DNA of 64,000 nucleotides from Trametes villosa (taxonomy: Eukaryota; Basidiomycota; Agaricomycetes; Polyporales; Polyporaceae). The notes under the pieces were generated by a model. It was given only the letters and a program-made list of their open reading frames with translations. It searched no databases and was not told the origin of the DNA. Shown here in pieces: positions 1-64,000 of the stretch; the first letter of the stretch is position 1, and every line of letters begins with the position of its first letter. The stretch is from the NCBI GenBank assembly GCA_002964805.2, contig PUDQ02000102.1, positions 1 to 64,000 on the forward strand, given 5' to 3'. The position numbers and the translations under genes were made by a program.

Positions 1-2
1 TC

Positions 3-893
3 ATCAAGCACGACTGGAGCGCCCTCGCTCCGGCGAGTTCATTGGCAAACCCCGACTCTAGCCGGCGTGCTCGCACAGCGCACACCCTGGTGTACATCAC
101 CCCCACCGAGGTGCAGCGAATCTGGGAGGACGCCTCTGCTCACATTCCCACCACCGCCAGCGTCAGCCGCTTTGATGCCTTGCTCGCCTTCATCTGGAGA
201 CTCATCGTCCGTGCGCGAGGCATGAAGCCAGACAACGGGCCCGCCCATATGGTCGTTACTGTCGGTGCTCGGACCCGCCTCTCTCCTCCTCTTCCTTCCG
301 GCTTCGTGGGCTCGCCCATCCTCCTATCCCGCGTATCACTTCCCGTGGACGAGATTTCCGCCTCCGCCTCCTCTGGTGCCGTCGCCATCCGCTCTACCAT
401 CTCCCAGTTTACGCCGGAGGCCCTCGGGGCCTTCATCCACGACGTCGCGCACCAGGCGGACCCGCAGCGTTACTGGCACGCCTACCTCCGCCGGCCAAAC
501 CCCGTTTTCACCGTCTGGCGCACTCTCGACCTGTATGCGCTCGACTTCGGCACGGGCGCGCGCCCGCCGTACATCGACACGGTCATGCCGAGCATGGACG
601 GGAAGCAGCACTCCGTCGTCACGTCGTGGCACGAGCTCGACGTGTACGGGGTGGACTTCGGCACGGGCGCACCGCCGCGCTACGTCGACGCGTTCATCCC
701 CGACATGGACGGGTGCATCCACATTATGGAAGCCGGGCCTTTGGTGGAGAGTTTTGGGTCAAGCTCAGCAGGTGCGGGCGCGGTTAGGCGGTGGTACCAC
801 GAGACGGTGTGCTTGTCGCTGCACCTCGTCGAGGACGCGATGCAGAAGCTACTGCAGGACCCCGAACTCAGGAGGTACCAGACCGTTGCGTGA
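3..893 (+). CDS. BAHD-type acyltransferase, C-terminal part (5' end outside window)
   Basis: The frame is open from the window edge to TGA at 891-893, so this is the 3' part of a larger gene. Seen: a segment reading TPTEVQRIWEDAS, then VSRFDALLAFIWRL, GFVGSPIL, FTPEALGAFIHDVAH, and near the end DFGTG, MPSMDG and DMDGCIHIMEAGP. These match the order of blocks in the C-terminal half of fungal transferase-family (BAHD) proteins, which move an acyl group from acyl-CoA to an alcohol or amine; DFGTG corresponds to the family's structural DFGWG motif. The catalytic HxxxD motif should lie upstream of the window and cannot be checked. Odd: the block LD-Y--DFGTG...Y-D...M-DG occurs twice in tandem, about 38 residues apart, where the family normally has one. 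Substrate unknown. The gene converges with the minus-strand SAP-domain gene downstream. Confidence 0.72.
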   Translation: MKHDWSALAPASSLANPDSSRRARTAHTLVYITPTEVQRIWEDASAHIPTTASVSRFDALLAFIWRLIVRARGMKPDNGPAHMVVTVGARTRLSPPLPSGFVGSPILLSRVSLPVDEISASASSGAVAIRSTISQFTPEALGAFIHDVAHQADPQRYWHAYLRRPNPVFTVWRTLDLYALDFGTGARPPYIDTVMPSMDGKQHSVVTSWHELDVYGVDFGTGAPPRYVDAFIPDMDGCIHIMEAGPLVESFGSSSAGAGAVRRWYHETVCLSLHLVEDAMQKLLQDPELRRYQTVA

Positions 894-1261
894 GTATACT
901 AGCAGCTGTACCTAATCTTCTGACTTTCCACATCGTATGGTATTCACTGGTAACTTAGCGTAGTCGATGATATAATGTACTTCTGCTTCTTCTTGAGATG
1001 TAACTCCTTGCAGTGCGATTATAGGCGTGCGGCATGGACAAACGCCACATCCAGTCGGTAGTGATCAAGATGTTCTCGCGACCAGCACGAGTGATAGTAT
1101 TCTTCGCGGGGCTACAGCACAAGATAAGGTCAACGAGGCACGGGAGAGTACAGTCACGAGTGTCCAATAGGCACCTGGATTCAGATGTTACAATATCGAT
1201 ATAAGACTAAGCAACAGCAGACTTCGAACGCGAACCGCAACGTCCAGAGTCATTCGAGACC
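894..1261. other. Convergent intergenic spacer
   Basis: This is the 3'-3' spacer between the plus-strand acyltransferase and the minus-strand SAP-domain gene. I see no convincing coding frame or repeat; it presumably holds both 3' UTRs and polyadenylation sites. Confidence 0.5.
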
Positions 1262-4200
1262 CTAGGCCTCCTCGCTCTCGCCCGCCCCAGCGCGGCTCCT
1301 CCGACGCATGTACTCGCTCTGGCGAGCCCGCTTCTTCGCAGCACCGCGCATCACCTCAGCACCAGCACTCGCGCGCCCGGACTTCACGCCGCCAAATGAC
1401 TTGCGCGCGCCGAAGCTCGAGCGCGTCCGACCATTGGGCGACGAGGCGGAGCCCTGCGCCACGGCCGCGCGCTGTGCGCCCACCTTCGCGATGACGCGTG
1501 ACCGCGAGATCCGCGGCTTGCGGGCGACGAGCGTTTTGGGCTTCGGCGGGAGGACCGCCGGGCGGGGGATCTTCGACGGAGAGCTGTCCTCGACACCAGA
1601 GAAGAGCGTCGAGGCGGCGGCTCCGAGAGAGGGATGGTGCGCTGGGGACGAAGGCGCGCCTGGGCTGCCGAAGTTCGTCAAGGGCTGGCTGAAGATCCTG
1701 CCAGGTGAGGACATCGGCGACAGACGGCTGCTGCTGGCGTGGACGGGGGACTTCGAAGCCCTAGGTATCGAGGACGACTGCTTCTCCGACACGGGTGGGA
1801 GCCCGGACGTGCGCCCGGAGACAGACGGCCTCATCGCGGTGTTCACCTTCGCCAAGGAACTTGCAGTCGGAGCGAGGAGAGACGAGGTTCTCTTGCGAGC
1901 AGTCTGCTGGTCTTTGCCCTCCTTCTCCGCCTTGGAACTGGTGGAAGCAAGCGTGCTCGTGCTGGCGACGCTCCGCCGAGTGCCGATGGAAGACACCGCG
2001 GTAGAGGATGCACCCGAGGCGAGGCTTGACTTGGTGCCCATCGATGAGACCGTGCTCATCCGCGACTGGCGGGAGGCCGATGTAGCCGTGCCAGCAGTGC
2101 TGCTTACGCGCGACCGCGCTGTCCCGACGATACTGCTCGGCCGGGAAGCGGCAGGGGCTGGGGGCGCGGCAAAGGACGGTAACGGAGACCGAGCACGGGA
2201 GCTGCTCGATCGCGTCGACGTGACCGTCCCAGTGGTCTTCGCATCTGCAGCCGTCGAGGGGTGGAGCAGCTTGCTCGTGGTGGACGAAACCGAGGGGACG
2301 CGCGAATGAGAGCCGGATGGCTTCCGCCCGTTTTGAGCAGGCGCCGCGGGCGCCACACCATTTCCAAGCTTCTGAGCGTCCGTCTTCTTGGGTTGGCTGG
2401 GCGCTGGGACCGCTGGAGCTGCCTTCGGCACGGGGATACTGGAGGGAGGGGCAGGCGTAGCGGCCTTCGCTTTCCCGCCACCCAGGTTCCACACGCCCTT
2501 CACGATCGACTTCGCCGACGAGAGGAACCCAAACCTCGAGGCCTTGCCCTTTGCTGCAACACAAACATCCATCAGTCTGCATTCACCCGAGTGCACAAAA
2601 GGGGTGACTTACCAGGTGGCGCGGCTTTCCCGCCCATGCTCGGGCGCCCGCGGCTGCTCCTCCGGCGCGCCTTCGCAGCGTCGAGCTCGCGCTTCGCCGC
2701 GTCGCGCTCCCGCTGCTTCTTCTCCTCCTCCGCAGGCGGGAGCGGCGGCGCGAGCGACACGCGCTGCCCGCGGTGCACGTCCCACCCCTCCGTAATCCGC
2801 ATCCGCTTGCTGGACCGCCGCGCACCCATGTCCTCTTCATCCCGCTCCTCCGCCTTCTCCGCCGCACCCGGGCGCTCCTCGGCGTCGCTCTCCTCCTCCT
2901 CGTCATCGTCGCCGCCGAAGCCGCCGGGGACGCCCCGCTTGCGCGCGCCGTTGCTGATGACACGGGTCCCCGCCGCGCTGCTCCGCCTCTTCTGGCCCGC
3001 ACGCGCGCCGGGGCCCATGGCCTCCGACTTGCGCTTCCGGGTGTTCCCTGCGGGGCGGCGCGCGGCGTAGTGGTTCGCGATCGAGTCCATCTTCGCGAAC
3101 TGCGCGTCATGCGCCTTCGCGAAGCGGTCTCCCGCACCTCCGTTCGCGTCCCCGCCAACAGCCGCGTTGGCGCCGAAGAGGAAACCGCCAAAGACGTTGT
3201 CGCTGGCCGCGGTGGCGGGTGCTGGCTTCGCCTCGCCGTTCTTCTCCCTCTCCTTCTGCGCCTCCGCGAGCCGCCGGTGCATCTCCTCGAGCACAGACTT
3301 CGCGGCGCCCTCGAAGGCGACGTTGGACACGCCCGCGTCGGAGTGCCCGCTGTCTGCTTTGGGTGCGTCCCGCCTCGGAAGGGGGGAGCCGAAGAGGAAG
3401 GGGGTGCTGCGCGGGATGTGCGGGCGCTCCCCGGTGCTCTGTGGGGCGACTACAGGGGCGGCGGCGGCGGCGCTGGGTTTAGCGGGAGAGAACATGTCGG
3501 GCTCGTCGACAGGGCCCGGGGTGCTCGTGGGGCGGGGCGTTGCTGCAGTGATCGTGGATTCGGTCTTCGTTCTGTTCCGGGCGGGGGTCTGAGCTGGCGT
3601 GGAGGCTGACGCGAACATACCACCTGGCATCGGCGCGTCCTCCCCCGCATCACTTCCATCCCCGCGTGCGGCCTCGAGGCCGTCAAGCGGCAGCTTCGGG
3701 TACAGGCTGCCCTCAGCACCGGCACCGGACGTGTGCGGAGACGCCGGCCACACGCTCAGGATGCGCCCCGCGCTCGGCGTGCCCATCTTGATGTCGAAGT
3801 CGGGCTGGATCGCGGGCAGGCGGGGCGGGCTCATGTACGCGTCCTCGAAGCGCGGCGCGGCGGGGTGCGTCACGAGCCGGATGGTGCTCTGCCCGACGCC
3901 CATGCTGAGGCGCGCGCCGATGGGCGCGGGGCGGCCTGCGCGCGCGGACGTGCCGGGCACGGGCGCGTCTTCGTCATCGCCCTCGACGCCGAGGATGCTC
4001 GTGTCGGGGGTGGAGAACTTGAAGTGGTCCGTCTCGGGGAGGGTGTCCGCGGGGGGGAGTTGGGAGTATGGGGTCGCGTGTTCGGCGAGCGAGTCGCGCG
4101 CCCGGCTGGAGAATAGCTTGCCTGGCGAGAAGGAGGCAGGCTCGCGCTCCTTGCTGTTCGTTGACGCGCCATCGTTCTCTTGGCCGTACGCGGACTTGCT

Positions 4201-5395
4201 GACCGCGCGCTTGATCCCAAGGGAGCTTGCGAATGCCTTGAGAGACGAAGTTACCGAGGCTGATGATTTCGACGGAGTATGAGGCATGGTCAGCACGACA
4301 GTGGCTCATGTGCACATGGCGAAGGAAACACGCGAAAACAAGCGAAGAAATAGAGAATGCGAGGCAGCCTCCCTCCCACCCTGACGCCGGAAAGGCCATG
4401 AACCAAGGGCATCTGGCGGTGACGTAGTGGAGAGCCGCAAGATGAGTTCCGCAGGAACACAACGTCAAAACAAATCAGTTTCAAAGGGCTACTCCGCATT
4501 ACTACAGCCCGTCTTTGTATGCCATTGTCTATCTTATAAGCGGCGAGCATAGCCGTGCCACACATGCCTCCAGCCTTGCATGCTAGCCTGACGTCGGAGC
4601 ACGGCTCTCACAACTCGCTTGCTTTCCTACCACTGAGGCTGACGTCGGCAAGGTCTGCAAGGCGTAACTCTTGCCCAGCCCAAGAGGCTGACAGCGGCTT
4701 GCTCTAAGCTCTGCGGCTGACTATGAAGTGGCAATCCCACCCCAGACCAATGTCAGCCCCGCGCACTTGATCACCCGCTCTGCACGAGGACCATATGCGC
4801 GGCTGACGCACCTCAACCTTATATGCACTACCAGAGAAGCACAAGCGCGAAATCACGACCGCGAAGGCAGCCCCATGCGCAGCGAAGTGCCCGATAGCAT
4901 AAGACGCGACTCACCCTTGGACGAATGCGTGCCAAACTCCCCATTCGAGACCGTGCGCAGGCTACCCTTGGAGGACATCGTGCCCACCGCGCTCTCGTCG
5001 ACCTCCGCGATGTCGTCCATCACGACCTCCCACTGCTCGCTCGGGCGCGGAATCCCGAAGCGCGAGGTCAGCACCACGTCCTGCATCGCGTAGTCGCCCT
5101 CCTCCTCTCCGTCCCCTTCTCCGTCTCCGATCGTGCTCTGTTCCGAGGCTGAGGCGCCCCCGGGGAAGCCCCCGGGCACGCCGTCCTCCACATCCATGTC
5201 TTCATCGGCGTCGAAGGAGGGCGCGACGAGCGCGTCCGGGGGTAGGGCCTGTGCGTGCTGCTTGAGGCGCTCGATGAGCTCGACGTTCTTGCCGTTCGCC
5301 TTGATGGCGTGGATCTTGCAGAGCTTCACGAGCTGGTCGCGCTTCAGCGAGTGCAGCGCGGGCGAGTTGAACAGTATCTGTGTCGTGGTTGCCAT
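1262..5395 (-). CDS. SAP-domain, low-complexity basic nuclear-type protein (spliced)
   Basis: The ATG at 5395 opens a frame beginning MATTTQILFNSPALHSLKRD and running through an SAP-like helix-extension-helix (about residues 11-50, LVKLCKIHAIKANGKNVELIERLKQHA), a DNA/RNA-binding fold of nuclear proteins. It then turns acidic. A good donor (GTGAGT, 4914) can join with phase 1 to an acceptor at 4305, where a long frame continues (MPHTPSKSSASVTSS..., also a possible separate start at 4287). That part is Ser/Pro-rich with KRKSE, KKRSS and RRSSKRMR basic patches and an E/D run. A 59-base intron (2612-2554, GTAAGT...GCAG) joins in phase to the last exon, a very Ser/Pro/Ala-rich tail with repeated SRASS-type stretches, ending at 1262. 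The 2.98 kb from 4296 to 1262 (spliced) is well supported. The link to the SAP exon is inference; they could be two genes. Function unknown beyond likely nuclear and nucleic-acid-binding. Confidence 0.6.
4305..4914 (-). other. Probable long intron or promoter with repeated GGCTGAC(GTCGG) motifs
   Basis: If the SAP exon joins the downstream exon, this is a 610-base intron (GTGAGT...ATGAG), long for this genome. It contains several near copies of GGCTGAC: cctgacgtcgg at 4588-4598, ggctgacgtcgg at about 4637-4648, ggctgacagcgg near 4688, ggctgact near 4718 and ggctgacg near 4801. The two TGACGTC cores resemble CRE/ATF bZIP sites. That would fit a promoter and therefore the alternative reading of two separate genes. 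Confidence 0.35.
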
Positions 5396-8300
5396 TATAA
5401 TCAGGACGGGTGCCTCCGCATGCCAGGGTGTCTAGGGCAAAGCTAGTGTCAGGCACGGGCCGTCTAGTGGTAGTAGTTGTCAGCCCAGTAGTGTAGGCGG
5501 GCGATTGTCGGCGGGCGGGAGGCGGGCGGGGGCTGGCGGGGCGGGGGGCGGGAGTTGGTTCGAGTTCAACCAGCGCAACCGCCTCCATTCCAACTCTACC
5601 GCGGTCACGTGATGCAATACACCAGCGCGACGCGCTGTTTGCGCCTGCTTGTCTCGGGCGCTCCGCAATCCACGGAATTGAATGGCTTGAGCTCAGAGCT
5701 GTGCATAATCTTGCGGCCATCCAGGCTGCTTCGCCTCGACCCTCAGCACAGTCTGTATCGGCTCGCACAGAAGTACAGGACTCCGAGTATCGTATCAAGC
5801 TTGTGAGGTAAGTCGCTAATATCCATAGATTGAAACAGGTACTTGAGACGGAGCAACTTGCGCCAATATTGTTCAAGCTCCCGACCAGATACGCCCTTCC
5901 CCGGAATTCCTGCCTTCCACCCTCCCCTTGCCGCCACATACAAGCATACCTCGCAGGCCATACCGTGGAGTTGCATCGATAGACACGCACCGACCAGAGG
6001 GAGCGAAAGACGCTGCGACCCGCAGCGCTTGGACCCGTCCCACCGCACCTACCCAACTCGGAAGCCACCACGTTCCCTCCCCGCCTCCAACACAGCCCAA
6101 CTCGTGGCCACACCCTACGATTCGCACCCCGACTCTTCTCACACCTCTTTGCTTTGTCCAGTCCAGGGAGGCTATAAAGGCTGGGATGGGGGATGTGGCT
6201 GACCGGGCCTTCCTCGTCCGTCCCGCCACTTGGCTCGTCCGCCCGACTCAGCCACAGTCAACCCCCGCCCGCCTCCCCTCTCTCTCGGCTTTCGACATCA
6301 CCTCCCCCACCACTCTGCCCACACCACCTGCACATTACCCACATGCCTGTCAGCCCCAACGGGCGCGAAGCATGTCGGGCAGCAAACGGCAGCGACAACA
6401 AGCCACGCATTTAGCCACAAGATCCTGGACGGACAGTGCAAGACCCCCATCCGAAGTATCTCGCTCAGCCCGCTCAAGCCCTCGATATACAAAAGCACTC
6501 AAATCGGTACCTCGTTGCTCGTGAACTCAAGTCTCTCCAGCACTGTCGCAGAGCTTCATCGATCTGCGGGGCGGGGGCGCCAAGGACGATAACCACAAGA
6601 CGAGCGCATGGGCCACAAGCCACAGCCACAGCGGCGCAAGCCCGGCCCTCCGCACCGACGAGTTCGATCCGCCACTCGACGTCTGCAGTCAACCACCGAC
6701 GCAGCAGACTCATCGATCGGGCGGCCTGGCTGTGTGGCTAACTGGACGACCTCTCCGATGGCGCGGCTGACGACGAGGTGCTTGGATGCAGGCGAAGTGG
6801 ACTGCCACGCTCGGCGCAGCCTTCAGCTATCGTTCGCAAGCGGTGATAACCGACGGCTGACACGCAGTGTGTGTGCACTGAAGTGTGTAAACGAGGAGGC
6901 TAGGTGAGTGACCATCCTCTGCATCCTCGAACTGGTATCGCATGATCGCTAGGCCAAGATACCCAGCCGCGAGGATGACACTGTGCTCGACTCCAGCCAC
7001 AGAAGCAACCATCGATGAGGCTTTCAGCGATCGCAGTGTCATCCTCGTGCTGAGGTCGATCGTTGCGGGCGATCACCACGTCCGTCACAGCTCAGTTCAC
7101 CCTCCATCGCCTCGATCTCCGACGTACGGGATACTACTCGGAGGGCTGGCGAAGATCGACACCGTAACCTGACACTTGTGAGCCAACGGTGTCGATCGAT
7201 CGCTACCCTCGCCCGCTGCACCTGCCAGCGGCTGACTCTGGCTATGACACCTGGTCAACCGATGGAAGGTGGAGGTTATGCATGGTCTGCGCCCGCTGGT
7301 CTCGACCACTGACATCTTGTAGGTCTACCTTGCGCCTCCTCTCAAGTTCGAAGGATAGCGTCGTCCACCGGCAACTGTAGAGGGAGCCCAATGCGAACGA
7401 CCCTTTTCCGCCATGGACCGGGCTTCAGAAGAGCGAGGGCATGGCATGCGATGCAACACCGCAGTGTGACGGCAAGGGGGCATCCAGCCGTGCAGAACGG
7501 CACCGCGGGGGAGGACGTACCAGATAACTTCGGGCGCTCAAGACAACTCCCCCACCGCGCTGCCACTGGAGGACGGATGGTCTTCGATCCCAGGACAGGG
7601 TCATCTGCAAACCACCGGCCGCATGGATAATATTGGAAGGGTTGCGCGTTCAGAGGCGATATCCTCCTGTTCCACCGGTGATGGAGCGTCTTCCGCCGAA
7701 CACAAAGGCCGACAGCTGGTGTTCTTCAAGGATGGGTGGGACACTTTGACGAAAAGCTCGCATCGCGCGCATTACGAACGTGCACACCCCCAAAGTTTGC
7801 GTATGTCCGGAGATCCAGGGCTGCCGTCCCAGGAGGAGGAGAGGGGGGGGGGACAACTGCGCGGCGGCTACGCCTTGGCGCTACCGATTGGCACAATGGC
7901 GGATACGGATAATCGAGGACGGCCGGCTACGTTCAACGACCATACCGACGAGAAGAATGGAGCGGAGCCCATGTGATCCTGCAGGGATAAGACATGAATG
8001 GTCCCACCCACCCGCACGGCGCTAGGCAGGCAGGATCCCCATTATGCTTCCAAGCGGCGACTTACCGACAGACCACAGGAACTCCACACCATGCCCATTC
8101 GCACTCTCGAGTTCCCCTGGAGGATTTCAAATCGGTCGGCACTTTGGAAGAGGCTGATCGGTGTAGAGTCCGGACCCAGCAGGACATCCAAGCAGGCCAT
8201 TATTGTCGCCACGCCATGCGGCTGCGCCGTCCTTGTCAGCAACCAAGCCAGGCGACGAATCGAGGGTCATGTGGAGGGCGGTTGCTACAATCCGAGTACA

Positions 8301-8611
8301 TCCAGATGGATCGCTAGGGAGGGGCGAGACAAAAGCGAGTGTGGCGGATTGCGGTCGGATTGCAAGGAGCGAGGCGCCAACAGCGTCGAAGGAGGAAAGT
8401 GTGGCTATTAAAATTTCCCTGCTATGGCAGGTGGGTACAAAGCCACGGACACAGCCGCAAAGATGTACAAGCAGAAGAAGCAGCAATTGCAGCAATCGTT
8501 ACGTAACAGGAGTTGAACCGCGGCGCGTACATATACTCTCCCCATGCCCCCTGGCCCTCAGTCCATCCGACCCATCTGCCTCCCCCGCCTAGCCTGCCTA
8601 TCCCCCCCGCA
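5396..8611. other. Intergenic region, no gene that can be called
   Basis: This is 3.2 kb between the divergently placed SAP and Clp1-like genes. Many short overlapping frames are open because of high GC, but none has a recognisable domain. A TATA box (6173-6178) precedes 6.2-6.8 kb, where two frames look mildly protein-like (one reading KTPIRSISLSPLKPSIYKS, another AKDDNHKTSAWATSHSHSG), so a small spliced orphan gene is possible but not supported. Around 6.6-7.3 kb GGCTGAC/CGATCG motifs recur. A Leu-rich minus-strand frame near 8495 has no ATG and comes from a CAG/CAA-rich low-complexity stretch. Confidence 0.4.
6173..6178 (+). promoter_or_regulatory. TATA-like box
   Basis: The sequence gctataaagg lies at 6171-6180 in an otherwise unassigned region, about 170 bases before an ATG in good context (acccacATGcc, 6343). 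The short frame from that ATG stops after 23 codons, so the transcript may be spliced or non-coding. Confidence 0.3.
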
Positions 8612-10004
8612 ATGTCTGCCCTCCTCCACCCCGCTGGCAAACGCTTCCTCATGCGCAAGTCGTCCAACGCGGAGAACTTGCCCCCTACGGCCGTTCACAC
8701 GAAGAAGGCGGAGGCGCTCGTGTCGGCCCGCGAGGCCTCACGCAGACGGCGCGCCCGCGTCGTCAGCGGGCCCGTCGCCCTCCGCAAGATCGTCCAGAAC
8801 GCACAACGCCGCGCTAGCAAGGCGCACCCTCGTGCCCCCTTTGTCAAGCTCGAGCCCGTCGCCGAGCCCCTCCCCCCTGTGATGGAGACGCAGCAGAAGC
8901 ACGCACAGGCGACTCAGCCCGCGCCCGCCCCGCAACCTCCTGTCGGATCGACGCTCGAGTTCCCTCGCTGGCTCGCGCGCCCCGCCATCTTCCCCCAGCC
9001 CTTCGACCGCGAGAACATCGATGCGTGCGGAGAAGGTGTCTACGGTGTTCCCCACGAATACATCATGCGCGGGTTGGATGTTACGGGTCACAAGTGAGTA
9101 GCATACCTTCTTCTCGCATCGCTCGATCTGACAATGTTCCTCCAGCATGTGGCAGCTCATCCAAGGCGCGAGCTTCGAGACCGAGCACCTCGGGAGCTCC
9201 CTCCCTGAGGAGCTGAAGGTCGTCATCGCCGACCACACCATGATGGCGGCAGCATCCTCGCTTCCCAACTCCTTCCCCACCCACGTCCTCGCCGTTTGGG
9301 AGTCCTCCGCGCCAAACGCGCCCTCACAGCAAGGCGTCGACCCCTCCACCGGCCGCCGCAAGGTGCGCCTCGTGCCTGCCCATAACCTCGTGCTGGCCGC
9401 GCACTGTGCGAACTGGTTCCCCATGCCCTCCGACCCCACGGCCGAGCGCAAGCGCGTCGTCGTGAACGCCGGCGGCGCGATGGGCACCGAGCTCACGCTC
9501 CCCGTCGTCCCCCTCCCCGTCGCGCACGTCGAGTCCTTCCATCAATTGATGTACGGCCTCTACACCCACAAAGTCTCGCGCCTTCTGGACGAGCTCGTGC
9601 CCGTCCCGAAGCCCAACTTCACCATCCCCACCGCCGCGAACCCGAACCCACAGAACCCGCACTACATTGTCGAGACGGGCAAGCGGCTCGCGTCGCGCTA
9701 CCAGCCGTGGGCGATCGTGCGCATGCTCCGGCACGTCATCGGCCTGTGGCAGAACGCGTGCCAGCTCGGGATCAGCGACAGGCGGTTGTGGCTCGCGATC
9801 GACTGGGCCTGGGACATGCTCCTCACGGGCCTCGCGTACGCGACGGGCCAGCCCGAGAGCGTGCCGCGCCCGCAGCCGCGCGTCTTTGGACGCTCGTCAT
9901 CGTCGCCGTCGCCTGCGCCCCACCATGGCAGCGACGTGAAGCCGAGCAAGGTGTACTTCGAGCAGCCATTGCCGGCGTACACCCCTTCGGCGCATGCTGC
10001 ATGA
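8612..10004 (+). CDS. Clp1-like protein (clampless family), two exons
   Basis: ATG at 8612; exon 1 ends 9093 (GTGAGT) and exon 2 starts 9146 (TCCAG), joining in phase 2 across a 52-base intron; total 446 residues, stop at 10002-10004. The N-terminal ~150 residues are basic and Pro-rich. The C-terminal part has the pattern I associate with basidiomycete Clp1-like proteins: PHEYIMRGL...MWQLI, then a region ending VPAHNLVLAAHCANW, then LPVVPLPVAH..F..LMYGLYTHKV, then RYQPWAIVRMLRHVIGLW and ISDRRLWLAIDWAWDMLL. Clp1 of Coprinopsis is required for clamp-cell formation under mating-type control. Many genomes hold several divergent Clp1-like paralogues of unknown role, so I would not assign the same function. 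No membrane segment or enzyme motif is visible. Family call moderate to good. Confidence 0.65.
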
Positions 10005-11223
10005 GCCGCGCGGACTCGACTCGTTCCTTGGATACCCCCCTCTTCCCCTCTTCGTTCGCTTTTGGTGCGGAGGTCCGCGGCACGCTTCAAAACTCCCCCA
10101 TCGTCTCTTGCATCATCATCATCCGTCTGTCCTATATGCCCACCTACCACGCCTATGCTTCGCCCACCACACCTGCATCTATGTCCGTTCCTATGCCGTA
10201 TGCCCCTCCCTTCCTCGCATTGCACATTCACATCCCCATCCTGCACATCTCATACATCATATCTCGCGTCGCCTGCTACCTCCCGCATCGTATCTTTATT
10301 CTTTGTCGCCTTTTTTGCATTATCTTCGCCTCCTTCGTCGCATTTCCACTCTTTTGATTGCCACGGTCACCCGTGCGCCGCGCTGTCCAGTAGAACACTC
10401 GCAGATGTAGTACAAAAATGATAGTGTACGAGTATTCGATGAACTGTCTATCACTCAAGACGCGTGTGCTATGTGTGATTCGGAATGACACTGACAGGGA
10501 ATGACCTGCTTGAGTGCTGTAAGCGCCCGGAGCGACAGCGTTTTCGGCATGTGCCGGGTATGAGTACTTGAGTGCCACCAGTGGTTCACTCATGTTTAGG
10601 ACAGTTTCCTCACTGACTTCAGTCGTATCTTCGCTCCTGTGATCACCAACTCGGCCTTCTCGGCTCTCAGCGCGGTTAAAAAACCTTGTTCCTCTCGCAA
10701 TGCTTCAGAGCATCCCAAGAATCTCATCGAAACAGTCACTGCGGCGGTGGCCGAGCCGATCAAGGCCGTAAAACAAGCACCCGCACGGATCGAGTGCACG
10801 GCTGAGGAGGGCTACACATTCCACAACCTGCGAAAAACATCCTGGCAGTCTACATGGTATGGCGAGGGCCTCGTCCTAGCAGAAATCCGGATTGAACCTT
10901 CCGGCCACGTACGACGTAGTATGCGCCGAACTTCAGCCTCCCCCTGGATGGCCTTTCGGTGCGGGGCGGCCCAGGCAAGGTATATACCGGAGATGCATCG
11001 ATACAGCGCATCGCCCCCGCTGACTCTTTCAAATTGCGTTCTGTGTAGGTCACACCGCTTCACCTGCGATGAACAGCCGTGAAGGCCGACCAGCTCTGAG
11101 CGTATATATTGATACACCATTGCCGACCTTCGCTCCCCCTCCCCACCTTTCCTGCCACTGCTCCTCTCATTTCTCGGGAGGCGGTTATACTTCAAGTTCC
11201 TCTAAGTCTACACACACTTTGTC
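10005..11223. other. Intergenic region
   Basis: Pyrimidine-rich sequence follows the Clp1-like gene (probably 3' UTR to about 10.4 kb). A 147-codon plus frame at 10639-11082 has no recognisable domain and irregular composition, and I treat it as chance. The last 120 bases are the promoter of the protease gene. Confidence 0.45.
11103..11110 (+). promoter_or_regulatory. TATA box of the aspartic protease gene
   Basis: TATATATT lies about 120 bases upstream of the protease ATG at 11224, followed by a pyrimidine-rich leader. Spacing and composition fit a basidiomycete core promoter. Confidence 0.5.
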
Positions 11224-13649
11224 ATGCGGTCGTTCGAGGTCCTCTCTTGCTTCTCTCTCCTCGTTGCATTCTCGAGCCCTTCATGTGCTTCTTCGGACCC
11301 GTCCACCCATCCGGTATCTGTCTCGCGAAACAACGGTCCCGCCGGTTTCGGATTCTCGCACGCGGCCAACGACGAGTACACCGCGACGCTCTACGTGAAC
11401 GGAGTTCCGTATCAGGTACGTTTGCGTCAACTGCCACGCCGTGAGGGATCGCTGAACGCGACCAACGACAGCTTGTTCTCGATACCGGTAGCTCCGATAC
11501 GTGGATTGACCCATGGTCCGCCGGGGTGACTGAGCCGCCTAACCTGATTTCTACTGGGATCAACTCGACCAGCACCTACGTGTACGCCCCACCCTTGCCC
11601 GATTCGGAGGCAGGTCCCTGTTGATTGAGCCGCAAATGCGCAGCGACGGCTCCGTTTCTACTGGCCCCATCGTCCTGGCCGATCTCGAGCTCGGGCCGTA
11701 TTCTATCAGCAACCAAGCCATCAGTGCGTTTGCCTCGGCTCAGTTGTGTATAATGAGCTAATTGTGGCTTCGCAGTGCTTTCCTACAACGGATCGACGAA
11801 CCCCGCGTTGTATAATGGCATTCTAGGTTTGGGCGGGTGAGTTGGTGTAAATGGCGCAGTAAACCGTGGGGCAGTTGCTGACTCTGTGGCATACATTCAC
11901 GTGCAGGACTTCGAATTCGGGAATTTATTCGCTCCTACACAATGGATCTTACGCCGATAATGGGATCCCAATCATTTACAATGTTTGTGACCTTCGACAA
12001 CGTTTTTACCGGTCAAGCAGACCACTGATCGTATGAACCAGATATTCAAGAACCAGCCCGACCTACCGAACTATATGACATGGCTCATGTCACGCTCGGA
12101 GGTTGGGATTAGCGACGGCGGTATTCTCACTATCTGTAAGCCATCCTATTAAGCTTCTCTGTAGCATCGCAAAACGTAACGCCGCGCACACAGCTGAAGT
12201 CCTGTCGAACATGACCGACATTGTGGACGCCCCGGTGTTTCCCAGCATCTTCCCTGGCCAGTGGACGTCGGTGATGGACGGCATATACGTCAACGGCGAG
12301 CTGATCACGGCCCATACGAACATGTCGGCAGACATCCTGTCGGCATACAACATCTCGGTACCGGAGAATAGCGTCGTCGCGACGTTCGATACCGGGAGCT
12401 CTTTTGGTGAGTCCTCCTCCACGCGCGCTTGGGAATCGCCGTTGCAGCAGGACGGCTGATCCTCTCCAATAGCCCTAGGACCAGCCGCGTTCACGCACGC
12501 TATATACAAGAACGTGCCTGGAGCTCAGCTAGTCCCCGCCGACGTTGGCCTGGCCGGCCCAGGGCAGACCGCGTACTTTGTGCCCTGCAACACCAAACTG
12601 AACATCACGTTTTCCTTCGGGTACGCATTTTCCTACGGTGCATCTCTCGCGATGTGAGCGCGTACGACGGACAGGGCTGACGAATGTCACGCGTGTAGAG
12701 GCCACCTCTATCCCATGCATCCAGTAGATGCCATCGATGTGTTTCAGTATCCGAATGGCAGCTTCACCTGCTACGGCACGATACTTGGTGGAACCGCGAG
12801 CTCGACAGAAGGTACGCGACCATGCTCCTTGACGAGTACGACAGTGTCCTCCTCACACTCCTGGTATTGCATAGACATGCTCCTTGGCGACTCGTTCCTC
12901 CGCAACGTATATCAGCTATACGACTACGGCACCCTCGACGCGCGCTCGTCCCCGTCAATACGCCTCCTAAGTGTGAGCGAATTATGGATTCAGCGGTGTA
13001 GTTACGCAAGACGTTGACTCCGACATCGCGCTATAGACGACGGACCAGGCGCAGGCGTGGGCCGAGGCCGATGCGCTGAACCTGGCGCGCGTCCTCGCGT
13101 TTGAGAACCAGTGGCAAGCGACCGCGGGCGCAGCCTCCTCCACCGTGCTCCCTACCGACCGCCCCTTATTCACCGGGAGCGTCGCGGCGGCCAGCCTCAC
13201 CAGCGTCGCGGACAACGTTTCGTCGACGCCCGCTGCAGCCCCGAACAGCGCTACCGGTATCGCGGCGACCAGCTCCTCTCTCGACGCCTCTGCCACGTGC
13301 GTACTATTGATATACTCTCCGCCCCGTCGAATCCTCACTGATGATCCCCAGTAGCACCGCTGCCGTGGGCGCGGACGCAGACTCCGTGCGCGTCGCAGGG
13401 GCTGTTGCCGAGGATGCTACCACCCAGCCGGTCGATCTCTCGACGCTGAAGACGAGCTCCTATGTCATCCTGGGCATGCTCGCCGCCGTGCTGGCGATGC
13501 TCGCGGTCGTCATCGCGCTCCTCGTGAAGGTCAATCGGGCGAACAAGGGCTATCGTGCGGTGCCATCCGGCAACCTCGCACGGGAAGGCAAAGCGTTCGA
13601 GGCGAACGAGGAGTCGTACTACGCCACGCCGTACGGCGAGCGTTCCTAA
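11224..13649 (+). CDS. Pepsin-like (A1) aspartic protease with C-terminal membrane anchor
   Basis: Twelve exons can be joined in phase: 11224-11415, 11472-11581, 11644-11723, 11776-11836, 11907-11982, 12042-12135, 12194-12406, 12473-12620, 12699-12811, 12875-12972, 13037-13296 and 13352-13649, giving 580 residues. An N-terminal signal peptide is visible (MRSFEVLSCFSLLVAFSS). Both catalytic Asp motifs are present: VLDTGSSDTW in exon 2 and TFDTGSSF in exon 7. ILGLGG and the late LLGDSFLRNVYQLYD are the usual A1 flap-domain and C-lobe blocks. After a Ser/Thr/Ala-rich stalk there is one hydrophobic span, YVILGMLAAVLAMLAVVIAL, then KVNRANKG and a short cytoplasmic tail. This predicts a type I membrane protein, catalytic domain outside. 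Fungal anchored A1 proteases act at the cell surface or in the secretory or vacuolar pathway. No frame breaks. Confidence 0.85.
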
Positions 13650-14712
13650 GCAAGAGATGCGTCAGTGAGCCGTGTCCAACCCCAGAGATTGAGACCTCGT
13701 GCTGTCGCTCCTTCAACAATGCTGTAACTTCTCGGACCTTGTTTATTTCTGGCCGGCTCACACTCCGAACCGTACGTTGAACTGTACGAGTTGTTCCTAC
13801 ACAGATTAAGTCCCTGGGCTTGAAATGCTGCGGTGAAGGCTAGCAATGCTGTGATGCATGCCTGCCCGGAGTGCAGGCGAATGCTTCAAGGACACATGGG
13901 CATAGTTATCTGGTGTGCCATGATGTACGGCTGCGAAATAGAAGTACACATATACACTCCCTCGATCATGCGTCGGCGCGCACCGGCATGCACTGCTCCC
14001 GAGGAGGCTTCAAGCGCTCGAGCACTAACGGCCCCCAGTGCAGAACTCACTCGCTTGTTCACTCGCTCGCTCTCGCTTCGATCCACTTGCGAGGCTGCTC
14101 CAGCTATGAAACGGCAATGGAACTCTACATTCTGCTCGCTCTACCTACTGGAACGCCGAGAAGGCCTGCTCTTGCCTCAAAGTTGAGTTGCACTGCTGGC
14201 ATAGCTCCGTATGCTCACCACGCGCCTTCCCCTGGACACTGACTAGCACGATCACGTCAAACGCAGCCTCTTGTCGACAGGATTTGGCAGCTCATGCCTC
14301 GCAAAAGCCGGCGTTATGCGTGCCCGGCTTCATGCCCGGATGCAAGGGGTTGCTCCGCCCACATAAGCTGCGTGCCTCCCTGGAGGAAGTCGTCCTAAAC
14401 CTCATAGGGGCTTGGTATACATGCGAGGCAATCAGACGGTTCGCCCACCGTGACATTGCCCGAAATGTCAAGGGTACTAACACAGCGCGCGCCTAGCACG
14501 CGCGTTTACACAGGTGTTGAGCTCGAGGCTGTCCACAGTGTAAGCTGCGCACACGTAACGGGCGCGCAGACGACCGTTCTCCCCTCTCCACATCTCTCGT
14601 CCTGCGGCGAATAATCGAGTCCGCTTGGGTCCGCGCATAGGTGAGAGTTACTGGAACGAATTCCTCTGTCTGTTCAAGATTGTGTCGCTCACCCGGTCTG
14701 CCATAGGAGAGC
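13650..14712. other. Intergenic region and leader of HET-A
   Basis: No coding frame is convincing. The last 72 bases look like a 5' UTR intron, as at the other HET copies: donor GTGAGA near 14641, acceptor CATAG at about 14706, six bases before the ATG. Unlike the other copies, no clear TATA box sits about 195 bases upstream, and I found no TGACGTCA site here. Confidence 0.4.
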
Positions 14713-17700
14713 ATGCCGCGCTTCCTGAACACTTGGACGGGCGAGTTCGAGTGGCATCACGACCCTGCGAAGGTCCAATACGCCATCCTCTCCCACTTCT
14801 GGAGAACCCCGGAGGAGGGCGGCGAGCAGTCATACGACGACGTCCGGAGAATCCAAGCCGGTGTCCTGCGAACTCGGCAAAAACGCGATGCGCCCGGGTT
14901 TCTCGACTCGTCTCAGGCATCTTCCTCGGCCGGGTTAGAAGCGTGTTTCGCGGCTAACGGCGTTGTTGGCGGAACATCTGGCTATCTCTCAACCCCAGAC
15001 GCAGTGGACGCACTCCCCCTCAACGTGGTCGGCGATATCTTCCTTGACGAGTCTCCCCTCTCCGATAAGATCAAGGGCTTCTGCGGAGTAGCGCGCGAGG
15101 CCGGGTTCCGACTCGTCTGGAACGACGCGTGCTGCATCGACAAGTCGAGCAGCGCGGAGCTGTCCGAAGCGATCAACTCGATGTATGAGTGGTACAGGCT
15201 CTCCGACATGTGCTACGTCTATCTTGCGGATGTCCCCGACGGAGACTCTCGAAAAGAAGACCTTTCCGAGTCCCGCTTCCGGTGGAGCAAATGGCACAAG
15301 CGCGGATGGACGTTGCAGGAGCTCATTGCACCGGAGCGCATTGAGTTTCTGACATCCAGCTGGAGATTCCTGGGGACGAAACTGGGGCTTCTCGCAGAGC
15401 TTTCAGAGACCACTGGCGTCGACGTCGACATCCTCGCCGGAAGGGCTCCGGTGGACTCGGCCAGCGTCGCACAGAGGATGTCTTGGGCTGCGAAGCGAGA
15501 GACGACTCGCGTCGAGGACGAGGCGTACTCCTTGATGGGCCTCTTCGGCGTCCACATGTCGCCGATTTACGGCGAGGGCCAAAACGCGTTCCTGCGCTTA
15601 CAAGAAGAGATCATCAGGACAATCCCCGATCAAAGCATCTTCGCCTGGGGACGAGCCTGTATCCCGGATACTCAGCCTCGGTCCAAGATCGCCTATCTTC
15701 ACACTGACCGCCAGCGCCCCAGCCTCCTAGCACCGTCCCCGTTCCACTTTGGCGACTCTAACGTTGTGCCAATGACCACCACCGTATTCGCCTCGCGACT
15801 TCGCCTTGGAAGGGCACCGTCCGTACCGCCCTTGGACTGTGTCTTCGCCCCGCAAGGCGTCCGCATGCGGCTTCTGTGCCTGGACCTGACGACGCTGTCA
15901 AGACACTTTAGGATTATCCCACCGGGCGACGCACATCTATGCGAGGGCTGCATGCTACGTGGCGAACCAGACAGACTCGCGCTACTACAGTGCGAAGACG
16001 ACCAGGGGAACCTCGTCGCGCTCCCCCTGCACCCCCCGGCTTCTGACGTAGGAAGCGGACGCGGTCGTCTGATTGGCAGCTCCATACGGAGCGACCCTTG
16101 CAATTGCCACTGGTCGGTTGAGGAACCGTTCCATACCGTCCTCCTGTCCCGAGAGGTGCTGGCGAAGATCCTGCGGTATGTCAAGCCGAAGGCTGCTAAG
16201 GTCGCTATCCTACGTCGTCATGTGGATCCTCCAACATTGAAGCCGTTTCAGTCGGATAACTCTCTACCGCACCTCGATCTCTTGCCCGGAAATAGCCCTG
16301 ACCGCGCGACCTTCGCCATCGCTCCTGGTAGCATCACAGCCCTGCGTTCGCTTGGTTTCTGGGCCTCCTCTCTGCAGGTTACGCGCTCGGCATCGGCGAT
16401 CGCGTTGGAGACCACTCTGGTGCCTTGTGACGAAGCCCCTCCGCAAGACTGTGACGACGGATACCAGCAGTCGTTGAGCGTGAAGCTGTCTCTGGAGGAA
16501 GAGGGATCGTTCCAAAGCTTGAAGTTCAGCTTCGCCGTCACCCATTCCCTCGCTCGGTCCCCTGGGAGTCTCCTCGCACCTGGCTCCTCCGGGACCTCCG
16601 CGGCACCAGTAGCTGCTAACGCGCCATGTATCGGCTACAGAGAGCGGATCCGGTCAGTCTACGACTTGGACGTCCAGTGTCAACACACGCTCGCCTACGC
16701 CGACTTCCTCATCCCGTCATATCCTGCGCGGCGCAACGAGAGCCGACTCCTGCGGCTCTCCCTCGAGCGCCCGTCCGGTGGGCCGACCTCGGTTCCTCGC
16801 GCCTCTAGGCTTTTGTGGCTGGTCGTGGAGATGAGCGGGAGGTTTGAACACGTCCCCGAAACCGACAGTACTTTCGACTGCTCGAACGACGCGTCAGAGG
16901 ACGAGGGCTCCGATAGCACGCCAGAAATCGTCCCAGGCGCGGACGATCAGGAGGTGATTCAATCCTATAGCGGTGCCGTTTCGTTTGCTCAGGTGAGCGC
17001 GTCCTTTCTTTATGTTCATGTGTGGAACTGATGTGTACATGCGCACCTCGCAGGCGGCTATGACCTACCCGGAGTGTCCTCCCGGCTCGCCCTCCAATTC
17101 GGTCGCTGCTTCAAGTTCACATCGTGCTGGAGGGTTCTCTGCGCCACGGACGCCTCCCACGCCTAATCCCAGCGAGCAGCTAGCGGATAGTGGCGCCGAG
17201 AGCGCGGATGAGGCAGGAGGCTCCCAGCTCGCGGAACATCTCTCCCGGGGCCGTCTGGCGGGTCTATCTCAAGAGCGCAGCCCGACCGCAACACAAGGTG
17301 CGAATCCGAGGACCAATCACACTCCGAAAGACCTGTCCTTACTAATGGGGAATCGATCAGGACCGACACTCAGTACGACCCCGAGCAGCAGTGGCCTCGA
17401 AAGAGAAATGAGCAGTCTAGGCATCGACATCAACTCTATGCACTCCGGGGATACGACTGTCATGGATGAGCTCGGCGATGTTGGACAATCGTGGCGGTCA
17501 ACGGTATGTTTTCTCATTATTACATGCGTCTCAGCGAAATCATATGGTCCTCATTCGTTCGACAGAGTATACTCGACTTTACACGGTCCGCCGACTCACA
17601 GGCGACCTCCAATGATGGCGCGCTCGCGTCCCAACGGTCATCGCACGACTCGCCTCCATCTCCAGGATATCCATCGCATCCTGAGACGTCTCCGTCACCG

Positions 17701-17829
17701 ATCCCGTTACCAGAACAGGCTCTCGCGCTCACCGATTACACGCCGACGACAAGCCCAGCCATGACGGAGGAGAGGGTGCATACCCTACACCTGGAGAACG
17801 CTACGCTGCGCGCGGAGCTATCCTCATAA
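14713..17829 (+). CDS. HET-domain protein, copy A (tail cut by a premature stop)
   Basis: Exons 14713-16992, 17054-17503 and 17566-17829 join in phase 0 to 997 residues. The start MPRFLNTWTGEFEWH is shared by the array. HET-domain blocks: YAILSHFWRTPEEGGEQ (about residues 24-40), NDACCIDKSSSAELSEAINSM (from about 137), SDMCYVYLADVP, RGWTLQELIAPERIEF (from about 196), RMSWAAKRETTRVEDEAYSL and MGLFGVHMSPIYGEG (from about 275). HET domains trigger heterokaryon-incompatibility cell death in filamentous fungi and are now linked to TIR-like folds. A second conserved region follows (PPLDCVFAPQGVRMRLLCLDLT; later RLLRLSLERP). The last exon holds a Pro/Ser linker and the start of a coiled coil (RVHTLHLENATLRAEL) stopped by TAA at 17827. 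The coil and a last exon remain readable beyond it. Confidence 0.82.
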
Positions 17830-18030
17830 CACGCATTCATGATGTCGCGCATCGACGCCCTCGCATTGCAAGTGGCGGCGTTGTCTCGAAGGCTCGACGC
17901 GCATGCTGGAGCGACAGGTGCGCCTCTATTCACCTACCCTATTTCCGAACGGGCCTCTCATTCGCCGGTAACCACCCGATCGCGTCCAGCGGCCGCTCAA
18001 GATCACAACACTCCCTTGGGCCCGTTGTAG
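17830..18030 (+). pseudogene. Orphaned 3' coding remnant of HET-A
   Basis: Directly after the TAA the same frame continues HAFMMSRIDALALQVAALSR, the heptad tail found in HET-B and HET-E. A terminal intron follows (ACAG|GTGCGC at about 17919 to CGTCCAG at about 17988) and a short last exon ending TPLGPL stop. HET-C's second tail has the same intron and a matching end (APSGAL stop). The conservation shows this was coding until recently. Confidence 0.6.
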
Positions 18031-19593
18031 ACGCACATCCGGATCTCTGACGGTTTCGACAGTCTTTCGGCGCTCTCTAATGTCTGAAAAGGTGTATATC
18101 CCGTACCCAAGGTAGCTACTAACACCGGAATCGTCATGTTGGACATAAGTTGTAAGGCTATAGTCGTGTATGTAGTATTAGGCCCCGTCAGCGGCGCGGC
18201 TGGTGATATTGTCTCAGTAACTACTGCCATGGCGTGTGCTGCACCACACGGCCGCCCGCGCACACCAAACAGAGACGGGTTCAACCCCCCGGTCGGGATT
18301 AGTCGACGGGACTACTAGATAGATTGCACGCCCGCCTGACGCCTGTCGAGAATGTCTAGAGAGGTCCCACAGATAGACTTCACCTGTTTGCGGATTGAGT
18401 TGAAGGCTATATGCAGCGCCGTACACTACAAGTCGGTCAGCACTGAAACAGTTCGAAAGCGAATAAGTAAGAGCCTTCACTTACGCCGCCCGCGCAATCC
18501 TAGATACGAGCTTCGGGCAGTGCCCACCCTTCGACGCGGTGAGCAGATATTGTTAGTGCGCGTGGATTCTTATGGATGAACGAAACGCACCGAGGTACTT
18601 ATCTTGGGGATCGTGCTGGCCGCTCTTCGGACGCGTACAACGAGTTTCCCTATCACACTCGCAGCTTCCTCACCGCGATATTCGTGATCAAGGCTGGCAG
18701 AGTCAGGTTCGGCCTGTGGGGTATAATGTACTGCTTGACGGCGCGACTGAGAGCACGTACCCCGGCCCCGCGCGCTCATGTCGAGGCTCAGGGCGCGCGA
18801 TAGCGCTTCGAGAAGGCGCGCGATGCGTACGGTCGCATCCCTGTGCGTATGCGCATCCGACTAGATATGTAAAGAATGAGAGAGATCTGCCGAGAGTTGA
18901 GGGCGTGTACGACATACTGGTCTTTACACGCTTCCTTGTCCATACAATCGTTGTCGTGCCGCCTGCAGGTTGCATACAAATATCTCGGAGCTTGCGCGAC
19001 CAAGGGTGAGCGCGTTGCAGCCGTACCGGACTTTCCTCTCAGCGAGACCGCTGTCGTCGCATATCGACGGGGCTGGGGCGACCGCCGCCTAGCGGATGGA
19101 CTGTGATGTGAGACGCGGGGTAGTCTTGGCGAAATGAGCGAGCAGCCTATAATAGCGGAAGGTAGAACTTGCGTGTGCTGTGGTACTCAGCTTGGCGCGT
19201 ATTCGGATGTCTTCCGAGAAGCGTGTCGGCAGGAGACCCAGGTTAGCAGCCCTGGCAGTGGCCCAGATACGATTGTATTGGCTTATTGTGTTCTTTTAAG
19301 CTTTTATGCACTTTACATGTCCTTGCTGGGCTCCGGGGAACTTGATGATTAGGTACACTCGCTCGTGCGCAGACCGCGCTGACAGGAAGTGAGTATCCAA
19401 GTTAAGTTCGCCCGGTGGTTCTTGCCAGAGTCTGACCTTGATGTTAAAACTCATGCATCCTTCCTGCAGATAGCGCGGTAGTGTCGGATAGCGGTAGGAT
19501 GCCTACAGCGGCCAGCTGAAGCGTTTGAACGTTAGAATGAGCGAGCGGGTGAATATTCCGCCTCTCAAGCGCTACAGTTTGGCCGTGACTCGG

Positions 19594-19601
19594 TGACGTC
19601 A
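19594..19601. promoter_or_regulatory. Perfect CRE-type palindrome TGACGTCA (copy 1)
   Basis: TGACGTCA is followed about 30 bases later by acgcagacgggcgct and a T/C-rich tract. The same arrangement occurs at 24401, 32753 and 38280. It is a typical bZIP (ATF/CREB) site. It lies 1.7 kb before HET-B, so it more likely drives an upstream transcript than HET-B itself. Confidence 0.5.
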
Positions 19602-21100
19602 TCGGCGCTACTTAGCGCTAGCAGCGGACGCAGACGGGCGCTCGTTTGCATCGTTGTTTTCTTCCACCATCCTCTCTGAGCGCTGAGCTACCGCGCTCGT
19701 CCAGGCTTGTCCAGGCTGCTACACCGCTGTATATCGCTGTGAACCTCTGACTAAGCGAAACATCCCCGCGTACCCCTCGTCTACAGGTTCCATGCGCAAG
19801 GCAGACTTTCGCTCGGATACCAAAGGCTTGCGGAGTTCGAGGCTCGAGAGCAGCAAGCGTGTCACAGCCAATTTTCATGGGGCATCTTACAGGTAGGTTG
19901 CAAAAAATGGTCTGCTCAACCTATGCGGGTCGACAAATTGCAGCCCTGGTTCACTCACTCTGTGTTGTTCGCTATCGGCTATGCTCATCATGCAGCTCAT
20001 GAGTCCGTCACATCTGCGGCAATACTGGATTGGAATCTTGCGGACTCTGGCTCGGGGAGTATCCCGCAAATAGAGTGCTAACATGTTCACTTTTCAGACT
20101 ATAAAGCACACCGTACCGATGCCTACGATCGCACTTTGCAACAGGCTGCTCGGCACCATACGTCAAGCGCAAACCCACCCCTACGTCCGGCATAGGCCAA
20201 ACCGAGTGGCGTCGCACCCAAGACGCGTGGACTGGTGTCGCGAATCCAGCCTTAAAGCTGCCTCGCCGGAGCGCTCACAAGCCCGCCAAACCGTGTCCTA
20301 GCCGAATCTTGTCGCCCAGTACGCGACCGCTTCTCTCTCTCGGCCCCAGCCGCCGCTCTGGGACTTGGACCATTGCCTCAGAGAAGGTTGTGGAGGGGAA
20401 GGTCAAGGGCCTTCGCATGTGCGTTTCGTCCTCCATACCACCACTGCCTCTGTCGTACGGCCTATCCTGACTCCTCGCAGCACCACTCGCACTCAACGCC
20501 CTCTACTCCCCACGCTGTGCGCGGGTATTGCGTTCTGCACCTCGGCAAGTCCGCACGTCCCGGCCACTGAGAGGTCCTCGGCTGCAATACGCGCGTCGCC
20601 ACCTCTTCGCACGCGCAGCGGCTGTGGCGGATTTGGAGCAGCTTGAGTTCAACTCCCTCTGCGCCCACGCGAGCAGCGCAAAGCACTTTCGGACCGCCAT
20701 GGTACGGAACGCGATTGTGCAACAGAAGAACGTCAGTACCGCGCGCGAGGCCGAGGTGTTCCTGGGCGTGAGCAGGTGTTGGCCGCGGTAGGGATCTGGG
20801 GCAGTACTCACCGATGTGCTCGTGTACCGCCGCACTCACGAGCACGTCTCCTCGCTGAGGAGTGCGTAATCACAGTGCCAATCCGCGTCGAAATGCACCC
20901 CCAGTCCAATGCATGCTTATCATGGCAGAAACCGGGAGGTTTGGCGGCGCGACAGCGAGAGAGAGAGAACCCTGGGCGCGCGTCTCCGAGGCTTCCATGT
21001 CATGGAATAGAACTTCTTGCCTAATCAACTCAGTCGCTTCTTCCCGCGTGCCATGAGCTTCGCACGCGCCAGCCGTCGTGCTCCGTATCGATGGGGGCTG

Positions 21101-21106
21101 TATAAA
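21101..21106 (+). promoter_or_regulatory. TATA box of HET-B
   Basis: TATAAAGCCC lies 198 bases before the HET-B ATG, preceded by cgtatcgatgg; HET-E has cgtatcgat followed by TATAAAGCCC at the same distance. A CGTACCGGGCACGC-GTCAGCCC element follows both. The 5' UTR contains a likely intron (GTAAGT near 21231 to ACTCAG near 21286). Confidence 0.6.
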
Positions 21107-21298
21107 GCCCTTGAACGCCAGTACTTGCGCGTAACCCACACACGCGTACCGGGCACGCCGTCAGCCCTGCCTCCCCTGTCCACATCCCTGGTCTCTGCGA
21201 GTTACCGTTTCTTCCTAGAATCCCAGGCCGGTAAGTTAAGTGTAAAGGCTCTTGCGGATGGGCAGGGCTGCTCACAATACTCAGTTAGTGTCCGCAAC

Positions 21299-23963
21299 AT
21301 GCCGCGATTCCTGAATACCTGGACGGGCGAGTTTGAGTGGCACAACGACCCGGAGCGGGTCCGGTACGCCATCCTATCGCATGTCTGGCAGACTCCCGAG
21401 GAGGGCGGCGAGCAGAGCTTTGGCGACGTGCAGCGGATCCAAGCGGATGTGAAGGCCGCGGAGAATGAGCCTGGCGGACCATATCCAGCCCATTGGCCTG
21501 AAGCACCAATCGTCGACTTCGACACGATGAACGACCCCTCCCCTAATTCCCCTAGCGGAATCTTCCCCAACGCCACACTAAATGCATCCCTCTCCGACGG
21601 CGTCAGCGTGATGTTCTCCCCAGAGTCGCCACTGTCAGACAAGATCAAGGGCCTCTGCAAGGTCGCGCGCGAGGCGGGGTTCCATCTCGTCTGGAACGAC
21701 ACGTGTTGCATCGACAAGTCGAGCAGTGCAGAGCTCTCGGAGGCGATCAACTCGATGTACGAGTGGTACCGCCTCTCGGATATGTGCTACGTCTACCTCG
21801 CAGACGTCCCCGAAGGCGTAATCCCTGAGTGGGGTTGGGATAACCCGTTCCGGCGGAGTACATGGCATACACGTGGGTGGACGCTACAGGAGCTCATCGC
21901 CCCGGACCGCGTCGAGTTTCTGACGTCTCGCTGGACACTTCTGGGGACGAAACTGGGGCTTGCTGACACTCTAGCCAAGATCACCAAGATCAGCGTCGGT
22001 ATCCTCCTTGGCCAGGCCCCCGTGGATTCGGCGAGCGTCGCACAAAGGATGTCGTGGGCTGCGCAGCGAGAGACAACTCGCATCGAGGATCGGGCGTATA
22101 GCCTGATGGGACTCTTCGGTGTCCACATGTCTCCCATCTACGGCGAGGGGACGAACGCATTCCTCCGCCTGCAGGAGGAAGTCATCAGAGCTGTCCCCGA
22201 CCAAAGCACGTTCGCCTGGGGGAAGGCACTCATCTTCACGGCCAGTCGCTTTGACGATGGGTGGACCTGCCATGCCAATAGCATCAATTACTACGCACCC
22301 TCTTTGTTGGCGCCCTCGTTGGACCCCTTTCTTTTCTCTACCGTCAGACCGGTAGCCCTCTCCGACTTTGCGTCAAGACTGCGCCTGCACGGGAACGAGG
22401 ATGTTCCGCCCTTGGACTGTGCCTTCGCTCCTCAAGGTGCCCGCGTGCGGCTATTATGCTTGGATCTGACGGATCCAGAGGTGCAGCGACACTTCCAGTC
22501 CGCCGGATGGCCTCGCGAAGAGCAGTCGTGCAAACACACCCCATCGCTTCCCCTTGCGGACAGGCTTGCCCTATTGCAATGCGAGGATAGGTACGGACGC
22601 CTCATTGCACTTCCTGTTCGTTCCTCCGACGCCGGGCATGGCTCACTCGTTGGTACCCACACCCCATGCACGCAGTCAAGTTGCTCTCACAGGACACAAT
22701 ACCGCGCTTTTCGGCTCCCTCAAGGTATGCTCGCGGAGATTTTGACAGGCGTTAAGCTGGAGATGGTCGAGGTCTGCTTTCTCAGGCACTGTCCGGATCC
22801 CCGACCATCGAAGTCACTCCGAGTCCTCAGGCTCCCGGGCTCCGAAACAGTGCTCCCGGCGCTCGATTTGTGGTCTGGGGATTCTCCTGACGGAGTCGCC
22901 TTTTCCCTCTCCCCGGAGAGCGTCGCGAATCTACAGATGCTTGGCTTCGCGGCGTCCCCTTTACTGGCTAAGCGAGGGATGTGGCAGATCACCTTGGAGA
23001 CCACCCTCGCACCTCGTAACGGCGGCCTCCATTCCATTAGGTTGCTTATAACCATTGAACGACTATTGGCACCACTCTCGCTTGATTACCCCCCCCTTTC
23101 TCCAATTGAAGCCGCCTGGATTGACAGTGTCAAGTTCTGCTTTTTGGCAAGCAATGCCTCTCTCACGACTGACCTACTCTTAGTAGTGCCAGGCAGCGAT
23201 AATGAACAGATTCATGCATGCACCAATGTCGTCGCCTCTCGATACACACTTGCCCAATGCGACTTTCTCATCCGGACATGCCCTGAATGGCCAGAGCAAG
23301 CTCGAACACTACGAGTCTCCCTCGCACGCTCCCCCGAATACAGGACTTATCCTCCTACCAGCTCGCGCGCCGTCTTCCTCGTTTTTGAGACGAGCGAGGA
23401 GTACGAGCACACCCCAGAGGCCAATAGCCTCCCGGAGAACCCAGGCGAGACGGCAACGGCGCAGGCCGACAGCGCCTCCGGAGAGGGCGGGCCCTCCGAC
23501 GTGAACAGCGACTCTGCGACGCCGCTGGCCCCCAGCCACTTTTCGGACGTTGTGTATCCGCCCACGAACGCTAGGACGAAGCAGGGTGCGGCGCTCGAGG
23601 AGAGGGTGGATGCCTTGGGGCAGGAGAACAGCGCGCTGCGCGCGCAGATGTCCGCCGTGGCCGAGGAGATGAAGTCCGAGGTCGCTGTGCTTGCCGGCCG
23701 GAACACTGCGCTTGCCGAACAAAACGCCGCACTCGCCACCAAGAACGCCGCGCTAGAGGCACAGATGGCTGCGATGTGGCGGAGAATCGACGCCCTCGCG
23801 GCATCCGCAAGTAAGTCACCTGTCGTCTCCATCCCGTTCACGTCCTCCAACTTGCTTACACCGTGTCGGTATCCTATCGTGCACAGCGGCTACGCCTTCT
23901 CCTCCGCCCGCGTCGACACTACGTAGGAGCGTACGACGGCTTCTGACAAGGGCGTTCCGATGA
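21299..23963 (+). CDS. HET-domain protein, copy B (intact, coiled-coil tail)
   Basis: The start MPRFLNTWTGEFEWH at 21299 is chosen because every copy shares it; the frame is open further upstream only by chance and crosses the leader intron. One long exon (to 23810) carries the HET domain: YAILSHVWQTPEEGGEQ, NDTCCIDKSSSAELSEAIN, RGWTLQELIAPDRVEF, RMSWAAQRETTRIEDRAYSL, GLFGVHMSPIYGEG. Then come the conserved middle region (PPLDCAFAPQGARVRLLCLDLT) and a coiled coil (ERVDALGQENSALRAQMSAV and on to QMAAMWRRIDALAA). A terminal intron with donor GTAAGT (23811-23886) would join in phase 1 to a short exon ending at 23963, giving 862 residues. Unspliced, the frame ends at 23926 (KSPVVSIPFTSS tail). 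The intron position is conserved across copies, so I prefer splicing. The best-preserved uninterrupted array member. Confidence 0.85.
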
Positions 23964-26931
23964 TCTGACTCGGTCTGGAATTTGTATGCTTCGCGTCTTC
24001 GGCACAAGGTCCCGATCCGAGATATGTACACAGTGTAACGAGTATCGTGTCTAGTATTCTCCGTCCGCTATCATCTATTTGGTACACCCTGCCCCCGAGC
24101 GAGGGCCCATCGCGATGCAAGCGCGCGCGCCATAGCCTCGCGTCAGAGCCATCCCGCGCCCATCCGTGGTAAGGCGCAGTACTCATGGCAAAGGTAGTTA
24201 AGAGCATGAGCCCAGAACTTGGCGGGAGCGCAGGCAAGGCGCATTGTCTCCCCTAGGCAGACGAAGGTGATCCATACGAGCGGGGGAGGACGATCACCTA
24301 TACCAAGGCGCAGGAGGAAAGAGCAAGTCAAGCTTCAACTTAAGATCTTAAGCTTTAAGCTTCAAGACTCCTCGGCCGGGCAGCGGGCGAGAGAGCGAGC
24401 TGACGTCATCCGTGGTAGCGCTGGCCACGGACGCAGACGGGCGCCTGCAGGCTGCTCCCTAGCTGCTCCTTACTGTCATCTACCCTACAGTCTGCCACGG
24501 AGACTACTTACTGGATTCTGCCTGGTCGCTCTGAGCCTCTACACCTCCCACCTCACTGCGTCGTTCTGCCGCGGAGCTATAGGCTCCCTAATCCTCGGTT
24601 TTGTTCCTCATACCATTCTGATACTGCTCGGTCCTCCTTACCTGGCTCTGGCAAGGCTCCCGGACACTCGGTATCACCCGCGATCCATGGCGACAGCTGG
24701 AGACGATATCGCTCGAAAAGAGCATCAAACTAGGACTGAACAATGTATATAGTGGGGCATCCCGGTAAGCTGTACACCGTTCGTCGCCGGTACCTTCCGT
24801 GTACATTGCAAGAGGTCTCTGGCCCGGCCAATGCTTACGGATCGATCGCTCGTCTCTTCTCGTTCTGTGCCTTTTTTGTCGATGCCCTGTTCCGCGAGTT
24901 GCGCACTCTGAATGTATCTGGTATACTGCGACGGACTGACAGGGATGGGATTCTACTAGTTTACTTGATAAGTTTGCTTGCCGTCTGGGTGCTAACCCTC
25001 CCCCCGTCTACCTCAGTTCATCCAAGGGTATGTACCGGGCCTATCGATAGAGCTCGCCGACAGGCGGTTTGACATCGTTCGAAAAGCGTGAGTCACTCTC
25101 ATTGCATAGTCCAGGCAGTCATAGTAACCTCGCGCAGAGAAAGACGACGTCTATCTAGGTCGCGTCAACATCCCTCCGGGCAGACACGGCCTCGCCAGCA
25201 CGCCTCGCAAAATTGCCCAGTCAATCTTGGCGAGACGCTCCCTCTTGGTTTGTGGCGAACATATCGCCTCTTCGAAATATAAAACTGGATCACCTGCCAT
25301 GGGGACACTGTAGCGGACGCCGCGATGAGCACGCTCGCGAGGGGCGATGGCAGGGTGCGTTGGCAACCCCATACGCCCAATACCACCTCTTCCTCATGGG
25401 CTTCCCAGTAGCATCACCCGGAATTTATGGTGGCTCGCCGCACACTCCACCCGCAGGCTTCTCACCTCGACTTCCCAGGCTGGATGTATGCTTGCCGCGA
25501 AGAGAGGAACGTCGTCCAGGTGCGTCGCCGCCGACAACAGCGCCCTGCTCAACATAGCTATCGTCAGAGCCGTTTATCTGCTCCGCTCTGTTCGCAAGAC
25601 GCGTAATCTGCATGCTTGTGATGCAGCCACTCGCGAGGGCGCGCAAATTGATGAGCAGGTGTGGATCGATACGGAGGACCTCGTCCCGACATCGTCTTGA
25701 CCGTCATGGGGGCACTGTCCGCCTCGCTGTCGCGCCTTGCTAGAGTGTCCGCCCGACCTGGAACTCGTGCCACGCCCGCCGCATGCCGCTCCGGTCTCCT
25801 GCCTCGCTCGCGGTAGTTTGCGAGGTAGCGGTCAGGGGCGGGATTGTACGGGCTCGCGGCGGGTGCGCTCCTCGCCCTTGCTTAGTTCGACTACCTGCGC
25901 TGTTATACAGATACGTACTTTCGCCGCGGGATGAATCAGGCGGACCCTACGACACAGACACTTGCAAGCGGATGAAATAGCTCCTCCAGGTCCCATACAT
26001 CCGTGAGTGCGTTCAACCGCGTCGAGGTCACACTGGAAACCGGCCTCCACAGGGAGTGCTCAACGACCTCGACCCTTAGATGGTGGCTCCAATCGTACCG
26101 AGCACATCGCCCATGCACGACTTTCGTCAGCCTGGCCCCGATTTTGCACCCTTGAGCGCAATGTCGAATTATAGGTACGTCGCGTGGTATTTCTGGCTGC
26201 CACTTTGCACATTCTGCATCATTTTGGCGACCCTCGCGCGTCAACAATGAATCCCACCATCTCCCGAACAGATGGCTGCTCCCGCCACCCCCAGGCGTCG
26301 CTCTGATCGAGTGTGCCCCGAGCCTTGTTATACAAGCGGTTTGTCATTCACAGAGCTACCCGTGGAGTGATGAGCTGCGCAGTGCCGTCTGCGAATCCTC
26401 GCCGGAGCCCTATGCCGAGCGCGAGCGGAGACGCCGCGCGCCAGGAAGCTAGAGTTTGCATTGCCGCTGCACATGCAAATACCAAACATGTGCGGAGACT
26501 GTGCAAGTTTGCCTGCCCTCGCCAGCTGTCAAACGAACCAGACGCCACACCTGAAATCTGAGACGTTTGACAGTGCAGGGACGCGATGGTGACATTATAG
26601 GAAGATGGAGTGCTGAACAGCAGTGCGGATATGTCAATTCTGTGGCAACCGGGGACTGAACCTTCCGAGAAAGGCATGTTCATCAGTTCTGTTTGCGCTC
26701 ATAACTCCGTATCCTGATGCCGGCGTACCTCGTACCGGTGAAAGATGGTTATATGATCTCGAGCCCCTCCGCACGCGCGTATCGGGCACGTTGTCAACCC
26801 GTCTCCTTCTTTCCACACCTCCAGCTCCTGTGCGCTCTCAGTCCCTTCGAGGGCCCCGGACAGGTCAGCGCGATGTTTCCTACGTCAAAGATGAGCTTCT
26901 CGCTCACGCTCTCCTCAAGTGTCTTCACAGC
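23964..26931. repeat. Intergenic block of the HET-B/HET-C unit
   Basis: The first 200 bases resemble sequence after HET-E (gtaacgagtat at 24036 and 61241). A TGACGTCA unit is at 24401 and a palindromic HindIII/AflII-rich patch at 24330-24365. From about 25 to 26.6 kb I see no gene and only weak similarity to other spacers. The HET-C promoter and leader intron occupy the end (TATATGA at 26750; GTCAGC near 26863 to TTCACAG at 26930). Confidence 0.5.
24401..24408. promoter_or_regulatory. Perfect CRE-type palindrome TGACGTCA (copy 2)
   Basis: TGACGTCATCCGTGG is followed by agcgctggccac and acgcagacgggcgc. agcgctggccac also occurs after copy 3, showing common descent of the block. Confidence 0.5.
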
Positions 26932-29900
26932 ATGCCGCGGTTCTTGAACACCTGGACAGGGGAGTTCGAATGCCACAACAATCCGGCGGAAGTCCGGTAT
27001 GCCATCCTGTCGCACGTTTGGCGGACTCCGGGAGATGGCGGCGAGCAGACGTTCGACGACGTCCGACAAATTCAAGAAGCAGCGAAAGTCGCGCAGGAGC
27101 GGCCTAGGGGACTGTGCTCTGTCGACTGGACACAGGCGACCGCCTTCGACCCACTGAACGCGCCTTTCCCTAACGACGCCAGCCGAATTTTCTCTGACCG
27201 CCCCACACTCTCGGACAACTTGTATGCATCCAATCCCGACGGCCTCAGCGTGGTCTTCTCTGCCGGATCGCCGCTCTCAGATAAGATCAAGGGCCTCTGC
27301 AAGGTCGCGCGCGAGGCGGGGTTCCAACTCGTCTGGAACGACACCTGCTGTATCGACAAGTCGAGTAGCGCCGAACTCTCCGAGGCCATCAACTCGATGT
27401 ACGAGTGGTACCGCCTCTCGGATATGTGCTACGTCTACCTCGCGGACGTCCCCGACGGCGATGTCCCGCAGGGCATGAGATCCCACTTCCGGGAGAGCAG
27501 ATGGCTTGAGCGCGGGTGGACGTTGCAGGAGCTCGTCGCCCCCGAGCGCATCGAGTTCTTGACGAGCAGCTGGAGCGCACTCGGAACGAAACTGGGGCTT
27601 GTCGACGTTCTAGCTGAGGCAACCAGGATCGACATTGACATACTCACTGGGCGGGCCTCCGTCGACTCCGCTAGCGTGGCGCAAAGGATGTCTTGGGCGG
27701 CGGAGCGAGAAACGACCCGTGTCGAGGACGAGGCCTATTGCCTGATGGGCCTCTTTGGCGTCCATATGGCCCCCATCTATGGCGAGGGCAGAAACGCCTT
27801 CCTCCGCCTCCAGGAGGAGATCATCAAAACCATCCCTGATCAAAGCATCTTCGCCTGGGGCAGTACGTGTATCCTCGACAGTCAGCTCCGCTCGCGTGTC
27901 TACCCCGTTTCCTACCATTTCCCACATAATGTTCTGTCGGCACCCATTACAAACTACCATACACATCCTGCTCTGCTGGCGTCCTCTCCGCTCGTCTTTA
28001 CCCTGTCCACCATGAGGCCAGTAACACCCGCCGAATTCGCATCACGCCTCCGCCTGGAAGGGACCGAGGTGGCCCCGCCCTTGGACTGCAGCTTTACTCC
28101 CCAAGGTGTTCGCATCCGGCTTCTATGTCTCGATCTGACGAAAGTTCCACGCTGCGGCCAGATCTTCCTCCCCCAATACGGAGATCTGTGCGAGGAGTGC
28201 ATACAGCACGGCGAACCGGATACACTCGCTCTGCTGCAGTGCGAAGACGGCCAGGGAAACCTCGCGGCGCTTCCCCTGCACCCGTCCTCCACCGCGTTCG
28301 GGAGCGGACACGGCCCCGGTCGCCCCGTCGGCACCTACGTCGCGTGCGAGCGGTGCGCACCGTGCCTCTCGCGGGGTGACGAGCTGTTCCACATTGTCCT
28401 CTACTCCCGGGATGCGCTCGCACGGATCCTGGAATGCGTCAGGCCGGAGACGGTCGAGGTTTTCATCCTCCGTCACCATGCGAACCCCCCGCGGTCCAAA
28501 TCGCTTCGACTGGACTACTCGCTCCCGCCTCTCGTGCTCTGGGCTGCGGATCATCCGAACAGGGCGTCCTTTGCGATCGCTCCTCAGAGCATCGCCGGCC
28601 TGCGCGCGCATGGCTTCACGGCCTCCCCGTTGCAGGTCGAGCGCTACAGGGAGGAGAGCATCGTCTTGGAGTCCACTCTGGCTCCTCCTAACACGGCCTC
28701 AGGGAGCTGCGACGGAGAACACCTTCAGTCCATCCGCGTCCGGGTGAGCCTATCTCTCGATCACACGCCCAACTCGTCAACGGGCTTAGGGCGGCTGAAC
28801 GACACCAAGATCCAGTTCCACCTCTCTCACATCGATCCCCTCCGAACTGGATCGACCGAGACTTCCTCGCTGTCAAGTCCTCCGAGTGCCTCGATCTTCG
28901 TCGCCACTGCCGATGGGAGGAAGCTGATTCCATGCGTCGGGGATCATGAAACGGCTCAGACATGCTTCAGCCTCTTTCTGAGGTATCAGTACACGCTGGC
29001 CTATGCCGACTTCCCGCTGCCCTCCGAACTTCCCGACCGGCCGAACTCGGTTCGACTCCTGCGTCTTTCACTGGAACGATCCGTGGACAGCCTGAGCTTT
29101 GCGTCCAGTCGTGGCTCCGCGGCCCTCTGGCTGGCTGTCGAGATGAGCCCGGAGTATGAGCGCGTCCCCAAGGCCGGGAGTGTTTGGGGCCGCTCGCATG
29201 ATGCGAAGATAGGAGAGACTAACGGTGTACCCGAAGATCCGGCCTCCCTCCCTTGTGCCTCAGGTGAACAAGCTGGGGAAGACGAGAGCCCACCTTCCGA
29301 CGGCGATCTTCATTCCTCTGAGGTGAGTTTGAGTCTGCGTGGTTAAGTGAGCGACGCCATTAACGTGTTGCCATACAGATCTTACCGAAGGCTTTGGGGG
29401 AAGACGTCGAAGACATCGCCAGTCTGTACTCAGAGTGGGCCATGGACTCGCATCCTGCCGCTAAGCCATCGCTCGCGGGGATACCCCCTGCATCGGACAT
29501 CATCGAGGAGCAGCCACCGCCAGCATCACTGGCACGCGATGCTGTCGCCCCGTCCGGGCACAGTCGCACAGTGCCTGCAGGCATCCGCGCCACAACCTCG
29601 CAGCTTCTTACAGTGCACTCGTCGCCACTACCCTTTGCATCGCCTCCCGTTGCTCCAGCTCCCTTCGATGGGAGTAATTATTCCAGCCTCAAGACGGCCC
29701 AAGCTCATATGGCTACTGTCGCTCGTGCGGCTTCAAACGGCTCTGCGGCTTGTTCCTTCTCGGGCTTCGCCCGGAGCAGCTCAAGAGGGACGTTGACGCC
29801 TCGGAGCGGCGCAGCCGTGTCAAGTTTGGGCAATACGATCTCCGAAGCGGAGGACTCGATCACGCCGCCCCCGCTCAGTCCCTTTGCGGCCTCTACGAGC

Positions 29901-30667
29901 GTGGCTCGCCCCGACAATGGGGTCCACCTCGGCGGACAAGTTAACGGCACTCCCTCCAATACACGCGCTAGGTCTTGTTGGCCTACGAGCAGCGCGACTA
30001 GGGAAACAGCTAGTAACAGGGTGCGCTTTTCCGGCGAGGTTCCTGGCGGGCTTGCAGAAATCTGACCGATTGAACTCCCAAGACGCAGCACCGGACGTTC
30101 AGGGGGCAACACGACGGTGAAAACTCAGGCGAAGGCGTAGCCCAACCCCTCCGCGATATGGTATGCGCCTGCGCACCCGAACTACCGTCCGATACGCTCC
30201 GTTGCGAGCCGTCAAGCGGTTCGCCCATACATCTCGAGGCCGAAGATACACTCAGAGCCGTGCCTCTCTCCGAGACGTGCTCGAACACGTACGCCGATGA
30301 CAGAAGAGGAGACACCGACCATCCTACCACTGGGTACGTCGGGCAGGACAGTGTCGCCGCATTGCAGCGCGAGAACGACGAGCTACGGGCACGGATGTCC
30401 GCGATGGCCTCGCAGAACATGGAGCTATCTTCTAGGGTCGACTGTCTCTCCGCTCAAAACTCTGTCTTCTCCGCCCAGATGGCAGAGGTGCTGTCGCGGC
30501 TCGAGGCCCTCGGGCAGCCATCCTCAGGTAAGGCTATGCATCACTTCCAGACCGACACCGCGCCCGCTTATCTGAATCGCGCTACAGTTGGTCTTCCAGC
30601 AGTCGATAGACTCGACACCGCTGAGGAGAATCGCCCATCGAACAGCGCCACGACCAAGCGGATCTGA
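26932..30667 (+). CDS. HET-domain protein, copy C (longest, 1183 residues)
   Basis: Exons 26932-29322, 29379-30020, 30089-30527 and 30588-30667 join in phases 0, 0 and 1. Start MPRFLNTWTGEFECH; HET blocks YAILSHVWRTPGDGGEQ, NDTCCIDKSSSAELSEAIN, RGWTLQELVAPERIEF, RMSWAAERETTRVEDEAYCL, GLFGVHMAPIYGEG. The middle region (PPLDCSFTPQGVRIRLLCLDLT) and the C-terminal RLLRLSLERS block follow. After them comes a long Ser/Pro-rich linker (exon 2) and a coiled coil in exon 3 (DSVAALQRENDELRARMSAM and on to QMAEVLSRLEAL). The last intron is 60 bases with no stop, so retention would also keep the frame. The frame is intact. Likely cytosolic incompatibility-type effector; partner unknown. Confidence 0.8.
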
Positions 30668-30689
30668 CGTCCACGAACGCTCTCAGGAT

Positions 30690-31138
30690 CTCTCATATAT
30701 ACCGGCATACATACAAGAATGCGGCCATGTCGTCTCGGAACCCTGCCCTTTCGCCCTAGCTCACTTCCATCTCCAGGAAGTCCATCGCATCCAGAGACGT
30801 CTCCGTCACCGATATCGTCACGCGAAAACGCTCTCGCACTCACAGATTACACGACTACAAGGCCCGCCATGACGGAGAAGAGCATGTATACCCTGAAGCT
30901 AGAGAACGCGGCGCTGGGGGCGTAGCAACCCTCGCAAAACACGGTCGTGATGTCGCGCATCGACGCCCTCGCGTCGCAAGTGGCGGCGATGTCTCGAAGG
31001 CTCGACAATGCTTTTGCTGGAGCGACAGGTACGTCTCCGTTCACCTATTATATTTGCGAACGAGCCTCTCACTCGGTAACCACCCGCCGCGCGTACAGCG
31101 GCCACTCGAGATCTGAACGCTCCCTCGGGCGCGTTGTA
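30690..31138 (+). pseudogene. Second, HET-A-like 3' end behind HET-C
   Basis: The sequence SPGSPSHPETSPSPI, ALALTDYTTTRPAMTE and a coil start matches the HET-A last large exon. It is broken by TAG (30923-30925), then continues in frame through MSRIDALASQVAAMSRRLDN, a terminal intron (GTACGT...CGTACAG) and a last exon ending APSGAL stop at 31138. HET-C already has its own tail upstream, so this is a leftover from another HET gene, most simply through unequal recombination. Confidence 0.6.
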
Positions 31139-34100
31139 GGCGCACGTCCGGATCTCTGGGGGCTTCGGGATAGTCGTGACGTTCTCTGACGTCTTGATAT
31201 GTGTATATTTTCCATACGAACATCGAGCTCGTCGGCCTAGTTGTAAGACTACAGCCCATGTGTCGAGTGTTATATATTATACCCCGGCGTGTGCCGCATC
31301 ACCCGGCCGCCCGCGCAGAGCGTGCAGTAGGCTCGGGTCCGGGCCGTCTAGTTGTGACCGGTCGACGGGACAACCAGCCGGATTGTGCATGCGTCGGATA
31401 GCCTGGCGAGGACCGTTAGAGAGCCGACGCGCGTGAGCGTCATCTTCTTGTGGCCTCCGCTCAGGGCGATGTGCAGCGTCGTACACTACAAGACCGTCAG
31501 CATTGAAAGAGTTTGCAGACGAAGCAGTAAGACCCCGCACTTACGTCGCTCGTGCAATCTCACGCCCACTGGTAGAGGAGCCTCCCAACTCGCCGGAGGG
31601 CGTGAGGGCAACGGACGGTTCTGCTGAAGACGCAGCAATGTGCTGTTAGTGCGCGTGGGTTCCTGTGAGTGAATGAAACGTACCGAAGTAGCCTCTCGGG
31701 ATCGCGGCGGTCCCTCGGTGGGCACGTACGACGAGTTTCCCCGGCTCACTCGATGTTGCATCCGCGTCGAAGCTTGCAGAATCAGATTCGTCCTGCGGGG
31801 GATAAGGTATCGCTCAACTACGCGACTGATAGCACGTACCCTAGCCCCATGCGCGAATGGAGAGACCCATGACGCGCGACGAGACGTGTGCTGGATATGG
31901 CCGAACGCAAGAACCCCGTGCTCAACACCCCTGCGGCGTAGGCGTGGCTTGGGTGTACGATATACGGCAATGATTCGTCGATAGTTCTGGGAGTGTACGA
32001 CGTACTGGACTTCACGCGCTCCCTTGCCCGGGCAGTGATCGTCGTGCCGCCTGCAAAGTGCATGCGAACATCTCCGAGCTTGCGAGACATAGGGTGAACG
32101 CGTTGCAACTGTACCGGACCTCAGTCTTGGGTGTCGCCGAGGCAAATCTTGCTCCGGCGAGAACGTCTTCGCTCACGGCGAGGCCGATGTTGTCGCATAT
32201 CGACGGTACTGGTATGACCGCTCAGCGCATGGACTTTGAGGCGGAACGCAAGGTAATATCGGCGAGATAAGCGAGAAGTCTAGAATATCGGAGGGTATAA
32301 GATGTGTGTGCTGTGGTACTCACTGTCCTAGGGCTCACAATATCTTCGAAGCTCGCCAACAGGAGAGTCAAGGTAAACGGCCCCGAGGCTGGCCCAGACA
32401 CAATTGTAGTATTGCCCCGTTGTGTGTTCGCAATGCTTCATACGTTCTGCATGTATTAATCGGCATGGCAGCTAGACTTGGGCTTCAGACGACTTGATGC
32501 CTCAGTAGACGAACTCACACGCAGGTTTCCAGGAAGCGAGCATTCGTGGTTCGCCTAGTAAGCAATTTCCGCGTGAGTAGTGGCATACTAGCACTTTTTA
32601 TCAGTACGACAACTATGCTTTGGAACAGGCTGAATGTTTCTGGATAACGGTAGGATGGCAGGCGGCTGAAGCGAATGAACGAAGTCGAGAGAGGCGTATG
32701 GGTTGACGTTGAACGTTGAGCGCTTGGGCGCCTGAGTTGAGCTGCGAACGGGTGACGTCATCAATGATAACAGTAGCGCTGGCCACAGACGCAGACGGGC
32801 GCTAATTCACATCGCTCTTGTCTTCCTCCTCCATGACCGTGACTCTGCGCTGAACAGCTCGCGCTCGTCTGGCGCCGCTACACTACTATGGGCCTCTGTT
32901 GATACAGTGCTCTGGCTCTCTGTTTGCTTTCTTGTAGGTCTTGGCACCGTCTCATCCTGCTTAACTATGTCATGGCTCTCGTGCGGGCGCAAATCAGGTA
33001 GCCTGAGGCTTCTACACCGCAGGCTTGCGGAGTAGGGGCTCGAGGAGAGCTAATAGATCATGGCCAGGTGCTATAGGGCACCTCCGAGGTAAGTCGAAAA
33101 CTCCATCTAGCCTGCTCTCCATGCGCGCGTCGACTAGCTGCACTGCTGAACGCTCGTGCTGTATCGTTTGTTGTCGCCGGCCAAATACGTTGTTCTCTGT
33201 ATACGTCTCATGTGCGGCAAGAACTCCACTGGAACTTTAGGTACCTGGCTCCGGCAGTGCACCGCAAAGAAAGCGCTGACGCATTCCCCTTAGATTATCA
33301 AGTCTCCAGTCCCAATGTCGCCCACCGCACCTTCCGATGGGATGTTGGACATCATGTGCGGCGAAGCCCCAACCCTCGTGATCGGCGTAGGGCAGTCCCA
33401 GTCGCATCGCACTCACGACGCGTAGAATTGCGCTGCTCACTCGGCCTCCATGCCGCCTCTCAAGAGCGACACGCCTCACAATTACCAGACTAAAAATATC
33501 TGACAGGTCGGACAAACTCCGTCCTGGCGAGACTCCGTCGCCCAATACCCAGCTGCCTCCCGCTCTCAACTCCATCCGCCGCTCTGGGGGTCCGTACGTT
33601 CACCGCAGGAAAGCGCGCGGAGGTGAACGGTCAATAGGCTATAGCATGCGCGTTTCGTCCTCCGTACGACCACTGCCGCCTCGCTCGTACCATATATCCC
33701 GACTCCTCGCAGCATTACTCGTATTCAACGCGGTTTATTTCCCGCTCTGTGCGTGGATATCGCGTTCGGCACCCCCGAAACCCGCACGTCCCGGCCACTG
33801 GGAAGTTCTCGGTCGCAATACGCGCGCCACCGCCGAGGTTACCGCCATGATCGCCTCCATCGGCGCTAGCTGTGTCGTTGGTTCCACGCGTGAGTCGTCT
33901 CCTCTTTAACACCTTACTCGAGCCGAACGCTGCTGGTGCGCCCTCGATCAGCTGTGCACCCCCAGATCGCCGTCGGTCGTCGGTAGATGGTCGATCGCAC
34001 CTTGAACGCTGGCGCGCACAGCGGTAGCAGTGGATGAGGGGCAGCCCGGGTGCGAGTTCCGCTGCGCCAACACGAGCAGCGTAGAGCTCCTTCGGACCAC

Positions 34101-35370
34101 AGCGGTACGGAACACGATGGTGCACCATCCCATCGAGGGACGAGATTGGGAGAATATCCCTGTCGAGAAGATACGGGCATCAACCGTAGGGATGACGCGC
34201 ATACCCGCCCCTCCGGACATCAGTACCAAACCGCATAATATAGACGACGGAGACACCAAGCCCTCCGAACGTCTGCCATACGCGCGCGACGTCGTTCAGC
34301 CCAGCCTACTCTGGGCTGTAGCTACACGTTGTCGTCAAGACGCGACGTGTTGAGTGACTGGTACGTCTCCCTGCGTGTGTTATCTCGATGTTTTCTATCT
34401 TGTGTCTCGCATGGCGCCGCCGGTGCGCTCACAATACATCCTAATCTCCGAAATGACAGTTTCCACTCGTGCGTGGGCATGACTGCGACTGCGGGGCACC
34501 GGGTCTAGAGAAGCGCATGCTCGGCGGCACGTACGCGCCTGTGCGCGCTTTTCGCGGTTTTACTGGGCGTCGCACGCAATTCAGTCCATGAATACGGTCC
34601 GGTCCTCGCGCGTGGGTGTGCAAGAGGACTGCACGTAAGGCCTGATCGATCCTGTGCGCAGGGAGGTGCCGCTCGCGGTGGGCAGCTGAGGCAGTGTTCA
34701 CTGCCCCATTTACGAGTACGGCGGCTTGCTTGAAATAATGCGTCTGTGGACGTGGACCGCAGTCAGACACAGAAGCTATTGTACAGAGACACATGAACGA
34801 ACCACATGAACGGCGGCATCGACCGGCACACAAGGAGAACCACCGGTTGCGGCTCAAAACCGCAGCAGGGGGTACTGCCTCGTCCAAATACCCATAGCTC
34901 TCCTGGTCGGAGATGTACAATGATTGTACGTCCATCGCTTCGCGTGCCTTGACTTCTATCTCACAGGCCTGTGCACCAGTGTCGATTGGACATGGGACGG
35001 TGATGTCCAGTCGCTTCCGAGTCATCGGCAGCTATCTATCCTCCCGCCCAAGGCGGCATTCGCGTGCCTTGTGACAGAACTTCGCGCTAACTAGCCCGCA
35101 GCCTGTACTTCCCAGTAAAGGTCAAGCACGCCATAGTTGTCGTTGCTGTGGTACTGGCGGTACTCATGTCACTGATATAAGGCGTTGATCCCAGCCTCTC
35201 TACACGGCACACGCATACTAGACATGCCATCATCCCTCTCGAGTCTCCTCCCCATATCCTGAGCCATCCTCTAGATCACCAGTGCCACTATAGATCCCCT
35301 CCAGGTAAACATGCTCAGTGTCGTACTGACCGTACAGAGGATAAATCACTCACAATATTACTTTCGTAGA
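31139..35370. repeat. Intergenic block of the HET-C/HET-D unit
   Basis: 31.1-32.5 kb matches 18.0-19.35 kb and 32.75-34.15 kb matches 19.6-20.85 kb in the same order, so this is a duplicated spacer. An 87-codon frame at 33646-33909 with a hydrophobic start (ISRLLAALLVFNAVYFPLCAW) is broken in the copy at 20.4 kb, so I do not call it a gene. 34.35-35.1 kb has no partner that I can see. The HET-D promoter (TATAAG at 35175) and a leader intron (GTAAAC near 35306 to TTCGTAG at 35369) end the block. Confidence 0.5.
32753..32760. promoter_or_regulatory. Perfect CRE-type palindrome TGACGTCA (copy 3)
   Basis: TGACGTCATC is followed by agcgctggccac, then acgcagacgggcgct and a CT-rich tract. It sits 2.6 kb before the HET-D ATG. 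Confidence 0.5.
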
Positions 35371-37554
35371 ATGCGCTTCCTAAACACATGGACAGGCGAG
35401 TTCGAATGGCACGATCCCAAAACGGTCCGGTACGCCATCCTGTCGCATGTCTGGCGAACTCCCGACGAGGGCGGAGAACAATCGTTCGACGACGTCCGGA
35501 GCATCCAGGCAGCAGTGAACGCGGCGCGGAATAAACCCGATGGATGCTGCATGATCGACTGGCCCTCATTCCACCACTGTGACGACGTCTCCCCCTCAGA
35601 CAACCTACACACACCCATTCTCGATGGAGTCAGCATCATCTTCTCCGCGGAGTCGCCGCTTTCGACCAAGATCAAGGGTCTCTGCGGAGTCGCTCGCTCG
35701 GCCGGGTTCAGACTCGTGTGGAACGACGCATGCTGTATCGATAAGTCGAGCAGCGCGGAGCTCTCGGAAGCTATCAACTCGATGTTCGAGTGGTACCGGC
35801 TCTCCGACATGTGCTACGTATACCTCGCGGACGTGCCCCACGGCGATATCCCACAGGCCCAAGATTCCTGCTTCTGGAAGAGCAAGTGGCACAGGCGTGG
35901 ATGGACACTCCAGGAGCTGATCGCACCAGAGCGTATCGAGTTCTTGACGCGCAGCTGGACCTTCCTTGGGACCAAGCTAGGGCTAGCCGTTACGCTGTCC
36001 GACGTTATCACGGTCGACGTCGACATTCTGACCGGCCGGGCCCCGGTGCACTCGGCTAGTGTGGCGCAGAGGATGTCTTGGGCTGCGAGGCGCGAGACAA
36101 CCCGCGTCGAAGACCGCGCCTATAGCCTCATGGGTCTCTTCGACATCCACATGCCCCCTATCTACGGCGAGGGAGAGAACGCATTCCTCCGTCTCCAGGA
36201 GGAGATCATCAGGACCATTCCGGATCAAAGCATTTTCGCCTTTCGGAAACAGCACATCATGCATCCGCCTGGCCTTCCTGAAGACCCCTTCCCCGAACGT
36301 CCCTGTCCCGCACTATTGGCACCCTCACCGTCCTACTTTCTCGACTCTACTATCAGACCAGTAGGGCCTGTTGAGTTCGCAACGCTGCTGCGGCTGGAAT
36401 GGGCCGAAAATGTCCCGCCCTTGGACTGTGTTTTCACTCCCCGAGGTGCTAGCATGCAGCTGCTTTGCGTCGATCTCACGGAGTTACCAATGCTCGGCGC
36501 CCTAAGCATCCCACCGGGGAGCCAAAACCCGTGCCAAGACTGCGTGCAGCGTGGCGACCCTGATCTTCTCGCTCTGCTACAGTGCGAGGACGCAGAGGGC
36601 AGGCTCGCCGCACTTCCCCTTCATCCTTCCTCCGCCCCGATGGCCAGCGGGCGTGGTTCTCCGGTCGGTACCTTCATCCAATGCTATCCTTGCGACTGCC
36701 ATTACAGCCGGCGACCATTACACACCCTTCTCTTGCCCCGAGATACACTTGCGATAATCCTGGATCTGGTCCAAGCGCAGACGATCGAGGTCTCAATCTT
36801 GCGTTGCTACTCCGATCCTCCGAAATCGAAGTTGCTCAAGAGCTTTGACCAGTCTTCACCCCGTCTCAATCATCTCTGGCCTGGGCCTGATTGCACGGGT
36901 GAAGTGGCTTTTGCTCTCGCCCCTCGCAGCGTCACGGGCCTGCGTGCGCTCGAATTCACGACATCGCCGCTGCAGATTGCGCGCAGGGAGAGGCAGATCA
37001 CCTTGGAAACCACCCTGATGCTCCGGGACAAGCAGTCTCGGAGGCCCCTTCACTCGATCCACTTGACAGTATCTCTTGAACGACTGGCGTTCTGGGACAC
37101 CAATTTCCGCTTCTCTATTGTCAACTCCTACTCCGAATTTCCCGAACATCCCCCCTCCTCGCCAGGCGCTTCAACCAGTTCCACGGTCGCCACAAATGAC
37201 GAAGAGGTTCAGGAGGTTTCCACACTTCATGCCGAGTACTGGCCCGCTTCTATCTCCGCCGACTTCCTCCTCCCTTCGCGTCCGGAAAGGCCAAACTGGA
37301 TTCGACTCTTGCGGCTCTCATTGGAGCGCCCTGCGGACTCGGAGCCGCGCGACTCCAGGACCGTCTGGTTGACCATGGAGATGAGCGCGGAGTATGAACG
37401 TGTACAGAAGGCAGAACACGTTTGGAATACCAGTGGCTTAGCCGAAACGAGGATGGGAGTGACTGAGAGGGCATCGGTCTACGGTGAGATCGCCTGCCTT
37501 TGGCAGCGCATGCGGGTCACGCCTATGACTCTGAGGGTGAGCCTGAACAACTAA
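35371..37554 (+). CDS. HET-domain protein, copy D (tail-less)
   Basis: The start MRFLNTWTGEFEWH lacks the Pro codon of the other copies. The in-frame ATG at 35311 lies inside the leader intron, so I reject it. HET blocks are complete: YAILSHVWRTPDEGGEQ, NDACCIDKSSSAELSEAIN, RGWTLQELIAPERIEF, RMSWAARRETTRVEDRAYSL, GLFDIHMPPIYGEG. The middle region (PPLDCVFTPRGASMQLLCVDLT) and RLLRLSLERP follow. The frame ends at 37554 (727 residues). If the donor conserved in copies A and C is used here (GTGAGC at 37537), the next exon begins TAG at 37591, so either way the linker and coiled coil are absent. After 37.6 kb the sequence resembles 63.6 kb rather than a HET tail. It may be a truncated but expressed HET protein or a decaying copy. 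Confidence 0.78.
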   Translation: MRFLNTWTGEFEWHDPKTVRYAILSHVWRTPDEGGEQSFDDVRSIQAAVNAARNKPDGCCMIDWPSFHHCDDVSPSDNLHTPILDGVSIIFSAESPLSTKIKGLCGVARSAGFRLVWNDACCIDKSSSAELSEAINSMFEWYRLSDMCYVYLADVPHGDIPQAQDSCFWKSKWHRRGWTLQELIAPERIEFLTRSWTFLGTKLGLAVTLSDVITVDVDILTGRAPVHSASVAQRMSWAARRETTRVEDRAYSLMGLFDIHMPPIYGEGENAFLRLQEEIIRTIPDQSIFAFRKQHIMHPPGLPEDPFPERPCPALLAPSPSYFLDSTIRPVGPVEFATLLRLEWAENVPPLDCVFTPRGASMQLLCVDLTELPMLGALSIPPGSQNPCQDCVQRGDPDLLALLQCEDAEGRLAALPLHPSSAPMASGRGSPVGTFIQCYPCDCHYSRRPLHTLLLPRDTLAIILDLVQAQTIEVSILRCYSDPPKSKLLKSFDQSSPRLNHLWPGPDCTGEVAFALAPRSVTGLRALEFTTSPLQIARRERQITLETTLMLRDKQSRRPLHSIHLTVSLERLAFWDTNFRFSIVNSYSEFPEHPPSSPGASTSSTVATNDEEVQEVSTLHAEYWPASISADFLLPSRPERPNWIRLLRLSLERPADSEPRDSRTVWLTMEMSAEYERVQKAEHVWNTSGLAETRMGVTERASVYGEIACLWQRMRVTPMTLRVSLNN

Positions 37555-38279
37555 GTCCCTTGGGAAGTGCTCGATTGATCCTAATTTCAGTAGATAAGTG
37601 TTGAAGCACGCGTATTGGCGATGCCTCTGGTACTGAGGACTAGGGTCGAAAGTATGAAAGTTGGCTATGCAGGGTACGCGGGCGTGTAACAGGCAGACTT
37701 GGCGAATGCTGCGTGATCCGCTCTCCGCGATGTGCGCACCGCTAAGCAGATGTAGTAGTCACTATGGGTAATCAGAGACGGATTGTGCTCTTCCGAACCT
37801 GGTACCCAAGTCCTCCTGGAAATTGCAGTAGTCCCATGAGCGTCGATGCCAGGCGCGTGCACCTTACTTTGCGCCACTGTCTGCATCCGCGACGCCGTAG
37901 AGTGCTTCACATAACGAATGAGCAGTTCGGACGAGGAAAACTGATAAAGAGGCTCCAAATATACCTTTGGATTGGAAAGATACACGTCCTCGACGGCGGC
38001 GGTGAGGAGAGCGGTCTTCACGACTCGGAGCAGCCAGAGGCCACCACACGCGACAGCACCCATTCGACGTTCGATGCCGTGCTGTTGATGTGGCCGCTAC
38101 CAGTTTCTATCCATAGATCTGATAAGTACATGCACAAAGCTTATGTCTTAGAGCAACGGCGTCACACTGGAAGCTGAAGCGCAGGACAGACGGCCCTCAA
38201 TCCGAACGAGCGGCGAGTCGGCCGCGCGCAACCGTGTGCGCGCTGGCACTAAGCGCCAGAGTCTGGCCCACCAGCTAAA

Positions 38280-38287
38280 TGACGTCA
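38280..38287. promoter_or_regulatory. Perfect CRE-type palindrome TGACGTCA (copy 4)
   Basis: TGACGTCATCGCG is followed by acagacgtggatgggcgct and a CT-rich tract, a diverged form of the other three units. Confidence 0.5.
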
Positions 38288-40905
38288 TCGCGAGGAACAG
38301 ACGTGGATGGGCGCTCGTTCGCAATCATCCTTTCTCGCTCCTCCCTCCGACTCGCTGCCCTGGCTCGCTGACATGAGCAGTTCGCGCTCGTCGGTAGCCC
38401 TTCCACCACTGTGCGCCTCCAACAAAGCACCTAGGCCTTTATCCAATCGTTTCTAGACTTTGTCTTGTCTGATGTTACTCGGTTCTATCATGGCACTCGC
38501 ATGGCACAATCAAAACACCGAGGCTCACCAACACTCGTACTCGAGGCTTGCTGATTTCAAGGCACTAGAAGATAAAGCCCTCCATGGGAAAGCCCCATGA
38601 CGTATCCTAGAGGTTAGTAGAATCATGTCATGATCGACGAAGCTTTAGCTCATGTCGTAAAAATGTGTCTGCTCGCCCAATGCGTGCGCGTCGACAGCTC
38701 CTGTAGTCCTGCCCTCATGATTTTCTATTCGCCGTATTCAGTTACTTCCAACCATTCTGTGCCCCGATCTCTTGACGTACGGTGCTAGTTCGACTGGGAC
38801 GCTGTGGGATCTGGTTCGGGGAGTAGTCTGCAAATCGAGTGCTGACAACTACCCTCTTCAGTTCATCAAGCACGCTGCGCCGATGCCAACCATCACACTC
38901 TCAATAGCCCGTCCGTCAGCATTCGCAGCTCGCAGTATACTCGCGCGCGAGATGCAAGACCTCAGGTGACATCCCACTGAAGAGGTGCAGGCTCGCACGG
39001 GAAAACCCGGCCTCGACATCTGCTGTCCGTCTTTCGAGGACATCAATCCTTGCTATCACCTTGACCATACGCCCGATAGGTCGCCGCAACGTACATCGGC
39101 CAGACTAAGTCGTCAACTCTGTGGCGGCTCCCGACTCTCCCGCACAGTCGCTGCTTTGGGCCCAGGGCCGTGAGCGCCGCTTCAAGGAGGCCTAGGTATC
39201 ACACGGGGGGCTGGAACATGCCGGGGACGCGCCACATAAACCACGGAGAGCGATATCAGGTGCGTCGCAAACCAGCTTTTGCGTATGCTCGTCTCCGTAA
39301 TGTCAGGTATGCTTGTTTCCGTAACATCGGGCGCGCCGGTTGCGCAGCATCGCACACCGAGCGCGTACATGTCATGGCGGCAACTCCCAGGTCCTACGCA
39401 TCCTCGCTGCCCAGAAATCCTTGTCAGGAACACACGCACTATCGCCAGCGAACTCGACTTCATCGTGGTTTTCGCCGGGGAGTGGTCTGACATGCGATGC
39501 GAGGCTCGGGACGGATACTGGTGCGCCGACCGAACCATCTGTGCAGGCCCGGATCGCTGTCGGACCCTTGGTAGGTGGCCGGCCACACCGCGGGCGCGAA
39601 TGCGCCATCTGCGGCTGTCGCCTCCCGCTACGGTGTCGATAGATGCGAACTTGAGCTGGGCGGGGATCGATTCGTACTGCGCCAACACGAGCACTCAAGA
39701 GATCGCTGGGCTTTGCGGCGGCACAGAACGCAGGCACGTCGCTCTGCTGCTGATGGTGCAATAGGAGCTTACACGCCTCACCACGAGATGTGACTGGGAG
39801 CCGTTCTCGTCGAGCATACTCGGGCATCCGCTGTAGAGACGACCCGCGCACACCCGCCGATCCGTAGATTGCAATCGTCGGCGCGTTCTTGTGTGGTAAG
39901 TTTCGTCGAGGACAGGCTGGGTACTAGTACGCAAAGTCGCCGCTAAACAACGCTCTCTCTAGGACGAGGGCACCAGGCGCGTCGTACGCCTTGCGTACGC
40001 GCGACATATCCCCGCCCGATGCGCTCTCGAGTGCGGCCCCGTGCTGCCGTCAATGCGTCGGGTGCCCAGCGACCGGTGCGTCGCGCCGCGTTCATCATCT
40101 CGTCATGATCGAGGCTCCGTTCCGCAATAACCGTTAAGAGGGCCCGGGCGTCGACCACGAAGACGGCGCACATACCCGCCCGCTCGCAGAGAATGTTCGC
40201 CAACGTGCCCTTGCACGGTAAGCAACGTTCAGGCCATGGCGCATACTCGTGCGCAAAGTCGGTGCTAAACAGCACCGATCTCCAGTTCGTGCGCACCAAT
40301 CGCGCCACAGGCATAGGCATTGCGTACGCGCGACGTCGTTCCGCCCGACGCACTCTTGGCCGTGCCTCCACACCGTCGTCAAGTCCCCTGGGTTTCTACG
40401 ACTGGTAAGCCCCACCGCGAGTCCTTGACCCTGTCTTTTCTATGTTGCGATTCGTATGGTGCCGCTGCGCGTCCACAATAGATTTCATGTCTCCGATCTC
40501 CGATCAGAATAACGAGACTCGCGCATATGGAGAGGAACAGGCTCTTGGAGAGCCTTCGTTCTAGCGATGCGGCGCGTAGGTGTGCCTGTGCGCTATTTAT
40601 ACGCAGGATATCCGGTTCCTGGGACCCGTCTGTATTGCGCGTTGATGTGGATGGGAGAAGTCCTCGGGCGCACGTCTGATGGACAGATGAGAAGAGCAGT
40701 ACTGCGCGCGAGGCTGGGACGATTCTGTGCATGGGGAGTGGTCGGTCGGCGCGGTAGGGAGTTAGGGCAGTGTTCATCGTCGACTCACGAGTACAGCTCC
40801 TCATTCGAGAGACGGGAAAGCACGCTGTCTCCCTTTTCCCAAGCACCCCATCTGCTGCGTGACGCGGTGCAGGCCTTCCTCGTTAATCGTATCGATCAGG
40901 TGCGG

Positions 40906-40911
40906 TATAAA
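40906..40911 (+). promoter_or_regulatory. TATA box of interrupted HET-E
   Basis: TATAAAGCCC lies 195 bases before the HET-E ATG. Downstream is the shared CGCGTACCGGGCACGC element and a 62-base leader intron (GTGAGT at 41038 to CTCGCAG at 41099), so the promoter half of HET-E is preserved. Confidence 0.6.
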
Positions 40912-41100
40912 GCCCTCGGATGGGCGTGTGCATAACTCGCATACGCGTACCGGGCACGCTGTCAGCCCTTCCTCCCCTCAGGCTCCGGACGTTCCTGGTC
41001 TCTGTGAGCTACTGTTTCTTTCTAGGATCACTGGCATGTGAGTAAGAGGTTCTCTGCCTAGAGAACGAGCTGCTAACGGTTCCATGTTGGTGCTCGCAGC

Positions 41101-41139
41101 ATGCCGCGATTCCTGAATACCTGGACTGGCGAGTTCGAG
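41101..41139 (+). pseudogene. HET-E, 5' fragment (13 codons)
   Basis: It reads MPRFLNTWTGEFE and is then cut by the transposon end at 41140. The missing next codons (WHSDPKKVRYAILSH) are found at 58581 on the far side of the element. Confidence 0.85.
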
Positions 41140-41156
41140 CATCAGCAAAATCCCGG
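41140..41156 (+). repeat. Left terminal inverted repeat
   Basis: CATCAGCAAAATCCCGG; 16 of 17 bases match the reverse complement of 58562-58578. Confidence 0.85.
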
Positions 41157-41841
41157 ATGTCCTGATCGGGCCTTACGGACTTTGCCAGACCGTTCAGACA
41201 GGTCAGACCGTAAATGCAGGTTCTTGTAGTACTTGACTTAGGGTGTCCTGATTCTCCTGATCTCCTGATCTCCTGATCCAGCAAAGAGAAATTCAGACGT
41301 GATCAGGAGATTCAGAAGCCCTCAGGGCGTTCAGACACGTTAAGTGGAAACATATCGCCCGAACCCGCAGGGCTACAGTGCTTTCAGACGATCAGGTACC
41401 CCAGCCCACCAGACAGACAGGCTCCTTAAGTCGAGTAAGTGAGCTACAGCGATGCAAGGGAGGGCATGTTGTAAGGGAAATAAGTAATGAAATGAGCTCA
41501 GCAGCGGCAATGAAATCATGTCATCAGACAGACAGAGGAATCAGGAAATCGATATATTGCAGGTGTCAATGAAAACAGACGTGAAAGGAGCCGCCAGGGC
41601 GCGCAGACGATACCAGGGCGGACAGAGTGATCAGTCGATGATATACCGTCAGCCTTCGGGTCCCGCATACTGCACTCGACAGCGCCGGAGCAGCAATGCA
41701 TCAATGATTAGAACGTCTCTAGCTGAGCACATTGAGCGACTCACAGTACGGGAAATAGCGAGCACGGCTGCTCGAAGACTAGTGCAGGGGATGGCGGTAG
41801 CGCAGAGCGTGAACGCCGGAGGAGGGGTTGGTGAGGCGCCA
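41157..41841. repeat. Left subterminal repeat region
   Basis: TCAGAC occurs at 41194, 41203, 41293, 41331, 41384 and 41524, and a CTCCTGAT run lies at 41250-41279. No gene seen; this is likely the transposase-binding region. Confidence 0.6.
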
Positions 41842-42186
41842 TTAGATATCAGGCTGTAGGTCTGGTCTAGGCGGCGAGGTGAGCACAGATGAAGAAAACA
41901 TACGAACGACGGGCGCAGATGCTGTTGATATGGTGGACGATGTTGACGAGAGTTGAAGGCGTGCAGATAGCGATGTCGAGAGCGGGGTGATGTCGGCGAT
42001 GTCGACGATGTCGGAAGCAAGAGAGGAAGACGGAGGCATAGGCGAGGCGGTGAAGCGGATATGAACAGTGCGCGTACCCGTTGAGGGTGCCTGCAGAGTA
42101 AACGTCGTGGGTGGTTGAATATCCTCGACGTGTGGCGTAGGGACGAAGGCTAGAAGATCATCGTGAGCGATAGCTGCCGGGGGCAT
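41842..42186 (-). other. Uncertain Ser/Thr/Pro-rich open frame
   Basis: A 114-codon minus frame starts MPPAAIAHDDLLAFVPTP and is rich in Ser, Thr and Pro, with no recognised domain. It lies just downstream of the minus-strand transposon gene and could be a further exon or a separate small frame, or chance. A GTACGT donor and GGACAG acceptor between the two would allow splicing, but the upstream frame already ends in TAG. Confidence 0.25.
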
Positions 42187-42306
42187 AGCGTCATCACCGC
42201 CTACATCGATGGAGAATTCACGAGAGGAGTGTGTCGTACTGTCCGCGTGCGCTGGGTCGAACGTTCAGCAAATGTCACTAGTGTACGCAGCAGAACGTAC
42301 CGATGA

Positions 42307-44690
42307 CTAGTTCTCGGTGAGCTGCGAGTAGTCGAAGTCCAAGATCATCCGCAGCGGGTCTTCAGCGGGAGCTGTCGAGGCGACGGGCACGTCCGACCTT
42401 TCCAACGCGGCTTGGATGATCTGATCGACGCTCTCGATGGCGAGGGTCTTGGCGGAGCTAACGAACTGCAGGGTCCTCGCCTCGTACTTCGTGATGCTGA
42501 ACTCGGTGTCCTTGCTGCTGTCTTTGCCGGTGGCAGGGTTGAAGGTCTTCGCCGCAATAGGGCGCCCCTCTTTGTCATAGCCCACCTTTCCCATTAGCCA
42601 TAGCATGGCTGCACGAAAGGCCTATGAAGTGTTATGATCACGACAGTTTCGAGGCGATGTAGTGGATGTAGTACTCACTGCAGCGGCGGCGAGGCCAATC
42701 GCTCCCCACGGGTACCTACCCGTACGACGGCTGAACAGCCCCGGGACTTCGATGGCACCGTCGATGGCCTCCATATGTACGGACAGTGGCCCAAGAACAA
42801 AGGGCGATTGGTACAGTCCCTGGACATGTGGGTGGACGGTCAGCAGAGATATATACGGGGAGCGTGGGACCTACCGAGTTGTCGTCGCTGTTGGGATCGA
42901 GGTCGGCGAAGAAGATACGCTTGGAGACCAAGATCGTGCGGCAGAACTCGCTGCGGGCTTCATGACTAGCGTACTTCTTAGGGTTCAGGCCAAAGAAGAC
43001 CTCGAACGCGCGGAGGGCACCGTGCCCGAAAGCTCCGCGCCACTCATAGATGCGCTGGTTGACCTAGACAGAATGCGTGTGAGTAAGATAATAGAGCATC
43101 CAAGAACGGTCGATGCTCACCAGGCAGTACACGGGGTCGTTGGTATCCTTGATCGTGTACCCACTATCTTCGCCGTAAACTGCGCACCAGATCCGGCGCA
43201 GGACGGGGACCGTCACTACATCGGACGTCGGCCAAGGGTTGTTGAGGGAGCCCAACCACGCGAAGAGGGTGGGGAGGAACACGTGCTTCCATCTGTTGTT
43301 AGCGACGGCGACCGCCGGCAGGTCCTTGTTCGTAGCCCCGGCAGAGCGCGGGGGCTTCGCCGTTGGTGGGGCATCCGCGGAGTCTTCATCGAGAGCGATC
43401 GCCTACAGGGGCATACGTCAATGCGTTCCGAGTCTGGTTTGAGGGTAGCAGGACTCACAGATGATCGCGATGACCCAGGGATACTCCTGCCACCCTTGGC
43501 CGACTTGTCGTTGCGAGGCACCTTCTTCTCGGTCGTCTTACCAGGCGTTGTGAGGTCGACAATATCGCACTGAACGAGCGCCTGTAAATGTAGTTAGATA
43601 TTCATTGTATAATGTTGCGGAGGTGTGACTTACCGCGCTTGAGAGTCGCGCGCCGTTCTTCGCGGGGCTGTTCTTCGCCGCCTCCGCCTCCTCCGCCTCG
43701 TCATCGGTGCCAACGAAACCGCGCTCGGGCTCGTCGAGAGGCTCGGACTTGACCTTGACGTCCGGCATTGGCTGTACCGTCCTCCCCTTCGGCTCTGCCG
43801 CCTTCCCCTTTGACTCCGCCGCCTTCCCCTTGGGCTTCGTGGCGCCGGAAGGCTTCTGGTTGCCGGTATACGGAGTTGCGGGGATAGCCAGAGTACGAGG
43901 AAAGGCCGTGGAGGAGGAGGAGGAGGGAGCGGTCGCAGTCACCCCCGCAGCCCAGTGCCTGACGCGCGACTGCCCTCTGAAGGGCAGATGTCAGATGGCA
44001 AAAGACGAAAGGCACCGGACAGCGCGCAGTAATCGATGAACTTACTTCGAGGTGGCAGTGTCCGCGCTAAGCGCCGAGTCCGAGTTGGCCGCAGACTCGT
44101 CGACTCTGCCGCGTAAGAACTTCGCCTTCGAGGCCTCGACGCTGGCGCGCAACGAGTCCTTCGCGGTCTTCTTCTTCTTCTTGATAGGCTCGCTCTCCTC
44201 CTCTTCCTCCTCATCGTCCTCCGTAGCGGCGGCCTTAGCCCCATCGGCGTCAGCACCGCGCGACTTACGACTCTTTGGCGCCGGCGTAGGGGCCTCTATT
44301 TCCATGGCGTTGGCGTCCGACTCGTCGTCGGTGCCCTTGGATTTGGCCTTACGCTTACGCTTAGGCTTCATGCAAGCAGCACATTTGCCCTAAGATTCAG
44401 ACACGATCGGTTGAGAAGGTGGGCTGCCGCTTACCTGGGGCTTTTTGGGGCTGTCCTTCTGCTTCGAGTGCTCTTCACGTAATTTCCGGGTAAGCTCCTC
44501 GTTCTCCTTGATCAGGAGCTCGAGCTGAGCTAACTTATCCTCTTTCTCCTTAGTGGCCTGCTCCTCGCGCTGTTTAGCAGCTGCCTTGGACGCGTTATCC
44601 GCTTGGACCTCGCCGGTTTTCCGACGGCGTGGAGGAACGTCGGGGAGGCCGGGGTGGCTATCAGAATTGGACGAGCGAGTGCGCGCCATG
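42307..44690 (-). CDS. Transposon-associated protein with coiled coil and Lys/acidic-rich N-terminus (multi-exon)
   Basis: ATG at 44690 (MARTRSSNSDSHPGLPDVPP) opens exon 1 with a charged coiled coil (DKLAQLELLIKENEELTRKL) ending at a GTAAGC donor near 44434. Further exons on this strand read MKPKRKRKAKSKGTDDESD...DDEEEEEESEP, then a Ser/Lys-rich piece with a KGKAAE repeat (43.8 kb), then VPVLRRIWCAVYGEDSGYTI and DTNDPVYCLV (43.1 kb), IYEWRGAFGHGAL (43.0 kb), LVSKRIFFADLDPNSDDNS (42.9 kb) and a last exon ending DFDYSQLTEN at 42307. From memory, a protein with this WRGAFG...FF...DPN order is a frequent companion of Plavaka-type elements in Agaricomycetes; its function is unknown. Exact exon borders not resolved. 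A TATAAAA box lies on this strand at 44846-44840. Confidence 0.55.
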
Positions 44691-45177
44691 CTGACGCGGG
44701 GAAGGCGATGGGTAAGAAGGGGAGGGGGATAGCAAGAGGGAAAGGGGACGGGGAGGGGGACGGGGACGGGGAGGGGGAGTGTGCCAGCGGGACACGTCGT
44801 GGAGAATCGGAGAGAACATTTGTTTGTCGGGGTTTTGCGTTTTATAGCGGTCCAGTAACAAGCGCGCTGAGCTCCGTTCAAGCAGCGGGGCGTCGCAAGC
44901 GAGCCATCAAGAGCCTAAGGGGATATCCCACGGCCTTACGCCCACCTGCCAGCAGAGCAACCCTCAAACGCAACCATCAACCACCATGACCCTCCCCCGC
45001 AGGTCAAGAACCTCCCCCCTACCGCGCGATATCCATACTTACCCCATCTAACCCGGCAGACACAGCGACGTGCTCCCCCTCATCCGCGTTGAAGGAACAG
45101 TTGGCGGTCGGCGCCCCAGGTATTACATATTTGGTGGGGATTCGACGTCGGCCCAAGCCCCGTTGGCAGCTTCGACG
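44691..45177. other. Divergent intergenic region inside the transposon
   Basis: It separates the minus-strand gene from the plus-strand F-box-like gene. It holds a purine-rich (plus) gacggggaggggg repeat at 44735-44780 and the minus-strand TATA box. The first exon of the F-box-like gene may begin near an ATG at 44986 that runs into a CGCAG|GTCAAG donor-like site. Confidence 0.4.
44840..44846 (-). promoter_or_regulatory. TATA box of the minus-strand transposon gene
   Basis: TATAAAA on the minus strand, about 150 bases before the ATG at 44690. Confidence 0.4.
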
Positions 45178-46685
45178 GCTACATGCCAGGCGACTGCCAG
45201 GTTCCTCAACAGCCCGGACATCCTGTCCGTCGTCTTTCAACACATCGGGCAGGATTACCGCGCCAGGCGCGACCGCAAGATGCTCTTACAGCTTATGCTG
45301 TCGACTAAGGCATTCTTTCATCCTGCGTCGTCCGTCCTCTGGGGCTCCCTCAACGACGTCGGACTGCAGCCGCTCCTCAACATGATTGAGTCATTGTTGG
45401 ACTCCAAAGACGATAGGTATGCTCTTCGCTACGTCCTTGCGAGTCGCTATACCCTACTCACGAGTCGGCGTTAGTACGCTGAACCAGGTCGCGGACACCA
45501 TCTCCTCGTCGGTTGTGTGGAAGAACTTCCTCTATTACGGTAGCCACGTTCGGAGCATCCGAATTGACGGCGGATACTGGCACGGCACCGGAGCCATCCC
45601 CTTCCTGTCCTCTCTTGTTACAGACTGCTCCGCTCTCCTCCCCTGCGTCAAGTACTTGTACTGGAACGCCGCTTCTACGCCCAACGACGATCTCCTATTC
45701 TTCATCACCCCAACCCTCCGTAAACTCGTCCTCGAAATCTGCGACTTCCCGCGAATTTCCATCTCTGCCCGCAGCGAGTTCCTGGAGTGGAACCGACGCC
45801 TTCATGAACGGCTTTCCACACTTGCTCCCCACCTCGCCGATATCACGATCCTCACCACCGACGCGATGGAGCACCCCTACAGCGCTGTACCTGCCGTATA
45901 CTTCCACAAGCTTCACCGGCTCCCGGTCCGCGTTCTCTCAAGCCACGGTAAGTAGGCTCTCTATCGCACCGTGCACGCATGCTGACCGTCAACTACCAGT
46001 GAACTGGGCCTTCGAGCGGCAGCAGAAGATCCCACTGCAGTGCATGGAGCTATGTGCTATCCCGGGGATGGACGGTCTCGACTTATGCCTGGAGGTCCTC
46101 GACATCTATCCGTATGCGTCTCTGCGTTCTCTCCGCCTCTCTTCCTGGGGCTGCGTCTCCCCGGCGTCGCTCAAACTTCTCATCAACATCCGCCCCCTTT
46201 TCCGACTCCAGCTTCTAGAAGACCTTCAGCTTTCCTTCCCTCGGCACGTATTCTCCTTCGACGACAGCCAGCTTCTCGGGATCGGCGAGGCCTTCCCCAA
46301 TCTCGTCAACCTCCGCTTGCAATTCACGGTTGCAGCCAAGTCGGCCATCCCTGACATTCGGACCACTGGCAGCCTCATCAGCATCCGACCGACCCTCCAG
46401 ACGCTCGCGCTGCCTGCTATGCGCGTTGCCGACTCGCCCCACAACCTCATGATCTGCGGCTCGCAAGCCTCGGTGTTCCAGCATCTCATTGTCGGAACAT
46501 TCTACGTTCCGCCGGGCGTCCACAGCTCCGCCATTACCGCAGCTATGCGTGCGGCGTTCCCCCGCTTCCGCCCCGGCGCAGTCTACTATCACTCGTTGTA
46601 TGTCCCCTCGGTATGTGCTGTCTGCCTTCGACGCCGTCGATCCGACTGAGACTGACCTTGTGAAGCGCAGGCGCTCCAGGACTAG
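45178..46685 (+). CDS. F-box-like protein with leucine-rich C-terminus (transposon cargo)
   Basis: Exon 1 (5' end unresolved, no clear ATG in frame) reads ARFLNSPDILSVVFQHIG, then MLLQLMLSTKAFFHPASSVLW, fitting the F-box pattern of basidiomycete proteins (pair of helices, then CKAF-P-L-VLW). An intron near 45417-45473 (GTATGC...GTTAG) leads to an exon with TLNQVADTISSSVVWKNF and repeated Leu-rich strands. A second intron (GTAAGT about 45952 to CCAG about 46000) leads to SLRSLRLSSWGCVSPASLKLL and LLEDLQLSFP, LRR-like repeats. The last intron 46611-46670 (GTATGT...GCGCAG) gives a short end at 46685; unspliced, the frame stops at 46649. F-box proteins recruit substrates to SCF ubiquitin ligases; such genes are greatly expanded in Agaricomycetes. 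Its place inside the element suggests captured or element-owned cargo. Confidence 0.55.
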
Positions 46686-47478
46686 GGGGCGGAATCCGAC
46701 TTGGCTCGATGGGACCCTTCTGCTCATACAGGAGGAGCCTTGATTCCATGTGGCCATGTAGCTGTCAAAAGGGAGACACAGGCTGAAGCGTCTCCGTCGA
46801 TGAACGCCTCGTAGTGTTGATACCGACGACTGTATGTACATAGTTGGCTCAAGTATTCGAATTCCGATTCTCGCATCCTCCGGGTGAGCTTCATGGAGTA
46901 TTCCAAGCCTGCTTGTCCCCGAGTACGTCGTGCCGGAGTCTCCGAGACCGATGGGATCATGAGCACGTCCTGTTCAAGGGGTTGGCATCGATTGGGTAGG
47001 GCCGCTAAGATACTATATGCCGCCGTTTGACAGCGTTCATACAATCAAGTTGTGAGTAGCAGGACGATCAGGGTGAGGCAGTATAGTGTATTTACACCTC
47101 GAATATCTCTTGCAGCGTCGAGGACTCGAGCTGCGAGGGGGATGGGCGGTATCGGAGGAATAGCACTCCGCCAAAACTTGGGGCTCCGCATTAGACGCCC
47201 GCTGCCGACAATAACAACTTTTTTGTGACTTGCTTTCGAACCTCCACAGCGTTGGAGTGCGCCCGCACCAACGCACAAACCCAAAGCAAGAACATCCCGG
47301 CGCGCACCCTGCAATGCACGCAACCCATCCTGGTGGGTTCCCCTTTACTTCTAGCCCCCAGTTCCTGCTTGGATACGGCGATCCGACCCTGGAACACGGT
47401 CTCAGGCTGCTCTGGGGGCTTTCACTACACTCCAGGACGACTACTGACGCCCCAAAATCCAAGGGAACTCCTCCTCTG
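46686..47478. other. Spacer before the TET/JBP gene
   Basis: No recognised gene. The frame of the first TET/JBP exon is open from 47230, but that upstream part shows no family similarity, so the coding start may lie further in. Confidence 0.4.
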
Positions 47479-49505
47479 ATGGATTGGTCTTCCGCAAAGT
47501 GCGTGATAGCTCGTGTCGGACCAGCGGTCGCGCCCCCTGATCCTTGTCTGGGCCAGACTCGCGGCGGGAAGCAATTCTCGCCGTGGTCTTGCATTCAGGC
47601 GCCGGAAGAGATGAGGCTATCGAGCCTCTTCGACCAGGCCGCAGCCCGTGCCGTCCGAGAGATGGAGCAGGATGTCGAGAACGACGACCGCGGCATCTTG
47701 TTAGATGGCGCCGAGCCACACAGCGGGGCCGTTTACCCCGCCACTCCTTCAGGCCCTGACGCTTCGAACCACAAGGCGGGTGGCTCCTCCGATGACGTGC
47801 GCGCAAACACGGCTCCGGAAGTACGGAAGGTGGCTGTTTCTTAATATGTAGCATGTACGCAGAGAGTTGAGCGCAGCTGTAGAGGACGGCGGCTTCTGCT
47901 GAGGCGGACAGTCCTTCCACAAACGGACGTACGCCGAGTGTTTGTCGCGCCGAAAACATCGCTATATCTTGCGCGCTGGACTCTGCGCCGGGCGATGTCC
48001 GGGGTGTGGTTGGTACGCTGCCAGACGAGGGACAAGAGGTGGACCGCCCGTCCAAAAAGTTCAAAGGTGCGTACTACTTTCAGCAGATCATCCGGCCGCT
48101 TTGACATCCATGTACACTTTATCGTAGCTTCCCATGACGATACTACGGAGCCGCCGCATGGAGGCCGCACACCTTCGCGCGGGACCTCCCAAGCTGTTGA
48201 AGAGCTGCGGAACAAGTCCCGGTCTAGGAAAAGGCGCAACGCCGTACGCGACGCCGCCCGGGGTGCGACTGGGCTGAAACAGGTCGCCATCAAGCACCGG
48301 GAGCGTGCGAGGCCTGCACAAGTCTTCGACATGTATGGGAGGGACGACGCGCCTCCGAAGCCTAATGAATTCCTCCTGCAGTCTCTCCCAACGTCTTCCA
48401 CGGGATTTGTCGGTCTTCGCCAGACGCAGAGCGCGTCCGACCGCGCACCTTTAAGTAAGGCTGAAGCACTTGAGAGAGGCTTCCGCTACGTGGAATGGGA
48501 TGGGGTGTGAGTGTTTTGCATATCATGATGCGCTAGACTTATTCCTCGGCAGCTCAACCGTGCCACTTCTCGACGCAAGCGGCCGTGTATTCTCCGTGCT
48601 TGTCGGTCGCCCGCATGGAGACGACTGGGACGCCACCATGGAGGCCGTCCAGGAGGCGCTTGAAGATGCTCGTAATGAGCTGCGCGACCCGGCGCGGCAG
48701 GAGGACGAGCACCGGCGAGGCCGCTTCACTACGCTGGCAAGCGGTATCTCCTACGGAGGCGGGCAAACGGTGATTCCCTGCCCCGACTGGCGTGGGGTGA
48801 CTCTTGCTGATCATGCTCGCCTACAGGAAGTACGCACTTTGACCTACGATACGCAGCTAGAAGAGCGCGTCGCTCGTAAGCTTCGGACAAACACCGCAAT
48901 TCAACAGGTTGCTGGGTTCGGGGATGGTACGGCCGCCCTTCGCATGTTGTCACCGCACGTCCTGATATCGACTAACCGCAGCCTCATTCCGCACTTATGC
49001 GCCGCGGCTGCATGAATATTATCAGGAGACGATGAAGGCGCTGTTCACAAAGCATACACACCTCAAGCCGAACTTCCCCAACTCAGTCTTCGGCAGTATG
49101 ACGTATAACCTCGGCCCGCGAACTGTAACATACGCACACACCGACGCGCAGAATCTTCCTGCTGGATGGTGCTCAATCACCGCGGTAGGCGACTACGACC
49201 CGACCGCCGGAGGGCATATCGTGTTGTGGGACGCGCGCATGGTCATCGAGTTCCCGCCACGTGCTACCATCCTCATCGCCTCAGCCCTCCTCCGCCATTC
49301 AAATACCACAGTTCGGCCCCACGAGCGGCGCTATTCGCTCACGCAATACTCCGCAGGCGGCTTGTTTCGATGGGTGGAGTGCGGGTTTATGTCGCAGAAG
49401 GAGTTTCTGGCTGGCGGAGGTGAGTATCAGATGACTGGGAGGGAGCGTTGGCTGCGCGGCGTAGAGCTATTCAGCATGTGGTCCGAGCTTTGCCCCGAGC
49501 CCTAA
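47479..49505 (+). CDS. TET/JBP-family 2-oxoglutarate/Fe(II) dioxygenase
   Basis: Exons ...47829, 47883-48066, 48128-48506, 48553-48926 and 48982-49505 join in phases 0, 1, 2 and 1 with no stops. Possible starts are ATG 47479 (MDWSSAKCV) or 47611 (MRLSSLFDQ, 559 residues). The N-terminal half has basic patches (KSRSRKRRNAVRD) as in fungal relatives. The family signature WDG-STVPLLDASGRVFSVL, then GRPHGDDW and TTLASGISYGGGQ, precedes the catalytic core. The core has HTD (in YAHTDAQNLPAGWCSITAVG) as Fe-binding H-x-D, GGHIVLWD, EFPPRATILIASALLRHSN with the distal His, and ERRYSLTQYSAGG with the Arg for 2-oxoglutarate. Fungal TET/JBP enzymes oxidise 5-methylcytosine in DNA; many sit in DNA transposons. 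All key residues are present, so it is probably active. Next gene downstream, same strand, is the transposase. Confidence 0.85.
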
Positions 49506-49886
49506 ACGTAGCTTCCTCTCCGTGTTTTGTCCCCCCGGTCGCTGAATGACATCGGACGTATACACCTTCATATGCCCCCGTGATTATGTCGACTGACCTA
49601 CAGGACCTGCTGGTATATTCGCTTATACTCCGCCGTCATCCCTGCAATTGCCCGAGGATACCTCACGCGCCGTCGTCTTCGAATGTAGGTGAATTCATTC
49701 CGCACACATCGGATATTCATCGTTGATATCTGTCTCCTCATACCCTGTATCTGGGCGTCAGCGTTGCATATAAAATCAACAGTACTTCACCGGTTTACGA
49801 CAGAATCCCTCAGCACCCCTCTACACCCCTGACCACTGCGACGCCTCATCCGTGAACGTACACCGCTGGCGACCCCCGCCGCCATC
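49506..49886 (+). promoter_or_regulatory. Promoter region of the transposase gene
   Basis: TATAAAA at 49769-49775, about 118 bases before the ATG at 49887. The rest is the TET/JBP 3' flank; no other gene seen. Confidence 0.5.
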
Positions 49887-52800
49887 ATGTTTCCATGCGC
49901 TGTCACAGGATGTCGCTTTGTCGCTAAGAGCCGCTCCGGCTATACCCAGCACTTGAAATGGGCCCACCCTGACTGGAATCCTGACATTCCCGCGCTCCTC
50001 CCTATCGACTACGACTCGGACTCGGACGATGAAGAAGGCGGAATTGATAGTGCCGTCCCGCGTCCGAATGATATGTATGTTTCTCTGCGGCAGTGCAACA
50101 TACACTTGTAGCTAACATCGACCGGCCAGGATTGCACATAGCACTTCGCAGAGCGAAGCGGCATCTGAGCATGGCTCGGCTGGAGGCAATTCCGCAGTGA
50201 ACGAGCAGCCCGCTGCTCTTCCGGGTGAGTGTCGCCCTCAAGCTTCGCATACCTCTTTTGTGCTCAAGTGAATAACCAAGCTGTGTTGTCGCACTCGACT
50301 ACGCCCGTCTCGTCGGAGCACGGCGAGGCGGTACCTAATGTCGATGAAGATCAACAGGTAGCGTATGAAGGTACGCGTGTCTACAGCAATCGCGGCCAAT
50401 TGCTAAGCAAAATTAGGTTCTGCAAACGATTACATTCCGCCATGCTCAAGCAGCGACGAGGAGAGCGCGTACGGCGACGAGCCAGGCTCCGGGAGAGGTG
50501 AGATCTAGAGACTCGTCGCATAAAATCCTGACCGTGGCTATAGGTTCTCCCCCGTTCTCCCTGCATGTGGATTTTGAGTTGCCCGAGCTCGAGCTCGAGC
50601 TCGAGGAGGAGGATGTGTACCTGGCAGATCCCCCACAATGTAAGCGCGCCACACCGCACGTCGTACAAACCTAACATGCTCATGGCGCAGCTTCTCGTGG
50701 CGCGTCGCCAGCTTCGAGTGCTAGCGTAGAGGGCTCCCCTGCACAGTCCATACACGGACCTACGGGAGGCGTCCAAGGGGAGGTGCCGGAGGCCGCAAGC
50801 ACGTGCACGTATCACCCGGTGATCAACGGTATGTTTGGGTAGCAGTTTCTGCAGACTGAAGTACTCAGTTCAACATCTGCTCTAGGGAGACCAGTTGGCG
50901 AGGACGGAGATCCTCTCGATCCTGGGGCCGGCCCAGCGCCCTTGCCACAACGCAGCACGGACGACTGGTCCCCGTACAAGGATCGCGTCGCGTTCGAACT
51001 CGCGGACCTCTTATACTCAAGGGAGCAAATGTCTGCGGGGAATATCAATATGCTCCTTCAACTCTGGACGGCCGACGCCGAACGCCGTGGAGGCTCTCCC
51101 CCCTTCCGTACTCAACCGGAGCTTTACAGCACCATTGACAACACCCCGCATGGCGGCGTGAAATGGGAGAGTTTTTCCGTCTCGTACGGCGGTACACGCC
51201 CCGACGGCGACGTGCCCGCCTGGATGACTGACAAGCACGCGGTATTCTTCCGAGATCCGCGCAAGATCATTCACGGCATGCTCTCGAGTCCGGACTTCAA
51301 GGAGGAGATAGACTACGCGCCGCTACGGGTGCATGGACCTGATGGAAAGCGCCGCCTCCAGAATTTCATGAGCGGAGAATGGGCGTGGAGGCAGGCGGTA
51401 TGTGTCTCTGTTCTCAGCTAGGAAGCGTTTATAGACTTACTGATGTATCCTAGAACATCCTCTCGCAGAGAGACACCTGCGTGAACGCGTCGTTCGTTCC
51501 CGTTATCCTCGGCAGTGACAAGACAACGGTCTCCGTCGCTACCGGGCAAAACGAGTACTATCCCCTTTACTGTTCCATCGGGAACGTCCACAACAACGTT
51601 CGACGCGCACATCGCAACGCCGTTGAAGTGATCGCGTTCTTGGCGATCCCGAAGAGTGCGTCCCTTCTCCCATGCTCGCAGCTATGGGACCTCATTCTCG
51701 TTCAGCCGACAAGCAGCACGCAAACGACGCTGAATTCCGCAAGTTTCGCCGTCAGTTGTTTCACAGCTCCCTTACACGCATTCTGAGCTCTCTGCGGCCG
51801 TGGATGGAGGATCCGGAGATCGTACGCTGTGGGGACGGGCATTTTCGCAAGGTTGTCTACGGAATCGGTCCGTACATTGCGGATTATCCAGAACAGGCCC
51901 TCCTTGCATGCATTGTGCAGGGATGGTGTCCTATGTAAGTCACGTTCCATCGGCTCTGCATTACAAGGAGTCTGAATACCTCCATATAGCTGCACTAGTC
52001 CCAAGGACGATCTCGATAGTAGCAATCGCATATTGAGAACGCGCGAGCACACCGAGCTTCTCGTACAGGAATTCGAGCTCGGCGACCTCTGGGATAGCTA
52101 CGGAATAGTAGGCGACGTCATCGTATGTATCTGACGCAGTGCTGTATACCCATAACGCATGGATTGACTGGTCCTCCTCAGCCCTTCACGAACTATTTTC
52201 CTCGTGCCGATATTCACCATCTGCTCGCCCCTGATATTCTCCATCAACTCATCAAAGGCACCTTCAAAGATCACTTGGTGACCTGGGTCGAGCAATATCT
52301 GAAGCAAGAGCATGGAGAAACGAAAGCGTCGGAGATTTTATCCGAAATAGACCGGCGGTGAGTGATGTCTGCAATATGCCATGTTCGAGTGCTGACGTCT
52401 CTCTTGTGGGGATGGCTAGCATTGCAGCTGTACCACCGTTCTCAAAACTGCGCCGCTTCCACGAGGGGAGGGGTTTCAAGCAGTGGACGGGTGACGACTC
52501 CAAAGCTCTGATGAAGGTATGATGCCGTTCGCTTTATGGTGCATTGACACTATAGCCAGCCGCTCATGGGACTGCAAACAGGTCTATCTTCCGGCAATCG
52601 ACGGATTACTTCCGACAGAGATTGTCCGTTCGATCCGCGCATTTTTGGAGTTCTGCTACCTCGTGCGGCGCGACGTACACACCGAGGAGAGCATCGCGAA
52701 GGTTGAGGACGCACTTTCCTCGTTTCACACGCACCGTGAGGTATTTAGGACATGGGAGGTCCGCAAAGACTTCCTGCTTCCACGCCAACACTCGCTCGTC

Positions 52801-53930
52801 CACTACGTTGATAGAATCTGGGAATTCGCAGCGCCGAACGGCCTTTGCTCCTCGATAACGGAGTCGAAGCATATAAAGGCCGTCAAGGAGCCCTGGAGAC
52901 GTTCGAATCGCTTCGAAGCACTCGAGCAAATGCTCATGACCAACCAACGCATGGGGAAACTCGCCGCGGCACGCATCGACTTCAAGGAGCGCGGAATGCT
53001 TGAAGAGGGCCTGCACACCACGGAGGGCTTCGGTACGTTGTCACCGTCTAATATTCACCAGTCGCGCTGACAGTGTTGCGTTCGAACAGGAAGGGATGTG
53101 GGCAACAGTTCGGCCGTGAATGCGACGAACGCAGATGCCGACGAGGAAGGCGATGTCGAGGGGCCCCGGGTCATGTCATACATGGCAATGGCTGCAACTC
53201 CACGTGCGTATTCAAGAGCATACGTCTATACCGCGTCTTGTTTATACATCATATAGAACATCAGTACGGAAGGACCACCGACGAAATCGCACGACGGTTC
53301 GGAATCCCTCCCCTCGAGGAGCTCATACGCCGCTTCCTATACCACCAGCTACACCCGGACGCCAGCCTCAGCGGAGCATCCGTACAGCTTGACCTCTGCC
53401 CTGTGCTTGAGGGAAGGCTCTCCGTCTATCACTCCGCCGCAGCGACCTTCTATGCGCCGAGCGACCCCTGCGGTACGGGTGGTATGCACCGCGAGATTAT
53501 TCGTGCAACGCCTCAATGGCGTAGAGGCCCCGCGAGGTTCGACTGCGTCTTTGTCAACAAGAACAACGACGCCCCCGGCCTCCTCGGCATGAACGTCGGA
53601 AGGGTTCGCCTATTCCTGCGTATCCAGCATCAGCAAGTTCACTACCCCTGCGCTGTCGTACATTGGTTCCATACTCTCGGCGACGCGCCCGACGAGGACA
53701 CGGGTATGTGGAATGTGGAGCCGAGGTTTGTCGGGACGCCTCGTAACCGTTCCCCGGTACTCTCGATCATTCATCTGGATACGATTGTTCGCGCTGCTCA
53801 TCTCATTGGTGTTAGCTTAGACAGGGACACACCTCTCGGGCTGCAGAGTCATAGCGCGCTTGATACCTTCTCCACATTCTATGTGAATAAGTACATCGAC
53901 CACCACGCATTTGAACTTCTACATACATAG
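49887..53930 (+). CDS. Plavaka-type transposase (C2H2 finger plus DDE-like core)
   Basis: Start MFPCAVTGCRF with a C2H2 finger (C-x4-C...H-x4-H, about residues 4-26), then acidic linker exons (DYDSDSDDEEGG; LPELELELEEEDVY). The core reads DDWSPYKDRVAFELADLLY, MSGEWAWRQ, then FVPVILGSDKTTVSVATGQN, SIGNVHNNVRRAHRNAV, FRKFRRQLFHSSL, GIGPYIADYPEQALLACIVQ with a WCPIC zinc-binding start, FPRADIHHLLAPDILHQLIK, RGFKQWTGDDSKALMK, FLEFCYLVRRDVHTEES, APNGLCSSITESKHIKAVKEP and a C-terminal domain to the stop at 53928-53930. These are the ordered blocks I know from Agaricomycete Plavaka transposases. Likely catalytic acids are the Asp of GSDKT, the Asp of LAPDILHQ and the Glu of ITESKH (inference). Checked junctions include 51397|51454 and 51655|51709. 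No stop or frameshift seen in the core; probably functional. Confidence 0.85.
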
Positions 53931-56300
53931 CTATCTCGGAGACTCTTCTAGTACTCTCCTCTGTCGCTACTTTCCCAGCCTCCCTTCACAATCTACTACC
54001 ATTGCCGACTTCTTAATCTGTGTATTCGCCTGCTGATCGAACTTCCCCGTGCCGTGCCGTAGATCACTGCATTGTGGATTCTAACTTGTCATGTCGTATC
54101 TCGCTGGAGAGACGGTCGCCGCACTGCAATATCTGTGTGAGTGTATTCTTTTCGCATCTGCTGCTCCAGCGGTGATGTTATCCTAGACCTGCCGCCTGGT
54201 CCAAGTAGAAGGCGAGGCGAGAGCGTCGGCAGACACAGGGGAGGAGGAAGAGAAGGAAGTGGCCTGATAGGCAGACCTGTAGTAGTCGACTAGAGACAAT
54301 CTAGACAAAGCAAGAAGCAGCGCGTGGGCTGAGCGAGACGGCGATAGAAGGCGAAGTCCAGAGCGGTGGGGGGCGAGTGGCGAATAGTGCGAGACGAAGG
54401 CGAGGTGGGTGAGCAATCGCGTCGAGCGTGAGACTTGGGATGCGAAGTCGAATGGTGCTCGAGAGGGGTGACACGAAGCCGGGATTCGGCAGTTCACGAT
54501 ACAATAGTACTGGGCCATAGACACACAGGGGCAGGTGCATATTGAGGCCTAGATTAATTCAGTCGTAAGCAACATATACGAATACAAGATAATGAGTAGG
54601 GGAGGAATCGAGAGAGTTACCAGTGCAGCGACTCGATCCGGTGTTGGCGCTAAGCGCTAAGTACGCGCTTTTCGCCGACGTGCTCGAGTGTGTCTGCGCG
54701 CTTGTGTGGCTCTCTCTCCTACCCTCACCTCACTTCGCTGACCCTCGTAAGCTAGCTACGCTTATTTTCTTGTCTCGCCCCACAAGGAGATCCGGATACA
54801 AGCAGCCCGCGGGACTGTATGCATGCTCACAGCCCACGCGCTACACGTGGCACTCCGGGCCAACCGCGAGGGACCTGACGAAGGCGGCACCACCCACACA
54901 CGGTGCGTTTCTCCAAGATACCCTTCGCGCGTGTCTCCCTGCACACCGCAAGTAAATCCCGCCGGATTAGTCCCGCGAGGCCGTGAAGAAGTGGGTGGTG
55001 TATCATATCGGTACGTGTTTCTCTCCTTCTGCAGCGCACTGGTACGTATTGGATACGTCGGTACCCTTCCAATCTGCCCTTCAGACTGCAGAATCTTGGG
55101 ATGATGTCTCTGGGCTTCTGGTCTGGTATTGTACTCTACTCAAGGCTCGGCTAGCTCTCTGACTGCGGTTTAAGGCTTCTTGGAGCTCCTTCGGTACCTG
55201 CTGTCCTCGAGAGGCTGATACATCTATGCAGCGTCTTTTCGGATGCAATACCCGGGCCACGAGTGAATTCATACAGCCTGGGACGTTACTTTGGCTGTCT
55301 TAGGCTCGCTGGTACGTGCATGCATAATAGCTACATGTCGTCCTCACTGTCCAGCGTTCAAGCTGACACAAGCCCTAGTTGTGTGAAGTACCCCGGCATT
55401 CCCCATCTTCGGTGAGTGACGAGGGCGCCCTGCCTTTCCACTGCGTGCTCCCTGTTGATGCACCGTACCGAAGTCCCATAAGGTAAGGCCTTCGCGAAAG
55501 TCCCACAAGCGAGCTTTGAACATCAAGAATCAGACGCCGCCTGAAACTCCTGTCGCGATCGTTGGTTTGACCCGCATAAAGTTTTGCAGCCACCTTCCCC
55601 TGTATCTCCGCTCAATGGACTTATCTATCGAGAAGAGCACTCGTCTCCAACCCCCGGTCGCTATCAGGACCATCCCTGCGGCCTCGACGCTCATGCGAAG
55701 CCACACTTCCATGCAGCCATCCTCGGCACATTCACTAAGTCTACTCATCACGCCTGCTCACCGACGCACCTCCTACACCGCCTTACCCGCCCCTGGCCTC
55801 CCTGTATAACCGCCAGAAACGCGCGTTACCCGATTGAGAAGAGGTCGCTCATGAGAACATGTCACACGGTGGCGCCCGACACATCGCTGCGCTTTCGTCG
55901 CCACCGCTCTAAGTATTAGATTGAAACCTGGGGAACTATCCCGTCAATGGCCGGAGGTACGGAGTCGGCTCGGAGGACGGAGGCGTGCTTGCGCCTCCGC
56001 CTTCGCCGGTACGTGATGACTTATTCTGTCCCTGTTGCTGCAGCTCACAGCCCTGTTCTTTCTACCTTTCTCTATCGCTCCTGCATCTAGCTGTGGCTGA
56101 TGTGGTCCTAGAGTCCGAGCACTTGGACACCATAATGCCTTTGGACGATGACGACGACAACGACGACACTCCGGTCCCGTCGTCTCCCCGCCGACGAACC
56201 CTGAACGACCTTCACGACGCGACACCTCCACGGAGACCTATGCCCAACACCCGCCCCGCACTCGTCCCACAGCGGCCTGTTCACCCTCCCGGATTTCGAC
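53931..56300. other. Non-coding part of the transposon
   Basis: 2.4 kb with several short overlapping frames and none recognisable. A plus frame beginning MPLDDDDDNDDTPVPSSPRR at 56135 runs just ahead of the captured gene fragment in another frame and may be part of its 5' region. Otherwise nothing is seen. Confidence 0.4.
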
Positions 56301-56980
56301 ATGGAAGACCCCTGCGAAGTGCCAAGTTCCCCTCATTCGCCGCATCCCGCGCTGCCCGAGCTCGAGCTCGAGGACGAGGAGATGGAGCCGTCCGCGGCGG
56401 AGTCGCACGCTCCGCCGATGGACACCATTTCTCCGTTCCTCCTCGGAGGCGCGCCACCCCCCGAACGCAAAGGCCTGGGGCTCTTTCTCCAGAGTTACTC
56501 TGTCGACTCGCCTCTCGCGCGCTCGCCGTCGCCCACCGACGATGACATGCAATTCCTCGACATCCAGCTCGATCCGACGTCAACCGACCTCGCCGTCGAC
56601 GAGTTTCTCGCGCTCCGAGCGCTGCGCAAACACGCGCTCCACCAGGAGCGCACCGCGCGCCTCGCCGAGTCGGAGCTCAACGAGCGCGTCACCGCCGCCG
56701 CGAGCGCGCTACCGCCGCCGCGAGCGCGCTGCTCCCGCCGCTCGAAGGCACCGGCTCCGGCTCCGGAGGCACGCTGCCCACGGAGCTCGACCTCGCGGAG
56801 AAGCGCGCGCGGAAGCGCGAGCTGCAAGCGGCGATGGACATGCGCGCGGAGGCGCGGCGCGTGCGCAAGCAGCAGAAGCAGCGCGCGAAGGAGCTCGGCG
56901 CGCTGCTCGACCTCAAGATGCAGACGCCCGTCTCGCCGATCGAGGGCTTCCCGCCGTTCGCTAGCGGGGGCAAGGGGTAG
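56301..56980 (+). pseudogene. Broken gene fragment (possible host-gene capture) with a 20-bp frameshifting duplication
   Basis: The frame from ATG 56301 reads MEDPCEVPSSPHSPHPALPE, KGLGLFLQSYSVDSPLARSP and DFLALRAL-like text (DEFLALRALRKHALHQERTA, ESELNERVTAAASAL). It then becomes Arg/Ser nonsense. At 56691-56710 the 20-mer ACCGCCGCCGCGAGCGCGCT is repeated exactly at 56711-56730. Discounting one copy restores a coding-like frame (TELDLAEKRARKRELQAAMD, EARRVRKQQKQRAKELGALL) that ends at TAG 56978-56980. It resembles, from memory, the N-terminal part of a conserved uncharacterised basidiomycete protein. It is therefore most likely a captured and disabled gene fragment. Confidence 0.55.
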
Positions 56981-57069
56981 ACGCGGAGCATTGCACACTT
57001 CATCGCGTACATGGTGCTCCGGAGACATGATAGGAGGCGCCCACGCCCGAATCTGCAGCCAATGCCCAA

Positions 57070-57290
57070 CACACTCCCCGCCGATGGACGCCATCTCTCC
57101 GGACCCGTCCAGAGGCACGCCGCTGCTTGAAACAGACCCGCTGCTCGTAACAGACCACAGCATGCAATTCCGCGACATTCAACCCGATCCGCCGTCGATC
57201 GACCTCGACCTCGCCGTCGCCAAGTCCACATCTCTCGCGCGCCATGCGCTCCGCTCGCACATTCATCGAGAGCGCGCTCGGCGAAGTCAC
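57070..57290 (+). pseudogene. Second, partial degenerate copy of the captured fragment
   Basis: SPPMDAISPDPSRGTP, MQFRDIQPDPPSIDLDLAV and RHALRSHIHRERAR repeat, in the same order, APPMDTISPFLLGGAP, MQFLDIQLDPTSTDLAV and LRKHALHQERTAR of the first copy. It lacks the start and the later part and carries many substitutions. Confidence 0.5.
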
Positions 57291-57446
57291 AGCACAGCGC
57301 GAGTGGAGCTTCGGGTGTCTGCTTCACGCATCGCGACGCGCGCAGGAAGATATCGCCGCCCTTCGCTCTCGATGCGGCCGTCGTCGCTGCGGTGGCTCGC
57401 GACCCCCGCACGCATATGTGGACGTCACCGAAGCATTAGGACCTGA

Positions 57447-58356
57447 CGATGACCCGAGGACGAGTCGATGGTGATCGGGGTGCCGATCGTGACAGGGCCA
57501 ACGACGCGCACGTTGTGGTCCCCAAACCGTAGCGGTTTCGAAGGTGATGCGGAGCTCGAGGGGCGGCTCAGAGCTCGAGCGCAGATTCAATGGGTCTGGG
57601 GTCGAGGGCGGTGCACGGACGTTTCGAGCGTTGTCGACGGGCTGTGGTGCATGGAAGAGGGAGCAGGCCTATTTCTGTGCCGGCGACTGGAGGTGCCGAT
57701 CATACCCGAGCGGACGTTGTGTTCGCCGTGGTTCTCGTATCGCAGCGGGCTCGGGAGCCGGCACAGAGCTTGCAGGCAACGTCTATGACGTCCCCACAGT
57801 GTCCGGCGTGTCCGACGCGGCAGACAGGAGGAAAGTCGTTGACGGGCTTGCGCTGGCCGCCTGAGCCATCAGGCTCTTTCATGAATGCACGCCGGGAGTG
57901 GTATGGACTTCGGGGCGGCATGAATGGGTCCTGGGTGGGGGTACTGTAAACAAAAACGGCGGTGCGCCGGTGTTCGCCTACGTGAACCCGGCTGTGGAGG
58001 GCATGTGCAAGGGCACCGGCGGCGACAGAACGTAGGTGGGGTACTAGGGCCCGGGGCTTTTGAAGTCGCGGCGTACTCTCTGCTCGGATCCCTCAAGAAT
58101 GGTAGGTGCTGGCTGGGTTAACGTTGAGCTACCATTCAAGGTAAATGCACAGCACACGATCAACCAGCACTGGTCCGAGTATGCGTCCTCACAGGCCTCA
58201 CAGATGACCTTGCTCGCGATCATGGACGCTGAGATCGGCAGACGGCCACCTCGCCCTCAGCGCGATGCAAGAGATATATTGTCGATGCCAGACTCGGCCT
58301 CGGTAAAGGGGTGCACAGCTGTCTGTAGTTGGAGTGTTTCCTGCGCCCTATGATCG
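57447..58356. other. Right part of the transposon, no gene seen
   Basis: GC-rich sequence with open frames on several strands and no recognisable protein. Confidence 0.4.
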
Positions 58357-58525
58357 GTCTGATAGCGACTGCGCGGTCCTGGCAGGCCTGAGAGGCCTTG
58401 ATGGCCTGGACAATTGGCGTGACTTGCGATCTGGCGTGTCTGAATCCGTCTGAGCGGTCTGATACAGGAGAACTGGAGCCTGCATTGCGGTCTGAGAGGT
58501 CCTGATCAGGACTTTCGGCGTCTGA
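58357..58525. repeat. Right subterminal repeat region
   Basis: GTCTGA occurs at 58357, 58438, 58448, 58457, 58490 and 58520, the reverse complement of the TCAGAC hexamer at the left end. CCTGATCAGG is at 58501. Confidence 0.65.
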
Positions 58526-58561
58526 TCGCCTTAGCGCCCTGGCAAAGCCAGCGCAGACGGA

Positions 58562-58578
58562 CCGGGGTTTTGCTGATG
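58562..58578 (-). repeat. Right terminal inverted repeat
   Basis: Read inward, CATCAGCAAAACCCCGG, one mismatch to the left end. The last G (58578) may belong either to the element or to a GAG target duplication. Confidence 0.85.
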
Positions 58579-61199
58579 AGTGGCATAGCGACCCGAAGAA
58601 GGTCCGATACGCCATCCTGTCCCACGTGTGGCGGACTCCCGAGGAGGGCGGCGAGCAGACGTTCGACGACGTCCGGCAGATCCAGGCAATTGTGAAGGCA
58701 GCGCAGAAGCAACCTTCTGGATTTTGCACCGTTGATTGGTCCCAACTCCCCAGCTACCCCCGCACCTCTCCCCTAGGCACCTACTGTTGGTTATTCCCCA
58801 GCAGAGTCAGCGTCATATTCTCTAACGGATCGCCACTCTCGGACAAGATCAAGGGCCTCTGCAAGGTCGCGCGCAATGCCGGCTTCGATCTCGTCTGGAA
58901 TGACACGTGCTGCATCGACAAGTCGAGCAGTGCGGAACTCTCGGAGGCGATCAACTCGATGTACGAGTGGTACCGCCTCTCGGATATGTGCTACGTCTAC
59001 CTAGCCGACGTTCCCGACGGCGATATTGCACAACACGATATGGTTTCCCGCTTCCGGAAGAGCCGATGGCATCTACGCGGGTGGACGCTACAGGAGCTCA
59101 TCGCACCGGAGCGCATCGAGTTTCTGACATGGACCTGGAGATTCCTGGGGACGAAACTGGGGCTCGCTGTGAGCCTAGCCGGGATCACCGGGATTGACGT
59201 CAATATTCTTCTCGGCCGGGCTCCCGTGGATTCCGCCAGCGTCGCACAAAGGATGTCGTGGGCTGCGGAACGACAGACGACCCGCGTTGAAGATCAGGCA
59301 TACTGCCTGATGGGCCTCTTCGGTGTCCACATGTCCCCCATCTACGGCGAGGGGACGAACGCGTTTCTCCGCCTCCAAGAGGAAGTCATCAGGACCATCG
59401 CCGACCAAAGCATATTCTCCTGGCATCCCACATCATCCACCTACGGTGATGAGACATACATCGATTACTGCCTGCTGGCAACTTCTCCGCATTCATTCCG
59501 CTATTCCACAGTCAGACCAATAACCCCCTCCGAATTTGCGTCGAGACTGAACCTGCGAGGGCCCGAGGAGGTTCCGCCCCTGGACTGCAGCTTCGCGCCT
59601 CAAGGTGCCCGTCTTCGTCTCCTATGTGTAAATCTGACGGGGGTAGAAGAACACATCCCGAGCTTACAGCACTTGCATAGCCTGCGGTGCGCGCTCAGCC
59701 CAAGTCTCCGTCGCGGGGCGAACAAACTCGCCCTGCTGCAGTGCGAGGATGAGAATGGACGTCTTGTCGGACTTCCTTTTCATTCTTCCGACGTTGCAGG
59801 GGGCGGATTTGGCTCCATCGTCGGTGACCGTTGCGACTGGGCTGCACTCACGTCGCTCCGCACCGTATGGCTGTCGCGAACGACGCTCGCGAGGATTTTG
59901 GGACACGTCAAGCCGGAGAAGGCCGAGGTCTCCCTGCTCCGCCACCACTCGGATCCCCCTCCATCGAAGTTACTCCTTCCGATTGCCTCGCTGCCTGCGC
60001 TCCGTCTGTGGCCTGGTGATCGTGGTGATGGGCCCATCTTTTCCCTCTCCCCAGACAGCGTCGCGCGCCTACGCCCGCTCGGCTTCACGGTCTCCCCTCT
60101 ACAGGTCACGCGTGGGCGACACGGGTACACTTTGGGTACCACCCTCGCATGTCGTGACGGCGAACTCCTGCATTCCACCTGGTTGCGTCTATCTCTTAGC
60201 AGACGACCGAATTCCCGATTCCCCGAGTCGGGGAATCGGGAATTCCGTCGTCTAACGGTCAGCCTTCACTCCTATAGCTTTACCACCATTCCCTCAAGTT
60301 CCTCAACCAGTCCCACCGCCATTCCCGGTACAACGACAGACTTGAAAGTGCCAGGCAGCTATATTGAGCAGGAATCAAGCGATGGGGACCTCGAGCTTCT
60401 CTACACAATTTCCCGATTCGACCTTCTCATCCGCCCAGATCCTTGGCAGCGGCCACAGCAGGCTCGACTACTACGACTCTCCCTCGAACGCGCTCCAAGG
60501 GGCCGCCAACCTTCTGCACCTAACAGCTCGTGTGTCGTCTTCCTCGTCATGGATATGAGTGAGGAGCACAAACACGTTGTCAAGTCCAGGTGTGTCCTGA
60601 CCATCTTACGCGATACGACAAATAAAGTTAACAGCGCCTCCAAACAATGCAGCACTCCGGACCTCAGTGGCGACTCGGCAAAGTCGCCGTCCCCCGTTCA
60701 CATCCCAGATGTCCGGTCCCATGCCCCGGACACCACAAAGAAGAGGCCGGTGGCGCTAGACGAGAGGGTGGATGCCTTGGGGCAGGAGAACAGCGCGCTC
60801 CGCGCGCAGGTGGCCACCGCGACCTCGCAATACGCGGAAACGAACCCCGAGGTCGCTGCCCTTGCCGGCCAGAACGCCACGCTTGCCATCCAGAGCACAG
60901 CAATTACCAGCCAAAATGCCGCGCTTGCCAGCCAGAACACCATGCTGGTGTCACAGATGGCTGCGATGTCGCAGAGACTCGACGCCCTCGCCGCGGCCGC
61001 GGGTAAGTCATCCACTGTCTCCATTCCATTCACGTTCTCTCACTGACTCTGCATCGGTATTATATCACACGCAGCGACTAACTTCCCTCTCCCCGCCCGC
61101 GCGGACGCTACACCTGATCATGTTATAGCCTGCAGGTTTGCTAGCGACCTATTCGGAGCAATCTTTTGGCGTCTCTTGATTTGGCTATGTATGCATTGA
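58579..61199 (+). pseudogene. HET-E, 3' part separated from its start by the transposon
   Basis: The frame resumes WHSDPKKVRYAILSHVWRTP at 58581 and carries the complete HET domain: NDTCCIDKSSSAELSEAIN, RGWTLQELIAPERIEF, RMSWAAERQTTRVEDQAYCL, GLFGVHMSPIYGEG. The middle region (PPLDCSFAPQGARLRLLCVN) and a coiled coil (ERVDALGQENSALRAQVATA and on to QMAAMSQRLDALAA) follow. A terminal intron 61003-61074 (GTAAGT...ACGCAG) joins in phase 1 to an exon ending at 61199 (hydrophobic AIFWRLLIWLCMH end); unspliced, the frame ends at 61046. No other break, so the gene was probably intact when hit. Closest in layout to HET-B. A 53-base near-perfect palindrome sits in the coding part at 60201-60253. No own promoter visible other than transposon sequence. 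Confidence 0.82.
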
Positions 61200-64000
61200 C
61201 CTTCGATAAGTACAGGATACGGGTACGCGATATGTATACAATGTAACGAGTATGCTGTCCAGCTTTCCCCTTCTACTGGGCGACACGCCAGACTCTCGGC
61301 GAGCGAAGACCGGAAAATCGTGAGGCTAAGGACCGCCCTGTAATCAAGCGTCGGACCCACTCCGCTCGTCAACGGCGAGGCGCGGCGTGTACGATCATCC
61401 GAGGTATTCGAGCTGGATACCTCACCGACGCCGCAGCGAGTTGAGGGTTGGCGTGAGGCCGCGCTGCCGCGGGACCCTGTTGACTAGAGGGCAGTCGCGA
61501 GGCGGGGAACCTCAGTAGAGTGCCCAGGCCCGCGCAACGCTTCATCGGGGAAGTGCTCGAAGTGCACGGGACGGGGTTGAGCGAGATCGAACTGCGCCAC
61601 GCTCGCGCGTGCGGCCGGCCGTAGTGCTACAGGAGAGCGCATGGTCGTCGCTAAAGCGAATGACGGGGTAAGGGTCTGGGCACCAGCCCGAGAAGATGCA
61701 AAGGCGGGCGCGGCGACAGTTAGTGTACAGGAGGGTCATTCGCGAACCCAGTACTTACCGTGGTCTCTGTGTGCGCTGTCTACCGGCGTGATGGGGCTCT
61801 AGCGCGATTGGGAAGGTTATAGCGTCGCTGCGTGTGCGCGGAGGCTATCCTTCCAAGCGCGATTCTTCAGCCTTTCAGGCCGCTCGGTATTCGCGTGCAA
61901 CACGGCGATCCTGGAGATGAAAGGAGGCTCCCCTACGGAAAATGAAGCAGGAATTGTCAGCGAGCACGCTCGCGAAGCCGACAGAGGGCGACTGCTAGGA
62001 GACTTAGACGTTCCGAGGCTCTATCGCGAGGAGTGACTCACCGTGTTGCCGCGGCGCGACTCCGCAGCGCTGTTGCATGGACATACGACCGCCGCCCCCC
62101 GCCGCCTGCCGGTAGGCCATCTTGCGCGACGCCTCTTGCGCCGCAACGACCGGCAGAAATATGCACTATTTTCGTTAGTGCAAGTTTCCATGGTACGGCT
62201 GCAAAGAGGCGTCGCGAACCGCGGGTATGTTGTGGCGAAGCCTAGTGGAATGGTCTTGACGGGCGTGGTGGACGATCCGAGTTGCGTCACTGCACGCGTC
62301 TTCCGCCTGTAGACAACTTAGGGAAGATCGGAGAAGTATGCGGGCGACGCCATGGGGAGCTGTAAGCGTCACATACTACCCTAAAGAGCGGACAAGAGTG
62401 TGAGCATCTACGAAAAGCGTGGCAGGGGGTTACTGACCTGAAGGGCGGTGGATGGTCATCACGGCGTGCGCGTGCATCCGGCGGTCTGTGCTCACACTCA
62501 GAGCGATCGATATCTTCGGTCGATTCAGCCCGATGAGCACAGCGATGATGCTACACGCTGGCGAGATCCATGGCGAGGCGACATCGGCCTCATAGTCCGT
62601 CCCTGCCGCACGCATAGAAGAGCATGGTAGGCCAATATGGGCGTGCCAGCGACGTTCTGCACGTTGGTAACGGTGCTCTGCGCCCTCGCGCCTCCCGCGC
62701 GCCGTCGTCAGCACTATGTCATATAGCTGGCCTCTATGCACGTTCCCAGGTGCGCCAGAAGAACGCGGATCCAGCAACTTTACGAGGGTCTCCGCCTCGA
62801 GAGCTCGTTCTCGGAACGAGTGCGTGCACGTTCACCCCAAGGCGCTGTGTATGAGGGGAAATTGGACGTACTCACAGAGCAGCGTTCTCCCGTGGCAGCA
62901 ACGAAATCCCGGTTTCGGCGCTGGCAGCTGGAGCAATGCACGCAACTTGGTTGTCTGTAGTCTGCCCGGCAGGTCGCGAACTCAACTTAACCAGGGCTAC
63001 GGCCGCTTCTACTTCGCGCGTCGAGCGGGGCGACATCTCTATCGCGAAGCGTGGGCAACAGAATCGGATTCGCTGGAGACGTGCCCGTGAACGGTGGGAG
63101 CTGTGTAGGTGTCAGGCAATGAAACGTTACTGTTTCTCAGGTTCCGCTGCTCACCAGCGCGAACTTTGCATGCGTGTATGGCGAGTCGCCCGATGTACTC
63201 CGGGGACTCGTCGGCGTCGCATCCACACACGACTCGTTGGGTTGCTTGGGCTGGCTCCCGGGCGCATCGTCCGTGGTGAGCTGCGTGGCACCGTCCAAAG
63301 AGGAACGACGGAGATAGGTGCATGGAGAATACGTGGGAGGAGTCAGCGTCTTAGCGCCGCGGTGCATATGTATCAGTCTCGACGGCGAAAAGTGTGGATG
63401 GTGAACCAACTAACCAGGACAGGTCTAACGAGGGTTGATGTCTCGCGAGGGCTGACCAGAGAGTGGCGGGACGGGCATCGGGGGTCGGCTGCTTCGCGCA
63501 CACTCATATGTTAGCACGAGTGTTTAGGCAGTCTGTGTTTCTTACAGGTACCATCAAAGATTCATGCCTCTGTTATTGAGAAAGAGGCTTGAAAGGTCGA
63601 AAGTTAGCTACGCAGGGTCAGCGGGGATGTATCAGGTGGACTTACCAAACATTGCATGATTCGTTCTCCATGGTGTATGCACCGCGAAGCGGATAGCGTA
63701 GTGTCCATCAGGTAATTCCACATGGCCCGTGCTCACGGATGTGGTACCTACGTCTTCCTCGGATGTGTAGCTGTTGTATGTCCGTCATGAAGCAAGGTGT
63801 CCGGCTGATTTTGCGCCGCAGTCGTATCCACGATGCTGTAGAGTCATAATTGCGATGAGCACCTCGTCGGAGCTAAAGCCAGTACATAAGCTTTAAGCAC
63901 ACCTATTCCGAAGTCTGATAAGTACACGCACACAGCTTGGAGCGAGAGCAGCGCGGATCGCAGGACAGGCTGTGCTGAACGAGCAGGTGGACTGGAGAGG
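61200..64000. repeat. Spacer after HET-E, start of a further array unit
   Basis: 61.2-61.35 kb resembles the HET-B 3' flank. From 63.58 kb to the window end the sequence follows 37.64-38.2 kb closely enough to predict another TGACGTCA unit and HET copy just beyond the window. 61.4-63.5 kb holds only short frames with no recognisable domain. Confidence 0.45.

What the first reader, a model, noticed from the sequence alone, without database searches (positions are those of the whole stretch)
41140..58578. Apparently intact 17.4 kb Plavaka-type transposon splitting a HET gene
Seen: 17-bp inverted ends with one mismatch, oppositely oriented hexamer arrays, an AG/GAG flank repeat, and HET-E sequence on both sides that joins in frame when the element and one GAG are ignored (862 codons, no stop). 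The disrupted gene is otherwise undamaged, pointing to a recent insertion. An excisable switch of an incompatibility gene is a possible consequence (inference).
Basis: partly seen in the sequence, partly recalled or inferred. Interest (0 to 1): 0.9.

Follow-up and report, generated by a model that had tools for sequence, protein, structure and literature searches.

The report
Methylation-eraser transposon inside fungal HET gene
A 17-kilobase jumping gene sits right after the thirteenth predicted codon of a fungal HET gene (a family tied to self-recognition in other fungi); it likely landed there recently, and besides a predicted transposase it carries three predicted companion genes, one of them a likely eraser of DNA methylation that would help it dodge silencing.

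Summary
Confirmed and reclassified. Window 41140-58578 is a 17,439-bp DNA transposon: 17-bp inverted ends (one mismatch), AG target duplication, inward TCAGAC arrays at both ends. It splits a HET-domain gene after codon 13. Eleven of 11 HET paralogues examined run through the same point uninterrupted. The transposase is a predicted complete 1,066-aa Plavaka protein; ends and duplication match the published PlavakaB definition. The same four genes in the same order occur at 9 Plavaka loci of this genome, and three other delimited elements share the end type and 2-bp duplications. So this is a TET+ PlavakaB-type element, a kind printed in December 2025 for two Agaricales, here in a Trametes-like genome with a four-gene core. 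Its right 4 kb holds pieces resembling other genome places, a cyclin gene among them. "Recent" is likely (834 codons without a stop), not proven: no orthologous empty allele was found. The "excisable incompatibility switch" has no support, and "HET-E" is a misnomer (no NACHT or WD40 found).

The parts
41140..58578 (.). whole element, 17,439 bp, TET+ PlavakaB-type DNA transposon
   Evidence: inverted ends, AG duplication, paralogous empty sites
41138..41139 (.). target duplication AG, left
58579..58580 (.). target duplication AG, right
41140..41156 (+). left terminal inverted repeat
58562..58578 (-). right terminal inverted repeat
41140..41539 (+). left subterminal stretch with six TCAGAC, inward
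58179..58578 (-). right subterminal stretch with six TCAGAC, inward
41842..44689 (-). predicted DUF6532-like gene, 9 exons, 777 aa
   Evidence: PF20149, 22.5 bits against a cut-off of 24, E 1.2e-4; recurs at other loci
45061..46685 (+). predicted F-box/LRR-like gene (start uncertain)
   Evidence: one distant homologue with PF12937; recurs at other loci
47479..49505 (+). predicted TET/JBP-like dioxygenase gene, 7 exons, 538 aa (5' part uncertain)
   Evidence: fold of a homologue
49887..53930 (+). predicted Plavaka transposase, 15 exons, 1,066 aa
54169..54503 (.). segment 82-83% identical to C2:33804-34129 and C19:219359-219689
55649..57066 (+). piece resembling a gene: 56026-57066 is 87% identical to C89:191432-192437, inside a 760-aa open frame there; 55649-56021 is 73% identical
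57274..58235 (.). stretches 72-75% identical to C1:6690555-6691352, over the 3' part of a cyclin gene
41101..41139 (+). 5' piece of the split HET frame (13 codons)
58581..61046 (+). 3' piece of the split HET frame (821 codons, PF06985)

Best explanation
A 17,439-bp DNA transposon of the PlavakaB type, with 17-bp inverted ends and an AG target duplication, splits the frame of a HET-domain gene after its thirteenth predicted codon, where its predicted DDE transposase likely inserted it by cut-and-paste, and its predicted TET/JBP-like enzyme would help it escape methylation silencing. Shown: ends, duplication, split frame, uninterrupted paralogues, a Plavaka domain over the full profile, and the same four-gene order at 9 Plavaka loci of the genome. 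Predicted: the exon structures; the catalytic motifs (GSDKT, ADYPEQ, CPIC, HSLVH, ITES) read from those models; the TET fold, modelled on a homologue. Inferred: that the transposase binds the inverted ends and the inward TCAGAC arrays; that the dioxygenase oxidises 5-methylcytosine on the element; that the F-box-like and DUF6532-like proteins serve the transposon; that the HET gene is inactive, since reading from its ATG stops 29 residues into the element and the 3' frame has no ATG before 58959, inside the HET region.
Against: No orthologous empty allele: best other place for the right flank is 81% identical, best-scoring protein 44% over 81%. The ends were found once in the assembly (a 71-bp stretch at 75% aside), and the long matches to other transposase genes are 67-71% identical in DNA, so no recent burst is seen. 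At up to 3 mismatches the end pattern is mostly noise (476 matches, 272 for the reversed control); only the 13 places with at most 1 mismatch, two of them this element, carry weight. The TET region scores below Pfam's cut-off (15.9-17.6 against 34.9 bits), the whole-genome PF12851 search found nothing, the profile found no dioxygenase among PDB sequences, and the TM-scores of the fold matches are modest (about 0.4 by query length); the assignment rests on homologues, motifs and fold. DUF6532 is just under its cut-off. The C126 transposase model lacks C..C, though its DNA reads CPVC there. A 2-bp duplication agrees by chance in 1 of 16. The dS values are near or past saturation. Gene models come from a small home-made predictor trained on five frames.
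Confidence: 0.88

Rival explanations
1. Immobile relic: the element inserted once, lost mobility, and its open frames are chance survivors; nothing is active now.
For: Single copy at DNA level; no empty allele seen.
Against: All four gene models are open; dN below dS against the C126 element; HET frame open over 834 codons, which under neutral decay caps divergence since insertion at about 3.6% (stops only) or 0.9% (with indels assumed at 0.1 per substitution).
Confidence: 0.15
2. Excisable switch: the transposon leaves and re-enters, turning the incompatibility gene on and off.
For: The two halves of the frame join cleanly when element and one AG are left out.
Against: No second allele found; clean joining is what any fresh insertion shows; excision that leaves the AG would shift the frame; at least 17 other HET copies lie on the same contig (hand count), so one copy may matter little; no incompatibility role is known to me for this gene. 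In Marasmius oreades a Plavaka-related deletion did not look like an excision (PMC9674265, passages).
Confidence: 0.02
3. Assembly join: two HET gene pieces were put around a transposon by misassembly.
For: The region is an array of similar HET genes, where assemblers err; no reads were at hand.
Against: Both breaks fall exactly on inverted ends with a duplicated AG, and the two flanks fit one reading frame and one paralogue without a gap.
Confidence: 0.03
4. The transposon targets HET genes or HET arrays.
For: This insertion lies in a HET array of at least 18 copies (hand count).
Against: The flanks in hand of C71, C126 and the right end of C1 (1-1.5 kb each) gave no match to five HET proteins (loci L020, L023, L024, L026, L032); the left flank of C1 was not tested. 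The duplications AG, GA, CA, TG share no motif.
Confidence: 0.05

Closest known systems
TET+ PlavakaB DNA transposons (Kojima 2025, PMC12730594; abstract, passages and sections 18 and 26 read)
   Same: CATCA..TGATG ends, 2-bp duplication, Plavaka transposase with C(2)C and H(3)H, TET/JBP gene inside; the paper's PE-type TETs are likewise recognised by structure rather than by plain sequence search
   Different: Printed for Agaricus bisporus and Gymnopus confluens, with only TET+ Kyakuja in Polyporales; here a Trametes-like genome with 14 TET-Plavaka loci, and F-box-like and DUF6532-like genes in fixed order; 'F-box' and 'DUF6532' occur 0 times in the paper's main text (its supplement was not readable here)
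Plavaka-TET gene neighbourhoods (Iyer et al. 2014; not held, known only through Kojima's text)
   Same: Plavaka and TET/JBP genes found associated, Trametes versicolor and Fomitopsis pinicola included
   Different: As Kojima tells it, an implied association; here delimited elements with ends and duplications
CACTA/EnSpm transposons
   Same: CA..TG ends, short duplication, subterminal motif arrays pointing inward (arrays recalled as typical of CACTA)
   Different: Transposase matches Plavaka, duplication 2 bp not 3 bp, ends CATCAG
Pack-type elements carrying host gene pieces (recalled)
   Same: Right 4 kb resembles a 760-aa frame on C89 and a cyclin gene on C1
   Different: The element also has its own transposase gene; the direction of copying was not tested

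Membership tests
PlavakaB | Plavaka transposase domain (PF18759) | tested here: met
   positions 1-325 of 325, 2.6e-126
PlavakaB | termini CATCA..TGATG | tested here: met
   CATCAG..CTGATG; definition from PMC12730594
PlavakaB | 2- or 3-bp target duplication | tested here: met
   AG, fixed by the paralogues
PlavakaB | C(2)C and H(3-4)H between second D and last E | tested here: met
   CPIC at 517, HSLVH at 724, ITES at 746 of the predicted protein; CPIC depends on the acceptor chosen at 51989
PlavakaB | groups with PlavakaB in a transposase tree | not tested
   no tree built
TET/JBP dioxygenase | HxD...H and arginine of the Fe/2OG core | tested here: met
   HTD at 417, H at 470, R at 481 region of the predicted window protein; near-invariant in alignment A1
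TET/JBP dioxygenase | Tet_JBP profile PF12851 above cut-off | tested here: not met
   17.6 and 15.9 bits against 34.9; 1 of 39 homologues carries PF12851; hence called TET/JBP-like
TET/JBP dioxygenase | TET fold | tested here: met
PE-type TET/JBP (Kojima) | groups with PE-type in a tree | not tested
   reference sequences not available here
F-box protein | F-box profile match | tested here: inconclusive
   no Pfam match of its own, nor of the C71 counterpart; single homologue P0160 has PF12937
DUF6532 protein | PF20149 above cut-off | tested here: inconclusive
   22.5 bits against 24, E 1.2e-4
HET-E (Podospora STAND protein, recalled as HET-NACHT-WD40) | NACHT and WD40 after the HET domain | tested here: not met
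   only HET found in 821 aa at E 0.001

The most novel reading that the evidence does not exclude
The four conserved genes form an anti-silencing kit: the TET-like enzyme strips methyl marks from the element while the F-box-like protein steers a host silencing factor to the ubiquitin system and the DUF6532-like protein acts with the transposase on the ends. Elements with this kit have held their gene order across deep divergence and gather host gene pieces at the transposase side.
Probability: 0.2. Interest if true: 0.75.

Novelty: new variant of a known kind. Interest (0 to 1): 0.55.

Why it matters
It gives a delimited, apparently complete TET+ Plavaka-type transposon with 11 paralogous empty sites, in a Trametes-like genome. 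That would make two open points testable in one fungus: whether transposon-borne TET enzymes protect their own element from cytosine methylation, and what the two companion genes, kept in fixed order at nine loci, do for transposition. The HET disruption itself looks like ordinary insertional damage in a large HET array.

Tried and rejected
Searched for an orthologous empty site in the assembly and among proteins (best 120 of 7,992 listed): none close enough. Searched for further copies by terminal DNA: none; relatives are found by end pattern, by protein, or as diverged DNA. Viral contigs for the TET piece: nothing. PF12851 across the genome: nothing, and the tool warns that this does not show absence; a protein search then gave 92 matches, grouped by hand into 33 TET-like places. 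PDB by sequence profile: 12 sequences at E 0.0024 to 0.97 (capsid proteins, TBP and others), no dioxygenase; judged chance. Considered the F-box-like gene as cargo; rejected after it recurred in order at 9 loci. Looked for telomere repeats in the window, which starts at base 1 of its contig: no tandem TTAGGG. Papers: on HET genes and transposons (listings only), Plavaka with gene capture or cargo (listing), Kyakuja or Plavaka (listing), DUF6532 with transposon (listing; PMC8955403 passages: both domains stand in one list), Marasmius Plavaka (PMC9674265 and PMC8290104, passages). I saw no report of this four-gene architecture in those; Kojima's supplement and Iyer 2014 (not held, listing) were not seen.

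Full report
Observation. The coordinates given are exact. The element runs from 41140 to 58578 (17,439 bp), with CATCAGCAAAATCCCGG at the left and CATCAGCAAAACCCCGG on the other strand at the right, and AG on both sides. TCAGAC points inward six times in the outer 400 bp of each end and never outward.

Target. The flanks belong to a HET-domain gene (PF06985). In the paralogue at 21017 the homology to the left flank ends, and that to the right flank begins, at the same place, 21334-21337. All 11 paralogues examined, four in the window and seven in loci L046-L052, run through this site. Without the element and one AG, 834 codons are open. Entering from the 5' side, translation ends 29 residues into the element; from the 3' side the first ATG is at 58959. 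By my count, whose list is a lower bound, at least 18 related HET genes, the target included, lie on this contig between about 14.7 and 183.8 kb. In one search the 11 named proteins among the first 20 listed are all from Trametes species, so the host is likely a Trametes-like polypore; its name was not given and no match was close enough to name it.

Relatives in the genome. The Plavaka profile gave 144 matches, which I grouped by hand into 64 places. TET-like genes lie within 5 kb upstream on the same strand at 14 loci, and all four genes stand in the same order and orientation at 9 of the 64 (C99, C126, C1, C60, C127, C129, C113, C17, C3); the script's own count of 16 for TET includes a second Plavaka fragment each on C45 and C12. 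On C71 the F-box-like gene is found only by a weak tblastn match. At C24, C92 and C48 the order is Plavaka then TET, against the rule, and on C88 the strands differ. Of 33 TET places, 18 lie within 25 kb of a listed Plavaka place; the other 15 were not followed. Of 16 DUF6532-like places 12, and of 15 F-box-like places 9, lie near Plavaka. Four elements are delimited: this one (AG), C71 23,076 bp (GA), C126 25,890 bp (CA), C1 25,304 bp (TG). The left end on C1 is the best of ten CATCA sites in 8 kb, 13 of 17 bases, and is the only one of the ten preceded by TG.

Age and state. CpG ratios in element and flanks are equal, 1.10. The open HET frame allows at most about 3.6% neutral divergence since insertion if only stops count, or 0.9% if indels arise at an assumed 0.1 per substitution; this presumes that the gene was intact before and is unselected since. 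No near-identical copy was found, so the age rests on this alone.

Known kinds. Kojima (PMC12730594; abstract, passages and sections 18 and 26 read; [quoted passage not shown] The window element meets the structural definition; no tree was built. Its F-box-like and DUF6532-like genes are not mentioned in that main text, but the supplement was not readable here. I therefore call it a new variant of a known kind.

Mechanism. Cut-and-paste by a DDE transposase acting on both ends, with a dioxygenase that would counter methylation, follows Kojima's discussion of such elements, where the function is called not experimentally validated; it is inference here. The HET gene is likely dead at this copy. 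A reversible switch would need precise excision and has no evidence.

Noticed in passing
window contig C99, about 14.7-183.8 kb: At least 18 related HET-domain genes on one stretch of about 170 kb, on both strands, a large HET array (hand count).
   Followed up: partly
C71, about 22.5-26.4 kb (L054): A further element with a gag-like frame (by eye) lies inside the Plavaka transposase gene of the C71 element.
   Followed up: no
C126:22636-30218 (L055, L056): A 2,212-aa multi-exon prediction lies inside the C126 element between TET-like and F-box-like genes; likely a nested element.
   Followed up: no
C126:38118: The C126 element abuts CATCAGCAAAACAGC, which looks like the end of another PlavakaB-like element, so it may have landed in that end.
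   Followed up: no
L014-L017, L019, L021, L022: A second set of ends, CATCAGCAAAA[GC]CCCGA, with a different subterminal sequence and several near other Plavaka matches, points to a second PlavakaB-like family.
   Followed up: no
C24:317-327 kb, C92:46-54 kb, C48:43-54 kb: Plavaka and TET-like genes 8-10 kb apart in the opposite order, perhaps a second TET+ architecture.
   Followed up: no
C13:160-172 kb: TET-like, two F-box-like and one DUF6532-like gene without a listed Plavaka match, perhaps a degraded or non-Plavaka carrier.
   Followed up: no
window 56546-56601 and 57161-57216: Short 82% internal repeat at the piece that resembles the C89 gene.
   Followed up: no
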